A DNA stretch of 64,000 bases from Sphingomonas sp. (GTDB lineage Bacteria > Pseudomonadota > Alphaproteobacteria > Sphingomonadales > Sphingomonadaceae): positions 16,867 to 80,866 of the forward strand of contig JAFOMG010000008.1 in assembly GCA_017418975.1 (NCBI GenBank). The letters are read 5' to 3'. The position numbers and the translations under genes were made by a program. The notes beneath the pieces are model-generated. The model made no database searches. It was not told where the DNA came from and was given only the letters and a program-made list of their open reading frames with translations. Below are positions 1-64,000 of this stretch, piece after piece (the stretch's first letter is position 1; each line of letters opens with the position of its first letter).

Positions 1-1433
1 TCGCGCTGGTCGACGGTGAGCAGCGCCTTGCCGCCGACCTGCTTCACGCCGAGGAAGAACCAGTAATCGTCGTTCTGGAAGGCGACGAGGCCGGCGCGGT
101 CGCCGTCCTTTTGCGGCGCGAACCGCACCAGGGTCTCGGCATTGCCATTCTGGTGCTGCTGGCGGCGGGCGAGGAACGACGGGTTGCCGTTGTCGCCCAG
201 CCCGACCGGGCGAGCGGTGAGCTGGAGGCCGTCCTGGCCGAGCGCATACCAGCGCTCGCGCGGGTTGCGCAGCATCATCCAGTCGAACGGCAGCGTCGGC
301 CCATTGAACGAGTCGAGCCTGGCATAGATGCCGTTGATCGGCTCCGCCCCCGTGCCGCGGGGCAACGGAGGGCGGGCATGGACCCAGGGGATCGGCGTGG
401 CCGGGGGCAGGATCACCGGCCAGCCGTCCCGCCATTCCACCGGCAGCAGGAAGGTCTCGCGCCCGGTGGCGTAGAAATCGCCTTCGTACGGCCGCACCGC
501 GAGGAAGGTCGCCCACCATTTGCCATCGGGTGTGGTGACGAGCTGGGCATGGCCGGCGGAGGTGATCGGGTTCGGCCGGCCGCGCGGCAGGTCCCGCTGG
601 GTGAGGATCGGGTTGCCGCTCCACGCCTCATAAGGGCCGGTGACCGACTTCGAGCGCAGGATCACCTGGCTGTGCCCCTCGGCGGTGCCGCCCTCGGCGC
701 AGCTGAGATAATACCAGCCGTCCTTTCTGAAGATATGCGGCCCCTCGATCCAGATCGGCTTCTTCGACAGATCGATACCGCCGTTCACCAGCGCCTTGCG
801 CGGGCCGAAGGTCTTCAGCGTCTTGCGGTCGAACTCCTGGATCCAGATCGCGCGGTGGCCCTGGTAGAGCGGCGCGCCTTCGGGCGGACCGTTGTTGACC
901 ACCCAGGTCCGGCCGTCCTCGTCGAAGAACATCGAAGGGTCGATGCCGCCCTCCAGCTCGGGCAGCCAGACCGGGTCGGACCAGGGGCCGGCAGGGTTCC
1001 GCGCGGTGAGCAGGAAATTGCCGCCGCAATCGACGCAGGTGTTGAGGAGGTAGAAGATTCCGTCCCGCGCCTGGATCGACGGCGCGAACACGCCGCGCGA
1101 GAGGCCGAGCTGCCTGAAGTCGAGCATGTCCGGCCGGTCGATCGCGTTGCCGATCTGGGTCCAGTGAACGAGATCGGTGCTGTGGAAGACCGGGATGCCC
1201 GGGAACCAGCCGAAGGTGGAGGTGACGAGGTAGAAGTCCTTCCCCACCCGAGTGACGCTGGGATCGGGGTAGAAACCACGGAGGATCGGGTTGGCATATT
1301 CGCCGGGGCGGACCGTCATGCGGTCCACCGCGTCGCTGCCGCTGGTGGAGAAGCCGGAGAAGGTCGCGACCGGCTGAGCGGCAGCGGGCGCGGCGAGGAG
1401 CAGCGCGGCGAACACGGTGGGAAGGCTTCTCAT
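1..1433 (-). CDS. GH43 family glycosidase (beta-xylosidase / arabinofuranosidase type), C-terminus cut by window edge
   Basis: Secreted glycoside hydrolase expected to trim xylose or arabinose from xylan fragments. 477 codons are visible and the frame runs off the left edge, so the C-terminus is missing. An N-terminal signal peptide (about residues 1-20) is followed by the five-bladed GH43 domain. Its YPDPS box (base Asp57), the GGIDPSMFF segment (pKa-modulating Asp) and WIEGPHIF (acid Glu) form the expected triad. The last visible part (ending near GLVAFQND.YWFFLGVK) looks like the C-terminal beta-sandwich of XynB-type enzymes. It is the fifth gene of the leftward halogenase operon, and its ATG overlaps the preceding stop (ATGA, 1430-1433). 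The family call is firm; the exact sugar specificity cannot be read from sequence. Confidence 0.9.
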   Translation of the reverse strand, partial: MRSLPTVFAALLLAAPAAAQPVATFSGFSTSGSDAVDRMTVRPGEYANPILRGFYPDPSVTRVGKDFYLVTSTFGWFPGIPVFHSTDLVHWTQIGNAIDRPDMLDFRQLGLSRGVFAPSIQARDGIFYLLNTCVDCGGNFLLTARNPAGPWSDPVWLPELEGGIDPSMFFDEDGRTWVVNNGPPEGAPLYQGHRAIWIQEFDRKTLKTFGPRKALVNGGIDLSKKPIWIEGPHIFRKDGWYYLSCAEGGTAEGHSQVILRSKSVTGPYEAWSGNPILTQRDLPRGRPNPITSAGHAQLVTTPDGKWWATFLAVRPYEGDFYATGRETFLLPVEWRDGWPVILPPATPIPWVHARPPLPRGTGAEPINGIYARLDSFNGPTLPFDWMMLRNPRERWYALGQDGLQLTARPVGLGDNGNPSFLARRQQHQNGNAETLVRFAPQKDGDRAGLVAFQNDDYWFFLGVKQVGGKALLTVDQR

Positions 1434-2935
1434 GCGGCGCAATGCTCCCGGATGAAGTCGCGGTGTTTAGGCATGTAGGCGGCGGAATTGGCGACGGCCT
1501 CGCGGATATGGGCAAGGCGCGCGCGCGTCTCGTCGAGGGGCATCGCGTCGGCCACCGGATCGTGCGACCCGGGCTCGATCAGCTGGCCCAGCATCACCGC
1601 GAACCAGCTGGTGTCGTTGAACAGCTCCTCATTCTCGCGAAAGGCGCGGCCATGGCTGCGGAACACGCGCATCTTCTCGGCCAGCCGCTCGGGGATCGCC
1701 ATGGTGCGGCAATAGTCCCAGAAGGGGGAATCGGTGCGCTCGGTCGCGTGATAGTGGAGGACGAGGAAGTCGCGGATCTCCTCGTAATCCGTCGTCATGA
1801 TCCGGTTGTAGCGATCGATGTCGGCCTGGTTGAAGTCGCGGTCCGGAAACATCGTCAGGAAGCGCGACAGGCCCGACTGGATCAGCCAGATCGACGTGCT
1901 CTCCAACGGCTCGAGAAAGCCGCCCGCCAGGCCCAGGGCGACGCAGTTCTTCACCCACATCCGGTTGCGATGGCCGGTGGTGAACGGGACGACGCGCGGA
2001 TCGGCGAGCGGCTCGCCATCGAGATTGGCCATCAGGATCGCCGTCGCCTCGTCGTCGGACATGTGGTGCGACGAGAAGACATGGCCGTTGCCGATCCGGT
2101 GCTGGAGCGGGATGCGCCACTGCCAGCCGGCCTTGTGCGCGGTGCTGCGAGTATAGGGCGTCCAGGCGTCGACGCTGGCGCAGGGCACCGCGATGGCGCG
2201 GTTGCAGGGGAGATAGTGCGACCAGTCGGTATAGCCCGCCTTCAGCGCCTGCTCGATGATCAGGCCGCGAAAGCCCGAGCAATCGACGAACAGATCCGCC
2301 TCGATCTCGCTGCCGTCCTGCATCGTCACCGACTGGACGAAGCCGTCCTCGCCGCGCAGCTTCACATCGACGATCCTGCCTTCGCGCCGCACCACCCCGC
2401 GCTCCTCGGCATAGCGGCGCAGGAACCTCGCATAGAGGCCGGCATCGAAATGATAGGCATAGGCGATGTCGGAGAGCGGGGAGTTGCCCGCGTCGATCCC
2501 GCGCATGAACTTGTCGTCGCGCGCCGCCATCGCCTGGAGCGACCATGCGTCCACCTCCGGCGCCTCACCCAGCTGGCGCAGGCGGAGATAATAAGCGTGG
2601 AAGGACACTCCCTTCATGTCGAGCCCGTAGCGGCCGAAGGGATGGAAATAGCGATGGCCGATCCGCCCCCAGTTCACGAACTGGATGCCGAGCTTGAAGC
2701 TGCCCTTGGTCTCGCGGACGAACTGGTCCTCGTCGAGCCCGAGCATGCGGTTGAAGGTGGCCATCTGGGGGATGGTCGCCTCGCCCACGCCGATGATGCC
2801 GATCTCGTCCGACTCGACCAGCGTGATCTTCGCGTAATCGGGGCCGAGGATACGGGCGAAGGTGGCCGCGGTCATCCAGCCGGCGGTGCCCCCGCCGACG
2901 ATCAGGATGGAGCGGATGTTGCGGTTATCGGTCAT
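1430..2935 (-). CDS. Flavin-dependent halogenase family protein (Trp_halogenase), paralogue 1
   Basis: 501-residue FAD-dependent halogenase family protein (PF04820 type). Visible hallmarks are the dinucleotide-binding GGGTAGW near residues 14-20, the candidate catalytic lysine K81 in GSFKLGIQF, WQWRIP at 271-276 (the WxWxIP halogenase signature) and E345 in EPLEST. K81 and E345 correspond to PrnA Lys79 and Glu346. In this family reduced flavin, O2 and halide give HOCl/HOBr that is handed to an electron-rich aromatic. No signal peptide, so cytoplasmic. It is the fourth gene of the five-gene operon, overlapping its neighbours by 4 bp on both sides. No flavin reductase gene is in the window. The natural substrate is unknown; relatives beside TonB receptors in Xanthomonas and Brevundimonas halogenate indoles in vitro. 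Confidence 0.9.
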   Translation of the reverse strand: MTDNRNIRSILIVGGGTAGWMTAATFARILGPDYAKITLVESDEIGIIGVGEATIPQMATFNRMLGLDEDQFVRETKGSFKLGIQFVNWGRIGHRYFHPFGRYGLDMKGVSFHAYYLRLRQLGEAPEVDAWSLQAMAARDDKFMRGIDAGNSPLSDIAYAYHFDAGLYARFLRRYAEERGVVRREGRIVDVKLRGEDGFVQSVTMQDGSEIEADLFVDCSGFRGLIIEQALKAGYTDWSHYLPCNRAIAVPCASVDAWTPYTRSTAHKAGWQWRIPLQHRIGNGHVFSSHHMSDDEATAILMANLDGEPLADPRVVPFTTGHRNRMWVKNCVALGLAGGFLEPLESTSIWLIQSGLSRFLTMFPDRDFNQADIDRYNRIMTTDYEEIRDFLVLHYHATERTDSPFWDYCRTMAIPERLAEKMRVFRSHGRAFRENEELFNDTSWFAVMLGQLIEPGSHDPVADAMPLDETRARLAHIREAVANSAAYMPKHRDFIREHCAA

Positions 2936-4449
2936 GCAGGGGTCCTTGCGGGCGCGTTGCGGGCGAGCCAGTCTTCGTGGCGCGGCATCGCCCGGGCGGC
3001 GCGGGCGAACATCTCGTGGATGCGCTCCAGGCTGAGCGCGAGCTTGTCTTCGTCGAGCCCGTCGGCCAGCGGATCCCAGCCGGCCGGGATCACCCCCTGC
3101 CCCAGCAGCACCGCGATCCAGCTCGATTCGGCGAACAGCTCGTCCTCGGTGCGGAAGAAGCGGCCACGATTGCGGAACAAGGCGAGCTTGCGCGCCAGCG
3201 TCTCAGGGATCGCCATCTCGCGGGCGCGGCGCCACAGATCGCCCTCCCGCCGCGTATTGGCATGGTAGTGCAGGATCACGAAGTCGCGGACCTGCTCCAT
3301 CTGGACGTCGGCCAGCCGGTTATATTCGTCGCGCTCGACGGGCGAGAAGCCAGTATCCGGCAGCAGCGCCATCAGCCTGTGGATGCCCGACTGGATCAGG
3401 TGGATGCTGGTGGATTCAAGCGGCTCGAGGAAACCGGAGGACAGGCCGAGCGCGACGCAGTTGCGGTGCCAGGCCCGCTTGCGACGGCCTGCCTCGAACC
3501 GGAGGATGAAGGGATCGCGGAGCGCCGCGCCGTCGAGGTTCGCCAACAGCGTCTCGCGCGCCGCATCGTCCGAGATGTCGGCGCTGCAATAGACATGGCC
3601 GTTGCCGACGCGGTGCTGGAGCGGGATGCGCCATTGCCAGCCGGCCCGGTGCGCAGTGCTGCGGGTGAAGGGCGTGATCTCCGGCCCCGGGCTGGCGCTG
3701 GGCACCGCGACGGCGCGATCGCATTGCAGCCAGTGCGCCCAGCTCTCCCAGCCTGCCCCCAGCGCCTGCTCGATCAGCAGCGCGCGGAAGCCGGTGCAGT
3801 CGACGAACAGCTCGCCTTCGACGCGGCGATCGCCTTCGAGCATCACCGCCTCGATGAAGCCGTCCTCGGCGCGCAACGGGATGTGCGCGACCTTGCCCTC
3901 GACCCGGACGACGCCGCGCGCCTCGGCATGGGCGCGCAGGTACCGGGCATAGAGCGAGGCATCGAACTGATAGGCATAGGCCATGCGCGACAGGATCGAG
4001 CCGGGATCGGCGACCGGCGGCTGGTAGCGCCCCGACGCCATCGCCAGCGCGCAGACATTGTATGCGTCGATCGCGCGCGCGCGGCCCCCGGCGTGGAGCT
4101 TGCGCCAGATCTGGTGAAACTTCACGCCCTCGACATCGAAGCCGAACTCGCCGAACGGGTGGACATAGCGATGGCCCTCGCGCGTCCAGTCCACGAACTC
4201 GATGCCGAGCTTGATCGTGCCCTGGGTCCGGCGGAGGAAGTCGTGCTCGTCGAGGCCAAGCAGCGCGTTGAAGTTGCGGATCGGCGGGATCGTCGCCTCG
4301 CCGACCCCGACCGTGCCGATCTCTTCCGATTCCACCAGCGTCACCGAGACGCCGGCGGGGATCAGCCGGGCGAGCGCGGCGGCCACCATCCAGCCGGCGG
4401 TGCCGCCGCCGACGATGACGATCCGGCGGATCGGCGCGGGAGCGGTCAT
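2932..4449 (-). CDS. Flavin-dependent halogenase family protein, paralogue 2
   Basis: 505-residue paralogue. The ATG at 4449 is chosen because it overlaps the upstream stop (ATGA) and places the GGGTAGW flavin motif at residues 14-20; the frame is open further upstream but that part has no family similarity. The halogenase core is intact: K80 in GTIKLGIEF, a WQWRIP signature and EPLEST with the catalytic-type Glu. Like the other copies it ends with a segment rich in conserved aromatic residues (DFVILHYHA, ESSWIAVLLGQ). Predicted cytoplasmic FAD enzyme. It is third in the operon, between a degenerate paralogue upstream and paralogue 1 downstream, which implies co-translation and possibly hetero-oligomers. 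The substrate is unknown. Confidence 0.9.
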   Translation of the reverse strand: MTAPAPIRRIVIVGGGTAGWMVAAALARLIPAGVSVTLVESEEIGTVGVGEATIPPIRNFNALLGLDEHDFLRRTQGTIKLGIEFVDWTREGHRYVHPFGEFGFDVEGVKFHQIWRKLHAGGRARAIDAYNVCALAMASGRYQPPVADPGSILSRMAYAYQFDASLYARYLRAHAEARGVVRVEGKVAHIPLRAEDGFIEAVMLEGDRRVEGELFVDCTGFRALLIEQALGAGWESWAHWLQCDRAVAVPSASPGPEITPFTRSTAHRAGWQWRIPLQHRVGNGHVYCSADISDDAARETLLANLDGAALRDPFILRFEAGRRKRAWHRNCVALGLSSGFLEPLESTSIHLIQSGIHRLMALLPDTGFSPVERDEYNRLADVQMEQVRDFVILHYHANTRREGDLWRRAREMAIPETLARKLALFRNRGRFFRTEDELFAESSWIAVLLGQGVIPAGWDPLADGLDEDKLALSLERIHEMFARAARAMPRHEDWLARNAPARTPA

Positions 4450-5867
4450 GCGATCAGTCCCTCGGCACGCAGCATGGCGCCGTGATGCGGCATCGCGCGG
4501 ACGGCGTCGAGGATCAGCGCGCGAACCCGCCCGGCATGGTCGATCAGCCGCGCCTCGGAAATGGCATCGGCCAGCGCATCGTAACGGCGCGGACGCAGGC
4601 CCTGGCCGTCGAGCGCGGCGATCCAGTCGTCCGCCCCGAACAGCTCCTCGTCGCCGAGCGGCACCCGGCCCCGGCTGGCATGGAGATCGAGCTTGCGCCG
4701 GAGCGCCTCGGGGACAGGCATGGCGCGGGCGGCGTCCCAATGCGCCTCTCCGGTGCGGCCATTGGTCTTGTAGTGGAGGATCGCGAAGTCGCGGACGCTA
4801 TCGGCCTCCGCCGCGGTCAGGCGATTATATTCGGCCGCCTCGGGGCCGTCCGGCGCGGCGGGGAGCAGGCCGACCAGCCGGGTGAGCGCGTTCGCGAGCA
4901 GCGCCAGGTTCCAGCCATGGAGCGGCTCGACCCGCAGCGCCGCGGCGCCGAGCGCGACGACATTGCCGGTCCAGGCAGCCGTGCGGCGCCCCTGGACTAG
5001 CGGAATGGCGCCGGGCTGATCGGGCAGCTGCGCGGCGGCATAGAAGAGCGCCCCGCCCTGCCCGCCGGCCAGCGGCACGGTGCGCTGCCAGCCGGCTTCG
5101 AAGGCGCCGGCATGGGCATGGGGCGGCGGCACGCCTTCCACCTCGGTCCAGGTTTCGATGACGCGATCGCAGGGAAGCCAGGCGGACCAGTCCTCCCAGC
5201 GATCGTCCAGGCGGCGCGCGAGCGATGCGCCGGGGCCGGAGCAGTCGAGCCAGAGATCGGCGGTCACCTGGCCGCCTTCGCGAAGCTCGACGGCGCTGAC
5301 CGTCCCCTCGCCGATCGCCCGGTGGAAGCGGCCAGCCGGCTCCAGCCCGGCTGCGGCACGGAGCGCATCGGCCAGGCCGGCGCGATCGAGATGCAGACCA
5401 TAGCCGAAGCTCGAGAGGATCGAGCGCGGATCGGGGCTCGGCCGGGCGAAGCGACCCGCGGCGGCGGCGATCGCGGCGAGCGAATAATCGGCGAGGCGCA
5501 CGCGCTGCCCGGCCTCGCGCATGCGGGCAGCGAGCTGGTGGAAGGCGATGGTGGCGAGCGGCGCCCCGATCGTGCCGAAGGGCAGGAACCAGTCCGCCTC
5601 GCGCGCCGCCCAGCCGGAGACCGCGGTGCCGAGCGAGAAGCTGCCGCGCGCGGCGCGCAGAAGCGCGCCTTCGTCGATGCCGTGCGCGCCGAGCCAGGCG
5701 GGGAAATCCGGCAGGCTGGCCTCGGCCGGGCCGAAAGGCCCCAGGCTCCAGTCGGGCCCCTCGGTCTCGATCAGCGAGACCTGGATCCCGGGAAGCGCCC
5801 GGACGAGCGCCAGCGCCGCCATCCAGCCGGCGACGCCGCCGCCGACAATGCCGATGCCGCGGATCAT
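4446..5867 (-). CDS. Divergent Trp_halogenase-family paralogue lacking the catalytic Lys and Glu
   Basis: 473-residue member of the same family, recognisable from end to end (GGGVAGW flavin motif at 10-16, DLWLDCSGPG, DFAILHYKT). Every residue diagnostic of halogenation is altered. The catalytic lysine is Ser78 (GSFSLGTAV), the Glu of EPLEST is replaced (EPLHGWN, His317), and WxWxIP reads WQRTVP, losing the second Trp. The frame is intact, with no stop or frameshift, and the gene is embedded with ATGA overlaps on both sides, so it looks maintained rather than decaying. It could be a non-halogenating flavoprotein, a different monooxygenase, or a structural partner of the active paralogues. The ATG at 5867 is chosen from the ATGA overlap; activity is inferred only from residues. 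Confidence 0.85.
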   Translation of the reverse strand: MIRGIGIVGGGVAGWMAALALVRALPGIQVSLIETEGPDWSLGPFGPAEASLPDFPAWLGAHGIDEGALLRAARGSFSLGTAVSGWAAREADWFLPFGTIGAPLATIAFHQLAARMREAGQRVRLADYSLAAIAAAAGRFARPSPDPRSILSSFGYGLHLDRAGLADALRAAAGLEPAGRFHRAIGEGTVSAVELREGGQVTADLWLDCSGPGASLARRLDDRWEDWSAWLPCDRVIETWTEVEGVPPPHAHAGAFEAGWQRTVPLAGGQGGALFYAAAQLPDQPGAIPLVQGRRTAAWTGNVVALGAAALRVEPLHGWNLALLANALTRLVGLLPAAPDGPEAAEYNRLTAAEADSVRDFAILHYKTNGRTGEAHWDAARAMPVPEALRRKLDLHASRGRVPLGDEELFGADDWIAALDGQGLRPRRYDALADAISEARLIDHAGRVRALILDAVRAMPHHGAMLRAEGLIA

Positions 5868-7315
5868 GCCGGCATCCCCAATGCGGCTTCGTGCAGGGGC
5901 ATCGCCTCCGCCATCGCGGCGACCCTGGCCCGCATCGCGGCCATGGCGGCGGCGACGCCGGCCCCGCCCGCGCGCGGATCGCAGTGGCGCGGCGTCACAT
6001 GCTGGCCGAGATAGACCGCGAGCCAGCTCGGCTCGAGGAACGTGCCTTCGCGATACCGGACCACCACGCCGCGCTCGCGGAACAGGGCGAGCTTGTGTTC
6101 GAGCGAGTCCGGCAGGCGCATGGTGCGGCAATGGCGCCAGAATTCGGAATCGTCGCGCTGCGTGCAGTGATAGTGCAGGATCAGGAAATCGCGGACCCGC
6201 TCATATTCGAGCGCCATCAGCCGGTTGAACTCGGCCGCGTCGAGCGGGTCCCAGTCGCGGGTGGGGAAAAGGTCGAGCAGCCGGCCGATCGCCAGCTGGA
6301 TCAGGTGGATGCTCGTCGATTCCAGCGGCTCGAGAAAGCCCGAGGACAGGCCGATCGCGACGACATTGCCCACCCATTGCCGGCGCCGCCTGCCGGTGAC
6401 GAAGCGCAGGCGGTTGGGCTCGGCCATCGGCTCGGCGGCGATCGCGCCGAGCAGGACCCGCAGCGCATCCTCGTCGCTGGTGAAGCCGCTCGCATAGACA
6501 TGGCCGTTGCCGGTGCGGTGCTGGAGCGGGATGCGCCAGGTCCAGCCGGCCTCCTGCGCGGTCGCGCGGGTCAGCGGCGGGATCGGGCCGCTATTGGCGC
6601 AGGGCAGCGCGATCGCCCGGTCGCAGGGCAGCCAGTGCGTCCATTCCTCATAGCCGGCATGGAGCGCCTGCTCGATCAGCAGGCCGCGAAAGCCCGAGCA
6701 ATCGATGAACAGGTCCGCCGCCAGCGTCTCGCCGCTCTCGAGCGTGAGCGAGCGGACGAAGCCGCTCTCGCCGTCGCGCGCGACATCGATCACCTTGCCC
6801 TCGCGCCGGACGACGCCGCGCGCCTCCGAATAGGTGCGCAGGAACCTCGCATAGAGGCCGGCGTCGAACTGATAGGCATAGTTGTAGGGATCGCCGTCGG
6901 GCCGGCGGAAACGGCCGCGGCGGGCGGCCTGGATGGGCAGCGAATATGCCTCGAACGCCCCGGCTTCCGGCGCCGCGCACCATTGCTGGTGGAAAGGCAC
7001 GCCGCCGATGGGCGCGCCGAACTCGGCGAAGGGATGGATATAGGAATCGCCCTTGCGGCCCCAGTCCACGAACTCGATGCCGAGCTTGTAGGTGCCCCTG
7101 GTCGCGGCGAGGAAATCGGCCTCGTCGATGCCGAGCGTCGCGTTGAAATGGCGGATGTGCGGGATCGTCGCCTCGCCGACGCCGACCGTGCCGATCTCCG
7201 CCGATTCGACCAGGGTGATCCGCGCGGGCGTGCCGGCGAGCTTGTGCGCCAGCGCGGCGGCAGTCATCCACCCCGCGGTGCCCCCGCCGACCACGACTAT
7301 GCGCCCTGCCAGCAT
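5864..7315 (-). CDS. Flavin-dependent halogenase family protein, paralogue 4 (first gene of operon)
   Basis: 483-residue halogenase with a complete signature set: GGGTAGW at 10-16, K77 in GTYKLGIEF, WTWRIP, and EPLEST with the conserved Glu. The ATG at 7315 is preferred because a GGAAG ribosome-binding site lies just upstream and the flavin motif then begins at residue 10. The frame is open for 49 further codons upstream, but those codons cross the promoter and operator. As first gene of the halogenase-GH43 operon it is read from a promoter at 7343-7371 containing a LacI-type half-matched palindrome. It diverges from the TonB-dependent receptor gene at 7588, supporting a shared role for transport and halogenation. 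The substrate is unknown. Confidence 0.9.
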   Translation of the reverse strand: MLAGRIVVVGGGTAGWMTAAALAHKLAGTPARITLVESAEIGTVGVGEATIPHIRHFNATLGIDEADFLAATRGTYKLGIEFVDWGRKGDSYIHPFAEFGAPIGGVPFHQQWCAAPEAGAFEAYSLPIQAARRGRFRRPDGDPYNYAYQFDAGLYARFLRTYSEARGVVRREGKVIDVARDGESGFVRSLTLESGETLAADLFIDCSGFRGLLIEQALHAGYEEWTHWLPCDRAIALPCANSGPIPPLTRATAQEAGWTWRIPLQHRTGNGHVYASGFTSDEDALRVLLGAIAAEPMAEPNRLRFVTGRRRRQWVGNVVAIGLSSGFLEPLESTSIHLIQLAIGRLLDLFPTRDWDPLDAAEFNRLMALEYERVRDFLILHYHCTQRDDSEFWRHCRTMRLPDSLEHKLALFRERGVVVRYREGTFLEPSWLAVYLGQHVTPRHCDPRAGGAGVAAAMAAMRARVAAMAEAMPLHEAALGMPA

Positions 7316-7342
7316 GCTTCCGATGCCCCTCTCCGTCGCGAA

Positions 7343-7371
7343 TGTTAGCGCTCCCGTCTCGAAACCGTCAA
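7343..7371 (-). promoter_or_regulatory. Predicted promoter and LacI-type operator of the halogenase-GH43 operon
   Basis: Read leftward, a -35-like TTGACG (7366-7371) and a -10-like CTAACA (7343-7348) are separated by exactly 17 bp. The plus-strand 14-mer TGTTAGCGCTCCCG (7343-7356) overlaps the -10 box and matches the TGTTAGCGCTACCA form of the palindromes found before the receptor gene and D-mannonate dehydratase in 12 of 14 positions. A repressor bound here would cover the promoter. Box and operator are seen; regulation is inferred. Confidence 0.5.
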
Positions 7372-7550
7372 TCGTATCCAGGGGCGATTCGAGGCCGGAA
7401 TCCCTCCTTCGCAGCTGCGGGATTCGTGCCGCGACGCAACGAAACCGTTGCGAAATAGCCACAAATCCGTGGGTTGCAGCGAAACGTCACAAGACGGCTT
7501 GATCTTTCGATAACTCCTACTTTAGGTTCGGCCCAAACAAGAAACGCGCC

Positions 7551-7570
7551 AATATATGGTAGCGCTAACA
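7551..7570 (+). promoter_or_regulatory. LacI-type operator (TGGTAGCGCTAACA) with adjacent -10-like box before the TonB receptor
   Basis: TGGTAGCGCTAACA at 7557-7570 is a 14-bp near-perfect palindrome with a central CG, differing by one base from the perfect site at 15023. An AT-rich -10-like AATATA (7551-7556) abuts it, the same layout as at 14997-15036. The site is only 18 bp from the receptor ATG. It resembles GCGC-centred operators of LacI-family sugar regulators. Confidence 0.6.
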
Positions 7571-7587
7571 CGGGAGGGGACAGCGCG

Positions 7588-10500
7588 ATGCGAAAGCACG
7601 ATTCTATTCATCATGCCGACAAGGCGGGCCGGTTCCGCACCGGGGCCCTGCGCGCGGGCGTCTCGGCCGCCGCGCTCGCCTGCCTGTCGGTAGCCGCGCC
7701 GGCCTGGGCGCAGGACACGCAGGCGGCGCCGGCTTCGGGCGACGCGCAGACCACGGAAGACACGATCGTCGTCCAGGGCTATCGCCAGTCGCTGCAGAGC
7801 GCCCAGTCGCTCAAGAAGAATGCCGACGTGATCGTCGATTCGGTGACCGCCGAGGACATCGGTGCCCTGCCCGATCGTTCGGTGACCGAGACGCTGCAGC
7901 GCATTCCCGGCGTGTCGATCAATCGCTTCGCCGCCGGCGTCGACCCCGACCATTTCTCGGTCGAGGGCTCGGGCGTCGTGGTGCGCGGCCTCACCTATGT
8001 CCGCTCGGAGTTCAACGGGCGCGAGGCGTTCACCGCCAATAACGGCCGCTCGCTGAGCTTCGCCGACGTGCCTTCGGAGATGATGGGCGGCGTCGACGTG
8101 TTCAAATCGCCCTCGGCCGACCGCATCGAGGGCGGCATCGCCGGCGTGGTCAACCTGCGCACCCGCAAGCCGTTCGACAACAAGAAGGGCCTGGTGATCG
8201 CCGGTTCGCTCGAGGCGAATTACGGCGACTACAAGAAGGAATGGACGCCGACGGGCTCGCTCATGGTCAGCGACCGCTGGGAGACCGGCATCGGCGAGAT
8301 CGGCATCCTCGGCAACTTCTCCTATTCGCAGCTGAAGAGCCAGTCGGACCGTTTCCAGGTCTCGAGCTTCCGCATCCGCAACCTCTATTCGGACGGCGAC
8401 GTCATCAACAACGGCAATGGCTCGACGATCCAGCGCCAGGTCTATTTCCCGCGCGGCGCGGTGATGGGCCGCCAGGAGTTCAACCGCGAGCGCTACGGCT
8501 ATGCGGCCGCGCTCCAATATCGCAGCAATGACGGCTCGATCGAGGCGGTCGCCCAGTTCCTGCGCTCCGACGCGCGCCAGGCCTGGACCGAGCGCACGAT
8601 CGAGATCGCGACCGACAACGTCTCGTCCAACGGCGATTCCCGCCGCGTGCCGGGCACTACGCTCGACTTCGACAGCGACGGCATGTTCGTGAGCGGCACC
8701 ATCACCGGCCCGACCGGCTGGCGCGGCGACCAGAATATCGGCCAGAACAACAGCGGCCTGATCCCGCGCGTGCCGATGCTCGGCCTGCAATCGAACAACC
8801 AGCGGCGCGACCACCAGGAGAAGCTCGTCACCGACGATTACGGCTTCAACCTGAAGTGGAACGCCAGCGAGCGGCTGGGCGTGGTCTTCGACTATCAGCA
8901 CGTGAAGTCGAGCACCGACCTGCTCGACAACACGGTGTGGAACTCGACCTATCAGAATGCGTCGATCCGGCTGAACGGCTCGAACTTCCCGACCGTGGCC
9001 TTCCTGCCGCCCCAGGTCTGCAGCGGCCCGGCCGCCAACATGCAGGACGCGCAGGGCACGGACAATGACTGCCGCGCCGGCGGCAACCCCAACCAATATA
9101 TGCCGAACTATTTTGGCGCCGGGCACACCAGCTTCACCGATCCGTTCAACAGCTTCCCGCGCGCGGCGATGGACCATATCGAACGGAGCGACGGCAATTC
9201 GGACGCCTTCCGCCTCGACCTCGACTATGCGCTGCCCCAGGGCAGCTTCCTGAAGTCGATCCAGGGCGGCGTGCGCTATGCCGATCGCGACCAGGTGTCG
9301 CGCTTCTCGCGCTACAATTGGGGCGTGCTCTCCGAGCAATGGGGCAATAACGGCCCGGTCTGGATGGACATGCCGGTGAACGGCAACAATGCCAGCCGCA
9401 CCGACGGCCAGCCGTTCAACGCCAACTCGCCTTATTATTTCAACAATTTCTTCCGCGGCCAGGTGACCAACCCGCTCGGCGGCGATGGGCGCCTCTATTA
9501 TTCGGGCAACACCGTCAGCGATTATGACGCGATGGTGCGCTATGCCAATGCGATCGCGCGCGAATGGCAGGGCACGACCACCTGCGCCGGCGGCCGCGTG
9601 GTCAATGCCGGCTGGAACGCGCTGGCCGATCGCTGCGGCGTGATCGCCGGCACGCCGTTCCTGCCCGACGAGATCAACCCGATCCGCGAGCGCAACTATG
9701 CCGCCTATCTGATGGCGCGCATCGACACGCATCTGGGCGGGCTGCACCTGACCGGCAATGTCGGCGTGCGCTACACCAAGACCAGGCGCAATACCGATGG
9801 CTATATCTCGTTCAGCAACACCACGGCGCTGCCGACCGACGAGACCTGCGCCACGCCGCCGCCGTCCGGGCAGACGGCTTCGCCCTTCTGCTCGTTCGAC
9901 AAGCCGGTCCGCGACCAGGCGCGCGCCTTCGTCAACGGCGCGCTGATCCCGTCGCACGTCAAATTCGACTATGACTATTGGCTGCCGAGCGCGAACTTCA
10001 AGCTCGAGGTGGGCGGCGGCCTGCAGTTCCGCGCCGCCTATTTCAAGGGCGTGTCGCCGCCCCAGACCGGCTATATCCGCAACTATCTCCAGGCCAATCT
10101 GAGCGCGGTCCAGAATGTCGATTCGAGCGGCAACCTGATCCCGGGCAGCTTCCGCCTGCAGGGCGTCACCACTGCCGGCAACCCCTATCTGATGCCGGTA
10201 AAGGCCGACAATTTCGACCTGACGGCGGAATGGTATTTCTCGCGGGTCGGCTCGCTGACCGTGTCGGCCTTCTACAAGGTGCTCGACGGCGTGGTGACCA
10301 ACAACACCCGCCGTGTGGACCTGACCAACAACGGCCAGACCTATCCGGTGGTGATCACCACGCCGATCAACGCGACGCAGAAGGGCAAGATCAAGGGCGT
10401 CGAGGTCGGCTACCAGCAGACCTTCGACTTCCTGCCCGGGCCGCTCAAGGGCCTGGGGTTGCAGGCGAACTACACCTATATCGACAGTTCGGGCGTGCCA

Positions 10501-10929
10501 CAGTCGACTTTGTCGGAGACCGATCCGGACGTCGCTGCCGGCCGCGTCACCACGGTCGACCTGTCGCTGCTGCCGCTGCAGGGGCTGTCGAAGCACCAGG
10601 TGAACATCACCCCGTTCTTCGATTATGGCCCGGTGTCGCTGCGGGCGAGCTATTCGTGGCGGTCTGACTTCGTGCTGACCATTCGCGACGTGATCGTGCC
10701 GAATGACCCGATCATCAACAAGGCGACCGGCCAGCTCGACGCGTCGATCTTCTTCACCATCACCCCGCAGATCAAGATCGGCGTCCAGGGCTCGAACCTG
10801 ACCAACGAGATCACCCGCACCACGGCGGTGATCACGAAGATCGGCGACCCGAAGGGATATGTGGAAGTGCCGCGCGGCTGGTACATGAACGATCGCCGGT
10901 TCGCCGCGATCGCGCGCTTCAACTTCTGA
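7588..10929 (+). CDS. TonB-dependent receptor, probably for xylo-oligosaccharides
   Basis: 1113-residue outer-membrane receptor that would import a sugar ligand using TonB energy. The ATG at 7588 follows a strong GGGAGGGGA ribosome-binding site. A signal peptide ends at AWA near residue 43. The plug domain starts after a TonB-box-like stretch (DTIVVQGYR) and includes VTETLQRIPGVSINR. The C-terminus ends in a typical final beta strand with terminal Phe (AIARFNF). The length and plug type (SusC-like 'TonB-dependent receptor' of Caulobacter/Xanthomonas sugar loci) suit carbohydrate uptake, and GH43, GH67 and GH10 genes surround it. It diverges from the halogenase operon, shares its operator type, and ends at a bidirectional terminator. 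Ligand identity is inferred from context. Confidence 0.92.
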   Translation: MRKHDSIHHADKAGRFRTGALRAGVSAAALACLSVAAPAWAQDTQAAPASGDAQTTEDTIVVQGYRQSLQSAQSLKKNADVIVDSVTAEDIGALPDRSVTETLQRIPGVSINRFAAGVDPDHFSVEGSGVVVRGLTYVRSEFNGREAFTANNGRSLSFADVPSEMMGGVDVFKSPSADRIEGGIAGVVNLRTRKPFDNKKGLVIAGSLEANYGDYKKEWTPTGSLMVSDRWETGIGEIGILGNFSYSQLKSQSDRFQVSSFRIRNLYSDGDVINNGNGSTIQRQVYFPRGAVMGRQEFNRERYGYAAALQYRSNDGSIEAVAQFLRSDARQAWTERTIEIATDNVSSNGDSRRVPGTTLDFDSDGMFVSGTITGPTGWRGDQNIGQNNSGLIPRVPMLGLQSNNQRRDHQEKLVTDDYGFNLKWNASERLGVVFDYQHVKSSTDLLDNTVWNSTYQNASIRLNGSNFPTVAFLPPQVCSGPAANMQDAQGTDNDCRAGGNPNQYMPNYFGAGHTSFTDPFNSFPRAAMDHIERSDGNSDAFRLDLDYALPQGSFLKSIQGGVRYADRDQVSRFSRYNWGVLSEQWGNNGPVWMDMPVNGNNASRTDGQPFNANSPYYFNNFFRGQVTNPLGGDGRLYYSGNTVSDYDAMVRYANAIAREWQGTTTCAGGRVVNAGWNALADRCGVIAGTPFLPDEINPIRERNYAAYLMARIDTHLGGLHLTGNVGVRYTKTRRNTDGYISFSNTTALPTDETCATPPPSGQTASPFCSFDKPVRDQARAFVNGALIPSHVKFDYDYWLPSANFKLEVGGGLQFRAAYFKGVSPPQTGYIRNYLQANLSAVQNVDSSGNLIPGSFRLQGVTTAGNPYLMPVKADNFDLTAEWYFSRVGSLTVSAFYKVLDGVVTNNTRRVDLTNNGQTYPVVITTPINATQKGKIKGVEVGYQQTFDFLPGPLKGLGLQANYTYIDSSGVPQSTLSETDPDVAAGRVTTVDLSLLPLQGLSKHQVNITPFFDYGPVSLRASYSWRSDFVLTIRDVIVPNDPIINKATGQLDASIFFTITPQIKIGVQGSNLTNEITRTTAVITKIGDPKGYVEVPRGWYMNDRRFAAIARFNF

Positions 10930-10949
10930 TCCACGGAAACACCCAGCCT

Positions 10950-10986
10950 GGCGCTGCCGGTTCCCAGCCGGCGGCGCCGATTTTTT
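10950..10986. terminator. Bidirectional Rho-independent terminator
   Basis: An 11-bp stem (GGCGCTGCCGG with CCGGCGGCGCC, one G-T pair) around a 7-base loop is followed on the plus strand by GA and six Ts. It ends the receptor transcript, and the T run directly adjoins the stop codon of the opposing oxygenase gene. Confidence 0.8.
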
Positions 10987-11696
10987 CAGGCCGGGCGATA
11001 GGTGAGGAAGATGTTGGCGGTGAGCCGGCCGCGGCGCGGATCGGCCGAGCCGGAGCCGGCAACCAGCCCGGAATGCAGCTGGCGGCTGCGATAGACCAGC
11101 AGCCGGTCGAACGCGGCGTCCACCGCGGCGATCCGCTCGAATTCCCCGGTATCGCCATGGATATAGCCCTGCGCGGGCACCGGCTCGGCGGCGCGGGCGG
11201 CTTCGTAGCGCGGCGCGCGCTCGGGCGTGATCGCCTCATAGCCGGTGGCGCGGTGGCGATAGAAGCCGGTGCCGCCCAGCTCGGGCCCGCACAGATAGTG
11301 CAGGAAGGCGAATTGCAGCGGATCGGTGGTATCGATGTGTGGGGCACGCTGCGACGGTGCGAGCGCATCGGGCGCGAGCGTGACCAGCGAGAAATTGCAC
11401 TCGGCCCGGCCCAGGCGGACCGCGCCCAGCCCGAACGCCTCGCGCACCGCCGGATCGAGCGCGCGGACCACCGCCTCGACATAGTCGAGCGGCGCCGGCG
11501 CGCGGATGCCCGGATAGCCGCCCTGCGGGCCATGGACGGGCGCGAACCGGGTCTCGCGCGCGGCATAGTCGACCAGGGCCGCGGGCGCGCGCATCAGCCC
11601 GTCGAGGCGGAGCAGCGGCTCCCCTTCACGTCCCAGGTGCGAAAGGCGGGCGGCGGGACGCGGATTGAGCGAAAAATCATGCGACGACACGGACAT
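10986..11696 (-). CDS. 2-oxoglutarate/Fe(II) oxygenase-like protein (DUF6445 / Pass1-like)
   Basis: 236-residue protein with a double-stranded beta-helix dioxygenase signature: an HxD pair in PHIDTTDPLQ, a distal His in RQLHSGLV and an Arg in RLTANIFLTYR near the C-terminus, as expected for Fe(II) and 2-oxoglutarate binding. Proteins of this kind (I recall them as DUF6445 or 'Pass1-related') commonly sit next to Trp_halogenase genes and TonB receptors in Caulobacter, Sphingomonas and Xanthomonas. The ATG at 11696 is chosen for fit to the family N-terminus; no strong ribosome-binding site is visible. It is divergent, 54 bp away, from the cupin-like gene and convergent with the receptor. The substrate is unknown; hydroxylation of a peptide, glycan or halogenation partner is speculative. 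Confidence 0.7.
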   Translation of the reverse strand: MSVSSHDFSLNPRPAARLSHLGREGEPLLRLDGLMRAPAALVDYAARETRFAPVHGPQGGYPGIRAPAPLDYVEAVVRALDPAVREAFGLGAVRLGRAECNFSLVTLAPDALAPSQRAPHIDTTDPLQFAFLHYLCGPELGGTGFYRHRATGYEAITPERAPRYEAARAAEPVPAQGYIHGDTGEFERIAAVDAAFDRLLVYRSRQLHSGLVAGSGSADPRRGRLTANIFLTYRPA

Positions 11697-11750
11697 GCCG
11701 GGGACACGAACCACCCGGATATGACCAGCGCATTTCCGGGATAGCGAAAA

Positions 11751-12770
11751 ATGCCCAGGCGGGAGGAAGCACGGATCCGCGAGATCGAGGGGCCGCTGGA
11801 CGCCGCCACATTGGGCACGCTCGTCCAGGACTATGCGCCCGTGGTGCTGCGCGGCGTGGCGCGGGACTGGCCGCTGGTGGCCGCCGCCGGGCAATCGGAC
11901 GAGGCGGTGCGCGACTATCTGCTCGGCTTCGATCGCGGCGCCCTCGCCGAGGCATTTGTCGGCCCGCCGGCGATCCGCGGCCGCTTCTTCTATTCCGAGG
12001 ACATGCGCGGCTATAATTTCGAGCGGCGCAAGGGGCCGTTCGCCGACCTGCTGCGCTATGTGCTGCAATTGCGGGACCGGGACGACGCGCCCGCCGTCTA
12101 TGCCGGCGCGGTGGAGACGACGCAGGCGCTGCCGGGCCTGGCCGGCGCCAATGCCCTGCCCGCCCTGCTGGGCATGGGCGCCGAGCCGCGCATCTGGATC
12201 GGCAACCGGACCAGCATCAGCACCCATTTCGACGCGTCGGACAATATCGCCTGCGTCGCGGCCGGGCGGCGGCGCTTCACCCTGTTCCCGCCCGACCAGA
12301 CGGCGAACCTCTATATCGGCCCGCTCGATCACAATGTGGCGGGGCAGCCGCTGAGCATGGTCGATATGGCCGACCCCGATTTCGCGCGCTTCCCGCGCTT
12401 CCGCGAGGCGCTGGCGGCGGCGCGGACGGCCGAGCTCGAACCGGGGGACGCGATCTACATCCCGGCGCTCTGGTGGCATCAGGTGGAGGCGCTCGCGCCG
12501 TTCAACGTGCTGGTGAACTTCTGGTGGCCGGATTCGCCCGACCAGGATGCGCGCTTCGACGCGATGATCCATGCGGTGCTGGCGCTCAGCCATTTGCCGC
12601 CCGAGCGGCGCGCGGCCTGGTCCGAATATTTCGACACCTTCGTCTTCCAGGAACATGGTGATCCGGCGGCGCATCTGGCGCCCGAGCATCGCAGCGTGCT
12701 GGGCGAGCCCACGCCGCAGCTGCGCCGGTATATCAAGCAATATCTGGCGCGAGGATTGGCGAGGCCTTGA
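11751..12770 (+). CDS. Cupin-8 / JmjC-like Fe(II) oxygenase
   Basis: 339-residue cupin-like protein of the JmjC-type hydroxylase group (PF13621). Metal-site residues are visible: HxD in STHFDASDN and a distal His in LWWHQVE, with a basic RRRFTLFPP strand between them, as in FIH-like enzymes. These hydroxylate protein or small-molecule side chains using 2-oxoglutarate. The family repeatedly accompanies Trp_halogenase and TonB-receptor genes in Proteobacteria. It is transcribed divergently from the second oxygenase-like gene and ends before a long perfect hairpin shared with the convergent GH67 gene. No signal peptide, so cytoplasmic like the halogenases. The substrate is unknown. Confidence 0.8.
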   Translation: MPRREEARIREIEGPLDAATLGTLVQDYAPVVLRGVARDWPLVAAAGQSDEAVRDYLLGFDRGALAEAFVGPPAIRGRFFYSEDMRGYNFERRKGPFADLLRYVLQLRDRDDAPAVYAGAVETTQALPGLAGANALPALLGMGAEPRIWIGNRTSISTHFDASDNIACVAAGRRRFTLFPPDQTANLYIGPLDHNVAGQPLSMVDMADPDFARFPRFREALAAARTAELEPGDAIYIPALWWHQVEALAPFNVLVNFWWPDSPDQDARFDAMIHAVLALSHLPPERRAAWSEYFDTFVFQEHGDPAAHLAPEHRSVLGEPTPQLRRYIKQYLARGLARP

Positions 12771-12772
12771 GT

Positions 12773-12804
12773 TTCACTCTCTCCCCTTCAGGGGAGAGAG
12801 TGAA
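12773..12804. terminator. Perfect inverted repeat between convergent genes
   Basis: A 14-bp perfect stem (TTCACTCTCTCCCC and its complement) with the 4-base loop TTCA fills the gap between the cupin-like gene and GH67. It probably acts as a bidirectional terminator; it lacks a long T run and belongs to the C-rich/G-rich intergenic class seen elsewhere in the window. Confidence 0.65.
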
Positions 12805-14961
12805 TTACTTCCCCTGCCCCGGCGCATAGGGAGTGTTGATCGCCTTGTAGTAATCCAGGTCGTGCGCGGGCGGCTTGTGCCCTTCGGGCAGCGGGCGCTT
12901 CGAGATCGACTGGAACCAGGCGATCGAGGCGTCACGCCACCAGACCGCCTCGTCCAGCTGGATCGCCAGGAAATCGCGGACCTCGGCCCAGCGGGTCTCG
13001 TCGACCTTGCCGCGCAGCCTCGCCCAATCGGCCTGCATGCGGCGGACCTGCTCCACCCCGGCATCGTAGCGCACCACGAATTCGTCCCACAGCGTGCGCC
13101 CGGACTTCATCCGGTGGTCCCAGGGGACATGGTGGAACCAGAGCAACAGTTCGTCCGGCACCGTCGCCAGGCTGCCCCAGCGCCTCGCAACCTGCGGCGC
13201 ATATTGGGCGAGCGCGTCGCTGCCCCTGGCGGTACGATCGAAGCCGATGCCGTCGGGGCGGGCCTGTGCATAATAGACCGGGTTCCATTCGGGCCGCTTG
13301 AGATCCGAGACCCAGGGCCCAGGACCATAATGATGGCCGGTCGCCATCTGGTGCGTGAGGCCGAGCGGCGTCATGTAATCGACCACCGCCTCGCGCGAGC
13401 CCATCATCATGCGAACCACCGTGCCGGTCACCGCGGGATCGCCGCCCCAGGTCATCCGCGCCCAATCGCGCGCGATCGCCTCGGCCTTCGCGTCCGGATC
13501 CCAGGCGAAGCGGCCAAAGGCGTACCAATTGGCCTGGTCGAACTGCGAGCCGGACCAGTTGCGGTCGCTGCCGATATTGGCGACGCCCGCCATGCCGGTG
13601 GCGGCGCCGGCATCGACCGGCGTCTCGATCACCTTGGCCACGGTGCTGCCCCTGGCCGGGCGGAAGGTATCGGCCTCGAGCACTTCCTCCCACATCGTGC
13701 CGAGATAGGCGAGGTGCGTGGCGAAGCCGAGATATTCCTTGGTGATCTGGAATTCCATCATCAGCGGCGTCTTCGGCATCGCGCCGAACAGCGGATGAAA
13801 GGGCTCGCGCGGCTGGAAGTCGATCGCGCCGTTCTTGACCTGGACAAGGACATTGTCGCGGAACTTGCCGTCGAGCGGCTGGAACTCGGTATAGGCCTGT
13901 TTGTGCCGGTCCTCGGCATTCTCGGCGGCATAGACGAAGGCGCGCCACATCAGGATGCCGCGATGCGGGGCGAGCGCGTCCGCCAGCATGTTGGCGCCCT
14001 CGGCATGGGTGCGGTGATAGTCCGCCGGGCCCGGCTGGCCCTCGGAATTGGCCTTGACCAGCAGGCCGCCGAAATCTGGAATGACGGCATAGATCTCGTC
14101 GATCTTCGCCTGCCACCAGGCGCGGACCGCGGGATCGAGCGGATCGGCGGTCTTGAGCCCGCCCAGCTCGATCGGCGCGGAGAAGCGCGCGGTGAGATAG
14201 ACCTTGATGCCATAGGGCCGGAACACCTCGGCCAGCGCCTTCACCTTCCGGAGATAGTCGGGCCGCAGGATGTCGGCATTGGCGTTGACGTTGGTCAGGA
14301 CCGTGCCGTTGATGCCGATCGAGGCATTGGCCCGGGCATAGTCGGTGTAGCGCGGATCCTTGTGCAGCGGCAGCTTCTGCCAGTCCCAGATCGACTGGCC
14401 GGCATAGCCGCGCTCGACATGGCGATCGAGATTGTCCCAATGGTTGAGGACGCGGACCTGGAGCTTGGGAGCGTCGACGATGTCGAGCCTGTCGATCGGC
14501 TGGCCAGCCTGGAGCAGGGCGAGGAAGCGGAACACGCCGTAGAGCGCGCCGATATCGCTGTTGCCGGCGATGATCGTCACGCGCTTGCCCTGCACGGTCG
14601 CGCTGCGGAGCAGATAGCCCTCGCCCCCCAGCCGGGCGAACGGCAGGTCGAGCCCCTGCAGCAGCGGCGTGCCGGCGCGGACGACCAGCACCGCGCCATC
14701 GCGAAGCCCGGCCTCCTTCCCAGGCAGGTCCCCGCCGAACATCCCGCGATAGCCGCGCCGGAGCTCGTCGGCGGCAACCCGGATCGTCGGGCTGTCGCCG
14801 GGCGCGACAATGCCGGCTATCAGCGGTTCATAGCGCGCCCTCGCGGCGGATTCGAGCGGCCGATAGCGCAGCCAGAGATCATATCCGTCCTCGGCATGGC
14901 CTTGATTCGCAAGGCCGAAACACAAAAACGCAGACAAAATAGCCAGCAATTTCCGAAGCAT
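12805..14961 (-). CDS. GH67 alpha-glucuronidase
   Basis: 718-residue exported enzyme that removes (4-O-methyl)-glucuronic acid from the end of aldouronic acids released from glucuronoxylan. The catalytic regions known from Cellvibrio GlcA67A are present: NSEGQPGP (acid Glu) and GKFRDNVLVQVKNGAIDF followed by QPREP (the Asp and Glu that activate water). The ATG at 14961 follows an AGGAAGAG ribosome-binding site and opens a signal peptide ending at GHA. It is transcribed away from D-mannonate dehydratase across a shared 132-bp control region with a perfect LacI-type operator, fitting release of glucuronate followed by its catabolism. The length is usual for the family. Confidence 0.95.
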   Translation of the reverse strand: MLRKLLAILSAFLCFGLANQGHAEDGYDLWLRYRPLESAARARYEPLIAGIVAPGDSPTIRVAADELRRGYRGMFGGDLPGKEAGLRDGAVLVVRAGTPLLQGLDLPFARLGGEGYLLRSATVQGKRVTIIAGNSDIGALYGVFRFLALLQAGQPIDRLDIVDAPKLQVRVLNHWDNLDRHVERGYAGQSIWDWQKLPLHKDPRYTDYARANASIGINGTVLTNVNANADILRPDYLRKVKALAEVFRPYGIKVYLTARFSAPIELGGLKTADPLDPAVRAWWQAKIDEIYAVIPDFGGLLVKANSEGQPGPADYHRTHAEGANMLADALAPHRGILMWRAFVYAAENAEDRHKQAYTEFQPLDGKFRDNVLVQVKNGAIDFQPREPFHPLFGAMPKTPLMMEFQITKEYLGFATHLAYLGTMWEEVLEADTFRPARGSTVAKVIETPVDAGAATGMAGVANIGSDRNWSGSQFDQANWYAFGRFAWDPDAKAEAIARDWARMTWGGDPAVTGTVVRMMMGSREAVVDYMTPLGLTHQMATGHHYGPGPWVSDLKRPEWNPVYYAQARPDGIGFDRTARGSDALAQYAPQVARRWGSLATVPDELLLWFHHVPWDHRMKSGRTLWDEFVVRYDAGVEQVRRMQADWARLRGKVDETRWAEVRDFLAIQLDEAVWWRDASIAWFQSISKRPLPEGHKPPAHDLDYYKAINTPYAPGQGK

Positions 14962-14996
14962 CGCTCTTCCTACCAGTGCGCGGTCATACGCCGCCG

Positions 14997-15036
14997 TTGA
15001 CAAGCTTGTAACAGGGCAACAATGGTAGCGCTACCA
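14997..15036 (+). promoter_or_regulatory. Predicted promoter with perfect LacI-type operator TGGTAGCGCTACCA
   Basis: A consensus -35 TTGACA (14997-15002) is followed 17 bp later by a weak -10 (CAATGG, 15020-15025), which overlaps a perfect 14-bp palindrome at 15023-15036. The site lies between GH67 and D-mannonate dehydratase and could control both directions. It is the best example of the operator also seen at 7343 and 7557. Confidence 0.65.
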
Positions 15037-15093
15037 AACATGAAGGCGCGCGAGGGACGACGCGCCGCACAGGAAGGGGAAGCAGGGCTCGTA

Positions 15094-16305
15094 ATGGCCG
15101 AGATCATATCCGCGCGCGTGATCGTCACTTGCCCCGACCGCAATTTCGTGACGCTCAGGATCGAGACGGCGGACGGCACCACCGGCATCGGCGACGCCAC
15201 GCTCAACGGGCGCGAGCTGGCGGTGGTCGCCTATCTGCAGGATCACGTCATCCCCTGCCTGATCGGGCGCGACGCGCACCGGATCGAGGATATCTGGCAG
15301 TATCTCTACAAGGGCGCCTATTGGCGGCGCGGCCCGGTGACGATGTGCGCGATCGCCGCGGTGGACGTGGCCTTGTGGGACATCAAGGCGAAGGTGGCGG
15401 GCCTGCCGCTCTACCAGCTGCTCGGCGGAGCGAGCCGCGAGGGCTGCATGGTCTATGGCCATGCCAATGGCGCGACGATCGAGGAAACGATCGCGGAGGC
15501 CGTGCGGCATGTGGAGCAGGGCTATAAGGCAGTGCGTCTCCAGGCGGGCGTGCCGGGGCTCAAATCCACCTATGGCGTCGCCAAGCCGGGCCAGCGCTAC
15601 GAGCCGGCGGACGGCGCGCTGCCGACGGAGAGCCTGTGGTCGACGGAGAAATATCTCCGCTCGGTCGCGCCCCTGTTCGAAAAGGCGCGTGCGGTGCTGG
15701 GCTGGGACGTGCACCTGCTCCACGACGTCCACCACCGGCTCACGCCGATCGAGGCGGCGCGGCTGGGCGTGGAGCTGGAGCCCTATCGCCTGTTCTGGCT
15801 GGAGGACCCTACGCCGGCCGAGAACCAGGCCGGCTTCCGCCTGATCCGCGAGAAGACCACCACGCCGCTGGCGGTGGGCGAGATCTTCAACACGATCTGG
15901 GACGCCAAGCAGCTGATCGAGGAGCAGCTGATCGACTATGTCCGCGCGACGATCGTCCATGCCGGCGGGATCACCCATATGCGGCGCATCGCTTCGTTCG
16001 CCGACCTCCATCAGGTGCGCACCGGCTGCCACGGCGCGACCGACCTGTCGCCGGTGTGCATGGCGGCGGCGCTGCATTTCGGCCTGTCGGTGCCCAATTT
16101 CGGCATCCAGGAGCTGATGCCGCACACGGCAAAGACCGACGCGGTCTTCCCGCACGCCTATGGCTTCAGGGACGGGATGATGCATCCGGGCGACGCGCCC
16201 GGGCTGGGCGTGGAGATCGACGAGGAACTGGCCGCGAAATATGAATATCGGCGCGCCTATCTCCCCGTCGCGCGGCTCGAGGACGGAACGCTGTTCAACT
16301 GGTGA
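15094..16305 (+). CDS. manD: D-mannonate dehydratase (ManD, enolase superfamily)
   Basis: 403-residue Mg-dependent enzyme converting D-mannonate to 2-keto-3-deoxy-D-gluconate in hexuronate catabolism. It matches, nearly throughout, the Novosphingobium ManD as I remember it: ITCPxRNFVTL-type start (here [13 protein letters not shown]), [58 protein letters not shown] and the terminal [11 protein letters not shown]. The ATG at 15094 follows GGAAGGGGA; the frame is open further upstream, but that part overlaps the operator. It is first in an operon with GH10 xylanase (16-bp gap). The uronate isomerase and mannonate oxidoreductase that would supply its substrate from glucuronate are not in the window. 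Confidence 0.95.
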
Positions 16306-16321
16306 GCGGGAGAGGCTTGCG

Positions 16322-17458
16322 ATGATCGAACTGACACGCCGTGGGTTGCTGGGCGCGGGCGCCGCGCTGGCCCTTCCCTTCCCCGCCGTCGCGCAGGCGG
16401 CGGAGGGGCTGAACGCCGTGGCGAAGGCCAGGGGAATGCGCTTCGGCTCCTGCTCTTCCGGGAGCCCGCCGGGCGCCGATCGCGGTTCCTTCGCCAATCC
16501 GAGATATGCCGAGCTGCTCAAGCGCGACTGCGGCATCCTGGTGCCCGAGAACGAGTTCAAATGGCAGGCCATCCGGCCGGACGCCAAGACCTTCGACCTC
16601 GATCATTTCTCCGACATGCTCGACTATGCCGAGGCGAACGGCATGGCGATGCGCGGCCACACCCTGCTGTGGCATAAGACGCAATATTTTCCGAAATGGC
16701 TGAACGACCATGATTTCGGCGCCACGCCCGCAAAGGAAGCCGAGCGCATCCTGGGCACGCACATCCGCACGCTCTGCAAGCTCTATGCGAACCGGGTGGT
16801 GAGCTTCGACGTGGTCAACGAGACGGTGGAGGAAGGTACGGGCGCGCTGCGCACCTCGTCGCTGTCCAGGGCGTTCGGCGGGACCGAGGCCATGCTCGAC
16901 TTCGCCTATCACACCGCGCGCGAACATGCGCCGGGGGTGGAGCTGGTCTATAATGACTATATGAGCTGGGAGCCGGGCAATGAAGGGCACCGCACCGGCG
17001 TGCTCAAGCTGCTGGAAGGGTTCCGCAAGCGCGGCGTCCCCTGCGACACGCTGGGCGTGCAGTCGCATATCGGGCTGACCGGGGGCGCCACGGTGGGGGC
17101 GCTGGTGAGCCGTCAGGAAAAGCCCTGGCGCGGCTTCCTCGATAACGCGGTGGGGATGGGCTACAAGCTGGCCGTCACCGAATTCGACGTGAACGACAAG
17201 GCGCTGCCGACCGATGCGAAGGTCCGCGACGGGATCATCGCCAACTATGCCGCGGCCTATCTCGAGATCATGTTCTCCTACCCGCAGCTCAGGGACGTGC
17301 TCGCCTGGGGAATGTGCGACCGCTTCACCTGGCTCAACGGCTTCACCCCGCGCAGGGACGGGACGCGGCAGCGCGCGACTCCCTATGATGCCGAATATCA
17401 GCCCAAGGCGCTCTACGGGGCGATCCGCGATGCCTTTGCGGGCGCAGCGGCACGGTAG
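16322..17458 (+). CDS. GH10 endo-1,4-beta-xylanase
   Basis: 378-residue exported xylanase cutting internal beta-1,4-xylosidic bonds. The (beta/alpha)8 catalytic signature is complete: acid/base Glu167 in DVVNETV and nucleophile Glu287 in AVTEFDV, with substrate-site stretches ENEFKWQ, GHTLLWH and YNDY. The N-terminus (LTRRGLLGAGAALA) is Tat-like with a twin Arg, and cleavage after AQA is likely. It starts 16 bp after the D-mannonate dehydratase stop with a GCGGGAGAG ribosome-binding site, so the two form an operon. Together with GH67 and GH43 it gives the minimal set to depolymerise glucuronoxylan. Confidence 0.95.
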   Translation: MIELTRRGLLGAGAALALPFPAVAQAAEGLNAVAKARGMRFGSCSSGSPPGADRGSFANPRYAELLKRDCGILVPENEFKWQAIRPDAKTFDLDHFSDMLDYAEANGMAMRGHTLLWHKTQYFPKWLNDHDFGATPAKEAERILGTHIRTLCKLYANRVVSFDVVNETVEEGTGALRTSSLSRAFGGTEAMLDFAYHTAREHAPGVELVYNDYMSWEPGNEGHRTGVLKLLEGFRKRGVPCDTLGVQSHIGLTGGATVGALVSRQEKPWRGFLDNAVGMGYKLAVTEFDVNDKALPTDAKVRDGIIANYAAAYLEIMFSYPQLRDVLAWGMCDRFTWLNGFTPRRDGTRQRATPYDAEYQPKALYGAIRDAFAGAAAR

Positions 17459-17464
17459 ATAGGT

Positions 17465-17482
17465 CGATCTTGTCCAAGATCG
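17465..17482. terminator. Short perfect palindrome after GH10 xylanase
   Basis: An 8-bp inverted repeat (CGATCTTG/CAAGATCG, 2-base spacer) lies 7 bp after the xylanase stop. It may end that transcript or be an operator for the next operon; no T run follows, so its role is unresolved. Confidence 0.3.
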
Positions 17483-17538
17483 TTCAGAAAACTCGTGCTA
17501 GGGGCTGATTCGAAGGATCCGAACGAGGGGGTGGAGCG

Positions 17539-18543
17539 ATGGCGGCGGTGGCCGCGAGCCAGGAACCGAGCTTCGAGGCGCTGCTGGCCGGCGAGCTCGA
17601 CACGGACCAGCTGCGCGCCGTTGCCGACCATATCGCCGCGCGCCACGCCGCATCGCCCAAGGGCGACGGCGCCGCCTTTCGCAAGACGCTCGCGCTGGCT
17701 GCCGCCAGCGACGCCCAGCGCGCAGAGCTTGCCCGCCACCAGGACGCTATCGCCCGCCGCATTGCCGCGGGCCGGGTCCGCGCCGTGGCGGGCGAGCCGA
17801 CGGATCTGCTCCATGATTTCGCGGGGCCCGTGCTGGAAGTGATGCGCAGCGGCATGGCGGGCGAGGCGAACACGCTGGCCAACCGCTATCTCGATATCGC
17901 GCCGCAGGGCGCGGCCGGCTGGTCGCTGCTGCCGCTCTATCTCTCGCTGCGCGCGAGCGCGGACGGCGATGCCGAGCTGGCCGACAGCCTGCTCGCCCCC
18001 GCCCGGCCGCGGCTGGTGGTGATCGGCGGGCTTTCGGGCACCGGCAAGTCGACGCTGGCGCGGTTGCTCGGCAGCCGGATCGGCCGCCTGCCCGGCGCCC
18101 GCGTGCTGCGCTCCGACGTGTTCCGCAAGCGGCTGGCCGGCGTGAGCCCGGAAACCAGGCTGCCGCCCAGGCATTACACGCGTCACAATGACGACGAGAC
18201 CTATGAGGCCCTGTTCGAATCCGCCGACGATCACCTCGCCTGCGGCAACAGCGTGATCCTGGACGCGGTGTTCATGAGCCGCGGCGAGCGCGACGTGGCC
18301 GAGGCGCTGGCCGATCGCTATCGCGCCGCCTTCACCGGCATCTGGCTGGAGGCGCCCGAACGCGACCGGATCGCCCGGGTGGCCGCGCGCGCGCACGACG
18401 CCTCGGACGCGACGGAGGCGGTGGTGCGCGAACAGTCGCGCCGCTCGGTCGGCGAGATCCATTGGCACCGCATCCGCGTGAACCGCCCGCAGGAGCTGAT
18501 CGTCGCCGCCGCGCGCGCCGCGCTGGACCGGACGCGCCGATGA
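17539..18543 (+). CDS. P-loop ATPase / small-molecule kinase-like protein
   Basis: 334-residue protein with an uncharacterised helical N-terminal half (about 1-150) and a C-terminal kinase-like domain. The Walker A GGLSGTGKST (about 164-173) is followed by LRSDVFRKRLAG and a helical lid. This is the arrangement of the ATP-binding half of annotated 'aminoglycoside phosphotransferase/ATP-binding' proteins and of gluconokinase-like enzymes. The C-terminus keeps an LxA.ERxRIA..R lid segment. It is translationally coupled (ATGA) to the Pfk-2-type kinase downstream, suggesting a joint metabolic role, but the substrate cannot be named. The N-terminal half does not show the APH kinase motifs, so this is not a full bifunctional enzyme. 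Confidence 0.65.
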   Translation: MAAVAASQEPSFEALLAGELDTDQLRAVADHIAARHAASPKGDGAAFRKTLALAAASDAQRAELARHQDAIARRIAAGRVRAVAGEPTDLLHDFAGPVLEVMRSGMAGEANTLANRYLDIAPQGAAGWSLLPLYLSLRASADGDAELADSLLAPARPRLVVIGGLSGTGKSTLARLLGSRIGRLPGARVLRSDVFRKRLAGVSPETRLPPRHYTRHNDDETYEALFESADDHLACGNSVILDAVFMSRGERDVAEALADRYRAAFTGIWLEAPERDRIARVAARAHDASDATEAVVREQSRRSVGEIHWHRIRVNRPQELIVAAARAALDRTRR

Positions 18544-19463
18544 CGATCGCGACGTTGACGCTCAACCCGGCGCTCGACGTCACCACCTGCACCGAGAAGG
18601 TGCGCCCCGGGCACAAGCTGCGATGCACCGCGCCCCGCTTCGATCCGGGCGGCGGCGGGATCAACGTGGCACGGGTGGTGACGCATCTCGGCGGCCAGGC
18701 GATGGCGGTGTTTCCCAGCGGCGGCCCCACCGGCGCGACGATCGTCTCGCTGCTCGAGGAGCAACGGGTGCCGATCCTGCCGGTGCCGATCGCCGGCACG
18801 ACTCGCCAGAGCTTCACTGTCGACGAGGGCCGGCCGGGCGACCAGTATCGCTTCGTGCTGCCGGGCCCCGAGCTGCGCGCGGACGAGCTGGCCGGGCTGC
18901 TCGACGCGCTGTTCGGGGTGGCGGAGGCGGATCATGTCGTGGTGAGCGGAAGCCTGCCGCCGGGCTGCGACCCGGCGATCCTCAAGCGCATCGCCGAACG
19001 CTGCCATGGCACGGGCGCCAAGCTGGTGGTCGACACCTCCGGGCCGGCGCTCGCCGCATGTGAAGGTGCCGGGGCATGGCTGATCAAACCGAGCCTGCGC
19101 GAGGTGGCCGACCTGCTCGGGCGCGAAATCACCGGAGAGGCGGACGAGATGGCGGCGGCGCATGCGCTGCACGATCGCGGCTTTGCCGAACTGGTGGTGA
19201 TCTCGCTCGCCGAGCGCGGGGCGCTGCTCGTCGGCAAGGACGAGGAACTGCGCCTGCCCGCGATCCCCGTGGAAGCCAAGGGCACGGTCGGCGCCGGGGA
19301 TTCGATGGTGGCGGGGATCACGCTGGCCTCCGCCCGGGGCAAGGCGATCGAGGAGGCGCTACGCTACGGCATCGCCGCGGGCGCCGCGACGCTGATGACT
19401 CCCGCGACCGAGCTGGCCCGCAAGGAAGATGTGGAACGGCTCTACGCCGGAACGGTTTCCTGA
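18540..19463 (+). CDS. pfkB: 6-phosphofructokinase II (Pfk-2 type, PfkB family)
   Basis: 307-residue ribokinase-fold sugar phosphate kinase. It follows E. coli Pfk-2 closely from the start (IATLTLNPALD, KLRCTAPRFDPGGGGINVAR) to the catalytic GTVGAGDSM anion hole with the general-base Asp. It would phosphorylate fructose-6-phosphate to the 1,6-bisphosphate; a tagatose-6-phosphate or fructose-1-phosphate preference cannot be excluded. Its ATG overlaps the stop of the P-loop kinase gene (ATGA at 18540-18543). Its 3' end overlaps the convergent ArsR gene by 22 bp. Many sphingomonads rely on Entner-Doudoroff glycolysis, so a Pfk here is metabolically notable. Confidence 0.85.
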   Translation: MTIATLTLNPALDVTTCTEKVRPGHKLRCTAPRFDPGGGGINVARVVTHLGGQAMAVFPSGGPTGATIVSLLEEQRVPILPVPIAGTTRQSFTVDEGRPGDQYRFVLPGPELRADELAGLLDALFGVAEADHVVVSGSLPPGCDPAILKRIAERCHGTGAKLVVDTSGPALAACEGAGAWLIKPSLREVADLLGREITGEADEMAAAHALHDRGFAELVVISLAERGALLVGKDEELRLPAIPVEAKGTVGAGDSMVAGITLASARGKAIEEALRYGIAAGAATLMTPATELARKEDVERLYAGTVS

Positions 19464-19750
19464 GTCGCATCGGTGCGGCAGAACAGGCTGTGCATCGCTT
19501 CCAGCATGTGGCGCGCCTCGTCGCTGGCGAGCGAATAGAAGATCATCTGGCCGTCGCGGCGCGCGGCGACCATCCCTTCGCGGCGCAGGAGCGCGAGCTG
19601 CTGCGACACCGCGGTATCACGGGCGCCGGTGAGGCGCGCGAGCTCGCCCACTGACTTCTCGCCCTCGAGAAGGTGGCACAGCAACAGAAAACGGCTTCGA
19701 CCCGACAGCGCCTTCAGGAACGACGAGGCGCGATCGACCACGGCGATCAT
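19442..19750 (-). CDS. ArsR-family repressor with BigR/SqrR-type cysteine pair
   Basis: 102-residue winged-helix regulator. The DNA-recognition region (VGELARLTGARDTAVSQQLALL) and beta wing (RDGQMIFYSL) are clear. Cys25 in the second helix (LLLCHLL) and Cys91 in the last helix (HSLFC) are 66 residues apart, the same spacing as the sulfane-sulfur-sensing Cys pair I recall for BigR (42/108) and SqrR (41/107). The metal-binding motif of classical ArsR/SmtB is absent. The ATG at 19750 is chosen; a GTG four codons upstream is possible. It would derepress its targets on persulfide exposure, but no sulfide-oxidation gene is adjacent, so the target is unknown. Confidence 0.8.
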   Translation of the reverse strand: MIAVVDRASSFLKALSGRSRFLLLCHLLEGEKSVGELARLTGARDTAVSQQLALLRREGMVAARRDGQMIFYSLASDEARHMLEAMHSLFCRTDATQETVPA

Positions 19751-19891
19751 TTCGTTCTTCACGGGGCGAACAGCTAGGGCGCCGCAACGCCGGTTGCAAC
19801 CGCTATCTTGCGGGAAAGACAAAGGAATTCCATTCGAGTATGAAGATATCTCCGGCTGGAAGAACATAGACCGGCTTCCCATATCCTGGCG

Positions 19892-20260
19892 GTGTCCTCT
19901 TTGTTTCCCGCGCTTTTCCAAGAGTCCCCGCCGCCCGGCATCGAACAGGCGAAGAATATCCCTTCGCCGGATGAAGAAGCCGAGCTGATCCGATCCATCG
20001 ATGCGACCAGGCTCGCGCCCTTCCGCCTTCGGCAATGGCAGGGCAAGCGGCTGACGCGCAGCTTCGGCCGGCGCTACGACTTCACCGATTCGAGCTTTAC
20101 CGAGACGGAAGCGGTCCCGGACTGGCTGATGCCGCTGCGCACTCGCGCCGCCGCGCTGGCCGGGCTGGAGGCGGATGCCCCCGTCCAGGTGAGCCAGTTC
20201 CTTCCCGAGCTTGCCCCGGGGCGGGAGACCGCCGCCGAAGGCGGTGGCGGAGGGAATCTC
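19892..20260 (+). pseudogene. Truncated AlkB-like 2-oxoglutarate dioxygenase (N-terminal part only)
   Basis: From a GTG at 19892 about 100 codons resemble the N-terminus of short alphaproteobacterial AlkB-like demethylases (LAPFRLRQWQGKRLTRSFG, RYDFTDSSFTETE, VPDWLMPLRTRAAALAGL). Similarity stops near 20195. The iron-binding HxD...H half is absent, replaced by an intergenic-repeat-like GC-rich stretch running into the 3' end of threonine synthase. The frame itself stays open to about 20347 by running antisense to that gene. It is most likely a relic cut by a deletion or rearrangement; a working dioxygenase is impossible without the metal ligands. Confidence 0.6.
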
Positions 20261-21500
20261 AAAGCGCGCCGAAGTCGATCGGCCCATCCTTGTCGAGCAT
20301 CTTCGACTGATCGGCGAGCGGGTATTTCAGCCCGGTCGCGCAGTTGAACAGCACCACCTTCTCCTCGGGCGAGACCAGCCCTTCGGCCAGCGCCTTGCGC
20401 CATGCCGCGAGCGTGGCGCCGCCCTCGGGACAGAGCAGCAGCCCGTCCTTGCGCGCGGCATCGTCCACTGCCCGGGCAATGCTCTCGTCGCTCACCGCCA
20501 TCGCGACGCCGCCGCTCTCCCGCACCGCGTCGAGGATCAGGAAATCGCCCACCGCCTGCGGCACGCGGATGCCCATCGCGATCGTGTGCGCATCCTCCCA
20601 GCGAGTCGCATGGCGCTCCCCCGCATCGAAGGCGCGGACCATCGGCGCGCATCCTTCGGCCTGCACCGCGATCATCCGCGGGCGCTTCGCCCCGATCCAG
20701 CCCAGCGCCTCCATCTCGGCAAAGGCCTTCCACATGCCGATCAGGCCGGTGCCGCCGCCAGTGGGGTAGAAGATCACGTCGGGCAATTCCCAGGCGAGCT
20801 GCTCCGCCAGCTCCAGGCCCATCGTCTTCTTGCCTTCGATGCGATAGGGTTCCTTGAGCGTCGAGAGATCGAACCAGCCCCGCTCCTGCGCGCCCCGGCC
20901 GACCAGCTTGCCGCAATCGTCGATCAGCCCGTTGACGCGATAGACCCGCGCGCCCTGGGCGGCGATCTCGCGCACATTCACTTCGGGCGTGTCCGCCGGG
21001 CAGAAGATCACCGATTCGATGCCCACCCGGCTGGCATAGGCCGCCGCCGCCGCGCCGGCATTGCCGTTGGTCGGCATCGCGATGGTGGAGACGCCCAGCT
21101 CCTTCGCCATGGCGATCGCCATGACGAGCCCGCGCGCCTTGAACGAGCCGGTGGGCAGGCGCCCCTCGTCCTTGACCCAGAGATGCGCCGCGCCGGCTTC
21201 GCGCGCCAGCCCGTCGAGCGGGATGATCGGCGTGGCGATCTCGCCCAGGCTGACCAGATTCTCCGTCCGGCGGACGGGAAGCAGCTCGCGATATTTCCAC
21301 AGGTCCGCGGGGCGACCGGCGAGCGCTTCCCTGGGCAGCGCGGCCTTCACCCCCGCCAGGTCGTAGCGCACCAGCAGCGGCCGGCCGGCGCGGGAAAGGC
21401 CGTGCAGCCGGTCCGCTTCGTAGCGCTCGCCAGTCATCGAGCATTCGAGATGAGTGACGAAGGTGGGGCGGTCGGTCGTCAGATTGGCGTCGTGGCGCAA
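20259..21500 (-). CDS. thrC: Threonine synthase
   Basis: 413-residue PLP enzyme converting O-phosphohomoserine to threonine. Visible features are HLECSMTGERY at the start, the PLP lysine in TGSFKARG, TNGNAGAAAA, a phosphate/PLP loop in YPTGGGTG and LFNCATGLKYP at the end. No ATG lies near the start. A TTG at 21500, 7 bp after a GGAG site and 4 bp after the upstream stop, is the most likely start and joins the gene to the serine hydrolase operon. It is unusual for thrC to be third behind a TonB receptor and a periplasmic hydrolase. A related fold-type II PLP enzyme acting on another substrate is the alternative. Confidence 0.85.
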   Translation of the reverse strand: MRHDANLTTDRPTFVTHLECSMTGERYEADRLHGLSRAGRPLLVRYDLAGVKAALPREALAGRPADLWKYRELLPVRRTENLVSLGEIATPIIPLDGLAREAGAAHLWVKDEGRLPTGSFKARGLVMAIAMAKELGVSTIAMPTNGNAGAAAAAYASRVGIESVIFCPADTPEVNVREIAAQGARVYRVNGLIDDCGKLVGRGAQERGWFDLSTLKEPYRIEGKKTMGLELAEQLAWELPDVIFYPTGGGTGLIGMWKAFAEMEALGWIGAKRPRMIAVQAEGCAPMVRAFDAGERHATRWEDAHTIAMGIRVPQAVGDFLILDAVRESGGVAMAVSDESIARAVDDAARKDGLLLCPEGGATLAAWRKALAEGLVSPEEKVVLFNCATGLKYPLADQSKMLDKDGPIDFGAL

Positions 21501-21504
21501 GATG

Positions 21505-22674
21505 CTACTCCGGATGGGCGAGCGATTCCTCCGTCGGCGTATAGGCCGATCGTTTCCCCGGGACATCCGGAACATCGGTGGCGAAATAGGCGACGCCGGT
21601 GCCGGCGGCGCGATCGATCCACAGGCCCGATTTCAGGCCATAGGCATCGCCCGAATGGCCGAAGCGCCTGCGGCCGTCGCTGAAGGGATCGTCGCGGCAG
21701 CCGGGCGCGCCGGTGGCGGTGAACATCATGGCCAGCCCATAGCTGCAGGTGGCGCCGCCGACCGGGTTGGCGACGGAAATGTCGCCGCCGACATCGCCGT
21801 CATGGCCGTTCCAGGTCCAGAGCGGCGTCTCCAGCATGCGGATCGAGGCGGGACGCAGGATGCGCACGCCGTCCAGCCTGCCGCCGCCCAGGAACATGCG
21901 GCCGATCCGCGCCAGGCCGCGCGCCGAAATGCGCAGCCCGCCCTGGGGCGAGAAGATCGCGCCATTGGCACCCGGACGCCAGCCGGACAGATCGCAGCCG
22001 CCGTCCCGCGCCGGAGTGACCGGGCAGGCCGGCGCCGCGCCGCGATTGCCGTCCTTGACGGCGACGCGCCCGCGATACTGGACGACGGCGCGGGCGGCGG
22101 TCCCGGGGCGGCAGCTCGCCCAATTATAGCAGGCGTCGAGCTTCATGGGAGCCAGGACCAGGCGATCCATCAACCGGTCGAACCGCTCGCCCGTGGCGCG
22201 CTCCATCACCGCGGCGACAACCGGGAAGTTGAAGTTGGTATAGGCCCACCAGCTGCCGGGAGCATGGCCGGCATCCCAGGCCCTGGGATCCGCCAGCACC
22301 GCGCGCATGTCCGCGTCGAGCGGCAGGACGTAATCGACCCGGTCGGTGAGGCTGGAGCGATGCGAGAGCAGCAGGCGCAGCGTGATCGGCGCGTCGGGAA
22401 AGGCCGGGTTGCGCAGCGTCCAGCCGAGCCAGCGCGAGACATCGGCGTCGAGATCGAGCCTGCCCTGCTCGACCAGCCGCAGCACCCCGATGGCGACGAC
22501 CAGCTTGGAGATGGAGGCGATCCGCACCGGATCGTCGGCGGTGACGGGCCTGGATGCGGAAATGTCGGCCAGCCCTTTCGCGCTGACCGACATCTCTCCC
22601 CCCGCATTGAACGTTACCCGGACCATGGCAACCGGGTCCGATGCCGCCGCGAGCAGGAGCGCGGCGGCGATCAT
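21505..22674 (-). CDS. Serine hydrolase, class C beta-lactamase / DD-peptidase family
   Basis: 389-residue protein of the beta-lactamase/penicillin-binding fold (PF00144). Catalytic motifs are SISK (SxxK), YTNFN (YxN) and a GHSGDAYG box in the KTG position. A short hydrophobic N-terminus ([11 protein letters not shown]) suggests export. It contains cysteines (CYNWASC, and others) that may form disulfides in the periplasm. Members hydrolyse esters, amides, D-amino-acid peptides or beta-lactams, so the substrate is open. It follows the TonB receptor by 37 bp and precedes thrC by 4 bp, so it probably processes what the receptor imports. Confidence 0.85.
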
Positions 22675-22711
22675 GCCGGCCCCATCACGGCGGATGGAGC
22701 CGGCACGCGGA

Positions 22712-25711
22712 TCACTTCAGGCTGATGCGGATGCCCGCGCGGAACTGGCGCCCGAGCATGTCCGAATAGGTGGTGTTCGCCGCCATGCCGGTTTCCGGCA
22801 CCAGCAGCGGCCAGCGATTGAACAGGTTGGTGACGTTGACGAAGAACTGCGCCTGGTTGCCGCCGAAACGAACGGTCTGCGACAGGTTGAGGTCGACGTA
22901 GAACAGGCCCGAGACGCGGTTGTTGTCATAGGTCGGGAAGTTGGTGGTCGAGACCGGGCAGCCGCTGGTGCACTCGATGCCGTTGGCGACATATTTGCCC
23001 GCGCTGACGCCGCGACCGGTGACGGTGGCCGAGAAGGTGTCGGTCTCATAGGTCGCGCTGCCGCGGAAGATCCAGGTCGGCGTGCTGGCCTGGCCGCCAT
23101 TCGCGCCGACGGTGTTCACCGCCACGCTTCCGGCGATGCCGGTATCGGAGAGGTTCTCGATATAGCGCGTCGCCACGCCCTTCAGCGTGAAGCTGCTCGC
23201 GGCGCCCAGCGGGATGCGATAGGCCGCGTCGAAGTCGATGCCGCGCACCAGCTTGCGCACGAAGTTGAACGGCTGGCTGCGGATCAGCAGATAGGGCGCG
23301 CCCGGCACCGAACGGGTCGGGTCGTTGGTGATGGCCGCGCAATAGACCGCATTGCCGTCAGAGCAGCGGTTGACGATCTCCTGCGCGCTGATCGAGTCGA
23401 TCGCCCCCGCCAGGTCGATGCGGAAATAGTCGGCCGACGCCGTGAAGCCCGGCAGGAAGCGCGGCGAGACCACCGCGCCGATGTTCCACGAATTGGCGAT
23501 TTCCGGACGCAGGTTCGGATTGCCGGTGGTCAGGCCCGAATAGCCCCAGGTCGCCGGACCGTTCAGGCCGTCCGAGGTGTATTTGGGATTGCGCACCGAG
23601 TCGCTGTTGGCGGTGCCGGCCTGGTACAGCTCGTTCAGATTGGGCGCGCGGATGTCGCGCGAGCGGGTCACGCGGAAGCGGATGTCCGGGATCGGCGCCC
23701 AGGTCGCGCCCAGCTTCCAGGTGGTGACATAGCCCGAATTGGAATAGTCAGTCGCCCGGACCGCGCCGTTGAACTCGAGGCCGAAGCCCAGCGGCACCAC
23801 CGTCTCGAGATAGGCTTCCTTGACGGTGTACTCGCCGGTGAAGGGCAGATAGTTGCCCACCGACCATGCGTTGGTCGTGCCGGTGGTGGTCACGACCGGC
23901 TGGAATTCCTTCGGCACGCTGCCGCGGATCTTCTCCTTGCGGACTTCGCCGCCCACCGCGACGCTCACATCGCCCGCCCAGGTGGCGAACGGCGTGACCG
24001 ACCAGTTGGTGCCGGCGACGAACTGCTCCATCACCTGATCGCGATAGGGATTGCCGAGCACATAGTTGATCGCGTCCTGGCTGGCGACGCCCACGCCCAT
24101 GCGGTTCAGCGGCACGCAGTTCGGATCGTCGTTCGCGGGGTTGGAATCGACGTTGATCAGGCACTGGATCGAGCCGGTCGTATAGCCGCGCGCATTGCCC
24201 GCCGGCGCGAAGGCCGCGGCGGTCGCATTGGCCATGCGGGTCAGGTTCATGATGTTGCGCAGCTGCTCGCGCAGGTCGGAGCGGCCATATTGGGCATAGA
24301 CGTCCCAGTGCGCGGTCCTGCCGAACGCTTCGAAGCTGCCCTCGGCGCCGACGACGTAGCGCTGCACCTTGCGCTCATTGTCGATCGCGCGGAACGGCAG
24401 GTCGGCGGCGGTGGTCGCCAGCGTGATGCCGGTGACGCCGGCAAGCCGCGCCGCGCCCAGCGACTGCAGCGCGAAGGCATTGCAGGTCACGGGGACGGGA
24501 ACGGTGGTGCAGCCGGTGGTGTTGATCGCGATGCCGGTCGACAGGTTCGGGCCCGCGTTGAAGAAGACCTTCTGCCGGTTGTACGAGCCTTCGGCGAAGA
24601 GCTCGACCCCGTCCGAGACCTCGAAGCTCAGCCGGCCGAACACGCCCCAGCGATCGTCCTTGGGCATCAGGCCGATGCGCGTGCCGGAATCATTGACTTG
24701 CCAGGAGCCGCCCTGGACCAGGCTCGGTGCCGAGGACCCGGACGCACGCGTGAACGCCGGATAGGCGAAGCTGCCATAGTCGAAGGTGTTCACCGCCCCG
24801 CCATAGCCGAAATACAGGCCGCGCAGCCCGTTCGCGGTGCCGCCGGCCGAGCCGGTGATCAGGCCGCCGGGCGTCGAGTTCGCCGCGCCGATCTGGCGCC
24901 GGGTGGTGATGAACTGCGGCGTCGTGCTGGTGCTCGTCCAGTTCGGATCCTGGATGCGCACATAGCCGGTGTGATTCCATTCGCGATCGTCGCCGACCTC
25001 GAAGATGCCGTCCTGGTGCGCGATGTTGGCGCTGAGCAGGATGTGGCCGCGGCCGCCGGCGAAGGACTTGCCGCCCGCGATGCTGGCCGAGTAGTTGCCG
25101 CCGTCGCCATAGGTGGTGATGCCCGAATCCGCCTCGATCTTCAGGCCCTCGAGCTTCTTGTTCAGGATGAAGTTCACCACGCCCGACACGGCGTCCGAGC
25201 CATAGGCCGACGAGGCGCCGCCGGTGACGACCTCGACGCGATCGACCAGCGCCTGCGGGATCGTGTTGATGTCGACCCAGCCATAGATGGTCGAGCCGAC
25301 CGAGCGGCGGCCGTCGAGCAGGACCAGCACGCGGCCCTCGCCCAGGTTGCGCATGTTGAGCGCGTTGATGCCCGCCGAACCGTTCGACAGGTTGAGGCGC
25401 GAATTGGCCGGCTTGGTCGAGCCGGCGAGCTGCGGCATCTGGTTGACGAAGTCGGCAATGTTGTTCGTCGGCGAGGTGTTCTGGATATCCTGCTGGGTCA
25501 GCACGGTGAGCGGTGTCGGGGCCTGGAAGCCGTCGCGACGGATGCGCGAGCCGGTGACGAGGATCTCGCCTTCCTCGGCGGGCGCCGGCTGGGCGGCTGC
25601 CTGCGGGGTCTCCGGATTGCCGGTCTGCGCCCAGGCCGGCAGCGCGATCGCCATGGCCGCGAAAGCCGTGCTGCTGGCCAGAACCTTCCTAAACGCCGTT
25701 GCTTCGATCAT
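22712..25711 (-). CDS. TonB-dependent receptor (peptide or D-amino-acid-containing ligand inferred)
   Basis: 999-residue outer-membrane receptor. The signal peptide ends at AWA around residue 28, then a TonB-box region ([14 protein letters not shown]), a plug with [26 protein letters not shown] and [22 protein letters not shown], and a 22-strand barrel ending in an amphipathic strand ([11 protein letters not shown]). This N-terminal type (ITGSRI receptors) is common in sphingomonads next to peptidases. An AGGGGG ribosome-binding site lies about 9 bp before the ATG. It heads an operon with a serine hydrolase and thrC, divergent from the AmpG-like permease operon. The ligand is unknown; peptides are suggested by neighbours only. 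Confidence 0.9.
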
Positions 25712-25806
25712 TTCCTAAAACCCCCTGAAGCCCGCAATATCCCGCGCGGTGAGAGGGCATTAGGTACCAAGAATGTTGCGGCGCGCCATAGTTTCTGTTC
25801 CCCGCG

Positions 25807-25835
25807 CCATAACCCCGGGGCATCAAATGTGACAA
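25807..25835 (-). promoter_or_regulatory. Predicted promoter of the TonB receptor operon
   Basis: Read leftward, TTGTCA (25830-25835) and TTATGG (25807-25812) are spaced by 17 bp, about 96 bp before the receptor ATG. The rest of the 233-bp divergent interval (25712-25944) shows no gene; repeated GTGACA-like words near 25830 and 25850 could bind a regulator. Confidence 0.35.
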
Positions 25836-25944
25836 TTACGCGCGAAAACGTGACACGACTGCAACACAAGCCCGCCAGGCTGGCCATTGACTGCGTGCGC
25901 GCGGCGTCCGAGCGTTAGGGAAACCAGCCCCAGGGGAGCCCTTG

Positions 25945-25980
25945 ATGCCGCATTTCGACCGTCCGGTGCCGCGTGACTGA
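25945..25980 (+). CDS. Possible 11-codon upstream reading frame overlapping the permease start
   Basis: ATG at 25945, with an AGGGGAG ribosome-binding site 8 bp upstream, opens MPHFDRPVPRD and stops at 25978-25980, overlapping the GTG proposed for the AmpG-like gene (25973). The GTG itself has no visible ribosome-binding site. The small frame could therefore deliver ribosomes to the permease by termination-reinitiation, or mark a sequence error in the true start. No function for the peptide is claimed. Confidence 0.35.
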   Translation: MPHFDRPVPRD

Positions 25981-27520
25981 CGCGCCGAGTCCCCCCGCGG
26001 CGCCCACGATCCGCCCGGGTTTCGGCAGGCTGGCGCTGTATCTGCTGCTCGGTTTCGCCGCGGGCCTGCCCTTCTACATGTTCAACGCCGTGCTGCTGCT
26101 CCGGCTGGCCAAGCATGGCGTGGACATCGTGACGGTCGGCTTCTTCGCCTGGGTGGCGCTGCTGCCCACCTTCAAGTTCGCCTGGGCGCCGCTGCTCGAC
26201 AAATATGACGTGCCCGGCTTCGGCCGCTTCTGGGGCAAGAGGCGCGGCTGGATCATGCTGTCGCAGCTGGGCATCTTCCTCTCGACGGTGGCAATGGCGC
26301 TCACCTCGTCCGACGCCAATCTGCAGGTGACCGCGCTGTTCGCGGTGCTGCTCGCCTTCTGGACGACCACGCTGGAAGTCGCCGCCGATGCCTGGCGCAT
26401 CGAACTGGCGCCGACCCAGGAGGAACAGGGGCCGATGGTGGCGGCCAACCTGTGGGGCTATCGCAGCGCCATGGTCGCGGCCGGCAGCGGCGCGATCTAC
26501 ATCGCGGCGAAGAGCGACTGGACCACCGCCTATCTGGTGATCGCGGCGGCGGCCTTCCTCCCCTTCCCCATCCTCGCCTGCATGCGGCCCGATCCCGGAC
26601 ATGGCGGCGGGCGCGGTACCGCGCTCGTCACCGGCATCCTCGCCAGCGCGGTAGTGCTCGGCGGCAGCCTGGCCATCGCCGCCGCGGTCGGCTGGGCGCT
26701 GCTCGCCGCGCTGGGATCGGTCGGGCTCGATAATCCGGACATCGTCAAATACTGGGTATTCGCGGTCGCGCTGCTGCCCTTCGTCGCGCTGGGCGCGGCG
26801 GTGCCGTGGATCAGGAAGCTGCCGCCGAGCCACCGGCTGCTCACCACTTCCGGGCTCGCCCCCTATCTAAACGTCGCCTGGCGTTATGGGCTGGTGGTGA
26901 TCCCGATCCTGCTGTTCGTCTCCGTCTACCGCATGGGCGACGTGATGGCGCTCACGCTCTCGCATCCGCTGTTCAACGCGCTGGGCTACAGCCTCGAGGC
27001 GATCGCCGTCGCCGATGGCGCGGTGGCGCTGCTCTCGTCCATGCTCGGCGTCGCGCTGGGCGGCTGGCTGGCGGCCAAGGCACCGATGGGCTGGGCGCTG
27101 GTGATCGGCGCGATCATGTCCGCGCTCAGCAACTGGATCTTCGCCTGGCTCGCCTATCAGGCGCCGGGCGGACCGGTCTGGTTCTCGCTGCTCGGCGTGC
27201 AGGTGACCGCGGGCGATTTCGACCTCTACCTCGCCATGGCGCTCGACCAGTTCGGGCATGGCTTCGAAGGGGCGGTGTTCGTCGTCTACCTGTCCCTGCT
27301 GGTCAATCCGCGTTTCCCGGGCACGCAATATGCGCTGCTCTCGGGCCTCGCCTTCCTGATCCCCAGGCTGCTCGCCGGCCTTTCGGGCGTGTTCCAGAAG
27401 GCGATCGGCTATGACGGCTTCTTCATCATGGCGGGCACGATGAGCGTCGCCGCGCTGGTCTTCGTGCCGTTCATCGTGCGCGCGAGGCCCCGGCCGGACG
27501 GCGAGGCGGTGGCGGCATGA
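25973..27520 (+). CDS. AmpG-like MFS permease (muropeptide permease family)
   Basis: 515-residue inner-membrane transporter with about 14 predicted helices. It follows the AmpG pattern: LGFAAGLPFYMF in helix 1, VGFFAWVALLPTFKFAWAPLLDKY, GKRRGWIMLSQ in the first cytoplasmic loop, and DAWRIELAPTQEEQG..ANLWGYR, equivalent to the DAWKTDVLPAEE region of E. coli AmpG. AmpG imports GlcNAc-anhydroMurNAc peptides during cell-wall recycling. The start is a GTG at 25973 without a clear ribosome-binding site, preceded by an 11-codon frame. It is coupled by ATGA to a serine hydrolase and then to an M19 dipeptidase, consistent with uptake and breakdown of muropeptides or related peptides. Confidence 0.85.
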   Translation: MTDAPSPPAAPTIRPGFGRLALYLLLGFAAGLPFYMFNAVLLLRLAKHGVDIVTVGFFAWVALLPTFKFAWAPLLDKYDVPGFGRFWGKRRGWIMLSQLGIFLSTVAMALTSSDANLQVTALFAVLLAFWTTTLEVAADAWRIELAPTQEEQGPMVAANLWGYRSAMVAAGSGAIYIAAKSDWTTAYLVIAAAAFLPFPILACMRPDPGHGGGRGTALVTGILASAVVLGGSLAIAAAVGWALLAALGSVGLDNPDIVKYWVFAVALLPFVALGAAVPWIRKLPPSHRLLTTSGLAPYLNVAWRYGLVVIPILLFVSVYRMGDVMALTLSHPLFNALGYSLEAIAVADGAVALLSSMLGVALGGWLAAKAPMGWALVIGAIMSALSNWIFAWLAYQAPGGPVWFSLLGVQVTAGDFDLYLAMALDQFGHGFEGAVFVVYLSLLVNPRFPGTQYALLSGLAFLIPRLLAGLSGVFQKAIGYDGFFIMAGTMSVAALVFVPFIVRARPRPDGEAVAA

Positions 27521-28521
27521 TCGAGGCTGCCTTCGCCCCGGCCGCCGAAGCGGTGGCCGCGGGTCGCATCCCGGGCGCCACGCTGGGCGTGGTGGCGGCG
27601 GACGGGCGCCGCTGGGTCACGCATGACGGCCTGGCCGCGCGCGTCCCCGAGCCCGAGCCGCTGACGCTCGACCATTGGTTCGACCTGGCCTCGGTCTCCA
27701 AGGTGGTGGCGACGACGACGATGATCCTGCGCCTGGCCGAGGAAGGGCGGATCGACCTCGACGCCCCGCTGACCAGCGCGATCCCGGACCTGCGCCAATA
27801 TGACCTGGCGGGCGCCTATGAGCGCACGTTGACGTTCAGGGATTGCCTGGCGCACCGCACGCTGTTTCCCGCGGTCGAGCCGATCTACACCTATGGCGAC
27901 GACCCCCAGCGGCTGCGCGCCTTCGTGCTCCAGCGCGAATGGAAGCATATTCCCGAGCCGGTCTATTCGGACATCAACTTCCTGCTGCTCGGCATCGCGA
28001 TCGAGCGGGTGACGGGCGCGCCCCTCGGCGAATGGCCGCTGGGCCCGGGCCTGAGCTATGGGCCGCCGCCGGGGCCGGCGGTGGCCACCGAGCGCTGCAT
28101 GTGGCGAAACCGCGTGCTCAAGGGCGAGGTGCATGACGAGAATTGCGCGGCGATGGGCGGGCAGACCGGCCATGCCGGGCTGTTCGGCACCGTGGCCGGC
28201 GTGCTCGATTTCGCGCACGGCGTGCTGGCCGGCAGCTTCTCGGCCGCGATGCTCGCGGCGATCCGCACCCCGCAATATTCGCACCGCACCTGCGGCTGGG
28301 AGCGCAAGTTCGCCGGCTGGTCGGGCGGGCAGGCCTGTTCGGACGAGACGATCGGGCACACCGGCTTCACCGGCACCGGCCTGTGGATCGATTTCGAACG
28401 CGGGCTCGCCTGGACCCTGCTCACCAATCGCGTCCATCCGACGCGCCATTTCGACAGCGGCATCTTCGTGCTGCGCCCCGCGACGGGGGATGCCGTCATC
28501 AACGCCTGGGAGGCCCTATGA
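27517..28521 (+). CDS. Serine hydrolase, beta-lactamase/DD-peptidase family, probably cytoplasmic
   Basis: 334-residue PF00144-type enzyme with SVSK (SxxK), YSDIN (YxN-like) and an HTGFTGTG box replacing KTG. Unlike the copy at 21505, no signal peptide is present (IEAAFAPAAEAVAAGRIPG), so it should act in the cytoplasm on what the AmpG-like permease brings in. Overlaps with both neighbours are 4-bp ATGA junctions, so the three genes form one tightly coupled operon. A D-amino-acid peptidase or esterase role on muropeptide products is inferred; beta-lactamase activity is unlikely for a cytoplasmic protein. Confidence 0.82.
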   Translation: MIEAAFAPAAEAVAAGRIPGATLGVVAADGRRWVTHDGLAARVPEPEPLTLDHWFDLASVSKVVATTTMILRLAEEGRIDLDAPLTSAIPDLRQYDLAGAYERTLTFRDCLAHRTLFPAVEPIYTYGDDPQRLRAFVLQREWKHIPEPVYSDINFLLLGIAIERVTGAPLGEWPLGPGLSYGPPPGPAVATERCMWRNRVLKGEVHDENCAAMGGQTGHAGLFGTVAGVLDFAHGVLAGSFSAAMLAAIRTPQYSHRTCGWERKFAGWSGGQACSDETIGHTGFTGTGLWIDFERGLAWTLLTNRVHPTRHFDSGIFVLRPATGDAVINAWEAL

Positions 28522-29702
28522 TCTCGTTGCTAGCCCTCGCCATCGCCCTGTCCGGGCCCGATAGCGACACGCCCAGCCCCGCCGACCGGCTGGCCCACGA
28601 CCAGATGCTGGTGCTCGACACGCATCTCGACACGCCCGAGCTGTTCGAGCATCCGGGCTGGAAGTTCGATCGCTGGCACGACCGCGACTTCGACAAGAGC
28701 CAGGTCGACCTGCCGCGCATGGAGCAGGGCGGGCTCGATGGCGGCTTCTTCGTGATCTATACCGGCCAGGGGCCGCTGACGCCCGAGGGCTATGCGAAGG
28801 CGCGCAACGCGGCGCTGACCCGCGAGATGTGGATCCAGCGCGTCGTCGCCGCCAATGCCGACAAGATGGAATTCGCGACCACGCCCGAGGATGCCTATCG
28901 CATCGCCAAGGCGGGCAAGCGCATCGTCTTCCAGTCGATCGAGAACAGCTATCCGCTGGGCACCGACCTGACATTGCTCAAATGGTATTACGACCAGGGC
29001 GTGCGGATGGCCGGGCCGATCCATTTCCGCAACAACCAGTTCGGCGACAGCGCCACCGACAAGGTGAAGCAGTGGAACGGCCTGTCGCCGCTCGGCAAGC
29101 AATGGGTGGCCGAGATGAACCGGCTGGGCATGCTGATCGACGTCAGCCATTCGTCGGACGACGTGTTCGACCAGGCGCTGGCGCTGTCCAAGGTGCCGAT
29201 CATCGCCTCGCATTCGGGGCCGAGGGCGATCTTCAACCACCCGCGCAACCTGGACGACGAGCGCATGCGCAAGCTGGCCAAGGCGGGCGGCGTGCTCCAG
29301 GTGAACAGCGTCTACCTGGTCGAGGGCGACCATGACGAGGCACGGAACAGGATTTCCAACCGGCAGGACGACTGGTGGGCGCTTTCGGCGGAGGACCAGC
29401 GCAAGCTGATCGCCGACAAGGCCAAGGCGGACGCGACCAATCCCTATCAGGGTGCCGATTTCGAGCTGTTCATGAAGAGCCTGCTTCACTGCATCGCGGT
29501 GATGGGCGTCGATCATGTCGGCATCGGCGCCGATTGGGACGGCGGCGGCGGCGTGCGCGGCATGGAGGACATCACCGCCCTGCCCAAGATCACCGCCCGG
29601 CTGCGCCGCGAGGGCTTCTCCGATACCGATATTGAGAAGATCTGGAGCGGCAACGTGCTGCGCGTGCTGAAGCAGGCGGAGGACGGCGCGGCGAAGAAGT
29701 GA
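28518..29702 (+). CDS. Membrane dipeptidase family metallopeptidase (M19, renal dipeptidase)
   Basis: 394-residue dinuclear Zn peptidase. Metal ligands are visible in DTHLDTPE (HxD), a bridging Glu in SIENSYPLG, DVSHSS and ASHSGPRAIFNHPRN, with the terminal GADWDGGGG loop. M19 enzymes cleave dipeptides, accept D-amino acids at the C-terminal side and can open beta-lactams. A short hydrophobic N-terminus (ISLLALAIALS) suggests export. It is third in the permease operon via ATGA overlap. Together with the serine hydrolase it could release D-Ala or other D-residues from cell-wall peptides. A perfect palindrome ends the operon. Confidence 0.9.
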   Translation: MISLLALAIALSGPDSDTPSPADRLAHDQMLVLDTHLDTPELFEHPGWKFDRWHDRDFDKSQVDLPRMEQGGLDGGFFVIYTGQGPLTPEGYAKARNAALTREMWIQRVVAANADKMEFATTPEDAYRIAKAGKRIVFQSIENSYPLGTDLTLLKWYYDQGVRMAGPIHFRNNQFGDSATDKVKQWNGLSPLGKQWVAEMNRLGMLIDVSHSSDDVFDQALALSKVPIIASHSGPRAIFNHPRNLDDERMRKLAKAGGVLQVNSVYLVEGDHDEARNRISNRQDDWWALSAEDQRKLIADKAKADATNPYQGADFELFMKSLLHCIAVMGVDHVGIGADWDGGGGVRGMEDITALPKITARLRREGFSDTDIEKIWSGNVLRVLKQAEDGAAKK

Positions 29703-29706
29703 TCCA

Positions 29707-29740
29707 CTTCTCCCTCTCCCCTGCAGGGGAGAGGGAGAAG
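29707..29740. terminator. 34-bp perfect palindrome between convergent genes
   Basis: A 17-bp arm (C-rich, CTTCTCCCTCTCCCCTG) is followed directly by its exact complement. It fills nearly the whole gap between the M19 gene and dacB, and its core matches the hairpin at 12773-12804. Bidirectional termination is the likely role. Confidence 0.65.
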
Positions 29741-29741
29741 G

Positions 29742-31181
29742 CTAGTTCCCCGCCGCCACGATGTTCAGCGCGTCGTCCAGATATTTGGTCGCGCTCGCGT
29801 CCTGCGGCACGTCGTTGGCGTAGAAGGCGAAGATATAAGTCTTGCCGCTTGCCCCGGTGAAATAGCCGGCGAGCGCGTTGGTGGCGTTGAGCGTGCCGGT
29901 CTTGGCGAAGATCTTGCCCTCCAGCGGCGTGCCCTTGAAGCGGCGGGCCAGCGTGCCGTCCACCCCGCCGATCGGCAGCGTGTCGCGGAACTGCGCGCCC
30001 CAGGGCTGGGCGGCGACCCAGCGCAGCAGCAGCACCGAGCCGCGCGGACTCACCCGGTTGTAGCTCGACATCCCCGAGCCGTCGGAAAAGTCCCAGGCGG
30101 TGCGCGGCACGCCCGCTGTCTCCAGCACCTTCTCGACCTGCGCCATGCCGTCGGCAATCGAACCGCTGCCGCGCAGAGAGGCGACGCGGCGCAGCGCGAG
30201 CTCGGCATGAAGATTCTGGCTGACCTTGTTGATATGCTTGAGGTCCTCGGCCAGAGGCGGCGGCGTCAGCCTGGCCAGGACTTGCTGCGTCGGCTCGAAC
30301 CGGACGAGCGGCAGGCCCTTCTTCTCGCGATATTCGGGATCGTCCTGCGGCCGCAGCGGCCGGTGGCGAGCGCTGGCATTGCCCTTCACCTTTACGCCGC
30401 GCGCCTCGAGCAGCACCTTCAGGCGCCACGCCGCATAGTCGGCAGGGTCGTCGATACCGAGCTTCCAGGTGCGCGGCTTGGCATCCGCGCCGATCGTCCC
30501 GGTGATGCGCAGTTGCTTGCCGTTGGGATCACGGTCCCAGCTCAACTCGGTCTCCGCGCCCGCAACGGTCCTCGCCTGGTTGTCGACGCCGAAATAGGGC
30601 CAGAGCTCGACCTTCGCCGCCTCCCCCGCCTTGGCCGGAGAAACCGTGAGCTTGAGCTCATTGTCGTCGAGCGTCAGCGCCGAAGCGCCGGTGCCGGAGG
30701 AGCTGGGGATGTTGTTCCAGCTCATCCCCGGGCCCCAGCGCTGGTCGGGGAAGATCGTGTCGTCGCCGACGATGTTTCGGACCTGCCTCGTCTTCGCCGC
30801 GACCGCGTCGGCAAGCGTGGCAAGACAGTCGACCGTGCAGTCGTCCGCGCTCGACAGGCGGGCATCGCCGCGCCCCTCCAGCACCACATCGTCGCCCTCC
30901 AGGCGCACCGCGGCGCCGCCGATGGCATCGGGCTGGTTGATGCCGGGCAGGTTCGCGAAGGCGGCGGCGGTGGTGTAGACCTTGGTGTTCGAGGCGGGGA
31001 TGAAGCGGCCGTCGGGATTGATCGCCACGATCTCCCGGCCCGTGTCGTCGGCCACGACCAGGCCAAAGCGCGTGCCGGTCGGCGCCTCGGCAAGCTTGGC
31101 GGCGACGCGCTGCTCCAGCGTCTGCTGGGCGAGCGCGGGCGTGGCGAGCGTAAGGGCGATGCCGAGGACGAAATGCTTCAT
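29742..31181 (-). CDS. dacB: D-alanyl-D-alanine carboxypeptidase/endopeptidase (PBP4, peptidase S13)
   Basis: 479-residue periplasmic low-molecular-weight penicillin-binding protein. The signal peptide ends at ALA (about residue 18). The three active-site motifs are SNTK (Ser64-Lys67), SQN in NKVSQNLHAE, and KTGT near residue 432. A large insertion between SxxK and SxN (about 90-300) is typical of the DacB class. It removes terminal D-Ala or cuts cross-links in peptidoglycan. It is convergent with the permease-hydrolase-dipeptidase operon and divergent from the S9 peptidase operon, in a region rich in D-amino-acid enzymes. Confidence 0.93.
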   Translation of the reverse strand: MKHFVLGIALTLATPALAQQTLEQRVAAKLAEAPTGTRFGLVVADDTGREIVAINPDGRFIPASNTKVYTTAAAFANLPGINQPDAIGGAAVRLEGDDVVLEGRGDARLSSADDCTVDCLATLADAVAAKTRQVRNIVGDDTIFPDQRWGPGMSWNNIPSSSGTGASALTLDDNELKLTVSPAKAGEAAKVELWPYFGVDNQARTVAGAETELSWDRDPNGKQLRITGTIGADAKPRTWKLGIDDPADYAAWRLKVLLEARGVKVKGNASARHRPLRPQDDPEYREKKGLPLVRFEPTQQVLARLTPPPLAEDLKHINKVSQNLHAELALRRVASLRGSGSIADGMAQVEKVLETAGVPRTAWDFSDGSGMSSYNRVSPRGSVLLLRWVAAQPWGAQFRDTLPIGGVDGTLARRFKGTPLEGKIFAKTGTLNATNALAGYFTGASGKTYIFAFYANDVPQDASATKYLDDALNIVAAGN

Positions 31182-31303
31182 GCCGCAAGCGTAACTCCCG
31201 CCACCGAGCCTGCAAACCCGCGATCATTCAGAGGAGTCGCCCGGGCATAACCATGGCGCATGCCGGCATTGTACGGGCAACATCGGCCCGGCACCTTCGC
31301 GGC

Positions 31304-33319
31304 ATGAACCTGATGCGGGCCACCTTGAAACCCCTGGCCGCGATGGTGGTGGCGTTCGCCCCGCCGGCGCTGGCCCAGACCGACGACCTGGCCGCGGCGC
31401 TCGCCCTGCCGGTCGCCAGCCAGATGGCCGGCGCACGCGACGTGCCGCGCTTCGCCTGGGTGGAGAACCGCGCCGGCGTGCGCAACCTGTGGGTGGCGGA
31501 TGCGGGGCGGCAGGCCCGGCAGGTCACGCGCCATGCCGAGGACGACGGCATGATGCTCTACGATCCGGCGCTCAGCCCCGACGGCCGGCGCCTGGCATAT
31601 GTGCGCGGCGGGGACGACGAGTTCCCCGACGGCAAGATCCCCAATACCGCCTCGGCCGCGTTCACGCCGGGGCAGCAGGTGTTCGTCGTTGAAGACGGTG
31701 GAGATCCCACACCGATCGGAGACGGACACCTGCCCGTTTTCTCGCCCGACGGGCAGCGCATCGCCTTCACCCGGCGCGGCGAGCTGTGGCTGTGGCAGGC
31801 GGGCAAGGCGGCGCGGATCGCCGCGGTTCCGGGCGAGGTCAGCGACCTGAAATGGACGCCCGACGGCAAGCGGCTGCTCTTCGTCGACAATCGCAACGAT
31901 CACGCCTTCGTCGCGCTGCTCGACGCGGATGGCGGCCGGCTGACCTATATGGAGCCGGCGCTCGGCTATTCGGTGGAGCCGGCGCTTTCGCCCGGTGGGG
32001 ACCAGGTCGCCTATATCCAGTATCTCGATCCGCCCGCCGGCGCGGCGCGGGACGGCGGCCCCTATTGGTCGATCCGGGTGGCCGACGCCGCGACGGGCAA
32101 GGCCCGCACGGTCTGGACCGCCCCCCAGGGCATGGGCGGCCGCTATTACGGCACGCGCCAGCACAATCTCTGGTGGAGCAAGGGCGGCCGGCTGCTCTTC
32201 CCTTGGGAGCGAAGCGGCTTCCTGCACGTCTATGCGATCGACGCGGCCAAGGGCGGCGAGCCCCAGGCGCTGACCGCCGGCGGGTTCGAGGTCGAGACCT
32301 TCGTGCTCGGCGCCGACGACATGGTTACCTTCGCCGCCAATGCCGACGAGGCCGATCGGCGGCATTTCTGGCAGGTGCCGGCAAGCGGCGGGGCGGCGAA
32401 GCGCGTGACCGACGGCAAGGGCAGCGAGAGCCTGCCCGTCTTCGCGGGCGGGCTGCTGGCGGGGATCGCCGCCGATGCGCGCCATCCGGCCCATCCGGTG
32501 CTGGCGAAGGGCCTGGCGCCGCTGGGCGACACGGCGGAGCTGAAGGGCGCGGTGGCGCCCGAGGCGGTGACCTACCGCGCCGAGGACGGCGTTACCGTGC
32601 ATGCCCAACTGTTCCGTGGCCAGGGCAAGGGCCCGCGCCCGGCTCTGGTCTTCGTCCATGGCGGGCCGCGGCGCCAGATGCTGCTCGGCTTCCACCATGC
32701 CCAATATTATTCGAACGCCTATGTGATGAACCAGGCGCTGGCAGCGCGGGGCTATACGGTGCTCTCGGTCAATTATCGCAGCGGCACCGGCTATGGACAG
32801 GCGTTCCGCGATGCGCCGGGGATCGCCCGCGACGGCGCCTCCGAATATCGCGACGTGCTCGCCGGCGGGCGCTGGCTCGCGGCGCAGAAGGACGTGGCGC
32901 CCGGCCGGATCGGCATCTGGGGCGGCAGCTGGGGCGGCTATCTGACCGCGCTGGCGCTGGCGCGGAACAGCGACCTGTTCAAGGCGGGCGCGGACTTCCA
33001 CGGCGTCCACACCATGCTGCGCAATGTCGAGAACAACCTGTCCCCCGAGCAACAGGCGGCCGCGCGGCAGAAACAGTGGGACAGCTCGCCGATGGGCGCG
33101 ATCGGCACCTGGCGCTCGCCGGTGCTGCTCGTGCACGGCGATGACGACCGGAATGTCGATTTCGGCCAGTCGCTGCTGCTCGCCCGCGAGCTGGCGGCAC
33201 GGCGCATCCCGCACGAGGTGCTGGTGTTCCCCAATGAGCGCCATGAATTCTTCCGCTATGCGGACTGGCTCACCGCCTATCGCCGCACCATTTCCTTCTT
33301 CGACGGGCATCTGAAATGA
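31304..33319 (+). CDS. S9 family prolyl-oligopeptidase-like serine peptidase
   Basis: 671-residue exported peptidase with an N-terminal beta-propeller of WD40-like repeats (FSPDGQRIAF, WTPDGKRLLF) and a C-terminal alpha/beta hydrolase. The catalytic Ser is in GGSWGGY, with Asp in GDDDRNV and His in NERHEFF. Such dipeptidyl-peptidase-like enzymes cut small peptides in the periplasm. The ATG at 31304 (signal peptide ending ALA) is preferred; another ATG is three codons downstream. Its stop overlaps the amidohydrolase start (ATGA). Sphingomonad S9 enzymes of this shape include lasso-peptide isopeptidases, but no lasso genes are nearby. Confidence 0.87.
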   Translation: MNLMRATLKPLAAMVVAFAPPALAQTDDLAAALALPVASQMAGARDVPRFAWVENRAGVRNLWVADAGRQARQVTRHAEDDGMMLYDPALSPDGRRLAYVRGGDDEFPDGKIPNTASAAFTPGQQVFVVEDGGDPTPIGDGHLPVFSPDGQRIAFTRRGELWLWQAGKAARIAAVPGEVSDLKWTPDGKRLLFVDNRNDHAFVALLDADGGRLTYMEPALGYSVEPALSPGGDQVAYIQYLDPPAGAARDGGPYWSIRVADAATGKARTVWTAPQGMGGRYYGTRQHNLWWSKGGRLLFPWERSGFLHVYAIDAAKGGEPQALTAGGFEVETFVLGADDMVTFAANADEADRRHFWQVPASGGAAKRVTDGKGSESLPVFAGGLLAGIAADARHPAHPVLAKGLAPLGDTAELKGAVAPEAVTYRAEDGVTVHAQLFRGQGKGPRPALVFVHGGPRRQMLLGFHHAQYYSNAYVMNQALAARGYTVLSVNYRSGTGYGQAFRDAPGIARDGASEYRDVLAGGRWLAAQKDVAPGRIGIWGGSWGGYLTALALARNSDLFKAGADFHGVHTMLRNVENNLSPEQQAAARQKQWDSSPMGAIGTWRSPVLLVHGDDDRNVDFGQSLLLARELAARRIPHEVLVFPNERHEFFRYADWLTAYRRTISFFDGHLK

Positions 33320-34587
33320 GGTGGCTGATGGTGGCGGCGGCACTGGCCGGGGCGAACGGGGCGCAGGCGCAGGAACGCGCGACGCTGATCCATGGCGCGC
33401 GCGTGTTCGAGGGCATCGGCAAGCCGGCGAAGATCGCCGACGTGCTGATCGAAGGCGGCAAGGTCAGCCGGGTGGGCAAGAAGCTGCGCGTGCCCGAGGG
33501 AACGCAAGTGATCGACGCGACCGGGCTCACGCTGATCCCCGGCCTGCACGACCTGCACATTCACACGCGGCGCGAGGCGTTCACCGAAGCGGCGTCGCTC
33601 CACCGCTTCTATCTGCCTTATCTGCGCGCCGGCGTGACCAGCGTGAACGAATTCTCGGTCTCTACGGAGATGATGCCCGGCATCCGCGCGCTCCAGGCGG
33701 ACACCCCGCACCTCACCCTCGCGGTGCGGCTCGGCGTGCCCGACGGGCACGGCACCGAGAGCCAGTTCACCAACGCGATCACGCTCCAGGTCACCACCCC
33801 GGCCGAGGCGCACGCCGCCATGGCCAAGGCGCTGCCCTACAAGCCCGACATGGTGAAGGTGTTCAACGACGGCTGGCGCTACGGCGACCCCAACCGCCCC
33901 GACCGTCCGAGCATGGACGAACCGACCCTCGCCGCGATCGTCGCCGATGCGCACAAGGCGGGGATCAAGGTGATGACGCACACGGTGACGCTGGAGGGCG
34001 CCAAGATCGCCGCACGCGCCGGGGTGGACTCGGTGGCGCACGGCGTGGGCGACGCGCTGGTCGACGACGAGCTGATCGGCCTGATGCGGAAGCACCACAT
34101 GGCCTATGTCGCCACGCTGGCGACCTATGAGCCGCTCGAGACGCGCATGCTGGCCCCCGAGGAGCTGGCGATGCTCACCCCCGAGCAGCGCGAGCGTGAG
34201 ACCGCGCGGCTGGCCAAGGGCGAGGCGATCGCGCCCTATGACAGCAAGCGCTGGCAGATCATGCGCGAGAATATCCGCCGGCTGAAGGCGGCCGGGATCC
34301 GCATCGGCGTGGGCACGGACACGGGCATCGAGGGCGTCTATCCCGGCTTCGGCGCGCTGCGCGAGATGCGCATCCTGAACGAGCTGGGCTTCACTCCGGC
34401 CGAGGCGATCGAGGCCGGCTCGCGGGTGAGCGCCGACATCATGGGGCGCCGGAAGACCGAGGGCACGATCCGCAAGGGCATGCGCGCCGACCTGGTGCTG
34501 ACCGGCGGGGCACCGGACCTGACCTTTCGCGACCTCTACTCGGTCAAGCGGGTATGGGTAGCGGGGCGCGAGGTCTCGCTCGACTGA
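33316..34587 (+). CDS. Exported amidohydrolase (imidazolonepropionase/dipeptidase-like)
   Basis: 423-residue metal-dependent amidohydrolase with a signal peptide ending at AQA (about residue 19). Metal ligands sit in LHDLHIHT (HxH), MTHTVTLEG, SVAHGVGD and the terminal Asp of GVGTDTGIE. The lysine in MVKVFNDG may be the carbamylated bridging residue. The family includes prolidases and Xaa-Pro dipeptidases such as Sgx9260-type enzymes, so peptide or N-acyl amino acid hydrolysis is plausible. It is coupled by ATGA to the S9 peptidase, so both probably act on the same peptides in the periplasm. The exact substrate is unknown. Confidence 0.82.
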   Translation: MRWLMVAAALAGANGAQAQERATLIHGARVFEGIGKPAKIADVLIEGGKVSRVGKKLRVPEGTQVIDATGLTLIPGLHDLHIHTRREAFTEAASLHRFYLPYLRAGVTSVNEFSVSTEMMPGIRALQADTPHLTLAVRLGVPDGHGTESQFTNAITLQVTTPAEAHAAMAKALPYKPDMVKVFNDGWRYGDPNRPDRPSMDEPTLAAIVADAHKAGIKVMTHTVTLEGAKIAARAGVDSVAHGVGDALVDDELIGLMRKHHMAYVATLATYEPLETRMLAPEELAMLTPEQRERETARLAKGEAIAPYDSKRWQIMRENIRRLKAAGIRIGVGTDTGIEGVYPGFGALREMRILNELGFTPAEAIEAGSRVSADIMGRRKTEGTIRKGMRADLVLTGGAPDLTFRDLYSVKRVWVAGREVSLD

Positions 34588-34588
34588 C

Positions 34589-34709
34589 TCCCCTCCCTGA
34601 AAGGGAGGGATGGGGGTGGGTGGAGGCTCGGCGATACCGAAACCGATCGCCTGACTGCTCCGTATAGCGTGCAAAAATCCACCCCAGCCCCTCCCTTTCA
34701 GGGAGGGGA
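34589..34709. repeat. Two inverted copies of a palindromic intergenic element
   Basis: Hairpin CCCTCCCT-GAA-AGGGAGGG (34591-34609) and hairpin CCCCTCCCT-TTC-AGGGAGGGG (34688-34708) are each followed by a G-rich/C-rich tail, and the second is close to the reverse complement of the first including that tail (GGGTGGA/TCCACCC). About 60 bp of unrelated sequence lies between. The pair sits between convergent genes and resembles a REP doublet; it may also terminate both transcripts. Confidence 0.6.
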
Positions 34710-34715
34710 ACTGCC

Positions 34716-35957
34716 CTAGGCCCGGTCCGCCGCGCGATAGACTTCCTCGTCCAGCTCGCCTTCCCAGCGCGCCACCAGGGTCGCCACGGTGAGGTTGGCC
34801 GAGGCGCTCGGCACCGTCCGCGTCATGTCGAGCAGCCGGTCGAAGGGCAGCACGAATCCGACCACCAGGGCAGTCTGTTCCGGCGAGACGCCCACCGCGC
34901 TCAGCACCGCCGCGAGCATGAACAGCGAGGCCGATGGCACCGGCGCCGTGCCGAACGCGGCGAGCGCGCCGGTGAACAGCACCGTCGCATAGACGGTCGG
35001 CGTCAGGTGCACGCCAAACGCCTGCAGCGCGAACATCGAGAGCAGGCCGACATACATCGCCGTGCCGTCCTTGCCGATGCTCGCGCCGAGCGGCAGCACG
35101 GTGGAGAAGACCGAGCGGCCGATGCCCAGATTCTGCTCGGAGACACGCATCGCCACCGGCAGCGTCGCGCCGCTCGAGGCCGTGGAAAAGGCCACCGCCA
35201 GCGCGTCGACGATGCCGCGGAAGAAGGGCAGCAGCGGCAACCGCGCGACGAAGCGCAGGAGCAGGCTGTGCACCACCAGCATCTGGATCAGCGAGCCGAG
35301 CACCACCGCCAGCGCCAGCCAGCCGACATGGACGAACACCGCGGCGCCGTTCGCCGCGACGGCATTGGCGATCAGCGCGAACACGCCGAAGGGCGTCGCC
35401 TCCATCACCAGGCCGACGACGCGCAGCAGCACCGCCGAAGTCGATTGCAGCAGGTTGGCGAAGGGCTTGCCCGCCTCCCCCGCCACCACGGTGCCGCAGC
35501 CGATCAGGATCGAGGTGAAGATCAGCGCCAGCATGTCGCCCTTGGCCAGCGCATCGAAGATGTTGGTCGGGATGATGTTGATCAGCTGCTCATAGGGCGT
35601 GACCGGCTTGCCGAGCACATGCGCCTCGGCCGTGCCGAGCGGCGCGCCGATGCCGGGCTGGACGATCGCCGCGACCAGCATACCCACAGAGACGGCGATG
35701 AAGGTGGTCAGCGCGAACATGCCGACCGTGCGCCCGCCGAGACTCCCGAGCCGCTTGGGATCGGCGAGCGTGGTGATGCCCGAGGCGATGGTGACCAGCA
35801 CGATCGGCGCGACGAGCATGCGGATCGCGCGGACGAACAGGTCGCCGACGAACTGCACCCAGGGCGCGCCCTGCGGCACCAGCAGCGCGAAGACCACGCC
35901 GAGGACGAGGAAGGCGAGCACGCGCTTCCACAGGGCGATGCCGAACCACCAGCCCAT
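34716..35957 (-). CDS. Dicarboxylate/amino acid:cation symporter (DAACS, GltP/DctA family)
   Basis: 413-residue inner-membrane carrier (SDF family) with eight helices and two hairpin loops. Diagnostic stretches are the serine-rich hairpin STASSGATLP and the GKDGTAMYVG and PSASLF regions forming substrate and Na sites. It imports glutamate, aspartate or C4-dicarboxylates with H+ or Na+. Start and upstream stop overlap by one base (TGATG); a GTG three codons earlier is possible. It is the last gene of the DgcN-DgcA-deacylase operon, where uptake of D- or L-glutamate would fit. Substrate preference is inferred from that context. Confidence 0.88.
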   Translation of the reverse strand: MGWWFGIALWKRVLAFLVLGVVFALLVPQGAPWVQFVGDLFVRAIRMLVAPIVLVTIASGITTLADPKRLGSLGGRTVGMFALTTFIAVSVGMLVAAIVQPGIGAPLGTAEAHVLGKPVTPYEQLINIIPTNIFDALAKGDMLALIFTSILIGCGTVVAGEAGKPFANLLQSTSAVLLRVVGLVMEATPFGVFALIANAVAANGAAVFVHVGWLALAVVLGSLIQMLVVHSLLLRFVARLPLLPFFRGIVDALAVAFSTASSGATLPVAMRVSEQNLGIGRSVFSTVLPLGASIGKDGTAMYVGLLSMFALQAFGVHLTPTVYATVLFTGALAAFGTAPVPSASLFMLAAVLSAVGVSPEQTALVVGFVLPFDRLLDMTRTVPSASANLTVATLVARWEGELDEEVYRAADRA

Positions 35958-37519
35958 CAGTTGCACGTCCCGGAGGTGGGCTTGTGCGCCAGCGCGCGGC
36001 CGGCGGCCTTGCCGGTCATCGCCCCCTTGTCGACCGCGAGCACGCCGTTGACCAGCACGGTCCGCACCCCCGCCGCCAGCAGCGCCGGCTGCTCATAGGT
36101 GGCGCGCGAGGCATAGCTGCGCGGATCGAACACCACGATGTCGGCGAAGGCGCCGGCGCGCAGATGGCCGCGGCCCTCCAGCCCGAACGTATCGGCGGTC
36201 AGCGCCGAACTTCGCTCGATGAACTGGCGCAGGGTGATCACATGGTCGGTCTTGACGTATTTGTCGTACTTGCGGGCGAAGGAGCCATAGACGCGCGGAT
36301 GGCCGCCCGAGGCATCGGACCCGGTCATCACCCAGGGCTGGCGCATGAAGGCGGCGATGTCCGCCTCGCTCTGGTTGAACGAGACGGTGCCGGGATCGCC
36401 GATGCGGATCACGGCGATCGCGGCATCGACCGGCGACAGGTTCATCTCCTTCGCGACCGCATCGAGATAGCGGTTCCGGTACTTGCCCTCGACGATCAGC
36501 AGCTTGCCCGCCCCGCCGCGCTTGCGGAGATTCTCGATCATGCCGGCGTGCATCTTCTCGGCCAGCGCGGGATCGTCGAAGCGCTTGAGCAGCGCCGGGC
36601 GACCTCCGTCCTGCGCCCAGAGCGGGACGAGCGAGGCGACCAGGCTCGTGCCCGACGCCGACCAGGGATATTGGTTGGCGGTGACCTTCTCGCCGCGGGC
36701 CCGGGCCGCGTCGATCTTGGCGATGATCGCGGGCGCCTGGCCCTGCACGTCGACGCCCAGCGCCTTGATGTGGCTGATATGCGCGGGCAGCCTGCCCTCG
36801 CGCCCGATGCGGATCGCCTCGTCGATCGCGGCGGCCAGGCCCACCGTATAGCTGCTCTCGTCGCGGATATGGCTGTCATAGCTCCCACCGCGCTTGCCCG
36901 CTTCCTTGGCGAGCTCGATCACTTCCTCGGTCTTGGCGAAGCTCTGGGGCGCGTAGAACAGGCCCGTGGAAAGGCCGAGCGCGCCCTGGCACATCGCGCC
37001 GGCGACCAGGCCCTTCATCCGCTCCAGCTCGGCGGGGGTGGGATCGCGGGCATCCTCGCCCACCACCATCTCGCGCACCGCGCCGAAGCCGACCCAGGCG
37101 GCATAGTTGATGCCCACCGGCCGGGTCGCAGCGCTGCCGAGGACCTTGGCCAGGTCCGGGCTGCCGCCGCCGTCATTGCCGATGAACGCGGTGGTGACGC
37201 CCTGCATCAGAAAGGCCGGGATCAGGCGCTTCTTCGGATCCGCCGATGCGAGATCGTCGCCCATATGGGTGTGCGGATCGATGAAGCCGGGGGCGACGAT
37301 CATCCCCTTCGCTTCGATCACGCGCGCGGCGAGCACATTCGCATGCGCGCCGACCGCAAGGATGCGATCGCCCTTGACCGCGACATCGCCGACAAAGGGC
37401 GCGTCGGAGCCGGTATAGATCGTGCCGCCGCGGATCAGCAGATCGACCTTTTTCGGCGGAAGCGGCGCGGCGGCGCCCAGTGAGAGAGCGGCAGTCCCCA
37501 GCAGCAGCGCGATCTTCAT
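35957..37519 (-). CDS. N-acyl-D-amino-acid deacylase (D-aminoacylase family amidohydrolase)
   Basis: 520-residue exported amidohydrolase of the D-aminoacylase group. A signal peptide (to about residue 20) precedes the beta-sandwich and barrel. Zn ligands are visible in DPHTHMG (HxH), the Cys-containing GAMCQGALG segment, SYDSHIRDES, AHISHIKALG and GSDASGGHPR. The family removes acyl groups from N-acyl-D-amino acids such as N-acyl-D-glutamate. It starts at ATG 37519, overlapping the DgcA stop (ATGA), with a GGGGAA ribosome-binding site. A periplasmic deacylase followed by a DAACS symporter suggests release and import of free D-amino acid. Confidence 0.88.
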   Translation of the reverse strand: MKIALLLGTAALSLGAAAPLPPKKVDLLIRGGTIYTGSDAPFVGDVAVKGDRILAVGAHANVLAARVIEAKGMIVAPGFIDPHTHMGDDLASADPKKRLIPAFLMQGVTTAFIGNDGGGSPDLAKVLGSAATRPVGINYAAWVGFGAVREMVVGEDARDPTPAELERMKGLVAGAMCQGALGLSTGLFYAPQSFAKTEEVIELAKEAGKRGGSYDSHIRDESSYTVGLAAAIDEAIRIGREGRLPAHISHIKALGVDVQGQAPAIIAKIDAARARGEKVTANQYPWSASGTSLVASLVPLWAQDGGRPALLKRFDDPALAEKMHAGMIENLRKRGGAGKLLIVEGKYRNRYLDAVAKEMNLSPVDAAIAVIRIGDPGTVSFNQSEADIAAFMRQPWVMTGSDASGGHPRVYGSFARKYDKYVKTDHVITLRQFIERSSALTADTFGLEGRGHLRAGAFADIVVFDPRSYASRATYEQPALLAAGVRTVLVNGVLAVDKGAMTGKAAGRALAHKPTSGTCN

Positions 37520-38505
37520 GGCGTTCCCCAAAATCCCGGAAGTGGCGGATAGAGCGTCCCGCCGCGGTCCTCGACCCCACCGGGGCGATCCTTGGCGAGC
37601 CAGATCGGACCGTCAAGATCGACGAAATCCGACATGCGGGCGAGGTGCAGCGCCGCCGCGACCGACAAGGAGGAGCTGACCATGCAACCGGTCATCAGGC
37701 CGAGGCCGCGCGCGCGGGCGGCTTCGGCCAGGCGCAGCCCCTCGGTCAGGCCGCCGGCCTTGTCGAGCTTCACGTTCACCACCTGGTAGCGGCGCGCGAC
37801 CTGGTCGAGATCCTCGCGGGTATGGAGCGACTCGTCGGCGGCGATCGGCACGAGCGGACGAAAGGTCTCGAGGCACGCATCGATCGCGGCCGCCACGGGC
37901 TGTTCGAGCAGATCGACCTTCAGTTCGGCGAGCACCGGCTGCATCGCCTCGACCAGCCGGGCGTCCCAGCTCTCGTTGGGATCGACGATCAGCCGGGCGT
38001 CGGGCGCGGCGGCGCGGACGGCGCGGATCTGCGCATCGGGCAGGCGGCCATCGACCTTCACCTTGAGCAGCGGCGCCTGCGCGAGGCGCCGCGCGGCGCA
38101 GCCCATCATCATCGGCGTGTCGATCACGATGGTGCGCGCACTGGCGACCGGCTCGGGCTCCGGCGCGCCGAGCAGCGCGGCAACGCTCCTCCCGGCTCCG
38201 CGCGCCTCCAGGTCCCACAGCGCGCAGTCAACCGCGTTGCGGGCTGCGCCGGCGGGAAGGAGCGCCAGCAGCTCCTCGCGCCCCGCGCCCGCCTCGATCG
38301 CCGGGCGGACGCCCTCGATCGCCGCGAGCGCATTCTCGACGCTCCCGCCATGGCGGGCATGGGGCACGCCCTCGCCCTTGCCTTCCAGCGCCCCGGCGCG
38401 GATCGAGACCGTGACCATATCGGCCTCGGTCCTCACTCCGCGCGCGATGCGGAAGGGCCTGGTCAGCGCGAAGCGGTCGTGGCGGGCCGTGAGGGTTCGG
38501 TGCAT
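37516..38505 (-). CDS. dgcA: N-acetyl-D-glutamate racemase DgcA / dipeptide epimerase-like
   Basis: 329-residue enolase-superfamily enzyme of the Ala-Glu epimerase branch. Catalytic lysines are in LKVKVDG (KxK) and VNVKLDKAGG, metal ligands in IVDPNESW, LLEQPV and AADESL, and the dipeptide-recognition motif DLDGP near the end. In the D-glutamate pathway described for marine bacteria, DgcA racemises N-acetyl-D-glutamate made by DgcN. Its ATG at 38505 lies 43 bp inside dgcN, chosen because the N-terminus then matches the family (RTLTAR..RFALTRPFRIARG). The adjacent DgcN strongly supports this reading over L-Ala-D/L-Glu epimerase, though both activities are possible. Confidence 0.85.
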   Translation of the reverse strand: MHRTLTARHDRFALTRPFRIARGVRTEADMVTVSIRAGALEGKGEGVPHARHGGSVENALAAIEGVRPAIEAGAGREELLALLPAGAARNAVDCALWDLEARGAGRSVAALLGAPEPEPVASARTIVIDTPMMMGCAARRLAQAPLLKVKVDGRLPDAQIRAVRAAAPDARLIVDPNESWDARLVEAMQPVLAELKVDLLEQPVAAAIDACLETFRPLVPIAADESLHTREDLDQVARRYQVVNVKLDKAGGLTEGLRLAEAARARGLGLMTGCMVSSSLSVAAALHLARMSDFVDLDGPIWLAKDRPGGVEDRGGTLYPPLPGFWGTP

Positions 38506-39497
38506 AGCAACTCGTCGATGATCGCCTCGACCCCGAAGGCGATTGGATCGGTACAGGGCAGGCCGAGATCCGCCTCGATCTGCCGGCAAAGCGCGCGCGC
38601 CGCGTCCGCTTCCATGCGGGAAGTGTTGAGGCACACGCCGACCGCGCGCACGTCCGGGCTGGTCAGGCGCGCGACCTGGAGATTGGCCTCCAGGCATTCC
38701 CGCAGGCCCGGCAGCGCCCGGCCCGGCAAGCCGCGCATATGGCCGCGGCTGGGATCGTGGCAGAGCACGATCGCCTCGGGCTGGGCGCCGTGGAGCAGGC
38801 CGGTCGAGACGCCGGCGAAGCTCGGATGGAAGAGCGAGCCCTGACCCTCGATCAGGTCCCAGCCGCCATCGGTGCGCTCGGGCGCCAGCATCTCGATGCC
38901 GCCCGAGATGAAATCGGCGACGACCGCGTCGATCGGCACGCCGGCCCCGGCGATCAGGATGCCGGTCTGGCCCGTGGCCCGGAAATCGGCCTTCTCGCCG
39001 CGCGCCTTGAGCGCATCGGCGAGCGCGATCGTGGTGTACATCTTGCCCACCGAACAATCGGTGCCGACCGTCAGCAGGCGGCGGCCGGCCCTGGCATATC
39101 CGGTGCCGACCCGCATGTCCGCCGGGGGATCGCGCACGTCGAAGAGCTGCAGGCCCTTCTCTCTGGCGAGCGCGGCCAGCTCGGGCACGTCGCGCAGCCG
39201 CTGGTGGAGGCCGGCGGCGATGTTCATCCCCGCCTCCAGCGCCGCCATCGCGTCGCGCACCAGGTCGCCGCCCATGACGCCGCCCGAATTGGCGATGCCG
39301 AGGACGAGCGTCTTCGCGCCCGCCGCCGCGCCTTCCGCGATGGTCATGCGCGGCAGGCCGAGCGTGAGCGGACTGTCGTCGTGGCGGAACTCGCCCACGC
39401 AATCGCCGCGCCGGAATTCGGCCAGGCCACGCGAGGTCTTGATGCCCACGAAATCGGTGCTGTGACCGAGGTAGAGGAGGTAAGGTGCCGGTATCAT
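38463..39497 (-). CDS. dgcN: DUF1611 protein, N-acetyltransferase DgcN (D-glutamate catabolism)
   Basis: 344-residue DUF1611 protein with an N-terminal Rossmann-like domain (YLGHSTDFVGIKTSRGL) and a P-loop-like motif VGTDCSVGKMYT in the C-terminal half, followed by GQTGILI and IEGQGSLFHP. DgcN was described as acetylating D-glutamate to N-acetyl-D-glutamate before racemisation by DgcA. Here it is directly upstream of and overlaps dgcA, with a LysR regulator in front, the organisation expected for that pathway. No good ribosome-binding site is seen before the ATG at 39497. Cytoplasmic. Confidence 0.88.
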   Translation of the reverse strand: MIPAPYLLYLGHSTDFVGIKTSRGLAEFRRGDCVGEFRHDDSPLTLGLPRMTIAEGAAAGAKTLVLGIANSGGVMGGDLVRDAMAALEAGMNIAAGLHQRLRDVPELAALAREKGLQLFDVRDPPADMRVGTGYARAGRRLLTVGTDCSVGKMYTTIALADALKARGEKADFRATGQTGILIAGAGVPIDAVVADFISGGIEMLAPERTDGGWDLIEGQGSLFHPSFAGVSTGLLHGAQPEAIVLCHDPSRGHMRGLPGRALPGLRECLEANLQVARLTSPDVRAVGVCLNTSRMEADAARALCRQIEADLGLPCTDPIAFGVEAIIDELLCTEPSRPATTASR

Positions 39498-39568
39498 TGG
39501 GTGATAACGCTATCCCGCCCGCATCGGGCGCCGCGCATAGCGAATGCGCGCCTCGGCATAGCCAGCCG

Positions 39569-40453
39569 TTATGGCGTATCGATCACCTTGGCGAGCGCCT
39601 TGAGGAAATCGGTGGCGAGCGCGGTGGGCGGCCGGTTGAGCAGGAACATCGCGTGCACGTCGAAGGTGAGTTGCGGCTTGAGCGGCCGCATCGCGAGGCC
39701 GGGGACGAGCGAGGCCTGGGCGGTGAAACTGTCCACCACCGTCATCCCCACGCCCTGCGCGACCAGCGCGGTGGCGATGTAGAAGGTACGGGCCGAGATC
39801 ACTTCGTCGAGATCGAGCTCGAGCCGCGCGCATTCCTGGCTGAACAGCTGGCCGATCGGGCCGCTATTGGCGAGGCTGATGAACGGGCGGCCGCGCAGCC
39901 GCTCCAGCTCGATGCGCGGCGGCGCGTCGGGCATGTCCTCCTCGCGATAGAGCACCACCAGCTCGCCCTCGCCCAGCCAGCGATGGCCGATCGGCGCGGC
40001 ATGGGGCACTTCATAGGCGATCGCGACATCGGTCTCGCGCTCGTAGAGCTTGCGGAGCAGATCGTCGTGATGAACAGTCTGGAGATCGAAGCGGACGCCC
40101 TCATGCCCCCGCATGAAGCGCGCGACGGCGGTGGGCAGCGCGTTGAGGGCCAGCGACGGCAGCGCCGAGACGCGTAGCATGCCGCCGGCCCCGCGCTTGA
40201 GGTTCCGCCCCGCCTCGCGCAGCGCATAGACGCGGTCCTGGATCTCCGAGACTTCGGTGAACAGGGTGTGCGCATCCTCGGTGGGGACGAGGCGGCCATT
40301 GGTGCGGTGGAAAAGCTGGAAGCCGAGCAGGCTCTCGGCATGGCGCAGCATCTTGGAAACCGAGGGCTGCGACACGTTGAGCGCGCGCGCGGCCCCGCTG
40401 ACCGAGCCGTTCACATAGACGGCGTGGAAGATTTCGATGTGCCGCAGGTTCAT
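39569..40453 (-). CDS. LysR-family transcriptional regulator, probable DgcR-like activator
   Basis: 294-residue LysR regulator. The N-terminal helix-turn-helix (IFHAVYVNGSVSGAARALNVSQPSVSKMLRH, quoted as two overlapping parts: helix 2 SVSGAARALN, helix 3 SQPSVSKML) is followed by the linker helix and an effector domain starting around residue 90. It is co-directional with dgcN, 71 bp upstream of it. The D-glutamate pathway of marine bacteria is controlled by a LysR protein (DgcR), so the same role is likely here. The gap between hutC and this gene (40454-40522) holds no obvious motif. Confidence 0.88.
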   Translation of the reverse strand: MNLRHIEIFHAVYVNGSVSGAARALNVSQPSVSKMLRHAESLLGFQLFHRTNGRLVPTEDAHTLFTEVSEIQDRVYALREAGRNLKRGAGGMLRVSALPSLALNALPTAVARFMRGHEGVRFDLQTVHHDDLLRKLYERETDVAIAYEVPHAAPIGHRWLGEGELVVLYREEDMPDAPPRIELERLRGRPFISLANSGPIGQLFSQECARLELDLDEVISARTFYIATALVAQGVGMTVVDSFTAQASLVPGLAMRPLKPQLTFDVHAMFLLNRPPTALATDFLKALAKVIDTP

Positions 40454-40522
40454 CCGGCCAGCCTATCGAACTGGGCGAAAAGGGAAAGGCCCCGGTTCGG
40501 TGTGATTGTCCCGCCCATCTTG

Positions 40523-41215
40523 TCATCCCCCCGGCGTGAACTCCGCGACCAGGTCGTAGCGATCCCCGGGGAAGGTCTGGCGGACGAACGTCACCGCCCT
40601 GCCCGCGCGCCAGGTCCAGCGCTCGACCTGGAGGCAGGCCGCATGGGCATCGAGCTTCAATTTCCTGGCCAGCGGGCCGCCGGCGGAGACGGCGCGGATG
40701 CGGTGGCGCGCATCGGTCCAGGGGACATGGTGGAGCAGCCAGGAGCCGGGCGCCTCGGTCTCGAACGTGTCGGCGCGGGGCACCGGCACGGTGTCGAGCG
40801 CGATCAGCCGGCGCTCGAGGGCGAAGGGCTGCTCCCCGGCGAAATGCACGCCCTCGATCAGCAGCGCGGGCGCCGGAATGCCCGAGACCTCGATATCCGG
40901 ATCGCGATTGACCACCCGGCAGGTATCGAGCGCCCAGCCATAGGCCTCGCCCCGCGCCGCGATCAGCTGGGCGAGATCGGGCACCGCCAACACCGCGGCA
41001 TGGACCTGGGGATGCGCGACGAAGGAGCCGGCCTTGCGCCGGCGCTCGATCAGCCCGGCATGGGCGAGCCGTTCCAGCGCCTTGCTGACCGTGGCACGGG
41101 CGCAGCCATAACGCGCGACCAGCTCATGCTCGAAGGGAATGCGGTCGCCGGGCCGCAATTCCCCCGAGCGGATGCGTTCCTCGATGTCCGAGCGGATGCG
41201 TTCCTGCAGCGTCAC
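40523..41215 (-). CDS. hutC: Histidine utilisation repressor HutC (GntR family)
   Basis: 230-residue GntR/HutC regulator. A winged-helix domain (residues about 3-70, GELRPGDRIPFEHELVARYG, CARATVSKALERL) precedes a UbiC-like effector domain that binds urocanate in studied HutC proteins. It starts with GTG at 41215, overlapping the hutF stop (GTGA). It is co-transcribed with hutF and faces the hutI-H-G-U operon, whose promoter carries a perfect palindrome at 42694-42711, the probable binding site. Confidence 0.93.
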   Translation of the reverse strand: MTLQERIRSDIEERIRSGELRPGDRIPFEHELVARYGCARATVSKALERLAHAGLIERRRKAGSFVAHPQVHAAVLAVPDLAQLIAARGEAYGWALDTCRVVNRDPDIEVSGIPAPALLIEGVHFAGEQPFALERRLIALDTVPVPRADTFETEAPGSWLLHHVPWTDARHRIRAVSAGGPLARKLKLDAHAACLQVERWTWRAGRAVTFVRQTFPGDRYDLVAEFTPGG

Positions 41216-42552
41216 CCGAGCAGGCGCTCCAGGGTTTTCCGATAATGATTAGCGATAGCCTCGCTCTCCCGGTGCTTTCCGCCGACGACCCGCAGCGTGC
41301 CGGCGCGCCAGACGCAGTCGATCGCGCCGGCACGGCCCGCGAAGATCCAGCGATCGAGAAGCGTGTCGGCCGAAGCGCCGGCAAAGCCTGGATGGTCCAT
41401 GTTCAGGCTCACGATATCGGCGGGAGCGCCGGGCGCAATCCCCGTTTCGACACCGAGCGCCTGCCCCGCGCCCCGGAGCGCCGCGCCGAACAATGTCTCG
41501 CCGACCGAGGCACCCTCCGGCGACAGGATCGCGCGGCGCCGGAGCGAGAGGCGCTGCGAATATTCGATCGCGCGAAGTTCGTGCGCGGCGTCGATCTGGA
41601 TGTTGGAGTCGGTGCCCGTGGCGATCTTCCCGCCGGCCGCGAGATAGCGCTCGGCAGGGAAGATGCCGTCGCCGAGATTGGCCTCGGTGACCGGGCAAAG
41701 GCCCGCCACCGCGCCCGAGGCGGCAAGGCGATCGGTCTCGGCTTCGGTCAGGTGGGTGGCGTGGATCAGCGTCCAGCGCCGGTCGATGCCCAGATTGTCG
41801 AGCAGCCACTCCACCGGCCGCGCGCCGCTCCAGGCGAGGCAGGCCTCGACTTCCTTCGTCTGTTCGGCGGCATGGATGTGGAGCGGGCCCGTGGTCAGCG
41901 CCGTGACCGCCCGCAGCTCTTCCGGCGTGACCGCGCGCAGCGAGTGCGGCGCGACGCCGAGCACCGCGTCGGCGGGCAGCCTGGCGCGGCTCGCCTCGAC
42001 CAGCTTCGCGAAGCCGTCGATATCCGACAGGAAGCGGCGCTGGCCGGGCTTGGCCGGCAGTCCGCCGAAATCGCTGTGCGCATAGAAGACGGGGAGCAGG
42101 GTCAGTCCGATGCCCGTCCGCTCCGCGGCGTGGGCGATCGCCCCGGCAGTCTCGGCGGGATCGGCATAGCGCGCGCCGTCCACATCGTTGTGGAGATAGT
42201 GGAACTCGCCGACACGCGTGTAGCCGGTCTCCAGCATCTCGACATAGGCCAGGGCCGTGATCGCGGCGATGTCCTCAGGCGTAAGCCGGTCGAGGAACCG
42301 GTACATGATCTCGCGCCAGCTCCAGAAATCGTCGTCGGGCCGGCCACGACGCTCGCTGAGCCCGGCCATGCCACGCTGGAAGCCATGGCTATGGACATTG
42401 CCGAGGCCCGGGACCCCCACGCGATGGCGCTCGGCGCCGGGCGCCGGATCGGTGCCGGGCAGCACCCGCGCAATACGCCCTTCTGTGACGCGCACGGTAA
42501 CGCGCTCGGCCCAGCCGCCGGGGAGCAGTGCAGTTTCGAACCAGAGATCCAT
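41212..42552 (-). CDS. hutF: Formimidoylglutamate deiminase
   Basis: 446-residue Zn amidohydrolase converting N-formimino-L-glutamate to N-formyl-L-glutamate plus ammonia, the fourth step of the five-step histidine pathway. Metal and catalytic residues are seen in NVHSHGFQRGM (HxH), HIHAAEQTKEVE, IHATHLTEAE and the Asp of TGTDSNIQ. Its presence with HutG, and without HutE-type formiminoglutamase, fixes the two-step route to glutamate. It is divergent from hutI across an interval with a REP-like pair and the hut operator, and coupled to hutC at its 3' end. Confidence 0.95.
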   Translation of the reverse strand: MDLWFETALLPGGWAERVTVRVTEGRIARVLPGTDPAPGAERHRVGVPGLGNVHSHGFQRGMAGLSERRGRPDDDFWSWREIMYRFLDRLTPEDIAAITALAYVEMLETGYTRVGEFHYLHNDVDGARYADPAETAGAIAHAAERTGIGLTLLPVFYAHSDFGGLPAKPGQRRFLSDIDGFAKLVEASRARLPADAVLGVAPHSLRAVTPEELRAVTALTTGPLHIHAAEQTKEVEACLAWSGARPVEWLLDNLGIDRRWTLIHATHLTEAETDRLAASGAVAGLCPVTEANLGDGIFPAERYLAAGGKIATGTDSNIQIDAAHELRAIEYSQRLSLRRRAILSPEGASVGETLFGAALRGAGQALGVETGIAPGAPADIVSLNMDHPGFAGASADTLLDRWIFAGRAGAIDCVWRAGTLRVVGGKHRESEAIANHYRKTLERLLG

Positions 42553-42574
42553 CCAGGCCTTCCCATTCTCGTCA

Positions 42575-42670
42575 TTCCCGCCCCTTCTCCATCATCCCGG
42601 CGGAAGCCGGGACTTCAGGCGATTGCGGGACAAGAGCCGCGCGAGATCCCGACCGCCGCCGGGATGACGA
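42575..42670. repeat. REP-like inverted pair in the hut divergent region
   Basis: A hairpin CCCGGC-GGAA-GCCGGG (42596-42611) inside TCATCCCGGCGGAAGCCGGG is matched by an inverted, imperfect copy ending at CGCCGGGATGACGA (about 42642-42670). Both arms carry the TCATCCCGGC word typical of sphingomonad intergenic palindromes. It sits between hutF and the operator of hutI and may separate the two promoters. Confidence 0.6.
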
Positions 42671-42693
42671 ACAAAGTGTGCGACGGGCCTTTC

Positions 42694-42711
42694 ATTATGT
42701 CTAGACATAAT
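42694..42711 (+). promoter_or_regulatory. Candidate HutC operator, 18-bp perfect palindrome
   Basis: ATTATGTCTAGACATAAT reads identically on both strands and lies 25 bp before the hutI ATG. HutC-type GntR regulators bind short AT-flanked palindromes of this kind. It is the only such site seen in the interval, so it probably controls hutIHGU and perhaps hutFC. Confidence 0.7.
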
Positions 42712-42736
42712 CAACCAAGCAGGCAAGGATGCGCGC

Positions 42737-43924
42737 ATGGACCGACTCTGGACCAATGCACGGATCGCGACGATGGCGGCCCCCGGGATGGGCGTCGTCG
42801 AGCATGGCGCCCTGGCGGCGAAGGACGGCCGCATCGCCTGGGTCGGCCCGGCCGGCGAGGCGCCCGCCGCCGCCGAGACGATCGATTGCGCGGGCCGCTG
42901 GATCACCCCCGGGCTGATCGATTGCCACACGCACCTGGTCCATGGCGGCGACCGGGCGCATGAGTTCGAGCTGCGTCTGCAAGGCGCGAGCTATGCGGAG
43001 ATCGCGCGGGCCGGCGGCGGGATCGTCTCGACGATGCGCGCCACCCGGGCGGCAAGCGAGGCCGAGCTGGTGGCGAGCGCGCTGCCCCGGCTCGACGCGC
43101 TGATCGCCGAAGGGGCAACCACGGTCGAGGTCAAGTCCGGCTATGGCCTGTCGCTCGAGGACGAGCTGAAGATGCTGCGCGCGGCCGGGGCGCTGGGCCG
43201 CGAGCGCAAGGTCCGGATCGCGACCACCTTTCTCGGCGCCCATGCCCTGCCCCCCGAATATGCCGATAACCGCGCCGGCTATGTCGATCTCGTCTGCGAG
43301 ACGATGATCCCGGCCGTGGCCAAGGCCGGGCTGGCGGATGCGGTGGATGCCTTTTGCGAGGATATCGGCTTCACCCCCCAGGAGACCGGACGGGTCCTCG
43401 AAGCCGCCCGGGCGCATGGGCTGCGCGTGAAGCTCCATGCCGAGCAGCTTTCCAACCAGCATGGCGCGGCGCTCGCCGCTTCGCATGGCGCGCTGTCCGC
43501 GGACCATCTCGAATATCTCGACGATGCCGGGATCGCGGCGATGGCCGCGGCGGGCACGGTCGCCACGCTCCTGCCCGGCGCCTTCTATTTCGTCCGCGAG
43601 ACCAGATTGCCGCCGGTCCAGGCGCTGCGTGACGCGGGCGTGCCGATCGCGCTTGCCACCGATTGCAACCCGGGCACCTCGCCGCTCACCAGCCCGTTGC
43701 TGGTGATGAACATGGCCGCGACGCTGTTCCGCCTTACCGTGGAGGAATGCCTGGCCGGCGTGACCCGCGAGGCGGCACGGGCGCTGGGCCTCCGCCACGA
43801 AATCGGCACCATCGAACCCGGCAAGTCCTGCGACCTCGCGATCTGGGACGTCGAGCGGCCGGCCGAGCTTGTCTATCGCATGGGGCTGAATCCGCTCCAT
43901 GCCCGCATCTGGAAGGGCCAATGA
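42737..43924 (+). CDS. hutI: Imidazolonepropionase
   Basis: 395-residue Zn/Fe amidohydrolase opening the ring of 4-imidazolone-5-propionate to N-formimino-L-glutamate. Signatures are [14 protein letters not shown] (HxH metal ligands and substrate Arg), [31 protein letters not shown] and the Asp of [10 protein letters not shown]. The ATG at 42737 has an AAGGA ribosome-binding site. First gene of the hutIHGU operon, it overlaps hutH by ATGA. Confidence 0.97.
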
Positions 43925-45450
43925 CCGAAATCCTGCTGATCCCCGGCGCGGTGCCGCTGGCCGAATGGCGCGCGATCTGGCGCGGCGCGGTACCGAAGCT
44001 CGACCCCGCCGCCGCCCCGCGCATCGCCGAGAGCGCGGCCGCGGTGGCGCGCATCCTGGCGTGGGGCGAGCCCGTCTATGGCATCAACACCGGCTTCGGG
44101 AAGCTCGCCAGCGTGCGGATCGAGGCCGAGGACCTGGCCACGCTCCAGCGCAACATCGTGCTCAGCCATGCCGCCGGGATCGGCGCGCCCTCGCCCGCCA
44201 CGGTCGTCCGGCTGATGCTGGCGCTCAAGCTCGCCAGCCTCGCCCAGGGCGCTTCGGGCGTGCAGCCGGCGACGGTGGCGCTGCTCGAGGCGATGCTGGC
44301 CCGGGGGCTGGCGCCGGTGGTGCCGAGCCAGGGATCCGTGGGCGCGAGCGGCGACCTCGCCCCGCTCTCTCATATGGCGGCGACGATGATCGGCATGGGC
44401 TCGATCGAGGTCGATGGCCGCGTGCTGCCAGCCGCGCAGGCGCTGGCCGAGGCCGGCCTCGCGCCCGTCACCCTCGGCCCCAAGGAAGGGCTCGCCCTGC
44501 TCAACGGCACTCAATTCTCCGCCGCCAACGCCCTTGCCGGGCTGTTCGAGACCGAGACGCTGTTCCGGGCCGCCCTCGTCACCGGCGCGCTCTCGACCGA
44601 GGCGGCCAAGGGCACCGATGCGCCGTTCGACCCGCGCATCCATCAATTGCGCCGCCATCCCGGTCAGATCGCGGTCGGCGAGACGCTGCGCACCCTCATG
44701 CAGGGCTCCGCGATCCGCGCCTCGCACCGCGACAATGATCCGCGCGTGCAGGACCCCTATTGCCTGCGCTGCCAGCCCCAGGTGATGGGCGCGGTGCTCG
44801 ACCTGCTGCGCCAGGCAGGCACGACGCTGGAGACCGAGGCGAACGGCGTCTCCGACAACCCCCTGATCTTCCCGGATACCGACGAGGCGCTGTCCGGCGG
44901 CAATTTCCACGCCGAGCCGGTCGCCTTCGCGGCAGACATGATCGCGCTGGCGATCTGCGAGATCGGTTCGATCGCCGAGCGCCGCATCGCGATGCTGGTC
45001 GATCCCGCCCTGTCGAACCTGCCCGCCTTCCTCACTCCCCGGCCCGGGCTCAATTCGGGCTTCATGATCCCCCAGGTGACCGCCGCCGCGCTCGTCTCCG
45101 AGAACAAGCAGCGCGCCATGCCGGCCAGTGTCGATTCGATCCCGACCTCGGCGAATCAGGAGGACCATGTCTCGATGGCCGCGCACGGCGCCCGCCGCCT
45201 GCTCGACATGGCGGCGAACTGCGCCGGCGTGATCGGCATCGAGCTGCTCGCCGCTGCCCAAGGCTGCGATTTCCATGCCGGGCTCACTTCGTCGGAGGCG
45301 CTGGAGCGCGTTCGCGCCCGGTTGCGCCGCGAGGTGCCAGCGCTCGACCATGACCGGCATTTCCACCCCGATATCGAGGCCGCCACCGCCCTGGTCCGCG
45401 CCGGTGCGGTAGCCGAGGCAGCGGCGATCACGCTGCCGGGGGTCGCATGA
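43921..45450 (+). CDS. hutH: Histidine ammonia-lyase
   Basis: 509-residue MIO enzyme removing ammonia from L-histidine to give urocanate, the first step of the pathway. The Ala-Ser-Gly triad that cyclises to the MIO cofactor is residues 142-144 in [16 protein letters not shown]. The active-site [11 protein letters not shown] and the [14 protein letters not shown] region are conserved. ATGA overlaps link it to hutI upstream and hutG downstream. Confidence 0.97.
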
Positions 45451-46244
45451 GCTGGCTGGAGGTCCATCGCGGCGAGGCGCCGCTGATCGTCGCCTTTCCA
45501 CATACCGGAACGGACATTCCGGCGGAGATCGCGTTCACTTCGCCTTGGCTCGCCCGCAAGGATGCCGACTGGTGGATCGATCGGCTCTACGACTTCGCCG
45601 CCGGCCTGGGCGCGACCATGATCCGCACCACGATCTCGCGCAGCGTGATCGACGCGAATCGCGATCCGTCGGGCGCCTCGCTCTATCCCGGCCAGGCGAC
45701 GACCGAGCTTTGCCCGACCACGACCTTCGACGGCGAGCCCCTCCAGCGCCCGGATGCCGATGAGATCGCCCGGCGCCGCGCCACATGGTTCGATCCCTAT
45801 CACGCCGCGATCGAGGCGGAGATCGCCCGGTTGCGGGCGATCCACCCCAAAGTCGTGCTCTACGACGCCCATTCGATCCGCAGCCATGTCCCCCGTCTGT
45901 TCGATGGCGAACTGCCCCAGTTCAACATCGGCACCAATGGCGGCACCACCTGCGCGCCCGCGCTCACCCGAGCAGTCGAGGCCGCCTGCGCCGCCACGCC
46001 GTGGAGCCGGGTAACCGACGGCCGCTTTCGCGGGGGCTGGACCACGCGCCACTATGGCCGGCCCGAACAAGGCGTCCATGCCATCCAGATGGAGCTGGCC
46101 TGCCGAGGCTATATCGACGAGCCCGCGACGTTCGACGAGGGCCATTGGCCCACCCCCTATGACGAGGCCCGTGCCGCGCCGATGCGCGACGCGCTCGCCC
46201 AGATCCTCACCGCCTGCCTCAATTTCGCCGGAGCCCCGGAATGA
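45447..46244 (+). CDS. hutG: N-formylglutamate deformylase
   Basis: 265-residue Zn hydrolase (PF05013) cleaving N-formyl-L-glutamate to L-glutamate and formate, the last step. Metal and substrate residues lie in [32 protein letters not shown] and QMELACRGY. It belongs to the HutF/HutG branch, matching the hutF gene across the divergent promoter. It overlaps hutH and hutU by 4 bp each. Confidence 0.96.
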
Positions 46245-47896
46245 CTCGCCTAGATAACAGCCGCATCATCAAGCCCGCCACCGGTACCGAACTCAGCGCG
46301 AAAAGCTGGCTCACCGAGGCGGCGTTGCGCATGCTGATGAACAACCTGCACCCCGATGTCGCCGAGCGGCCCGAGGAGCTGGTCGTCTATGGCGGCATCG
46401 GCCGCGCGGCGCGCGACTGGGAGAGCTATGACAGGATCGTCGCCGCGCTGCGCGATCTCGAAGCCGACGAGACGCTGCTGATCCAGTCGGGCAAGCCCGT
46501 CGGCGTGTTCCGCACGCACGAGAACGCACCGCGCGTCCTCCTCGCCAATTCGAACCTCGTGCCGCACTGGGCGACCTGGGAGCATTTCAACGCGCTCGAT
46601 CGCAAGGGCCTGGCGATGTACGGCCAGATGACCGCCGGCTCCTGGATCTATATCGGCACCCAGGGCATCGTGCAGGGCACCTACGAGACCTTCGCCGAGA
46701 TGGGCCGCCAGCATTATGGCGGCGACCTTAAGGGCCGCTGGCTGCTCACCGCCGGCCTGGGTGGCATGGGCGGGGCGCAGCCGCTGGCGGCGGTGATGGC
46801 GGGCGCCTCGTGCCTCGCCATCGAATGCCAGCCGAGCCGGATCGAGATGCGCCTGCGCACCGGCTATCTCGACCGCGCCGCCGAGACGATCGACGAAGCG
46901 CTCGCGATCATCCGCGCCGCCGACAAGCCGGTCTCGGTCGGCCTGCTCGGCAATGCGGCCGAGCTGCTGCCCGAGATGTTCGCGCGCGGCATCCGCCCCG
47001 ACCTGCTGACCGACCAGACCTCGGCGCATGACCCGGTCAACGGATATCTGCCCGTGGGATGGTCCGTCGCCGAATGGATCGAGCGGCGCGAGCGCGACCC
47101 GGAAGCGACGGCCAGGGCGGCAAAGGCGTCGATGGCGCAACATGTCCGCGCGATGCTCGATTTCCACGCGGCGGGCGTGCCGACGGTCGATTACGGCAAC
47201 AATATCCGCCAGGTCGCGCTCGACGAGGGCGTGGCCGACGCCTTTGCCTTTCCCGGCTTCGTCCCCGCCTATATCCGCCCGCTCTTCTGCCGGGGGATCG
47301 GGCCGTTCCGCTGGGCCGCGCTGTCCGGCGATCCGGAGGACATCGCCCGCACCGACGCCAAGGTGAAGGAGCTGCTGCCCGACGACGCGCATCTCCACAA
47401 CTGGCTCGACATGGCGGCCGAGCGCATCCACTTCCAGGGGCTGCCCGCGCGGATCTGCTGGGTGGGCCTGGGCGACCGCCACCGGCTCGGCCTCGCCTTC
47501 AACGCGATGGTGGCGTCGGGCGAGCTCAAGGCGCCGATCGTGATCGGGCGCGACCATCTCGACAGCGGATCGGTCGCCAGCCCCAATCGCGAGACCGAGG
47601 CGATGCGCGACGGATCGGACGCCGTCTCGGACTGGCCACTGCTCAACGCGCTGCTCAACACCGCGAGCGGCGCGACCTGGGTATCGCTGCATCATGGCGG
47701 CGGCGTCGGCATGGGCTATTCGCAGCATGCCGGCATGGTGATCGTCGCCGACGGCACGCCGGAAGCGGCGAAGCGGCTCGAGCGCGTGCTGTGGAACGAT
47801 CCCGCCACCGGCGTGATGCGGCACGCCGATGCGGGCTATGACATCGCGATCGATTGCGCGCGGGAAAAGGGGCTGGACCTGCCGGGGATATTGTAA
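46241..47896 (+). CDS. hutU: Urocanate hydratase
   Basis: 551-residue NAD-dependent urocanase converting urocanate to imidazolonepropionate, the second step. Conserved parts include [17 protein letters not shown], the NAD-binding [27 protein letters not shown] with the family's characteristic loop, and [11 protein letters not shown] near the end. Length is standard. Last gene of the operon, it is followed by a hairpin at 47915-47935. Confidence 0.97.
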
Positions 47897-47914
47897 GCGC
47901 GGCGCCCCTATCTT

Positions 47915-47935
47915 CCCCTCCCTTCCGGGGAGGGG
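47915..47935. terminator. Inverted repeat between hutU and the asparaginase-like gene
   Basis: CCCCTCC and GGAGGGG arms around CTTCCGG form a compact hairpin between convergent stops. Same C-rich/G-rich class as the elements at 12773, 29707, 34591, 34688 and 63390. Confidence 0.55.
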
Positions 47936-47944
47936 CGCTTCGGC

Positions 47945-48439
47945 TCAAATCTCCACGAACCTGCCCGCCTCGCGGTCCTTCACGACCCTGCCGGCCTCGA
48001 ACACGGTGCCGTTCATGGTGATGTAGACGCCCGGCTTCGCGACCTGGACGGTGGCGAAGGCCATGCCGAGGTTGAAGGTGGCATCGCTCTCGGCGAAGCG
48101 CGCCGGGGCGAGCGCGCCGACCAGCACGATCGTCTTGCCCGCGATGCCGGTCAGCGCCTTGGCGGTCTCGGTCATCGTGTCGGTGCCGTGCGTTATCACG
48201 ATGCGCTCCGCATCCGAGGCGGCGGCGCGCGATGCGATCAGGGCGCGATCGGCGTCGTCCATCTCCAGGCTGTCCTTGCGCATCACCTCCTCGACCTCGA
48301 AGGGGTGCAGCACGCGGCCCAGCTCGAGCAGCCGCGTCACCATCGTGCCCACGATCGTGTATTTGCTCGAGGCGTCGAAATATTGCTTGTCGATCGTGCC
48401 GCCGGTGGTGAGCACGAGGATGGGCTGGGTGCTGGTCAT
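47945..48439 (-). CDS. Short asparaginase-domain protein
   Basis: 164-residue protein covering only the N-terminal domain of type I/II L-asparaginases. Both catalytic-threonine motifs are present: TTGGTIDK (Thr12 and Thr15) and THGTDTM (Thr86, Asp87). Full enzymes are about twice as long and use a second domain for dimer contacts and part of the site, so this may be a distinct small amidohydrolase; similar short proteins exist in other Proteobacteria as far as I recall. The frame is clean from ATG 48439 to stop. It is convergent with hutU and could deamidate Asn or Gln-like compounds. Confidence 0.75.
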   Translation of the reverse strand: MTSTQPILVLTTGGTIDKQYFDASSKYTIVGTMVTRLLELGRVLHPFEVEEVMRKDSLEMDDADRALIASRAAASDAERIVITHGTDTMTETAKALTGIAGKTIVLVGALAPARFAESDATFNLGMAFATVQVAKPGVYITMNGTVFEAGRVVKDREAGRFVEI

Positions 48440-48468
48440 GCGCGGCCCTTACGCCTCTTCCTTCCCGA

Positions 48469-48495
48469 CGTCATCCCGCGAAGGCGGGGATGACG
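48469..48495. repeat. Short TCATCCCGC palindrome (REP-like)
   Basis: CGTCATCCC and GGGATGACG arms around CGCGAAGGCG, 29 bp upstream of the asparaginase-like start. It shares the TCATCCC word with the repeat at 42575-42670. The rest of 48440-48576 has no other motif I can support. Confidence 0.5.
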
Positions 48496-48576
48496 GGAGC
48501 GTGGGACAAAATGCCCAGCCCGCCTGCGCAATTACGCAGGTGACACGCCGCACCGAAGCGCGTAGCCCGGTCGATC

Positions 48577-48981
48577 ATGGGGGCATGGCGCGTTTTCCTG
48601 AAGGAGCATCGCTGGCTGGCATTGTGGCTGATCGCCGCGGCGCTGGCGGTGAAGGCGCTCGTTCCCCAGGGATATATGCTCGCTGACAGCGGCGGGAAGA
48701 CGCTCACCGTGGCGATCTGCGACGGCAACGGCCCCGCGACGATGACCATCGACGTGCCGATGGCACCCGATCACGCCAAGGCGCCGGACGGCACCAAGCA
48801 GGATGGCGGCTGCGCCTATTCCTCGCTCGGCCATGCCATGACGGGCGGCGCCGATCCGGTGCTGCTGCTCGCCGCGATCGCCTTCCTGCTCGCGCTGGGC
48901 TTCGCGCCCGCCGCGCAGCCCATGATCCGGCGCCGGGCCTTCGCCCAGCCGCCTGCCCAGGGGCCCCCTTCCCGCGCCTGA
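48577..48981 (+). CDS. DUF2946-like membrane protein
   Basis: 134-residue protein resembling DUF2946: an N-terminal membrane helix (LALWLIAAALAVKALVPQGYM), a periplasmic loop with CDGNGP and a CAYSSLGHA motif, and a second helix (VLLLAAIAFLLALGFAP). The two cysteines and nearby His/Met residues are candidates for copper or other metal binding. It is 33 bp before a TonB-dependent receptor that is coupled to a PepSY protein, a trio seen with copper- or iron-responsive uptake. No ribosome-binding site is obvious at the ATG. Metal role is inferred. Confidence 0.65.
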   Translation: MGAWRVFLKEHRWLALWLIAAALAVKALVPQGYMLADSGGKTLTVAICDGNGPATMTIDVPMAPDHAKAPDGTKQDGGCAYSSLGHAMTGGADPVLLLAAIAFLLALGFAPAAQPMIRRRAFAQPPAQGPPSRA

Positions 48982-49014
48982 ACCCGTCGACTTTCCTCGT
49001 TCAGGTGATTTCCC

Positions 49015-51297
49015 ATGGCTTCCCATCGTCGCGCGCGCCTTAGCGCGCTGCCGCTCCTGTGCATCGCCGCTCCCGCCCTGGCGCAGGAAGCGGAGAATGA
49101 TTCCTCCATCCTAGTCGTCGGCCAGAAGGGCGCGCCGATCACCATCGACCCGCGCGGACTCTCCGTAAGTCTGGGCGACGCGCAATTCGCCGGCGTCAAC
49201 GCCCAGAATGTCGAGGATCTGATGAAATATGCGCCCGATTTCTTCGTGCGCAAACGCTATGCCGGCGATTCCAACGGCGTGCCGGGCTTTCGCGGCACCC
49301 ATTCGACCCAGAGCGCCCGTACGCTGGTGATGGTCGACGGTTTCGTGGTGTCGAACTTCCTCGGCAACTCGTTCGGCTTCGCGCCGAAATGGGGCGTGGT
49401 CGGCCCGGGCGAGGTCGAGCAGTTCGACATCGTCTACGGCCCCTATTCGGCGCGCTATCCGGGCAATTCCATGGGCGGGATCGTCAACATCACCACGCGC
49501 TCGCCAGAGAAGACCGAGGCCTTCGCCACGGTGCAGGGCCTGGCCGAGCCCTATGACCAGTACGGCACCCATGCGACCTATCGCGGCTGGTCGGGCGAGG
49601 CGGGCCTGGGCTGGCGGCAGCAGGACGGGCCCTGGTCGGCGCGGGTCTCCGGGCGGCATTTCCGCAACGACGGCCAGCCGATGAGCTGGTACGGGCTCGT
49701 ACCGGCAACAGGCGCGCCGGGCACGGCGGTGACCGGCGCGGTGATCGATCCGGGCCAGGCCATCCCCAACGCGCCGGGCAGCGCGGGCAATCCCATCTTC
49801 GCCGCGCAGAGCCCGGCGGCGACGACGCAGGACCAGGCCAAGCTGCGGATCGGCTATGACGGCGCCTCGGGCGTCACCGGCGAGATGCTGTTCGCCTATT
49901 GGCGCAATCTCGATGCCCAATATGCGCCCGACTGCTATCTGCGCGACGCGGCGGGCAACAAGGTCTGCGAAGGGCGCGTGACGACGCTCGGGCGGACCTG
50001 GACGGCAGCGGGCGCGCGCTGGTCGCGGACGGTGCGGGACGAGTTCCTGGCGGGCGGCAGGATCGCGGCGCCGATCGGGGCCGGGGTGACGGCGAAGCTC
50101 AACCTCTCCACCTATCAGATCGCGCGATCGGACGGGTTCACTTCGGCGAGCTGGGCGGCGGGCGCCGCCGACGGCGCCGGCCTGCTCGCGCGGCAAGGGC
50201 CCACCGGCTGGTACACGGCCGAGCTGTCGCTGGACGGCAGGGCCGGCGCGCTCGACCTTGCCGCCGGGGCGAGCGCCAATCTCTACCGGACCGACCTGAC
50301 CAACTACACCCTGCCCCGCTGGCGCACCGACGGCGGCCGCGTTTTCTCGACCCGCACCTTCGGCAGGACGCGGCTGCTCGCCGGCTGGGCCGAGGCGCGG
50401 CTGCATGCCGATGCACTGGTGTTCACGCTGGGCGCGCGCCTGGAAAGCTGGCGGGCGTTCGACGGCGGGCTCGGGCGGATCGGCGCTTCCGGTCAGCCCG
50501 TGACCAATCGTTATGCAGCGCGCAGCGACACGGCGTTCGATCCCAAAGCCTCGGTCGAATGGCATGGCGGGGCGACCAGCGTGCAGCTCAGCCTCGCCGA
50601 GGCAACCCGCTTCCCGACGGTGGGCGAGCTGTTCCAGGGCAGCCTGAACGGCGACGGGAGCTTCAACCGCGACAGCTTCGATCCGAACCTGAAGCCCGAG
50701 CGCTCGCGCGATGCCAATCTGGTGGTGGCGCATGATTTCGGGCGGCTGAAGCTCACCGGATCGGCCTTCTGGCAGCGGGTGGAGGACACGATCTTCGCGT
50801 TCGCGGGATTCAACCAGAACGGCGTGACCACCTCCAGCTTCAAGAATATCGACCTGACCCGGCAATATGGCCTGGAGCTGATCGCCGAGGCGCGCGATGT
50901 CGGCCTGCCCGGGCTCGACATCGACGCCAATGCCGCCTGGATCGATTCACGGACGGTGCGGAACGCCAGCGCGCCGGCGGCGGAGGGCGTGCAGTTCCCC
51001 CGCATCCCGCGCTGGCGGCTCAACGCGAATGTCCGATACCAGGTGACGCCGCGGCTGCTCGCCTCGCTCGGCCTGCGCTATGCGACGCGGCCCAATACCG
51101 ACCTGTTCGGGCTGCAGCGCGGCGACACCTTCGGCTATACCTCGGAGCTGTTCGCGCTCGATGCGAGAGTGAATTGGAAGATGACCGACAGGTTCCGGCT
51201 GAGCGCGGGCGTGGACAACATCACCAATGATCGCGCCTGGGTCTATCATCCCTATCCGCAGCGCAGCTTCCTGGTCGAAGCCGGGTGGACGCTGTGA
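49015..51297 (+). CDS. TonB-dependent receptor, metal-uptake type
   Basis: 760-residue outer-membrane receptor with a signal peptide ending at ALA (about residue 23), TonB-box-like SSILVVG, a plug containing VPGFRGTHSTQSARTLVMVDG and VEQFDIVYGPYSARYPGNSMGG (broken here for length), and a barrel ending RSFLVEAGWTL. It is shorter than the two sugar/peptide-type receptors and close in size to siderophore and copper (OprC-like) receptors. An AGGTGA ribosome-binding site precedes the ATG. Its stop overlaps the PepSY gene (GTGA). The neighbours suggest copper or iron; the ligand is not proved. Confidence 0.88.
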   Translation: MASHRRARLSALPLLCIAAPALAQEAENDSSILVVGQKGAPITIDPRGLSVSLGDAQFAGVNAQNVEDLMKYAPDFFVRKRYAGDSNGVPGFRGTHSTQSARTLVMVDGFVVSNFLGNSFGFAPKWGVVGPGEVEQFDIVYGPYSARYPGNSMGGIVNITTRSPEKTEAFATVQGLAEPYDQYGTHATYRGWSGEAGLGWRQQDGPWSARVSGRHFRNDGQPMSWYGLVPATGAPGTAVTGAVIDPGQAIPNAPGSAGNPIFAAQSPAATTQDQAKLRIGYDGASGVTGEMLFAYWRNLDAQYAPDCYLRDAAGNKVCEGRVTTLGRTWTAAGARWSRTVRDEFLAGGRIAAPIGAGVTAKLNLSTYQIARSDGFTSASWAAGAADGAGLLARQGPTGWYTAELSLDGRAGALDLAAGASANLYRTDLTNYTLPRWRTDGGRVFSTRTFGRTRLLAGWAEARLHADALVFTLGARLESWRAFDGGLGRIGASGQPVTNRYAARSDTAFDPKASVEWHGGATSVQLSLAEATRFPTVGELFQGSLNGDGSFNRDSFDPNLKPERSRDANLVVAHDFGRLKLTGSAFWQRVEDTIFAFAGFNQNGVTTSSFKNIDLTRQYGLELIAEARDVGLPGLDIDANAAWIDSRTVRNASAPAAEGVQFPRIPRWRLNANVRYQVTPRLLASLGLRYATRPNTDLFGLQRGDTFGYTSELFALDARVNWKMTDRFRLSAGVDNITNDRAWVYHPYPQRSFLVEAGWTL

Positions 51298-52688
51298 GCG
51301 CGCCCGCCCCTGCCCGGCACGAGCACTGGTTCCGCGCGGTGTGGCGCTGGCATTTCTACGCCGGCATCTTCTGCGTGCCCTTCATCCTGTGGCTCTCGGT
51401 GACGGGCGGCATCTATCTGTTCAAGCCGCAGATCGAGGGCTGGCTCTATGCGCCCTATACGCATGTCGCGCAGCCGGGCGTGCCGATGCTGGCGCCCGAA
51501 GGGATCGTCGCGGCGGGAACGCGCGCGGTGCCGGGATCGGTGCTCCACAAATATGTGCTGCCCGAAGCGCCGGACGACGCGGTGCAGCTGCTCGTCGGCA
51601 CCGGCGCCGAGGAAACACGGGTCTGGGTGCATCCGCAGACCGGGCAAGTGCTGAAGGCAGTGCCCGAAGAGGCGCGGTTCATGCGCGTGATCTTCCGCCT
51701 GCACGGCGAGCTGCTGGCGGGCGACCGGGGTTCGGCGCTGGTCGAGATCGCCGCCTGCTGGACGATCGTGATGATCCTCACCGGCCTGTTCCTGTGGTGG
51801 CCGCGCGGGCGCAAGGGCAAGGGGCCGGGCGGAATCCTGTGGCCCCGGCTCGGCGCCGGCAAGCGCGTCTTCTGGCGCGACATGCACGCGGTGACCGGGC
51901 TGTGGGTGTCGATCGGCGCCGTGTTCCTGATCGCATCGGGCCTGCCCTGGGCGAAGAACTGGGGCGACTATCTCAAGCAGGTGCGCGTGGCGACGGGCAC
52001 CGCGGCAGGGCGGCAGGACTGGTCGGCGGGCTCGGCCGCCGATGCGGCGGCGCGCGCCGATCTGGACAAGGGCGCGCGCTCGATGCTCGACGAGCATGCC
52101 GGGCATCACGGGATGACGATGGCGCATGTCGCGCCTGCGGGGCCCGCGCTCGACCGGGTAGTGGTCAAGGCGATGACGCTCGGGCTCGCCGCGCCGGCCG
52201 AAGTGAGCCCGCCGACGCGCCCGGGCGGGCGCTGGCTCGCCCGATCCCAGGCCGAGGACCGGACCCGCCGCGTCTCGGTCGAGATCGGTGAGGACGGCGC
52301 GGTGATCGGGTCGCAGGGCTTTGGCGACCGGCACTGGATCGACCGGGCGGTGGGCTTCGGCGTCGCGGTGCACGAGGGAGCGTGGCTGGGGCTGCTCAAC
52401 CAGCTGGCCAATCTGACGATATTGATGGGGCTGGTGACGCTGGCGGTGTCGAGCCTGGTGCTGTGGTGGCGCCGGCGGTCGCCGGGCCGGCTGGGCGCGC
52501 CGGCGGCGAAGGATCCGCTGCGGCACAGCTGGGCGCTCGTCGGCCTGACCGTGATGCTCGGGCTGCTGATGCCACTGTTCGGGATCACGCTGGCGATCGC
52601 GGCGGCTTTCGAACTGGGGGCGCGGCGCATGGCGCCGGGGCTGGCGCGCTGGCTGGGGCTGCGCGCGCCTGTCGAAAATGTAACCTGA
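51294..52688 (+). CDS. PepSY-associated TM-domain protein (possible membrane reductase)
   Basis: 464-residue inner-membrane protein with four or more helices: an N-terminal WRWHFYAGIFCVPFILWLS helix, a PepSY periplasmic domain, a helix near 150-175 (WTIVMILTGLFLWW), DMHAVTGLWVSIGAVFLIASG and two C-terminal helices. Conserved His in the helices could bind heme, as in FoxB/PiuB-like siderophore reductases. A Met/His-rich loop (HAGHHGMTMAHV) around residue 270 may bind metal. It starts with a GTG overlapping the receptor stop. Together they form a metal acquisition operon by analogy. Confidence 0.85.
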   Translation: MSAPAPARHEHWFRAVWRWHFYAGIFCVPFILWLSVTGGIYLFKPQIEGWLYAPYTHVAQPGVPMLAPEGIVAAGTRAVPGSVLHKYVLPEAPDDAVQLLVGTGAEETRVWVHPQTGQVLKAVPEEARFMRVIFRLHGELLAGDRGSALVEIAACWTIVMILTGLFLWWPRGRKGKGPGGILWPRLGAGKRVFWRDMHAVTGLWVSIGAVFLIASGLPWAKNWGDYLKQVRVATGTAAGRQDWSAGSAADAAARADLDKGARSMLDEHAGHHGMTMAHVAPAGPALDRVVVKAMTLGLAAPAEVSPPTRPGGRWLARSQAEDRTRRVSVEIGEDGAVIGSQGFGDRHWIDRAVGFGVAVHEGAWLGLLNQLANLTILMGLVTLAVSSLVLWWRRRSPGRLGAPAAKDPLRHSWALVGLTVMLGLLMPLFGITLAIAAAFELGARRMAPGLARWLGLRAPVENVT

Positions 52689-52765
52689 CGGCCACCGCCC
52701 CGATACCGGCGGGAGTGCATTTCCCGTCTCACGGTCACCGAGAACGACCAGAGAGGAGTGAGGAA

Positions 52766-52894
52766 ATGCCCCATCGCCGCACCACGATCGCGCTTCTGGC
52801 CATCGCCACGCTCGTGAGCGGATCGGCGGCCTGGTCGACCGCGGATGCCCGCCTCGTCGCGCACGCACCGGTGGCGGCGGCGCACGGGCGCTGA
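52766..52894 (+). CDS. Small exported peptide, 42 residues
   Basis: A strong ribosome-binding site (GAGAGGAGTGAGG) precedes ATG 52766, which opens a 42-codon frame. Its first 28 residues look like a signal peptide (basic PHRRTT, then IALLAIATLVSGSAAWS, cut near ADA), leaving only about 15 residues (LVAHAPVAAAHGR end). It lies 77 bp after the PepSY gene and before a strong terminator, so it is probably the last gene of that operon. Too short for homology claims; the two His could touch metal. Confidence 0.5.
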   Translation: MPHRRTTIALLAIATLVSGSAAWSTADARLVAHAPVAAAHGR

Positions 52895-52984
52895 CCACGA
52901 CAGTTTCGGCATCGCGCACTCTCCCTGTCCGGGGCGATGCCAGCGGGTGCGGGTTTCCTCTTTTGCCTGCACCCGCAACACCTG

Positions 52985-53027
52985 AACGGCCGGCGCGCAT
53001 CCCCTCCCGCGCCGGCCGTTTTGTTTT
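52985..53027 (+). terminator. Strong Rho-independent terminator
   Basis: A 13-bp perfect stem (AACGGCCGGCGCG and its complement, 52985-52997 and 53008-53020) with a 10-base loop is followed by TTGTTTT. It ends the metal-uptake operon. In the 313-bp stretch 52895-53207 nothing else is recognisable; 53028-53207 is the presumed leader of the next gene, without a clear promoter. Confidence 0.85.
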
Positions 53028-53207
53028 GGCCAATGGCGCACATGACAGTAAGTTAATCTGCAAGGCAGGTCCGGGAAGGGCGGGCAAGGCTATCCCGAAC
53101 GGGCAGGCCATCTCCGCGTTCATGGCCGGCAAACCGCGGCGCCCGGCCCTCCTGCACTCCTCGGGCCGGGCGTCGCACCCAGACATTGCAACCAGGGCAC
53201 ACAGACG

Positions 53208-56200
53208 ATGGAACGTCCGATCTTCTTCGATGCGAGCGGCAAGCGGAACCGCTGGACGATGCGGGCCTTCTTCGCGCTGCTGCTGGTGATCGTGCTCGCC
53301 GCCGGTGCCTTTGCGATGACCGTGGTGCGCGTGCCCACGCCGGGGCCGCTGGCCGTGGCGCTCGAACATCCCCAGCCGCGCTCGCTGAAGCAGCAGGCCA
53401 ACCGGTTGCGCCACAGCTTCGCTTCCTGGCTGCCCCAGGGGCCGGCCAAGGCCTCGGCCGCGCCGCTGGCGGTTGGCTTCTACGTGCCCTGGGACGATGC
53501 CAGCGGCGCCTCGCTGCGCCGCCATATCAACGAGCTGGATTGGGTGGTCCCTTCGCTCTACACCGTCACCGGGCCGCAGCACCGCATCGCGACGGCGCCC
53601 GACACCGAGTTCGACCCGATCCTCGCCTCGGCCACTCGCCGGCCCAAGGTGCTGCCGATGGTGCAGAACGCCACCGGCGACAATTGGGACAGCGCCGGCG
53701 CCGCCGCGCTGCTGCGCGATCCCAAGACGCGCGCCGCCTTTCTCGACGACCTGCAGCGCACCCTGGCGGCGCGCAAGGCGGACGGCGTGGTGTTCGACTT
53801 CGAGGAACTGCCCACCGCCTCGCAGCGCGACTATCTGGCGCTGCTGCGCGAGGCGCGCGCCCGCTTCGCCGCGGCGAAGCTGAGCATCGCGGTCACCGTG
53901 CCCGCGCAGGACGACGACTGGAACATGAAGGCCTATGCCGCCGCGGCCGACCATGTGATCCTGATGAACTATGACGAGCATGCCCCGGCCACCGCCGCGG
54001 GCCCGATCGCCAGCCAGGCCTGGTTCGTCCGCCAGATGAACGCCGCGCTGACCCAGGTGCCCGCCGAAAAGCTGATCGTCGGCATCGCCAACTATGGCTA
54101 TAACTGGACGGCACCAGGCAAGGCCGACCCGATCTCGATCGAAGAGGCCTGGCTGATCGCCCATGACAGCGAGGCCACCGTCACCTTCGACAAGGCGAGC
54201 GGCAACCAGAGCTTCGCCTATGAGGAGAACGGCACCGAGCACACCGTGTGGATGGCCGATGCCACCACGGCCTGGAACCAGCTGCGCGCCGCCAATATCA
54301 AGGGCGTGGGCGGCGTCGCGCTGTGGCGCCTCGGCTCCGAAGATTCCAATTTCTGGGCGGCACTGGGCGCGGCCCATTCGGGCAAGATCCCCGACCTGCG
54401 CCGGATCGAGGCCGTCGGCGATGTCGACGTGGAGGGATCGGGCGAAATCCTGCGCATCACCAGCACGCCGAGCGTCGGCGCGCGCACGATCGTCCAGAAT
54501 CCGCAAGGGCTGATCGTCGACGAGATCTTCCATTCGCTGCCGACCCCCTATGTCGTCACCCGCACCGGCTATATGCCCGGCAAGGTCGCGCTGACCTTTG
54601 ACGACGGCCCCGATGCCGACTGGACGCCGAAGATCCTCGACGTGCTCAAGCAGAAGCAAGTGACCGGCACCTTCTTCATGATCGGCGAGAACGCGATGGC
54701 GGAACCGTTCCTCGTCCGCCGCGTGGTCGACGAAGGGCATGAGATCGGCAGCCATACCTTCACCCACCCCAACCTCGCGCTGGCCTCGACGCGCGGCACG
54801 CGGATCGAGCTCAACGCCACCCAGCGGCTGATCGAGGCCTATACCGGCCGCTCGGTCCGCCTGTTCCGCGCGCCCTATTTCGGCGATGCCGAGCCGACCA
54901 CCGCCGACGAGCTGATCCCCGCGCTCACGGCGCAGCGCGCCGGCTATACCAATGTCGGCCTGCACGTGGATCCGAACGACTGGCAGCGCCCGGGCGTCGA
55001 CGCGATCGTGGATACCACGCTGCGCGAAGTGGAAGCGGGCAATGCCGAGCAGTCGGGCCAGATCATCCTGCTCCACGACGGCGGCGGCGACCGTTCGCAG
55101 ACGCTGGCGGCGCTGCCGCGGATCATCGACGGGCTGCGGGCCAAGGGCTATCAGTTCGTCCCCGTCTCGCAGCTCGCCGGCCTTACCCGCGACCAGGTGA
55201 TGCCCGAGGTGCAGGAGGGCGATCTGGCCGCGGTGCGGATGGACGTGGGCATCTTCCTCGTCGCGGCGACGCTGGGCTTCATGCTGAAATGGTCGTTCTT
55301 CCTGGCGATCGCGCTCGGCATAGCACGCGCCCTCGTCCTTGCCGGGCTGGCGGTGAACGGCAACCGGCGGAAGAACCGGCCGCTGGCGCCGGAGATCGTG
55401 CCCGATCGCTTCGTCTCGGTGCTGATCCCGGCCTTCAATGAGGCAAAGGTGATCGAGGCCTCGATCCGCCGCGTCCTCGCCAGCGAACAGGTGAACGTCG
55501 AAGTGATCGTGCTCGACGACGGATCGCAGGACGGCACCAGCGACGTGGTCCGCGCCGCCTTTGCCGGCGAGCCGCGAGTCAAGCTGCTGACGCTGGAGAA
55601 TGGCGGCAAGGCACGCGCGCTCAACCGCGGGCTGGCACTGGCCAGGGGCGACATCGTCATCGCGCTCGATGCCGACACCCAGTTCGAGCCGCTGACCATC
55701 GCGCGCCTCGCCCGCTGGTTCGAGGATCCCGAGGTCGGCGCCATCGCCGGCAACGCCAAGGTGGGCAACCGCATCAACCTGGTCACCCGCTGGCAGGCGG
55801 TGGAATATGTCACCTCGCAGAATCTCGAGCGGCGGGCGCTGGCCAGCCTCGACGCGATCATGGTGGTGCCGGGCGCGGTCGGCGCGTGGCGCAAGGCGGC
55901 GCTCGACGATGTGGGCGGCTATCCGGTCGACACCCTGGCCGAGGACCAGGACCTGACCATCGCGATCCAGCGCAAGGGCTGGCGCGTGGGCTATGATATC
56001 GACGCCGTCGCCTGGACCGAGGCCCCGGAGAGCTTCCGCGCGCTCGCCAGGCAGCGCTTCCGCTGGGCGTTCGGCACGCTCCAGTGCCTGTGGAAGCATC
56101 GCGCGATCCTGCGCACCCGCAAGCCGGCGGGCCTGGCCCTGGTCGGCATTCCCCAGGCCTGGGTGTTCCAGATCGCCTTCGCGCTGATCTCTCCGCTGAT

Positions 56201-56585
56201 CGACCTGGCGCTGATCGCCTCGATCGTCGGCACCGCGGTCCGGGTCTGGCAGCATGGCTGGGCCCAGACCGAGAGCGATGTGCTGCGCATGGGCATCTAC
56301 TGGATTTCGTTCATGGCGATCGACTTCCTGTGCGGCTGGGTCGCCTATCGCATGGAGAAGCGCGAGAAACGCTATCCGGGGCTGCTGCTGCTCGCGCAGC
56401 GCTTCGTCTATCGCCAGCTGATGTACTGGGTGGTGATCCGCGCCGTCGCCAATGCGCTGCGCGGCCCCTGGGTCGGCTGGGGCAAGCTGGAGCGCAGCGG
56501 CCGGGTGGAGGCGCAGGCGACGCCGGAGGCGCAACCCGCGCAGGAGACGCGGGCCGCGGGGGAGACGCAGGCAACCGCCGCATGA
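53208..56585 (+). CDS. Three-domain fusion: GH18-like hydrolase, NodB polysaccharide deacetylase, GT2 glycosyltransferase
   Basis: 1125-residue membrane protein. After one N-terminal helix (about 19-38) comes a GH18-like domain (about 85-390) with DGVVFDFEELP, which keeps the Asp and acid Glu of the DxxDxDxE motif though its middle Asp is Val. A NodB deacetylase (about 455-665) has all five motifs: TFDDGPD, HTFTH, RAPYFGD, DPNDW and LLHDGGG. A helix near 685-710 leads to a processive GT2 (about 735-960) with VLDDGSQDG, DAD (DxD), AEDQDL and QRFRW, then four or five membrane helices. It should synthesise, deacetylate and trim a beta-1,4 or 1,6 N-acetylhexosamine exopolysaccharide. Fused proteins of this type occur in other Proteobacteria. 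Confidence 0.92.
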   Translation: MERPIFFDASGKRNRWTMRAFFALLLVIVLAAGAFAMTVVRVPTPGPLAVALEHPQPRSLKQQANRLRHSFASWLPQGPAKASAAPLAVGFYVPWDDASGASLRRHINELDWVVPSLYTVTGPQHRIATAPDTEFDPILASATRRPKVLPMVQNATGDNWDSAGAAALLRDPKTRAAFLDDLQRTLAARKADGVVFDFEELPTASQRDYLALLREARARFAAAKLSIAVTVPAQDDDWNMKAYAAAADHVILMNYDEHAPATAAGPIASQAWFVRQMNAALTQVPAEKLIVGIANYGYNWTAPGKADPISIEEAWLIAHDSEATVTFDKASGNQSFAYEENGTEHTVWMADATTAWNQLRAANIKGVGGVALWRLGSEDSNFWAALGAAHSGKIPDLRRIEAVGDVDVEGSGEILRITSTPSVGARTIVQNPQGLIVDEIFHSLPTPYVVTRTGYMPGKVALTFDDGPDADWTPKILDVLKQKQVTGTFFMIGENAMAEPFLVRRVVDEGHEIGSHTFTHPNLALASTRGTRIELNATQRLIEAYTGRSVRLFRAPYFGDAEPTTADELIPALTAQRAGYTNVGLHVDPNDWQRPGVDAIVDTTLREVEAGNAEQSGQIILLHDGGGDRSQTLAALPRIIDGLRAKGYQFVPVSQLAGLTRDQVMPEVQEGDLAAVRMDVGIFLVAATLGFMLKWSFFLAIALGIARALVLAGLAVNGNRRKNRPLAPEIVPDRFVSVLIPAFNEAKVIEASIRRVLASEQVNVEVIVLDDGSQDGTSDVVRAAFAGEPRVKLLTLENGGKARALNRGLALARGDIVIALDADTQFEPLTIARLARWFEDPEVGAIAGNAKVGNRINLVTRWQAVEYVTSQNLERRALASLDAIMVVPGAVGAWRKAALDDVGGYPVDTLAEDQDLTIAIQRKGWRVGYDIDAVAWTEAPESFRALARQRFRWAFGTLQCLWKHRAILRTRKPAGLALVGIPQAWVFQIAFALISPLIDLALIASIVGTAVRVWQHGWAQTESDVLRMGIYWISFMAIDFLCGWVAYRMEKREKRYPGLLLLAQRFVYRQLMYWVVIRAVANALRGPWVGWGKLERSGRVEAQATPEAQPAQETRAAGETQATAA

Positions 56586-56926
56586 GGAAACTGCCCGAGG
56601 AAAGACCCAGCCAATATGTGCTGGACGAGCGCGCATGCCGGATGATCTGCCCGATCGCGGCGGCCATGGTGGGCGTGTGCCTGACGGCGATCGGCATCCT
56701 GCGGGTGGTGATCGCCGTCAGGCGCGCCAACACGCTCGCCGACGACCTGCTGGCGCTGGACGCGGTGCTGTTCCTGATCGCGACGCTCACTTCCTATTTC
56801 GCGCTGCGGACGGTGACGACGAAGCGGATGCACGATCTCGAGCGCGTCGCTGACGTGACCTTTATCGCGGCGATGCTGCTGATGACCGTGGCCGCGCTGG
56901 TGATGACCTATGCGCTGGCGGTGTAG
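56582..56926 (+). CDS. Small inner-membrane protein of unknown function
   Basis: 114-residue protein with three hydrophobic segments (about residues 21-46, 59-81 and 92-113) and a basic loop (AVRRANTLADD). The ATG overlaps the stop of the GH18-NodB-GT2 gene (ATGA), so it is co-translated with it and may be an accessory subunit for polysaccharide synthesis or export. I recognise no family. A convergent histidine kinase gene ends 53 bp downstream. Confidence 0.7.
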   Translation: MRKLPEERPSQYVLDERACRMICPIAAAMVGVCLTAIGILRVVIAVRRANTLADDLLALDAVLFLIATLTSYFALRTVTTKRMHDLERVADVTFIAAMLLMTVAALVMTYALAV

Positions 56927-56978
56927 GCTGGAGGTCCATATTCCTTCGACGGAATGAGAGCCGAAGGGGCAAGCAGCG

Positions 56979-58340
56979 TCAGAAGCGGATCGTCGCGCGA
57001 AGCCCGGGCGCATTGTCCTCTAGCGCGAGGCTGCCCTGGTGGAGCCGGGCCACCGCCTCGACCAGCGACAGCCCCAGGCCCGAACCGGTGACGTGGCGAG
57101 CCGGATCCAGGCGGCCGAAGCGGCTCAGCGCCTCGGCGCGGCGTTCGGCGGGGATGCCGGGGCCATCATCGGCCACCCAGAGCGCGATGCCGCCCGCCTC
57201 GCGCGCCGCGCCGACGACGATGCGATGGCCGCCCTCGGCATATTTGGTGGCGTTCTCGATCAGATTGCCAAGCGCCTGACCCATCAGTTCGCGATGGAGC
57301 GGCGCGTGCATGCCGGGCTCGGCCTCGACCGCGATCTCGAAGCCGCGGTCCTCGGCGAGCGGGCCATAGACTTCGGCAAGATCCTCCAGCAGCGCGGCGA
57401 CGTCGGTATCGACGAAGCGGTCGCGCCCGATCCCCGCCTCGGCCCGGCTGATCAGCAACGCCGTGGAGAGCATGCCGAGCAGCGTCTCCGCCTCGCCCGA
57501 AACGCGCTCCAGCGCCGCGAGCGCGGTCTCGTCCTCCGTCTCGATGATCGCCCGCTCGAGCGTCACCTTGATCCGGGTGACCGGCGATTTGAGATCGTGC
57601 GCCAGCCCATCGGTCATCATGCGCAGCTGCGAGACCAGCGCCTCGATGCGATCGAGCATCCCGTTGACCGCTTCACCGAGCGCATCGAACGCGTCGCCGC
57701 TGCCGTCGATCGGAACACGGCGGCCCAGCCTGCCCTCGCCCACGTCGCGCGCGGTGGTAACCACCGCCTGGATCTGATTGGAGAGGACGCGGCCGATCAG
57801 CAGGGCGCTGAGCAGCGCGAAGACCACGCCGATCACCAGCGCGGCGGTGATCGCTTCCTCGTTCACGCGCGCCAGGCGCGCGCTCGAGGTGATCACATGG
57901 CCGGCGAGGAGCCGCTCGCCATTGGGAAGCGTGGTGGAGGAGACGCCCATCAGCTCGGCCCGGTCGCTGCCGGTGCGATAGAGCTCGATCGCGCGCCAAT
58001 CGGTCTCGGCCGGGATCACCGTGGGCCAGTCGCCGAGATTGCCGCGGATCGGGTCTTCCTTCGCGGTGGCGAGCAGGATCACCAGCGGGCTGGCATGCGC
58101 CTGGGCAAGCCGCGCGTCGATGATCCGCACGAGCGCCGCATCGCCGCCGGCGTGCCAGGCCGAGACGAGATCGTCGCGCAGATCGGTTACGAGCGCCTTC
58201 TGCTCGGCCGCGAGCGCGCTTTCGCTCGATTGCTGGACGAAGAGCAGGATGCCGCCGGTGACGGTGAGCTGCACCAGGAAGGCAATGATCACGAAGCGCG
58301 CGATGACCGAGCGCGCGAGCTGCCCCCAGCGCAGCGTCAC
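56979..58340 (-). CDS. Sensor histidine kinase (HAMP, HisKA, HATPase)
   Basis: 453-residue two-component sensor. It has helix 1 (about 14-36), a periplasmic region of roughly 125 residues, helix 2 (about 164-186), a HAMP linker, a dimerisation domain with phospho-acceptor His248 in GLAHDLKSP, and an ATPase with N box NLIENATKYA, G1 VADDGPGIP and G2 GSGLGLSL. It starts with GTG one base after the response regulator stop, so the two are coupled. The stimulus is unknown; the divergent AcvB-MprF genes suggest envelope stress, acid or cationic peptides. Confidence 0.9.
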   Translation of the reverse strand: MTLRWGQLARSVIARFVIIAFLVQLTVTGGILLFVQQSSESALAAEQKALVTDLRDDLVSAWHAGGDAALVRIIDARLAQAHASPLVILLATAKEDPIRGNLGDWPTVIPAETDWRAIELYRTGSDRAELMGVSSTTLPNGERLLAGHVITSSARLARVNEEAITAALVIGVVFALLSALLIGRVLSNQIQAVVTTARDVGEGRLGRRVPIDGSGDAFDALGEAVNGMLDRIEALVSQLRMMTDGLAHDLKSPVTRIKVTLERAIIETEDETALAALERVSGEAETLLGMLSTALLISRAEAGIGRDRFVDTDVAALLEDLAEVYGPLAEDRGFEIAVEAEPGMHAPLHRELMGQALGNLIENATKYAEGGHRIVVGAAREAGGIALWVADDGPGIPAERRAEALSRFGRLDPARHVTGSGLGLSLVEAVARLHQGSLALEDNAPGLRATIRF

Positions 58341-58341
58341 G

Positions 58342-59025
58342 TCACGCCGCCGGACCGAGACGATAGCCGGCGCCGCGGATCGTGTGGAGGATCGGCTCGC
58401 CGCCGTCGTCCAGCTTCTTCCGGAGCCGGCTGATATGGACGTCGATCACATTGGTGCCGGGATCGAAATGATAATCCCACACCCCTTCCAGCAGCATGGT
58501 GCGGGTGATCACCTGGTCCGGATGGCGCAGGAAATATTCGAGCAGGCGGAACTCGCGCGGCTGAAGGTCGATCACCTTGCTGCCGCGCTTCACCCGGCGC
58601 GAGAGCAGGTCCATCTCCAGATCGCCGGAACCGAGCTTGGTCACCGCGGTCTCCGCCGCGCCGCGCTTGCGCAGCAGCAGGCGGATGCGGGCGAGCAGCT
58701 CGGCAAAGGCGAAGGGCTTCACGAGATAGTCGTCGGCGCCCGAGGTGAGACCGCCGACCCGGTCGTCCGGAGTACCGAGCGCCGAGAGGATGATCACCGG
58801 CGTCTCGATCTTCGCGGCGCGCAGGGCGCCGAGCACGGCCATGCCGTCCATCCCGGGCAGCATGCGGTCGAGCACGATCGCGTCGTAGCTGCCGTCGCTG
58901 GCGAGGAACAGGCCGTCGCGCCCATTGTCGGCACGGTCGACCGTGAACCCCTCTTCGCTCATTCCCTTGACGATATAGGCAGCGGTGGGCTCGTCATCCT
59001 CCACCAGCAGCAGCTTGTGCCCCAT
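58342..59025 (-). CDS. OmpR-family response regulator
   Basis: 227-residue regulator with a receiver domain (acidic pocket VEDDE, phospho-acceptor Asp53 in VLDRMLPG, Lys in VKPFAF) and a C-terminal winged helix (REFRLLEYFLRHP, IDVHISRLRKKL, RGAGYRLG). The ATG at 59025 is preferred, with a GGAGAGA site close by; a GTG three codons upstream is possible. Its 5' end overlaps the PDZ gene by about 30 bp and it precedes the kinase by one base, forming a three-gene operon. Confidence 0.92.
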   Translation of the reverse strand: MGHKLLLVEDDEPTAAYIVKGMSEEGFTVDRADNGRDGLFLASDGSYDAIVLDRMLPGMDGMAVLGALRAAKIETPVIILSALGTPDDRVGGLTSGADDYLVKPFAFAELLARIRLLLRKRGAAETAVTKLGSGDLEMDLLSRRVKRGSKVIDLQPREFRLLEYFLRHPDQVITRTMLLEGVWDYHFDPGTNVIDVHISRLRKKLDDGGEPILHTIRGAGYRLGPAA

Positions 59026-59470
59026 TCTCTCCACTCGCGCTTCGCAAGAGCTTGAGATGGCGTAGCTGCTTTTGGTGCACCAAGTCGAGATATACCTGCG
59101 GGTGGCGATCGTTGCGGAGATAGCGCCGGGCCTGATCGAGCGTGTCCACCCCGCGCCCGTCGATGGCGACGATCGCGTCGCCCACCTCCATCCCGTCCCT
59201 GGCCGCCTCGCTTCCCGAACGCAGGCTGGTCACCACCAGCCCGCGCGCGGTGCTGCCCGGCGTCTCGGCGGTGAAGCCCGGGAACAGGCTGGCGCCGCTC
59301 TGCGCGGCGAAGACGCGGTTGATACCCGATCGCCAGGCCCAGCCCAGGATCACCATGGCGCTGAGCGCGAAGGAAAGGACGAGGATCAGCACGAACCCAT
59401 CGGTTCCGCGCATCGTGCGACCGGCGGGAGCGGTGCTATCCTGGATGTCGCGGCTGGTCATTGCGAGCAT
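58994..59470 (-). CDS. Membrane-anchored PDZ-domain protein
   Basis: About 158 residues: a short N-terminus, one membrane helix (GFVLILVLSFALSAMVILGW), then a periplasmic PDZ domain (ARGLVVTSLRSGSEAARDGM, VGDAIVAIDGRGVDTLDQ). Three candidate starts exist (GTG 59500, ATG 59470, ATG 59461), none with a good ribosome-binding site; 59470 is chosen arbitrarily among them. No protease domain is attached. It leads the response regulator-kinase operon, so it may tune the sensor by binding misfolded or peptide ligands; this is inference. Confidence 0.75.
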   Translation of the reverse strand: MLAMTSRDIQDSTAPAGRTMRGTDGFVLILVLSFALSAMVILGWAWRSGINRVFAAQSGASLFPGFTAETPGSTARGLVVTSLRSGSEAARDGMEVGDAIVAIDGRGVDTLDQARRYLRNDRHPQVYLDLVHQKQLRHLKLLRSASGENGAQAAAGGG

Positions 59471-59579
59471 GGAAATGCCCGTGGCGCCCAGCCAAGTCAC
59501 GTTAAGCTTTGGTCATGATCTCGTCACGGGAAAGCGAATCGCGTGTATCTATGGAAGCGAGACTTTCAAGGAGTTCGCC

Positions 59580-60314
59580 ATGCGCCTTCGCCGCCGCAAG
59601 CTCGGCATCGCCCTCGCCGCCCTGGCCCTGATCCTGGCCGGTTTCACCGGCTTCCTCGCCTATGTCGGCTATCTGGGCGGCCCGGTCTATTACGACATAG
59701 CGCCCACCCGCCCGACGCCGCCCGCGATGAAGGGCCTCGCCGTGGTGCTGGTATCGGGCGATATGGGCTTCAAGATCGGCATGGGGCCGGAAATCGCGAG
59801 GCGCTTCGCCGCGGACGGCGTGCCCGTGGTGGGCGTCAGCTCGATGGCCTATTTCCGGCACAAGCGCACGCCCGCCGAAATCCAGGCCCTGATCACCGAC
59901 GCGGCACGGCGCGCGCTCGCTTTCGGCCATGCGGACCGGCTGGTGATGATCGGGCAATCCTATGGCGCCGACATGACGCATGTGGGCCTGACCGGCCTGC
60001 CCCAGGACCTGCGCGCCAAGGTGAAGCTGGTCGCGCTGGTGGTGCCGACCGACACCGTCTTCTACCAGGTCTCGCCTGCCGAGATGTTCAACTGGATCAA
60101 GCCCGACGCAATGGCGCTGTCCACCGGCCGGCAGCTCACCTGGGTGCCGACGCTCTGCGTGCAGGGCGTGGAGGAGAAGAACAGCCTGTGCCCGATGCTG
60201 ACCCAGCCCAATGTGCGTAGCGTGGCGCTGCCGGGCGGACACATGCTTCACCACGACCCCGATACGCTGTACGATACGCTCAAACCCGCGGTCGCCGACA
60301 TTACCAAAAATTAG
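59580..60314 (+). CDS. AcvB/VirJ-like alpha/beta hydrolase (lysyl-phosphatidylglycerol hydrolase candidate)
   Basis: 244-residue exported or membrane-anchored hydrolase. An N-terminal helix (about 8-30) precedes the VirJ-type domain: LVSGDMGFKIG, the nucleophile elbow IGQSYGAD (Ser127) and a late His in LPGGHMLHHD. AAGGAG 5 bp before the ATG is a strong ribosome-binding site. Agrobacterium AcvB hydrolyses lysyl-phosphatidylglycerol and is encoded with the LpiA/MprF synthase. Here mprF lies two genes downstream on the same strand, supporting that role. It equals the C-terminal domain of AcvB in length, like VirJ. Confidence 0.8.
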   Translation: MRLRRRKLGIALAALALILAGFTGFLAYVGYLGGPVYYDIAPTRPTPPAMKGLAVVLVSGDMGFKIGMGPEIARRFAADGVPVVGVSSMAYFRHKRTPAEIQALITDAARRALAFGHADRLVMIGQSYGADMTHVGLTGLPQDLRAKVKLVALVVPTDTVFYQVSPAEMFNWIKPDAMALSTGRQLTWVPTLCVQGVEEKNSLCPMLTQPNVRSVALPGGHMLHHDPDTLYDTLKPAVADITKN

Positions 60315-60386
60315 GATTTCGATCACGCCGCCGACAGGCACGCAGGGCCAAAGAGCGACACGAGAGATACCGAGGGAGTTTTCGAA

Positions 60387-60809
60387 ATGCGCTTCGGCAA
60401 GCTATTGGCCGGCATCGGCGTCGGCGCCATTCTGCTCGGCACGGTGCAGGCTTCCGCCCAGGCGCCGGCGGCCGCGACCGGCGTGGTCGGCACCTGGGTC
60501 AATCCGCGCGGCAGCGTGAAGGTGCAGACCGGTGCATGCGGCGACAAGCTGTGCGGCTGGGTCGTCTGGGCCAATGACGAAGCCCAGCGCGACGCGCGCG
60601 ACAGCGGCGTCCAGAAGCTGATCGGCACCGAGCTGCTCCAGGACTATCATCCCACCGGCAACGGCAAGTGGCAGGGCCGCGTCTATGTGCCCGATATGGG
60701 CCAGACCTATTACTCGAAGATCGAGCAGCAGGGGCCGAACAGCCTGAAGATCAGCGGATGCATCCTGGGTGGCTGGATCTGCAAGTCGCAGGTCTGGCAG
60801 CGCGGCTGA
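60387..60809 (+). CDS. DUF2147 periplasmic protein
   Basis: 140-residue exported protein. The signal peptide ends at ASA near residue 24, and the mature part shows the DUF2147 pattern: GVVGTWVNPRGSVKVQ, CGDKLCGWVVW with a likely disulfide, KWQGRVYVPDMGQTYY and a CILGGWICKSQVW ending with a second Cys pair. GAGGGAG precedes the ATG at normal spacing. Function unknown. It lies between the AcvB-like gene and mprF, 11 bp before the latter, so the three probably form one envelope operon. Confidence 0.85.
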   Translation: MRFGKLLAGIGVGAILLGTVQASAQAPAAATGVVGTWVNPRGSVKVQTGACGDKLCGWVVWANDEAQRDARDSGVQKLIGTELLQDYHPTGNGKWQGRVYVPDMGQTYYSKIEQQGPNSLKISGCILGGWICKSQVWQRG

Positions 60810-60820
60810 GGTCGGCCGCG

Positions 60821-63388
60821 ATGCGCCCCGCCTACAAGACCGCATTGCAGGTCGGCGCCGTCGTCGCGGTCGCCGCGCTCGCCTTCGCGGCGCTGCACGG
60901 CCTGCTCCATGAAGTGCACTGGCGCGACGTGCGCCACGCCTTCCGCGCGATCAGCTTGTGGCAGATCGCCGGCGCGCTGGCGCTGACCATCGGCAGCTAT
61001 GTGATGCTGACGCTGTACGACGTGCTCGCGCTGCGCATCATCGGACGGCCCCTGCCCTATCGCACCGCCGCGCTGGCCTCGTTCACCAGCTACACGCTCA
61101 GCCACAATCTCGGTTTCGCGCTGCTTACCGGCGGATCTGCCCGCTATCGCGTCTATAGCGCGGCGGGGCTCGACACCGCGGATATCGTCAAGGTGGTCGC
61201 CACCGCGAGCCTCACCTTCTGGTCGGGCGTGGTGGTGATGGCGGGCGCGGCGCTGGCGCTGCACGCCGGCGGGCTGGAACTCGCCGGATTCACCATCCCG
61301 GCCAGCGTGCAGCGCGGGATCGGCATCGCCATCCTGATCGTGACGCTGGGCGTGCTCGCGATGCTGCGCGGACCGGCACGCGAAGTGAAATTGTGGCACT
61401 GGCGGCTGCGCTGCCCGAGCCTGCCTCAGGCACTGGGCATGATCGCGACCTCGGCGATCGACCTCGCGCTGGCCAGCGCGGCGTTGCTGATCCTGGTTCC
61501 CGGCGCCGGGCTGCACGCCTTCCCGGCCTTCTTCCTGGGCTATGCGCTGGCGATCATCGCGGCGCTGGTGACGCACGTGCCGGGCGGCGTCGGCGTGTTC
61601 GAGGCGGTCATGCTCGCGGTGCTGCCCGACACCGATCCGTCGCACGTCCTGGCCGCGCTGATCCTGTACCGGCTGATCTATTATGTATTCCCCCTGCTCG
61701 TCGCGGGCGCGCTGCTCGCCATCCACGAGCGGCGGCAGCTGCGCAAGCCGCTCGCCGCGATCCGCGCCGTGGGGCTGGCGATGCACGGGCTGGCGCCGAC
61801 CTTCCTCGCGGCGCTGGTCTTCGTAGGCGGCGTGGTGCTGCTCGTCTCGGGCTCGCTGCCGGCGATCCATGCGCGCCTGCGCGACCTGCACGCCTTCATA
61901 CCCCTGCCCTTTGTCGAGGCTTCCCACATCGCGGCAAGCCTGGCCGGCACCGCGCTGCTGCTGATCGCGCCGGCGCTCTATCGGCGGCTCGATGCGGCCT
62001 TCCACCTCTGCCGCACCTTGCTGCTGGCGGGCGCGCTCTTCTCGCTGGTGAAAGGCGTGGACTATGAGGAGGCGATGATCCTGCTGATCATCGCGGGCCT
62101 GCTCCAGCTCTCCCGCACCGCCTTCTACCGCAAGACCGCACTCACCAGCACGCTGTCGACACGGGCGCTGCTCTCCGTCGCGGTCGCCGTGGCGCTGGCG
62201 ACCTGGATCGGCTTCTTCGCGTTCAAGAACGTGCCCTATCAGGACGATCTGTGGTGGGAATTCGCCTGGCGCGGCGACGCTTCGCGCTTCCTGCGCGCAA
62301 GCTTCGCCGCCGCGGTGGCGCTGACCTGCGTCGCGGTGACCCAGTGGTTCGGCTATGCCCAGCCGAAGCGCGAAGAACATGCGCCGGACACGGAGCTGCC
62401 CCGCCTGCCGCTCGCCCATGCCAACCGCACCGACGCGCTGCTCGCCTATGCCGGCGACAAGCGCTTCCTGCGTTCGGAAAGCGGCCAGACGCTGTTGATG
62501 TACCAGGTGCAGGGGCAGAGCTGGATCGTGATGGGCGACCCGGTGGGCCCCGCCGAGGAATGGGGCGACCTGCTCTGGGAGATTCGCGAGATGGCGGACG
62601 CCGCGCAGGGCCGGCTGCTGCTTTATCAGATCTCCACCGACGCGCTGCCGATCGCGATCGACCTCGGCCTGCAGCTCGTCAAATATGGCGAGGAAGCGCG
62701 CGTGGCGCTGCCCGGCTTCACGATGGAGGGATCGGAAAAGCGCTCGCTGCGCCATTCGGAACGCCGCGCGGCGCGCGAAGGCGCGAGCTTCGAGATCGTC
62801 CCCGCCGCCCAGGTGCCCGCGCTGATGGCCGAGTTGCGCGCCGTTTCCGATACCTGGCTGCACGACAAGGGGCAGAGCGAGAAGGCATTTTCGGTCGGCC
62901 GCTTCGATCCTGCCTATCTCTCCCGCTTCGATTGCGCGCTGGTGCGCCAGCAGGGGCGGATCGTCGCCTTCGCCAATATCTGGGCGACGGAGAATCGCGA
63001 GGAGCTCTCGGTCGATCTGATGCGGCATCTGGTGGAGATGCCCTATGGCACGATGGACTTCCTGTTCGTCCAGCTCATGCAATGGGGCCGCGACCAGGGC
63101 TATCGCTGGTTCAACCTCGGCATGGCGCCGCTATCGGGCATCGAATCGCGCCGCCTCGCGCCGATGTGGGCGCGGATCGGGGCGCTGCTCTATCGCCATG
63201 GCGATGCGTTCTACGGTTTCGAGGGGCTGCGCGCCTATAAGGACAAGTTCTCGCCGGTATGGACCGCCCGCTATATCGGCGCGCCTCCGGGACTGGGGCT
63301 GGCGCGCGGGATGATCGACCTGCAGACGCTGGTGGGCGGCGGCTCGCGCAGCGCCGCGATGCGGAGGCGGTTGCGGCTGGTGGCTTGA
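60821..63388 (+). CDS. mprF: Bifunctional lysylphosphatidylglycerol flippase/synthetase MprF (LpiA)
   Basis: 855-residue membrane enzyme. The N-terminal half carries the flippase helices (UPF0104-like, with LTGGSARYRVYSAAGL and LVTHVPGGVGVFEAV), and further helices reach about residue 515. The C-terminal cytoplasmic domain (about 525-855, DUF2156/GNAT-like) has YQVQGQSWIVMGDPVG, RSLRHSERRAAREGA and the final FNLGMAPLSGIESR and KDKFSPVW segments of LPG synthases. It transfers Lys (or Ala) from aminoacyl-tRNA to phosphatidylglycerol, lowering surface charge. It fits with the AcvB-like hydrolase upstream. Start ATG 60821. Confidence 0.93.
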   Translation: MRPAYKTALQVGAVVAVAALAFAALHGLLHEVHWRDVRHAFRAISLWQIAGALALTIGSYVMLTLYDVLALRIIGRPLPYRTAALASFTSYTLSHNLGFALLTGGSARYRVYSAAGLDTADIVKVVATASLTFWSGVVVMAGAALALHAGGLELAGFTIPASVQRGIGIAILIVTLGVLAMLRGPAREVKLWHWRLRCPSLPQALGMIATSAIDLALASAALLILVPGAGLHAFPAFFLGYALAIIAALVTHVPGGVGVFEAVMLAVLPDTDPSHVLAALILYRLIYYVFPLLVAGALLAIHERRQLRKPLAAIRAVGLAMHGLAPTFLAALVFVGGVVLLVSGSLPAIHARLRDLHAFIPLPFVEASHIAASLAGTALLLIAPALYRRLDAAFHLCRTLLLAGALFSLVKGVDYEEAMILLIIAGLLQLSRTAFYRKTALTSTLSTRALLSVAVAVALATWIGFFAFKNVPYQDDLWWEFAWRGDASRFLRASFAAAVALTCVAVTQWFGYAQPKREEHAPDTELPRLPLAHANRTDALLAYAGDKRFLRSESGQTLLMYQVQGQSWIVMGDPVGPAEEWGDLLWEIREMADAAQGRLLLYQISTDALPIAIDLGLQLVKYGEEARVALPGFTMEGSEKRSLRHSERRAAREGASFEIVPAAQVPALMAELRAVSDTWLHDKGQSEKAFSVGRFDPAYLSRFDCALVRQQGRIVAFANIWATENREELSVDLMRHLVEMPYGTMDFLFVQLMQWGRDQGYRWFNLGMAPLSGIESRRLAPMWARIGALLYRHGDAFYGFEGLRAYKDKFSPVWTARYIGAPPGLGLARGMIDLQTLVGGGSRSAAMRRRLRLVA

Positions 63389-63389
63389 A

Positions 63390-63410
63390 CCCCTCCCTTC
63401 CCGGGAGGGG
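63390..63410. terminator. Inverted repeat between mprF and the GtrA-fusion gene
   Basis: CCCCTCCC-TTCCC-GGGAGGGG starts two bases after the mprF stop and lies just before the convergent gene end. It is of the same class as the other convergent-gene hairpins in this window. Confidence 0.6.
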
Positions 63411-63414
63411 ACCG

Positions 63415-64000
63415 TCAGTACCGTCCCCAGACGAAGCGCGAGGAGAGGGCGAAATTCCAGACGGCGGCGACGGCGATGCCGGCCAGCGCCGCGAAGCGCC
63501 AGTCGCCATGCTGGACGTTGTGCAGGAACGCCGCCACGCCGACATTCGCCGCCGCGCCCACGCTGCACACCAGGCAGAAGGAGAACCAGCCCGCCAGCAT
63601 CGGGCCCGCGCCCTTCAATCGCTGCTCGCGATAGGTGAGCGCATTGTTCAAGAAGAAGTTGAAAGTCATCGCGGCGAGCACGGCCGTCAGCGTCGCCCCG
63701 ACAAAGGGCCAGTTGAGGCCACGGAACAGGGCGCCGAGCACGAGGAAATGCACGCCCGCGCCGAGCGCGCCGATGCCGGAGAACATCACGAAGCGCACCG
63801 GCACCACCCGGCCGAACATCCGGTCGTAGAGCGCGATGAGATATTCCATCGCCACCACGTAATCGAGCTTGCTCTCCCCCAGCGCCCGCGTCCGGAACAC
63901 ATAGGGCAGCTCCAGGAACTTCAGCGGACGCGGCGACGCCGTCATGATGTCCAGCAGGATCTTGAACCCGATCGCCGACAGCGTCGGCACCAGGCCGCGC
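63415..64000 (-). CDS. Glycosyltransferase-GtrA fusion, N-terminal part beyond window edge
   Basis: The open frame enters from the right edge without a start codon, leaving 195 visible residues. The first part (SAIGFKILLDI, LKFLELPYVFRTRALGESKLD) is the end of a DPM1-like polyprenyl-phosphate sugar transferase. From about 63795 downward a GtrA-like four-helix domain follows (RFVMFSGIGALGAGVHFL, FNFFLNNALTYR, NVGVAAFLHN, AVWNFALSSRFVWGRY). Such fusions make and flip lipid-linked sugars used to decorate lipid A or surface polysaccharide. A GTG at 63990 lies inside the transferase domain and is not a start. Confidence 0.85.
   Translation of the reverse strand, partial: RGLVPTLSAIGFKILLDIMTASPRPLKFLELPYVFRTRALGESKLDYVVAMEYLIALYDRMFGRVVPVRFVMFSGIGALGAGVHFLVLGALFRGLNWPFVGATLTAVLAAMTFNFFLNNALTYREQRLKGAGPMLAGWFSFCLVCSVGAAANVGVAAFLHNVQHGDWRFAALAGIAVAAVWNFALSSRFVWGRY

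Follow-up and report, generated by a model that had tools for sequence, protein, structure and literature searches.

What are four genes of the flavin-dependent halogenase family doing in a xylan locus, beside a TonB-dependent receptor and two putative oxygenases? The locus lies at one end of a 64,000-nucleotide stretch of Sphingomonas sp. DNA (the window). In Xanthomonas, carbohydrate-uptake loci built around TonB receptors reportedly combine a receptor, a regulator, glycoside hydrolases, and a sugar porter, as is the case here. The accessible part of PMC1790865, which concerns such Xanthomonas loci, gives no match for halogenase, SapC, or cupin in a term search; the accessible parts of PMC2996990, PMC4052901, PMC7142613, and PMC12844025 contain no mention of halogenase, and a term search of the available text of PMC6431674 is likewise without a match. 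Within the literature searched, article titles and the opening lines of abstracts hold no description of loci that unite halogenase, receptor, and oxygenase, a weak indication, as that literature leaves out most subscription journals.

Gene order and the xylose-type operator

Four PF04820 genes, here called HAL1 to HAL4, are encoded on the minus strand: HAL4 (5864..7315; 626.2 bits) is the first gene of the operon and is followed by HAL3 (4446..5867; 312.6 bits), HAL2 (2932..4449; 632.5 bits), and HAL1 (1430..2935; 663 bits). Neighboring HAL genes overlap by 4 bp each, a figure that hinges on the start choice of a simple gene caller. The last operon gene inside the window is a GH43 beta-xylosidase-type gene (3..1415, minus strand; PF04616 328.9 bits, PF17851 92.5 bits), whose C-terminal part is cut by the window edge (full length on the contig is 549 aa); a GH9-family gene then follows outside the window with a 4 bp overlap. 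Divergent from HAL4, the plus strand encodes a TonB-dependent receptor of 1113 aa (7588..10929), which falls in clade B of the receptor tree described below and belongs to TIGR01782 with 699.6 bits against a curated cut-off of 310 bits. Beyond it lie genes for a DUF6445 protein (10986..11696, minus strand; PF20043 249 bits) and a Cupin_8/JmjC protein (11751..12770, plus strand; PF13621 230.7 bits), both predicted Fe(II)/2-oxoglutarate oxygenases. The xylan genes resume with a GH67 alpha-glucuronidase-type gene (12805..14925, minus strand; three GH67 domains), the D-mannonate dehydratase gene manD (15094..16305, plus strand; NF043051 equivalog, 723.5 bits, cut-off 550), and a GH10 xylanase-type gene (16322..17458, plus strand; PF00331 242.3 bits).

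Pfam and TIGRFAM-type profiles agree with the identities that an initial annotation had assigned to all of these genes. Its layout holds for the four HALs and GH43, which run leftward and diverge from the receptor, but not for DUF6445, which it had placed downstream of the receptor: this gene lies on the minus strand, converges tail to tail on the receptor gene, and is transcribed away from Cupin_8, and so is not part of one transcript downstream of the receptor. The order of the block from HAL1 to GH10 is kept in nine named loci (L204-L212), of which L205 belongs to S. leidyi DSM 4733.

A LacI-type palindromic operator, TGGTAGCGCTAACA (7557..7570), lies in the divergent HAL4/receptor promoter region, and a second copy, TGGTAGCGCTACCA (15023..15036), in the divergent GH67/manD promoter region; these two matches in the window compare with 0.05 expected. 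The genome has five sites, among them the promoters of xylose genes, GH3, HAL/receptor, and GH67/manD, and the fifth adjoins a GDSL-family hydrolase gene, which could encode an esterase. The form TGNTAGCGCTANCA precedes genes that include D-xylose 1-dehydrogenase, and it probably resembles the operator of the Caulobacter XylR (LacI-type) D-xylose regulon. Because the same palindrome occupies all four of these promoters, the HAL operon and the receptor are assigned in silico to a xylose/xylan LacI-type regulon; unlike the Caulobacter regulon, the operator here would also cover a HAL operon and a receptor. It is conserved in nine of the nine syntenic loci. The window scan found no separate copy in the DUF6445/Cupin_8 promoter region, and thus the in silico counterpart of xylan induction, the shared operator, is present for the HAL operon and the receptor but not for the two oxygenase genes.

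Active sites and folds of the encoded enzymes

HAL1 and HAL2 retain GxGxxG, the catalytic Lys, WQWRIP, and PLES, and HAL4 retains the same elements with WTWRIP. Judged by Lys, WxWxIP, and Glu, all three are thus predicted flavin-dependent halogenases, and they share these residues with the BrvH/XccHal-type enzymes, to which they are nearest. The closest solved structure to HAL1 is 6frl (BrvH; E 9.4e-154); the solved relatives of HAL4 are 6frl (E 5.7e-139), 9luq, and 6y1w, the last presumably XccHal, and this group provides the best solved relatives over almost the full length. The free-tryptophan halogenases PrnA, RebH, and Thal also belong to PF04820, and the same chemistry is expected of them. 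Tryptophan contacts of PrnA-type enzymes lie in the C-terminal part. The BrvH alignment of HAL4 reaches residue 499 of 511, whereas the PrnA alignment stops at residue 428 of 538; on this alignment, made for HAL4, the C-terminal part of PrnA is not shared, and a free-tryptophan halogenase was rejected as a candidate function of HAL4. In the accessible part of its description (PMC5945002), BrvH shows low activity on free indole and none on tryptophan, has an active site that could admit larger substrates, and is encoded beside a second halogenase gene. What sets the present locus apart is four HALs in one operon, a degenerate one among them, two predicted Fe(II)/2-oxoglutarate oxygenases in the vicinity, and a xylose-type operator that other promoters share.

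The degenerate member is HAL3, in which the catalytic Lys is replaced by Ser, WxWxIP by WQRTVP, and PLE by PLH, while GxGxxG is intact. The initial annotation counted four halogenase paralogues; all four do belong to PF04820, but it overlooked this degeneration, and HAL3 is a member by sequence family only, rejected as a halogenase by its residues. Its closest structure is again 6frl (E 1.7e-76). Median dN/dS is 0.16-0.30 for the four HALs (including an odd value of 0.55 at 67% identity for HAL2 against L208, perhaps a wrong pairing) and 0.30 for HAL3 over eight syntenic loci; HAL3, although seemingly dead as a catalyst, is thus under purifying selection. In a wider alignment, both Lys and Glu are present in 207 of 244 HALs and at least one of them is absent in 37, a set that includes a fragment merely missing the Lys region (L097), three proteins that retain Glu (L142, the second copy of L214, and L226), one that retains Lys (L246), and near-duplicates that are not independent (the window and L204; L075 and L221, apparently one genome). 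A canonical HAL adjoins these HAL3-type proteins on the same strand in 34 of 37 cases and flanks them on both sides in 28, and 64 of 92 tandem HAL junctions have an exact 4 bp overlap. By alignment and gene position, then, degenerate paralogues recur within HAL tandems.

Both putative Fe(II) oxygenases of the initial annotation carry an HxD...H triad. In DUF6445, H120xD122, H208, and R224 are invariant in 54 of 54 sequences (and in 22 of 22 in a smaller set). A PDB search found no sequence relative of DUF6445, only one chance-level match, but its AlphaFold2 model (pLDDT 95.4) matches named 2-oxoglutarate-type oxygenases in 39 of 43 Foldseek matches to the PDB at E <= 0.001 (the remaining four are 3bvc, 2rg4, 8fnc, and 3pl0), with TM-scores of at most 0.48 to query length, which limits the assignment to the superfamily level. 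From the triad, the 2-oxoglutarate Arg, and the confidently modeled double-stranded beta-helix fold, DUF6445 is predicted to be an Fe(II)/2-oxoglutarate oxygenase. Among the folds nearest to its model are those of the prolyl hydroxylases Tpa1, OGFOD1, and P. putida P4H and of the small-molecule 2-oxoglutarate oxygenases PolD, HygX, and KanJ; DUF6445 itself carries HxD...H...R. Cupin_8 retains H159xD161 and H243 in the four own-genome paralogues compared, and its profile matches FIH, JMJD5, and JMJD7 in the PDB; it is predicted to be an Fe(II)/2-oxoglutarate oxygenase whose closest relatives are protein hydroxylases such as FIH and JMJD5, although unlike these JmjC enzymes it is bacterial and lies within a glycan-uptake locus. 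For SapC, which accompanies HALs in some loci, a model from a 10-sequence alignment (pLDDT 68.7) has no Foldseek match at E <= 0.001, and no HxD...H motif is seen in 15 aligned sequences.

Recurrence with receptors and glycan genes

A profile search of the same genome finds 14 PF04820 genes at nine places, and at seven of the nine a TIGR01782 receptor above cut-off (the genome has 21) is no more than 5 kb away; together with the block order kept in nine loci, this shows that the association is not due to chance. Around HALs elsewhere, a TIGR01782-type receptor is found within 5 kb in 32 of 40 loci, and another TonB receptor in three of the remaining eight, the 40 having been hand-picked from the best-listed matches (nine for degenerate HALs) rather than drawn at random. 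Halogenases and oxygenases had been proposed to form one set, and their co-occurrence is far above chance: of 79 named loci with DUF6445, 57 have a HAL no more than 10 kb from it (L072 and L241, one per DUF6445 set, have no called DUF6445 gene and are excluded), versus one of 19 arbitrary 20 kb regions chosen by round coordinates in ten genomes, where L300 happened to fall on a HAL array. Within 5 kb in the 40 HAL-centered loci, Cupin_8 is present in seven and DUF6445 in none.

In a tree of 95 receptors, the HAL-linkage label changes seven times, against 31.4 in shuffles (none of 500 as low), which suggests that linkage follows receptor clades in a sample that itself favors clustering: 30 of the 43 unlinked receptors come from nine genomes chosen because they gave no HAL match (at most 22 candidates scored per genome; the other 13 are from the own genome), and 44 of the 52 linked ones from loci fetched by HAL (32) or DUF6445 (12), with eight from the own genome. 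No special HAL-receptor co-divergence was found. Over the 27 loci with all three genes, the distance correlation is 0.588 for HAL and receptor versus 0.579 for LacI and receptor; the former is 0.349 over 66 loci and is not significant within the own genome (p 0.112). A starch-type-clade receptor (L197/L284) sits in a genome without a HAL, so that HALs are dispensable for at least that receptor. The receptor comparison across all linked clades found no aromatic target residue specific to all HAL-linked receptors; nor do these clades all share any residue that could be a conserved target confined to them, the mark expected of receptor modification. The pattern [NT]Wxx[LIV][SAG]xxW, applied equally to both groups, occurs in 22 of 52 linked receptors (clade B only) and in 0 of 43 unlinked ones.

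HALs also accompany genes for starch (GH13/GH97), chitin (GH20), beta-galactosides of the lactose type (GH2), beta-glucan, and mannan-type glycans, as seen in part among 29 scanned neighbors, several of which are not sugar enzymes (e.g., a DEAD-box helicase, an aldo/keto reductase, an aldehyde dehydrogenase, a TPR protein, a P-type ATPase, and a LuxR-type protein). Some of these non-xylan loci also hold DUF6445, and the recurrence of HALs spans Alpha- and Gammaproteobacteria.

Competing readings of the cassette

The reading that we tentatively favor is a sugar-regulated, receptor-linked cassette of cytoplasmic enzymes that oxidatively tailors an exported protein expressed along with it, with the receptor as the likeliest candidate. 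The xylan locus, its HAL operon and receptor forming part of a xylose-responsive (LacI/XylR-type) regulon, would be one case of a widespread accessory cassette in TonB-receptor glycan loci. Such a cassette would consist of BrvH-type halogenases, joined in some clades by an inserted non-catalytic paralogue and in some loci by one or two Fe(II)/2-oxoglutarate oxygenases (DUF6445, Cupin_8) and SapC. Sugar would derepress the locus, and the enzymes, in which no signal sequence is seen by eye, would act in the cytoplasm on a protein from the same locus, probably the receptor precursor before its export; HAL3 may serve as a non-catalytic partner of the neighboring HALs, whose genes overlap its own by 4 bp. 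Gene content, catalytic residues, the DUF6445 fold, the shared operator, recurrence, and the range of glycans are established at the level of sequence and model. A protein substrate, modification before export, and a HAL heteromer are what we infer.

The favored reading draws on the shared operator, the clade-following linkage, the receptors near 32 of 40 HAL loci, and the several glycans served. It is also consistent with the kinship of Cupin_8 to protein hydroxylases, the prolyl hydroxylases among the DUF6445 fold matches, the substrate profile and perhaps roomy site of BrvH in the available account, and, for HAL3, its placement in tandems, the dN/dS of about 0.30, and the recurrent 4 bp overlaps. 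Against it stand the want of an aromatic residue common to all linked receptors, a HAL-receptor correlation like that of LacI, the HAL-less receptor of L197/L284, the small-molecule oxygenases among the DUF6445 fold matches, the sampling of the tree, and oxygenase genes that lack an operator of their own in this window and are absent near most HAL-centered loci.

A different, somewhat unlikely account is that a free indole- or phenol-like aromatic is halogenated and hydroxylated when glycans are present, yielding a signal or an inhibitor of competitors, with the locus providing regulatory context only. Own-genome distances are about 0.6-1.0 among HALs and 1.3-3.5 among receptors, and this greater conservation of HALs would suit one common substrate. 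The likeness of DUF6445 to small-molecule oxygenases also fits this account. The bromination of free indole by the related BrvH in vitro points the same way, but that activity is low (PMC5945002, accessible part), the annotated neighbors (most neighbors are mapped by length only) include no other biosynthetic genes, and linkage tracks receptor clades, subject to the sampling of the tree.

It is improbable that the PF04820 proteins are now flavin mono-oxygenases or reductases of sugar-acid or redox metabolism, with HAL3 as a sign of drift. Halogenation here is indeed a prediction, and 37 HALs lack Lys or Glu; however, HAL1, HAL2, HAL4, and 207 of the 244 HALs retain both, and BrvH, which among the solved relatives is the closest whose activity has been described, is a halogenase. 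Still less probable is the idea, raised in the initial annotation, that ferulate or lignin-derived aromatics freed from xylan are modified. GH10, GH43, GH67, the xylose-type operator, and the fifth operator copy beside a possible esterase gene would fit it, but HALs are not restricted to loci of feruloylated or aromatic-bearing glycans: their presence in starch, chitin, and lactose-type loci, where no ferulate is expected, and in beta-glucan and mannan-type loci defeats it as a general explanation, and no feruloyl esterase or ring-cleavage family occurs among the annotated genes, which cover part of the window and loci. Very unlikely is hitch-hiking of HALs as neutral or weakly useful passengers of receptor loci, which the LacI-like correlation and the HAL-less locus L284 would allow but which the low dN/dS of all four HALs, the operator kept in nine of nine syntenic loci, and recurrence across two proteobacterial classes oppose.

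To return to the tailoring of an exported protein, its fullest form, which we consider doubtful, would be a system by which a bacterium halogenates and hydroxylates the sugar receptors of its own outer membrane, or proteins that partner them, ahead of their export. In it, a dead halogenase would be a subunit that has a structural role or presents the substrate, DUF6445 would represent a new family of Fe(II)/2-oxoglutarate oxygenases, and the imported sugar would switch the whole system on. DUF6445 gains a predicted enzymatic identity from this work. Assigning HALs to a sugar regulon, and recognizing two predicted oxygenases near them and a dead paralogue that is conserved, supplies a defined inducer, a defined set of genes to delete, and defined candidate substrates, and so makes the question of what these halogenases do directly testable.

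Layout and operator of the xylan locus

The gene list of the initial annotation is borne out by gene calls and Pfam/NCBIfam scans. Four Trp_halogenase-family (PF04820) genes and a GH43 gene, in the order HAL4-HAL3-HAL2-HAL1-GH43, run leftward from 7315 to 3 with a 4 bp overlap at all three HAL-HAL junctions, and contig gene calls and Pfam continue this run beyond the window edge with a GH9-family gene. A TIGR01782-type TonB receptor gene (7588-10929, plus strand) is divergent from HAL4. The two oxygenase genes described as following the receptor are both present, but DUF6445 (10986-11696) lies on the minus strand and converges on the receptor rather than following it; Cupin_8 (11751-12770, plus strand) is divergent from DUF6445, and GH67 (minus strand), ManD, and GH10 (both plus strand) make up the rest of the xylan locus. 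To the left on the contig are a LacI regulator gene with a GH3 gene and genes for a sugar porter, a dihydroxy-acid dehydratase-family protein, a D-xylose 1-dehydrogenase (NF053674, 434.2 bits against a cut-off of 400), an FAA-hydrolase-like protein, and an SMP-30-type protein. Among the matches listed, the nearest named locus is that of Sphingomonas sp. CBMAI 2297 (DUF6445 identity 99%), followed by that of S. leidyi (94%). Downstream of GH10, genes for an AAA_33 P-loop protein and a PfkB-type hexose kinase overlap by 4 bp (17539-19463), and elsewhere in the window a single 1125 aa protein (53208-56585) joins GH18 and polysaccharide deacetylase domains to a family 2 glycosyltransferase domain.

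Palindromes are found in the HAL4/receptor (TGGTAGCGCTAACA, 7557) and GH67/ManD (TGGTAGCGCTACCA, 15023) intergenic regions. Both conform to TGNTAGCGCTANCA, which, with one mismatch allowed, matches twice in the window against 0.05 expected. Exact sites number five in the 4.69 Mb genome (three for the reversed-pattern control), and four of these fall inside 29 kb of the window's contig: before the xylose-catabolism genes, at LacI/GH3, at HAL4/receptor, and at GH67/ManD. The fifth (G000:C4:705823-705836) lies between GDSL lipase and M1 peptidase genes. Both window sites are kept in 9/9 syntenic loci, and all 37 listed sites, together with two in control regions (L285, L300), lie between called genes. 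The operator, which presumably resembles that of Caulobacter XylR, also occurs in HAL/receptor promoters of other genera or species (L136-L138, L142, L213, L217, L300) and before DUF6445 in L213, L220, and L278; no site lies in the window's 54 bp DUF6445/Cupin_8 intergenic region. At the sequence level, the HAL operon and the receptor appear to be under xylose-type co-regulation.

Intact and degenerate halogenases

In alignments, three features are retained by HAL1, HAL2, and HAL4: the lysine, WxWxIP, and the glutamate of PLE. The corresponding positions in HAL3 read Ser, WQRTVP, and PLH. The operon encodes three predicted halogenases with intact catalytic residues and one conserved degenerate one. 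A second paralogue in the same genome (L023) is also without the catalytic residues, having Thr and His instead. The top solved structures for HAL1, HAL3, and HAL4 are 6frl (BrvH), 9luq, and 6y1w, and free-tryptophan halogenases rank behind. Compared with eight syntenic loci (L205-L212), the window's genes have these median dN/dS values: HAL3 0.30 (range 0.22-0.46), HAL1 0.16, HAL2 0.19, HAL4 0.25, receptor 0.25, DUF6445 0.23, and Cupin_8 0.27. Given this median, HAL3 is a conserved protein without the known catalytic residues rather than a decaying gene.

Of the HAL sequences taken from mapped loci, 244 have 300 aa or more; 207 of these retain the lysine and glutamate and 37 do not. Nearly all of the degenerate copies (34/37) adjoin a same-strand canonical HAL, 28 of them with one on either side, and 58 of the 207 canonical HALs adjoin another canonical HAL. 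The overlap is exactly 4 bp at 64/92 tandem junctions. Degenerate HALs are also present in Kordiimonas (L275) and Bowmanella (L279) arrays. In two loci (L214:10725-12206 and L217:10798-12183), a separate second degenerate HAL lies right after DUF6445, outside the tandem array.

Oxygenases as optional companions

The Pfam entry for DUF6445 gives its function as unknown. H120xD122, H208, and R224 are invariant in 54 sequences. At E <= 0.001, the protein's AlphaFold2 model (pLDDT 95.4) has 43 PDB matches, of which 39 bear the name of an Fe(II)/2OG-type oxygenase (PolD, HygX, KanJ, Tpa1, OGFOD1, and P. putida P4H among them); TM-scores reach 0.48 at most. Its sequence profile has no convincing match in the PDB. 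In Cupin_8, the HxD...H motif is retained in 4/4 own-genome paralogues compared, whose profile matches FIH, JMJD5, and JMJD7. Both proteins are putative oxygenases with intact metal triads. SapC (PF07277) lies between receptor and Cupin_8 in L225, L228, L231-L234, and L239; ten sequences yielded no confident fold, and no metal motif was seen in the aligned sequences.

DUF6445 matches occur in 53/199 family genomes. In a first set of loci (38 strong, at least 169 bits, outside the own genome, plus 2/23 weaker), a HAL lies within 10 kb in 22/39 loci with a called DUF6445 gene. In a second set of 80 named loci (the best 80 of 387), HALs are present in 58/80 loci and in 51/61 of those longer than 20 kb; within 10 kb of DUF6445 are Cupin_8 in 23/79 and SapC in 10/79. 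The proposed co-occurrence of oxygenases and halogenases holds, with a HAL within 10 kb in 57/79 of these loci versus 1/19 arbitrary 20 kb stretches from ten family genomes (receptor 2/19, Cupin_8 1/19). The converse is much weaker. Since only 7 of 40 HAL-centred loci have Cupin_8 within 5 kb of a HAL, 2 SapC, and none DUF6445, the oxygenases are optional companions of the HALs. HAL-free DUF6445 loci (L062-L064, L066, L067, L070, L077, L078, L084, L089, L091, L095) represent two other conserved settings: one with ThiC nearby, joined in some loci by YadA-type (adhesin-type) genes, and one with genes for a Rieske oxygenase and a pseudouridine synthase. In Bowmanella dokdonensis (L279), all five families form a single same-strand run: receptor, HAL, degenerate HAL, HAL, DUF6445, receptor, Cupin_8, HAL, two DUF6445-like pieces, and SapC.

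Receptor clades, glycans, and the candidate substrate

A TIGR01782-type receptor lies within 5 kb of a HAL in 32 of the 40 HAL-centred loci (14-20 kb each); the remaining eight include three (L153, L166, L167) with another TonB receptor. A tree of 52 HAL-linked and 43 unlinked receptors has 7 label changes versus 31.4 in shuffles (0/500 as low), a comparison in which the choice of both sets favours clustering. Clade B, with the window's receptor, holds 22 linked and no unlinked receptors; the starch-type clade holds 21 and one, the latter from a genome without a HAL match and with a HAL-free 20 kb neighbourhood (L284). The motif [NT]Wxx[LIV][SAG]xxW (window receptor residues 577-585) occurs in 22/52 linked receptors, exactly clade B, and in 0/43 unlinked ones; it is possibly a substrate site, a glycan contact, or a mere clade mark.

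Read off enzyme family names, the glycans beside HALs are of xylan type (GH10, GH43, GH67; GH115 in Cellvibrio L266), starch type (GH13, GH97), chitin type (Caulobacter L237, with GH20 and a fused PTS protein), beta-galactoside type (GH2 and GH31, L240), and beta-glucan type (GH3, L018 and L164), with a mannosidase-like GH2 in L017 and a glucosaminidase-like GH2 in L134. As far as sequence goes, the cassette appears linked to certain receptor clades and occurs with several glycans. In L237, the GH20 hexosaminidase and fused PTS genes are followed by HAL and DUF6445; other Caulobacter loci (L243, L248, L250, L253, L254, L257) are similar in gene sizes and order, and such loci may represent a form of the cassette for chitin or GlcNAc.

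That halogenase genes occur near TonB receptors is already known; no paper on them came up in the literature searched. Their combination with DUF6445/Cupin_8, a dead HAL paralogue, and a xylose-type operator was not found in that literature.

The lignin- or ferulate-derived aromatic first proposed as target is disfavoured as a general explanation, because starch-, chitin-, and beta-galactoside-type enzymes beside HALs speak against a compound peculiar to xylan. For the receptor, also proposed, direct tests (linked versus unlinked receptor residues; HAL-receptor co-divergence) were negative, and confidence in a protein substrate is correspondingly limited. The enzymes are probably cytoplasmic, their N-termini being without a signal sequence by eye, so the substrate would be a pre-export protein or a small molecule. 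The balance leans towards a protein, because the nearest relatives of Cupin_8 are protein hydroxylases and because BrvH, as described in PMC5945002, has poor activity on free indole and does not accept tryptophan.
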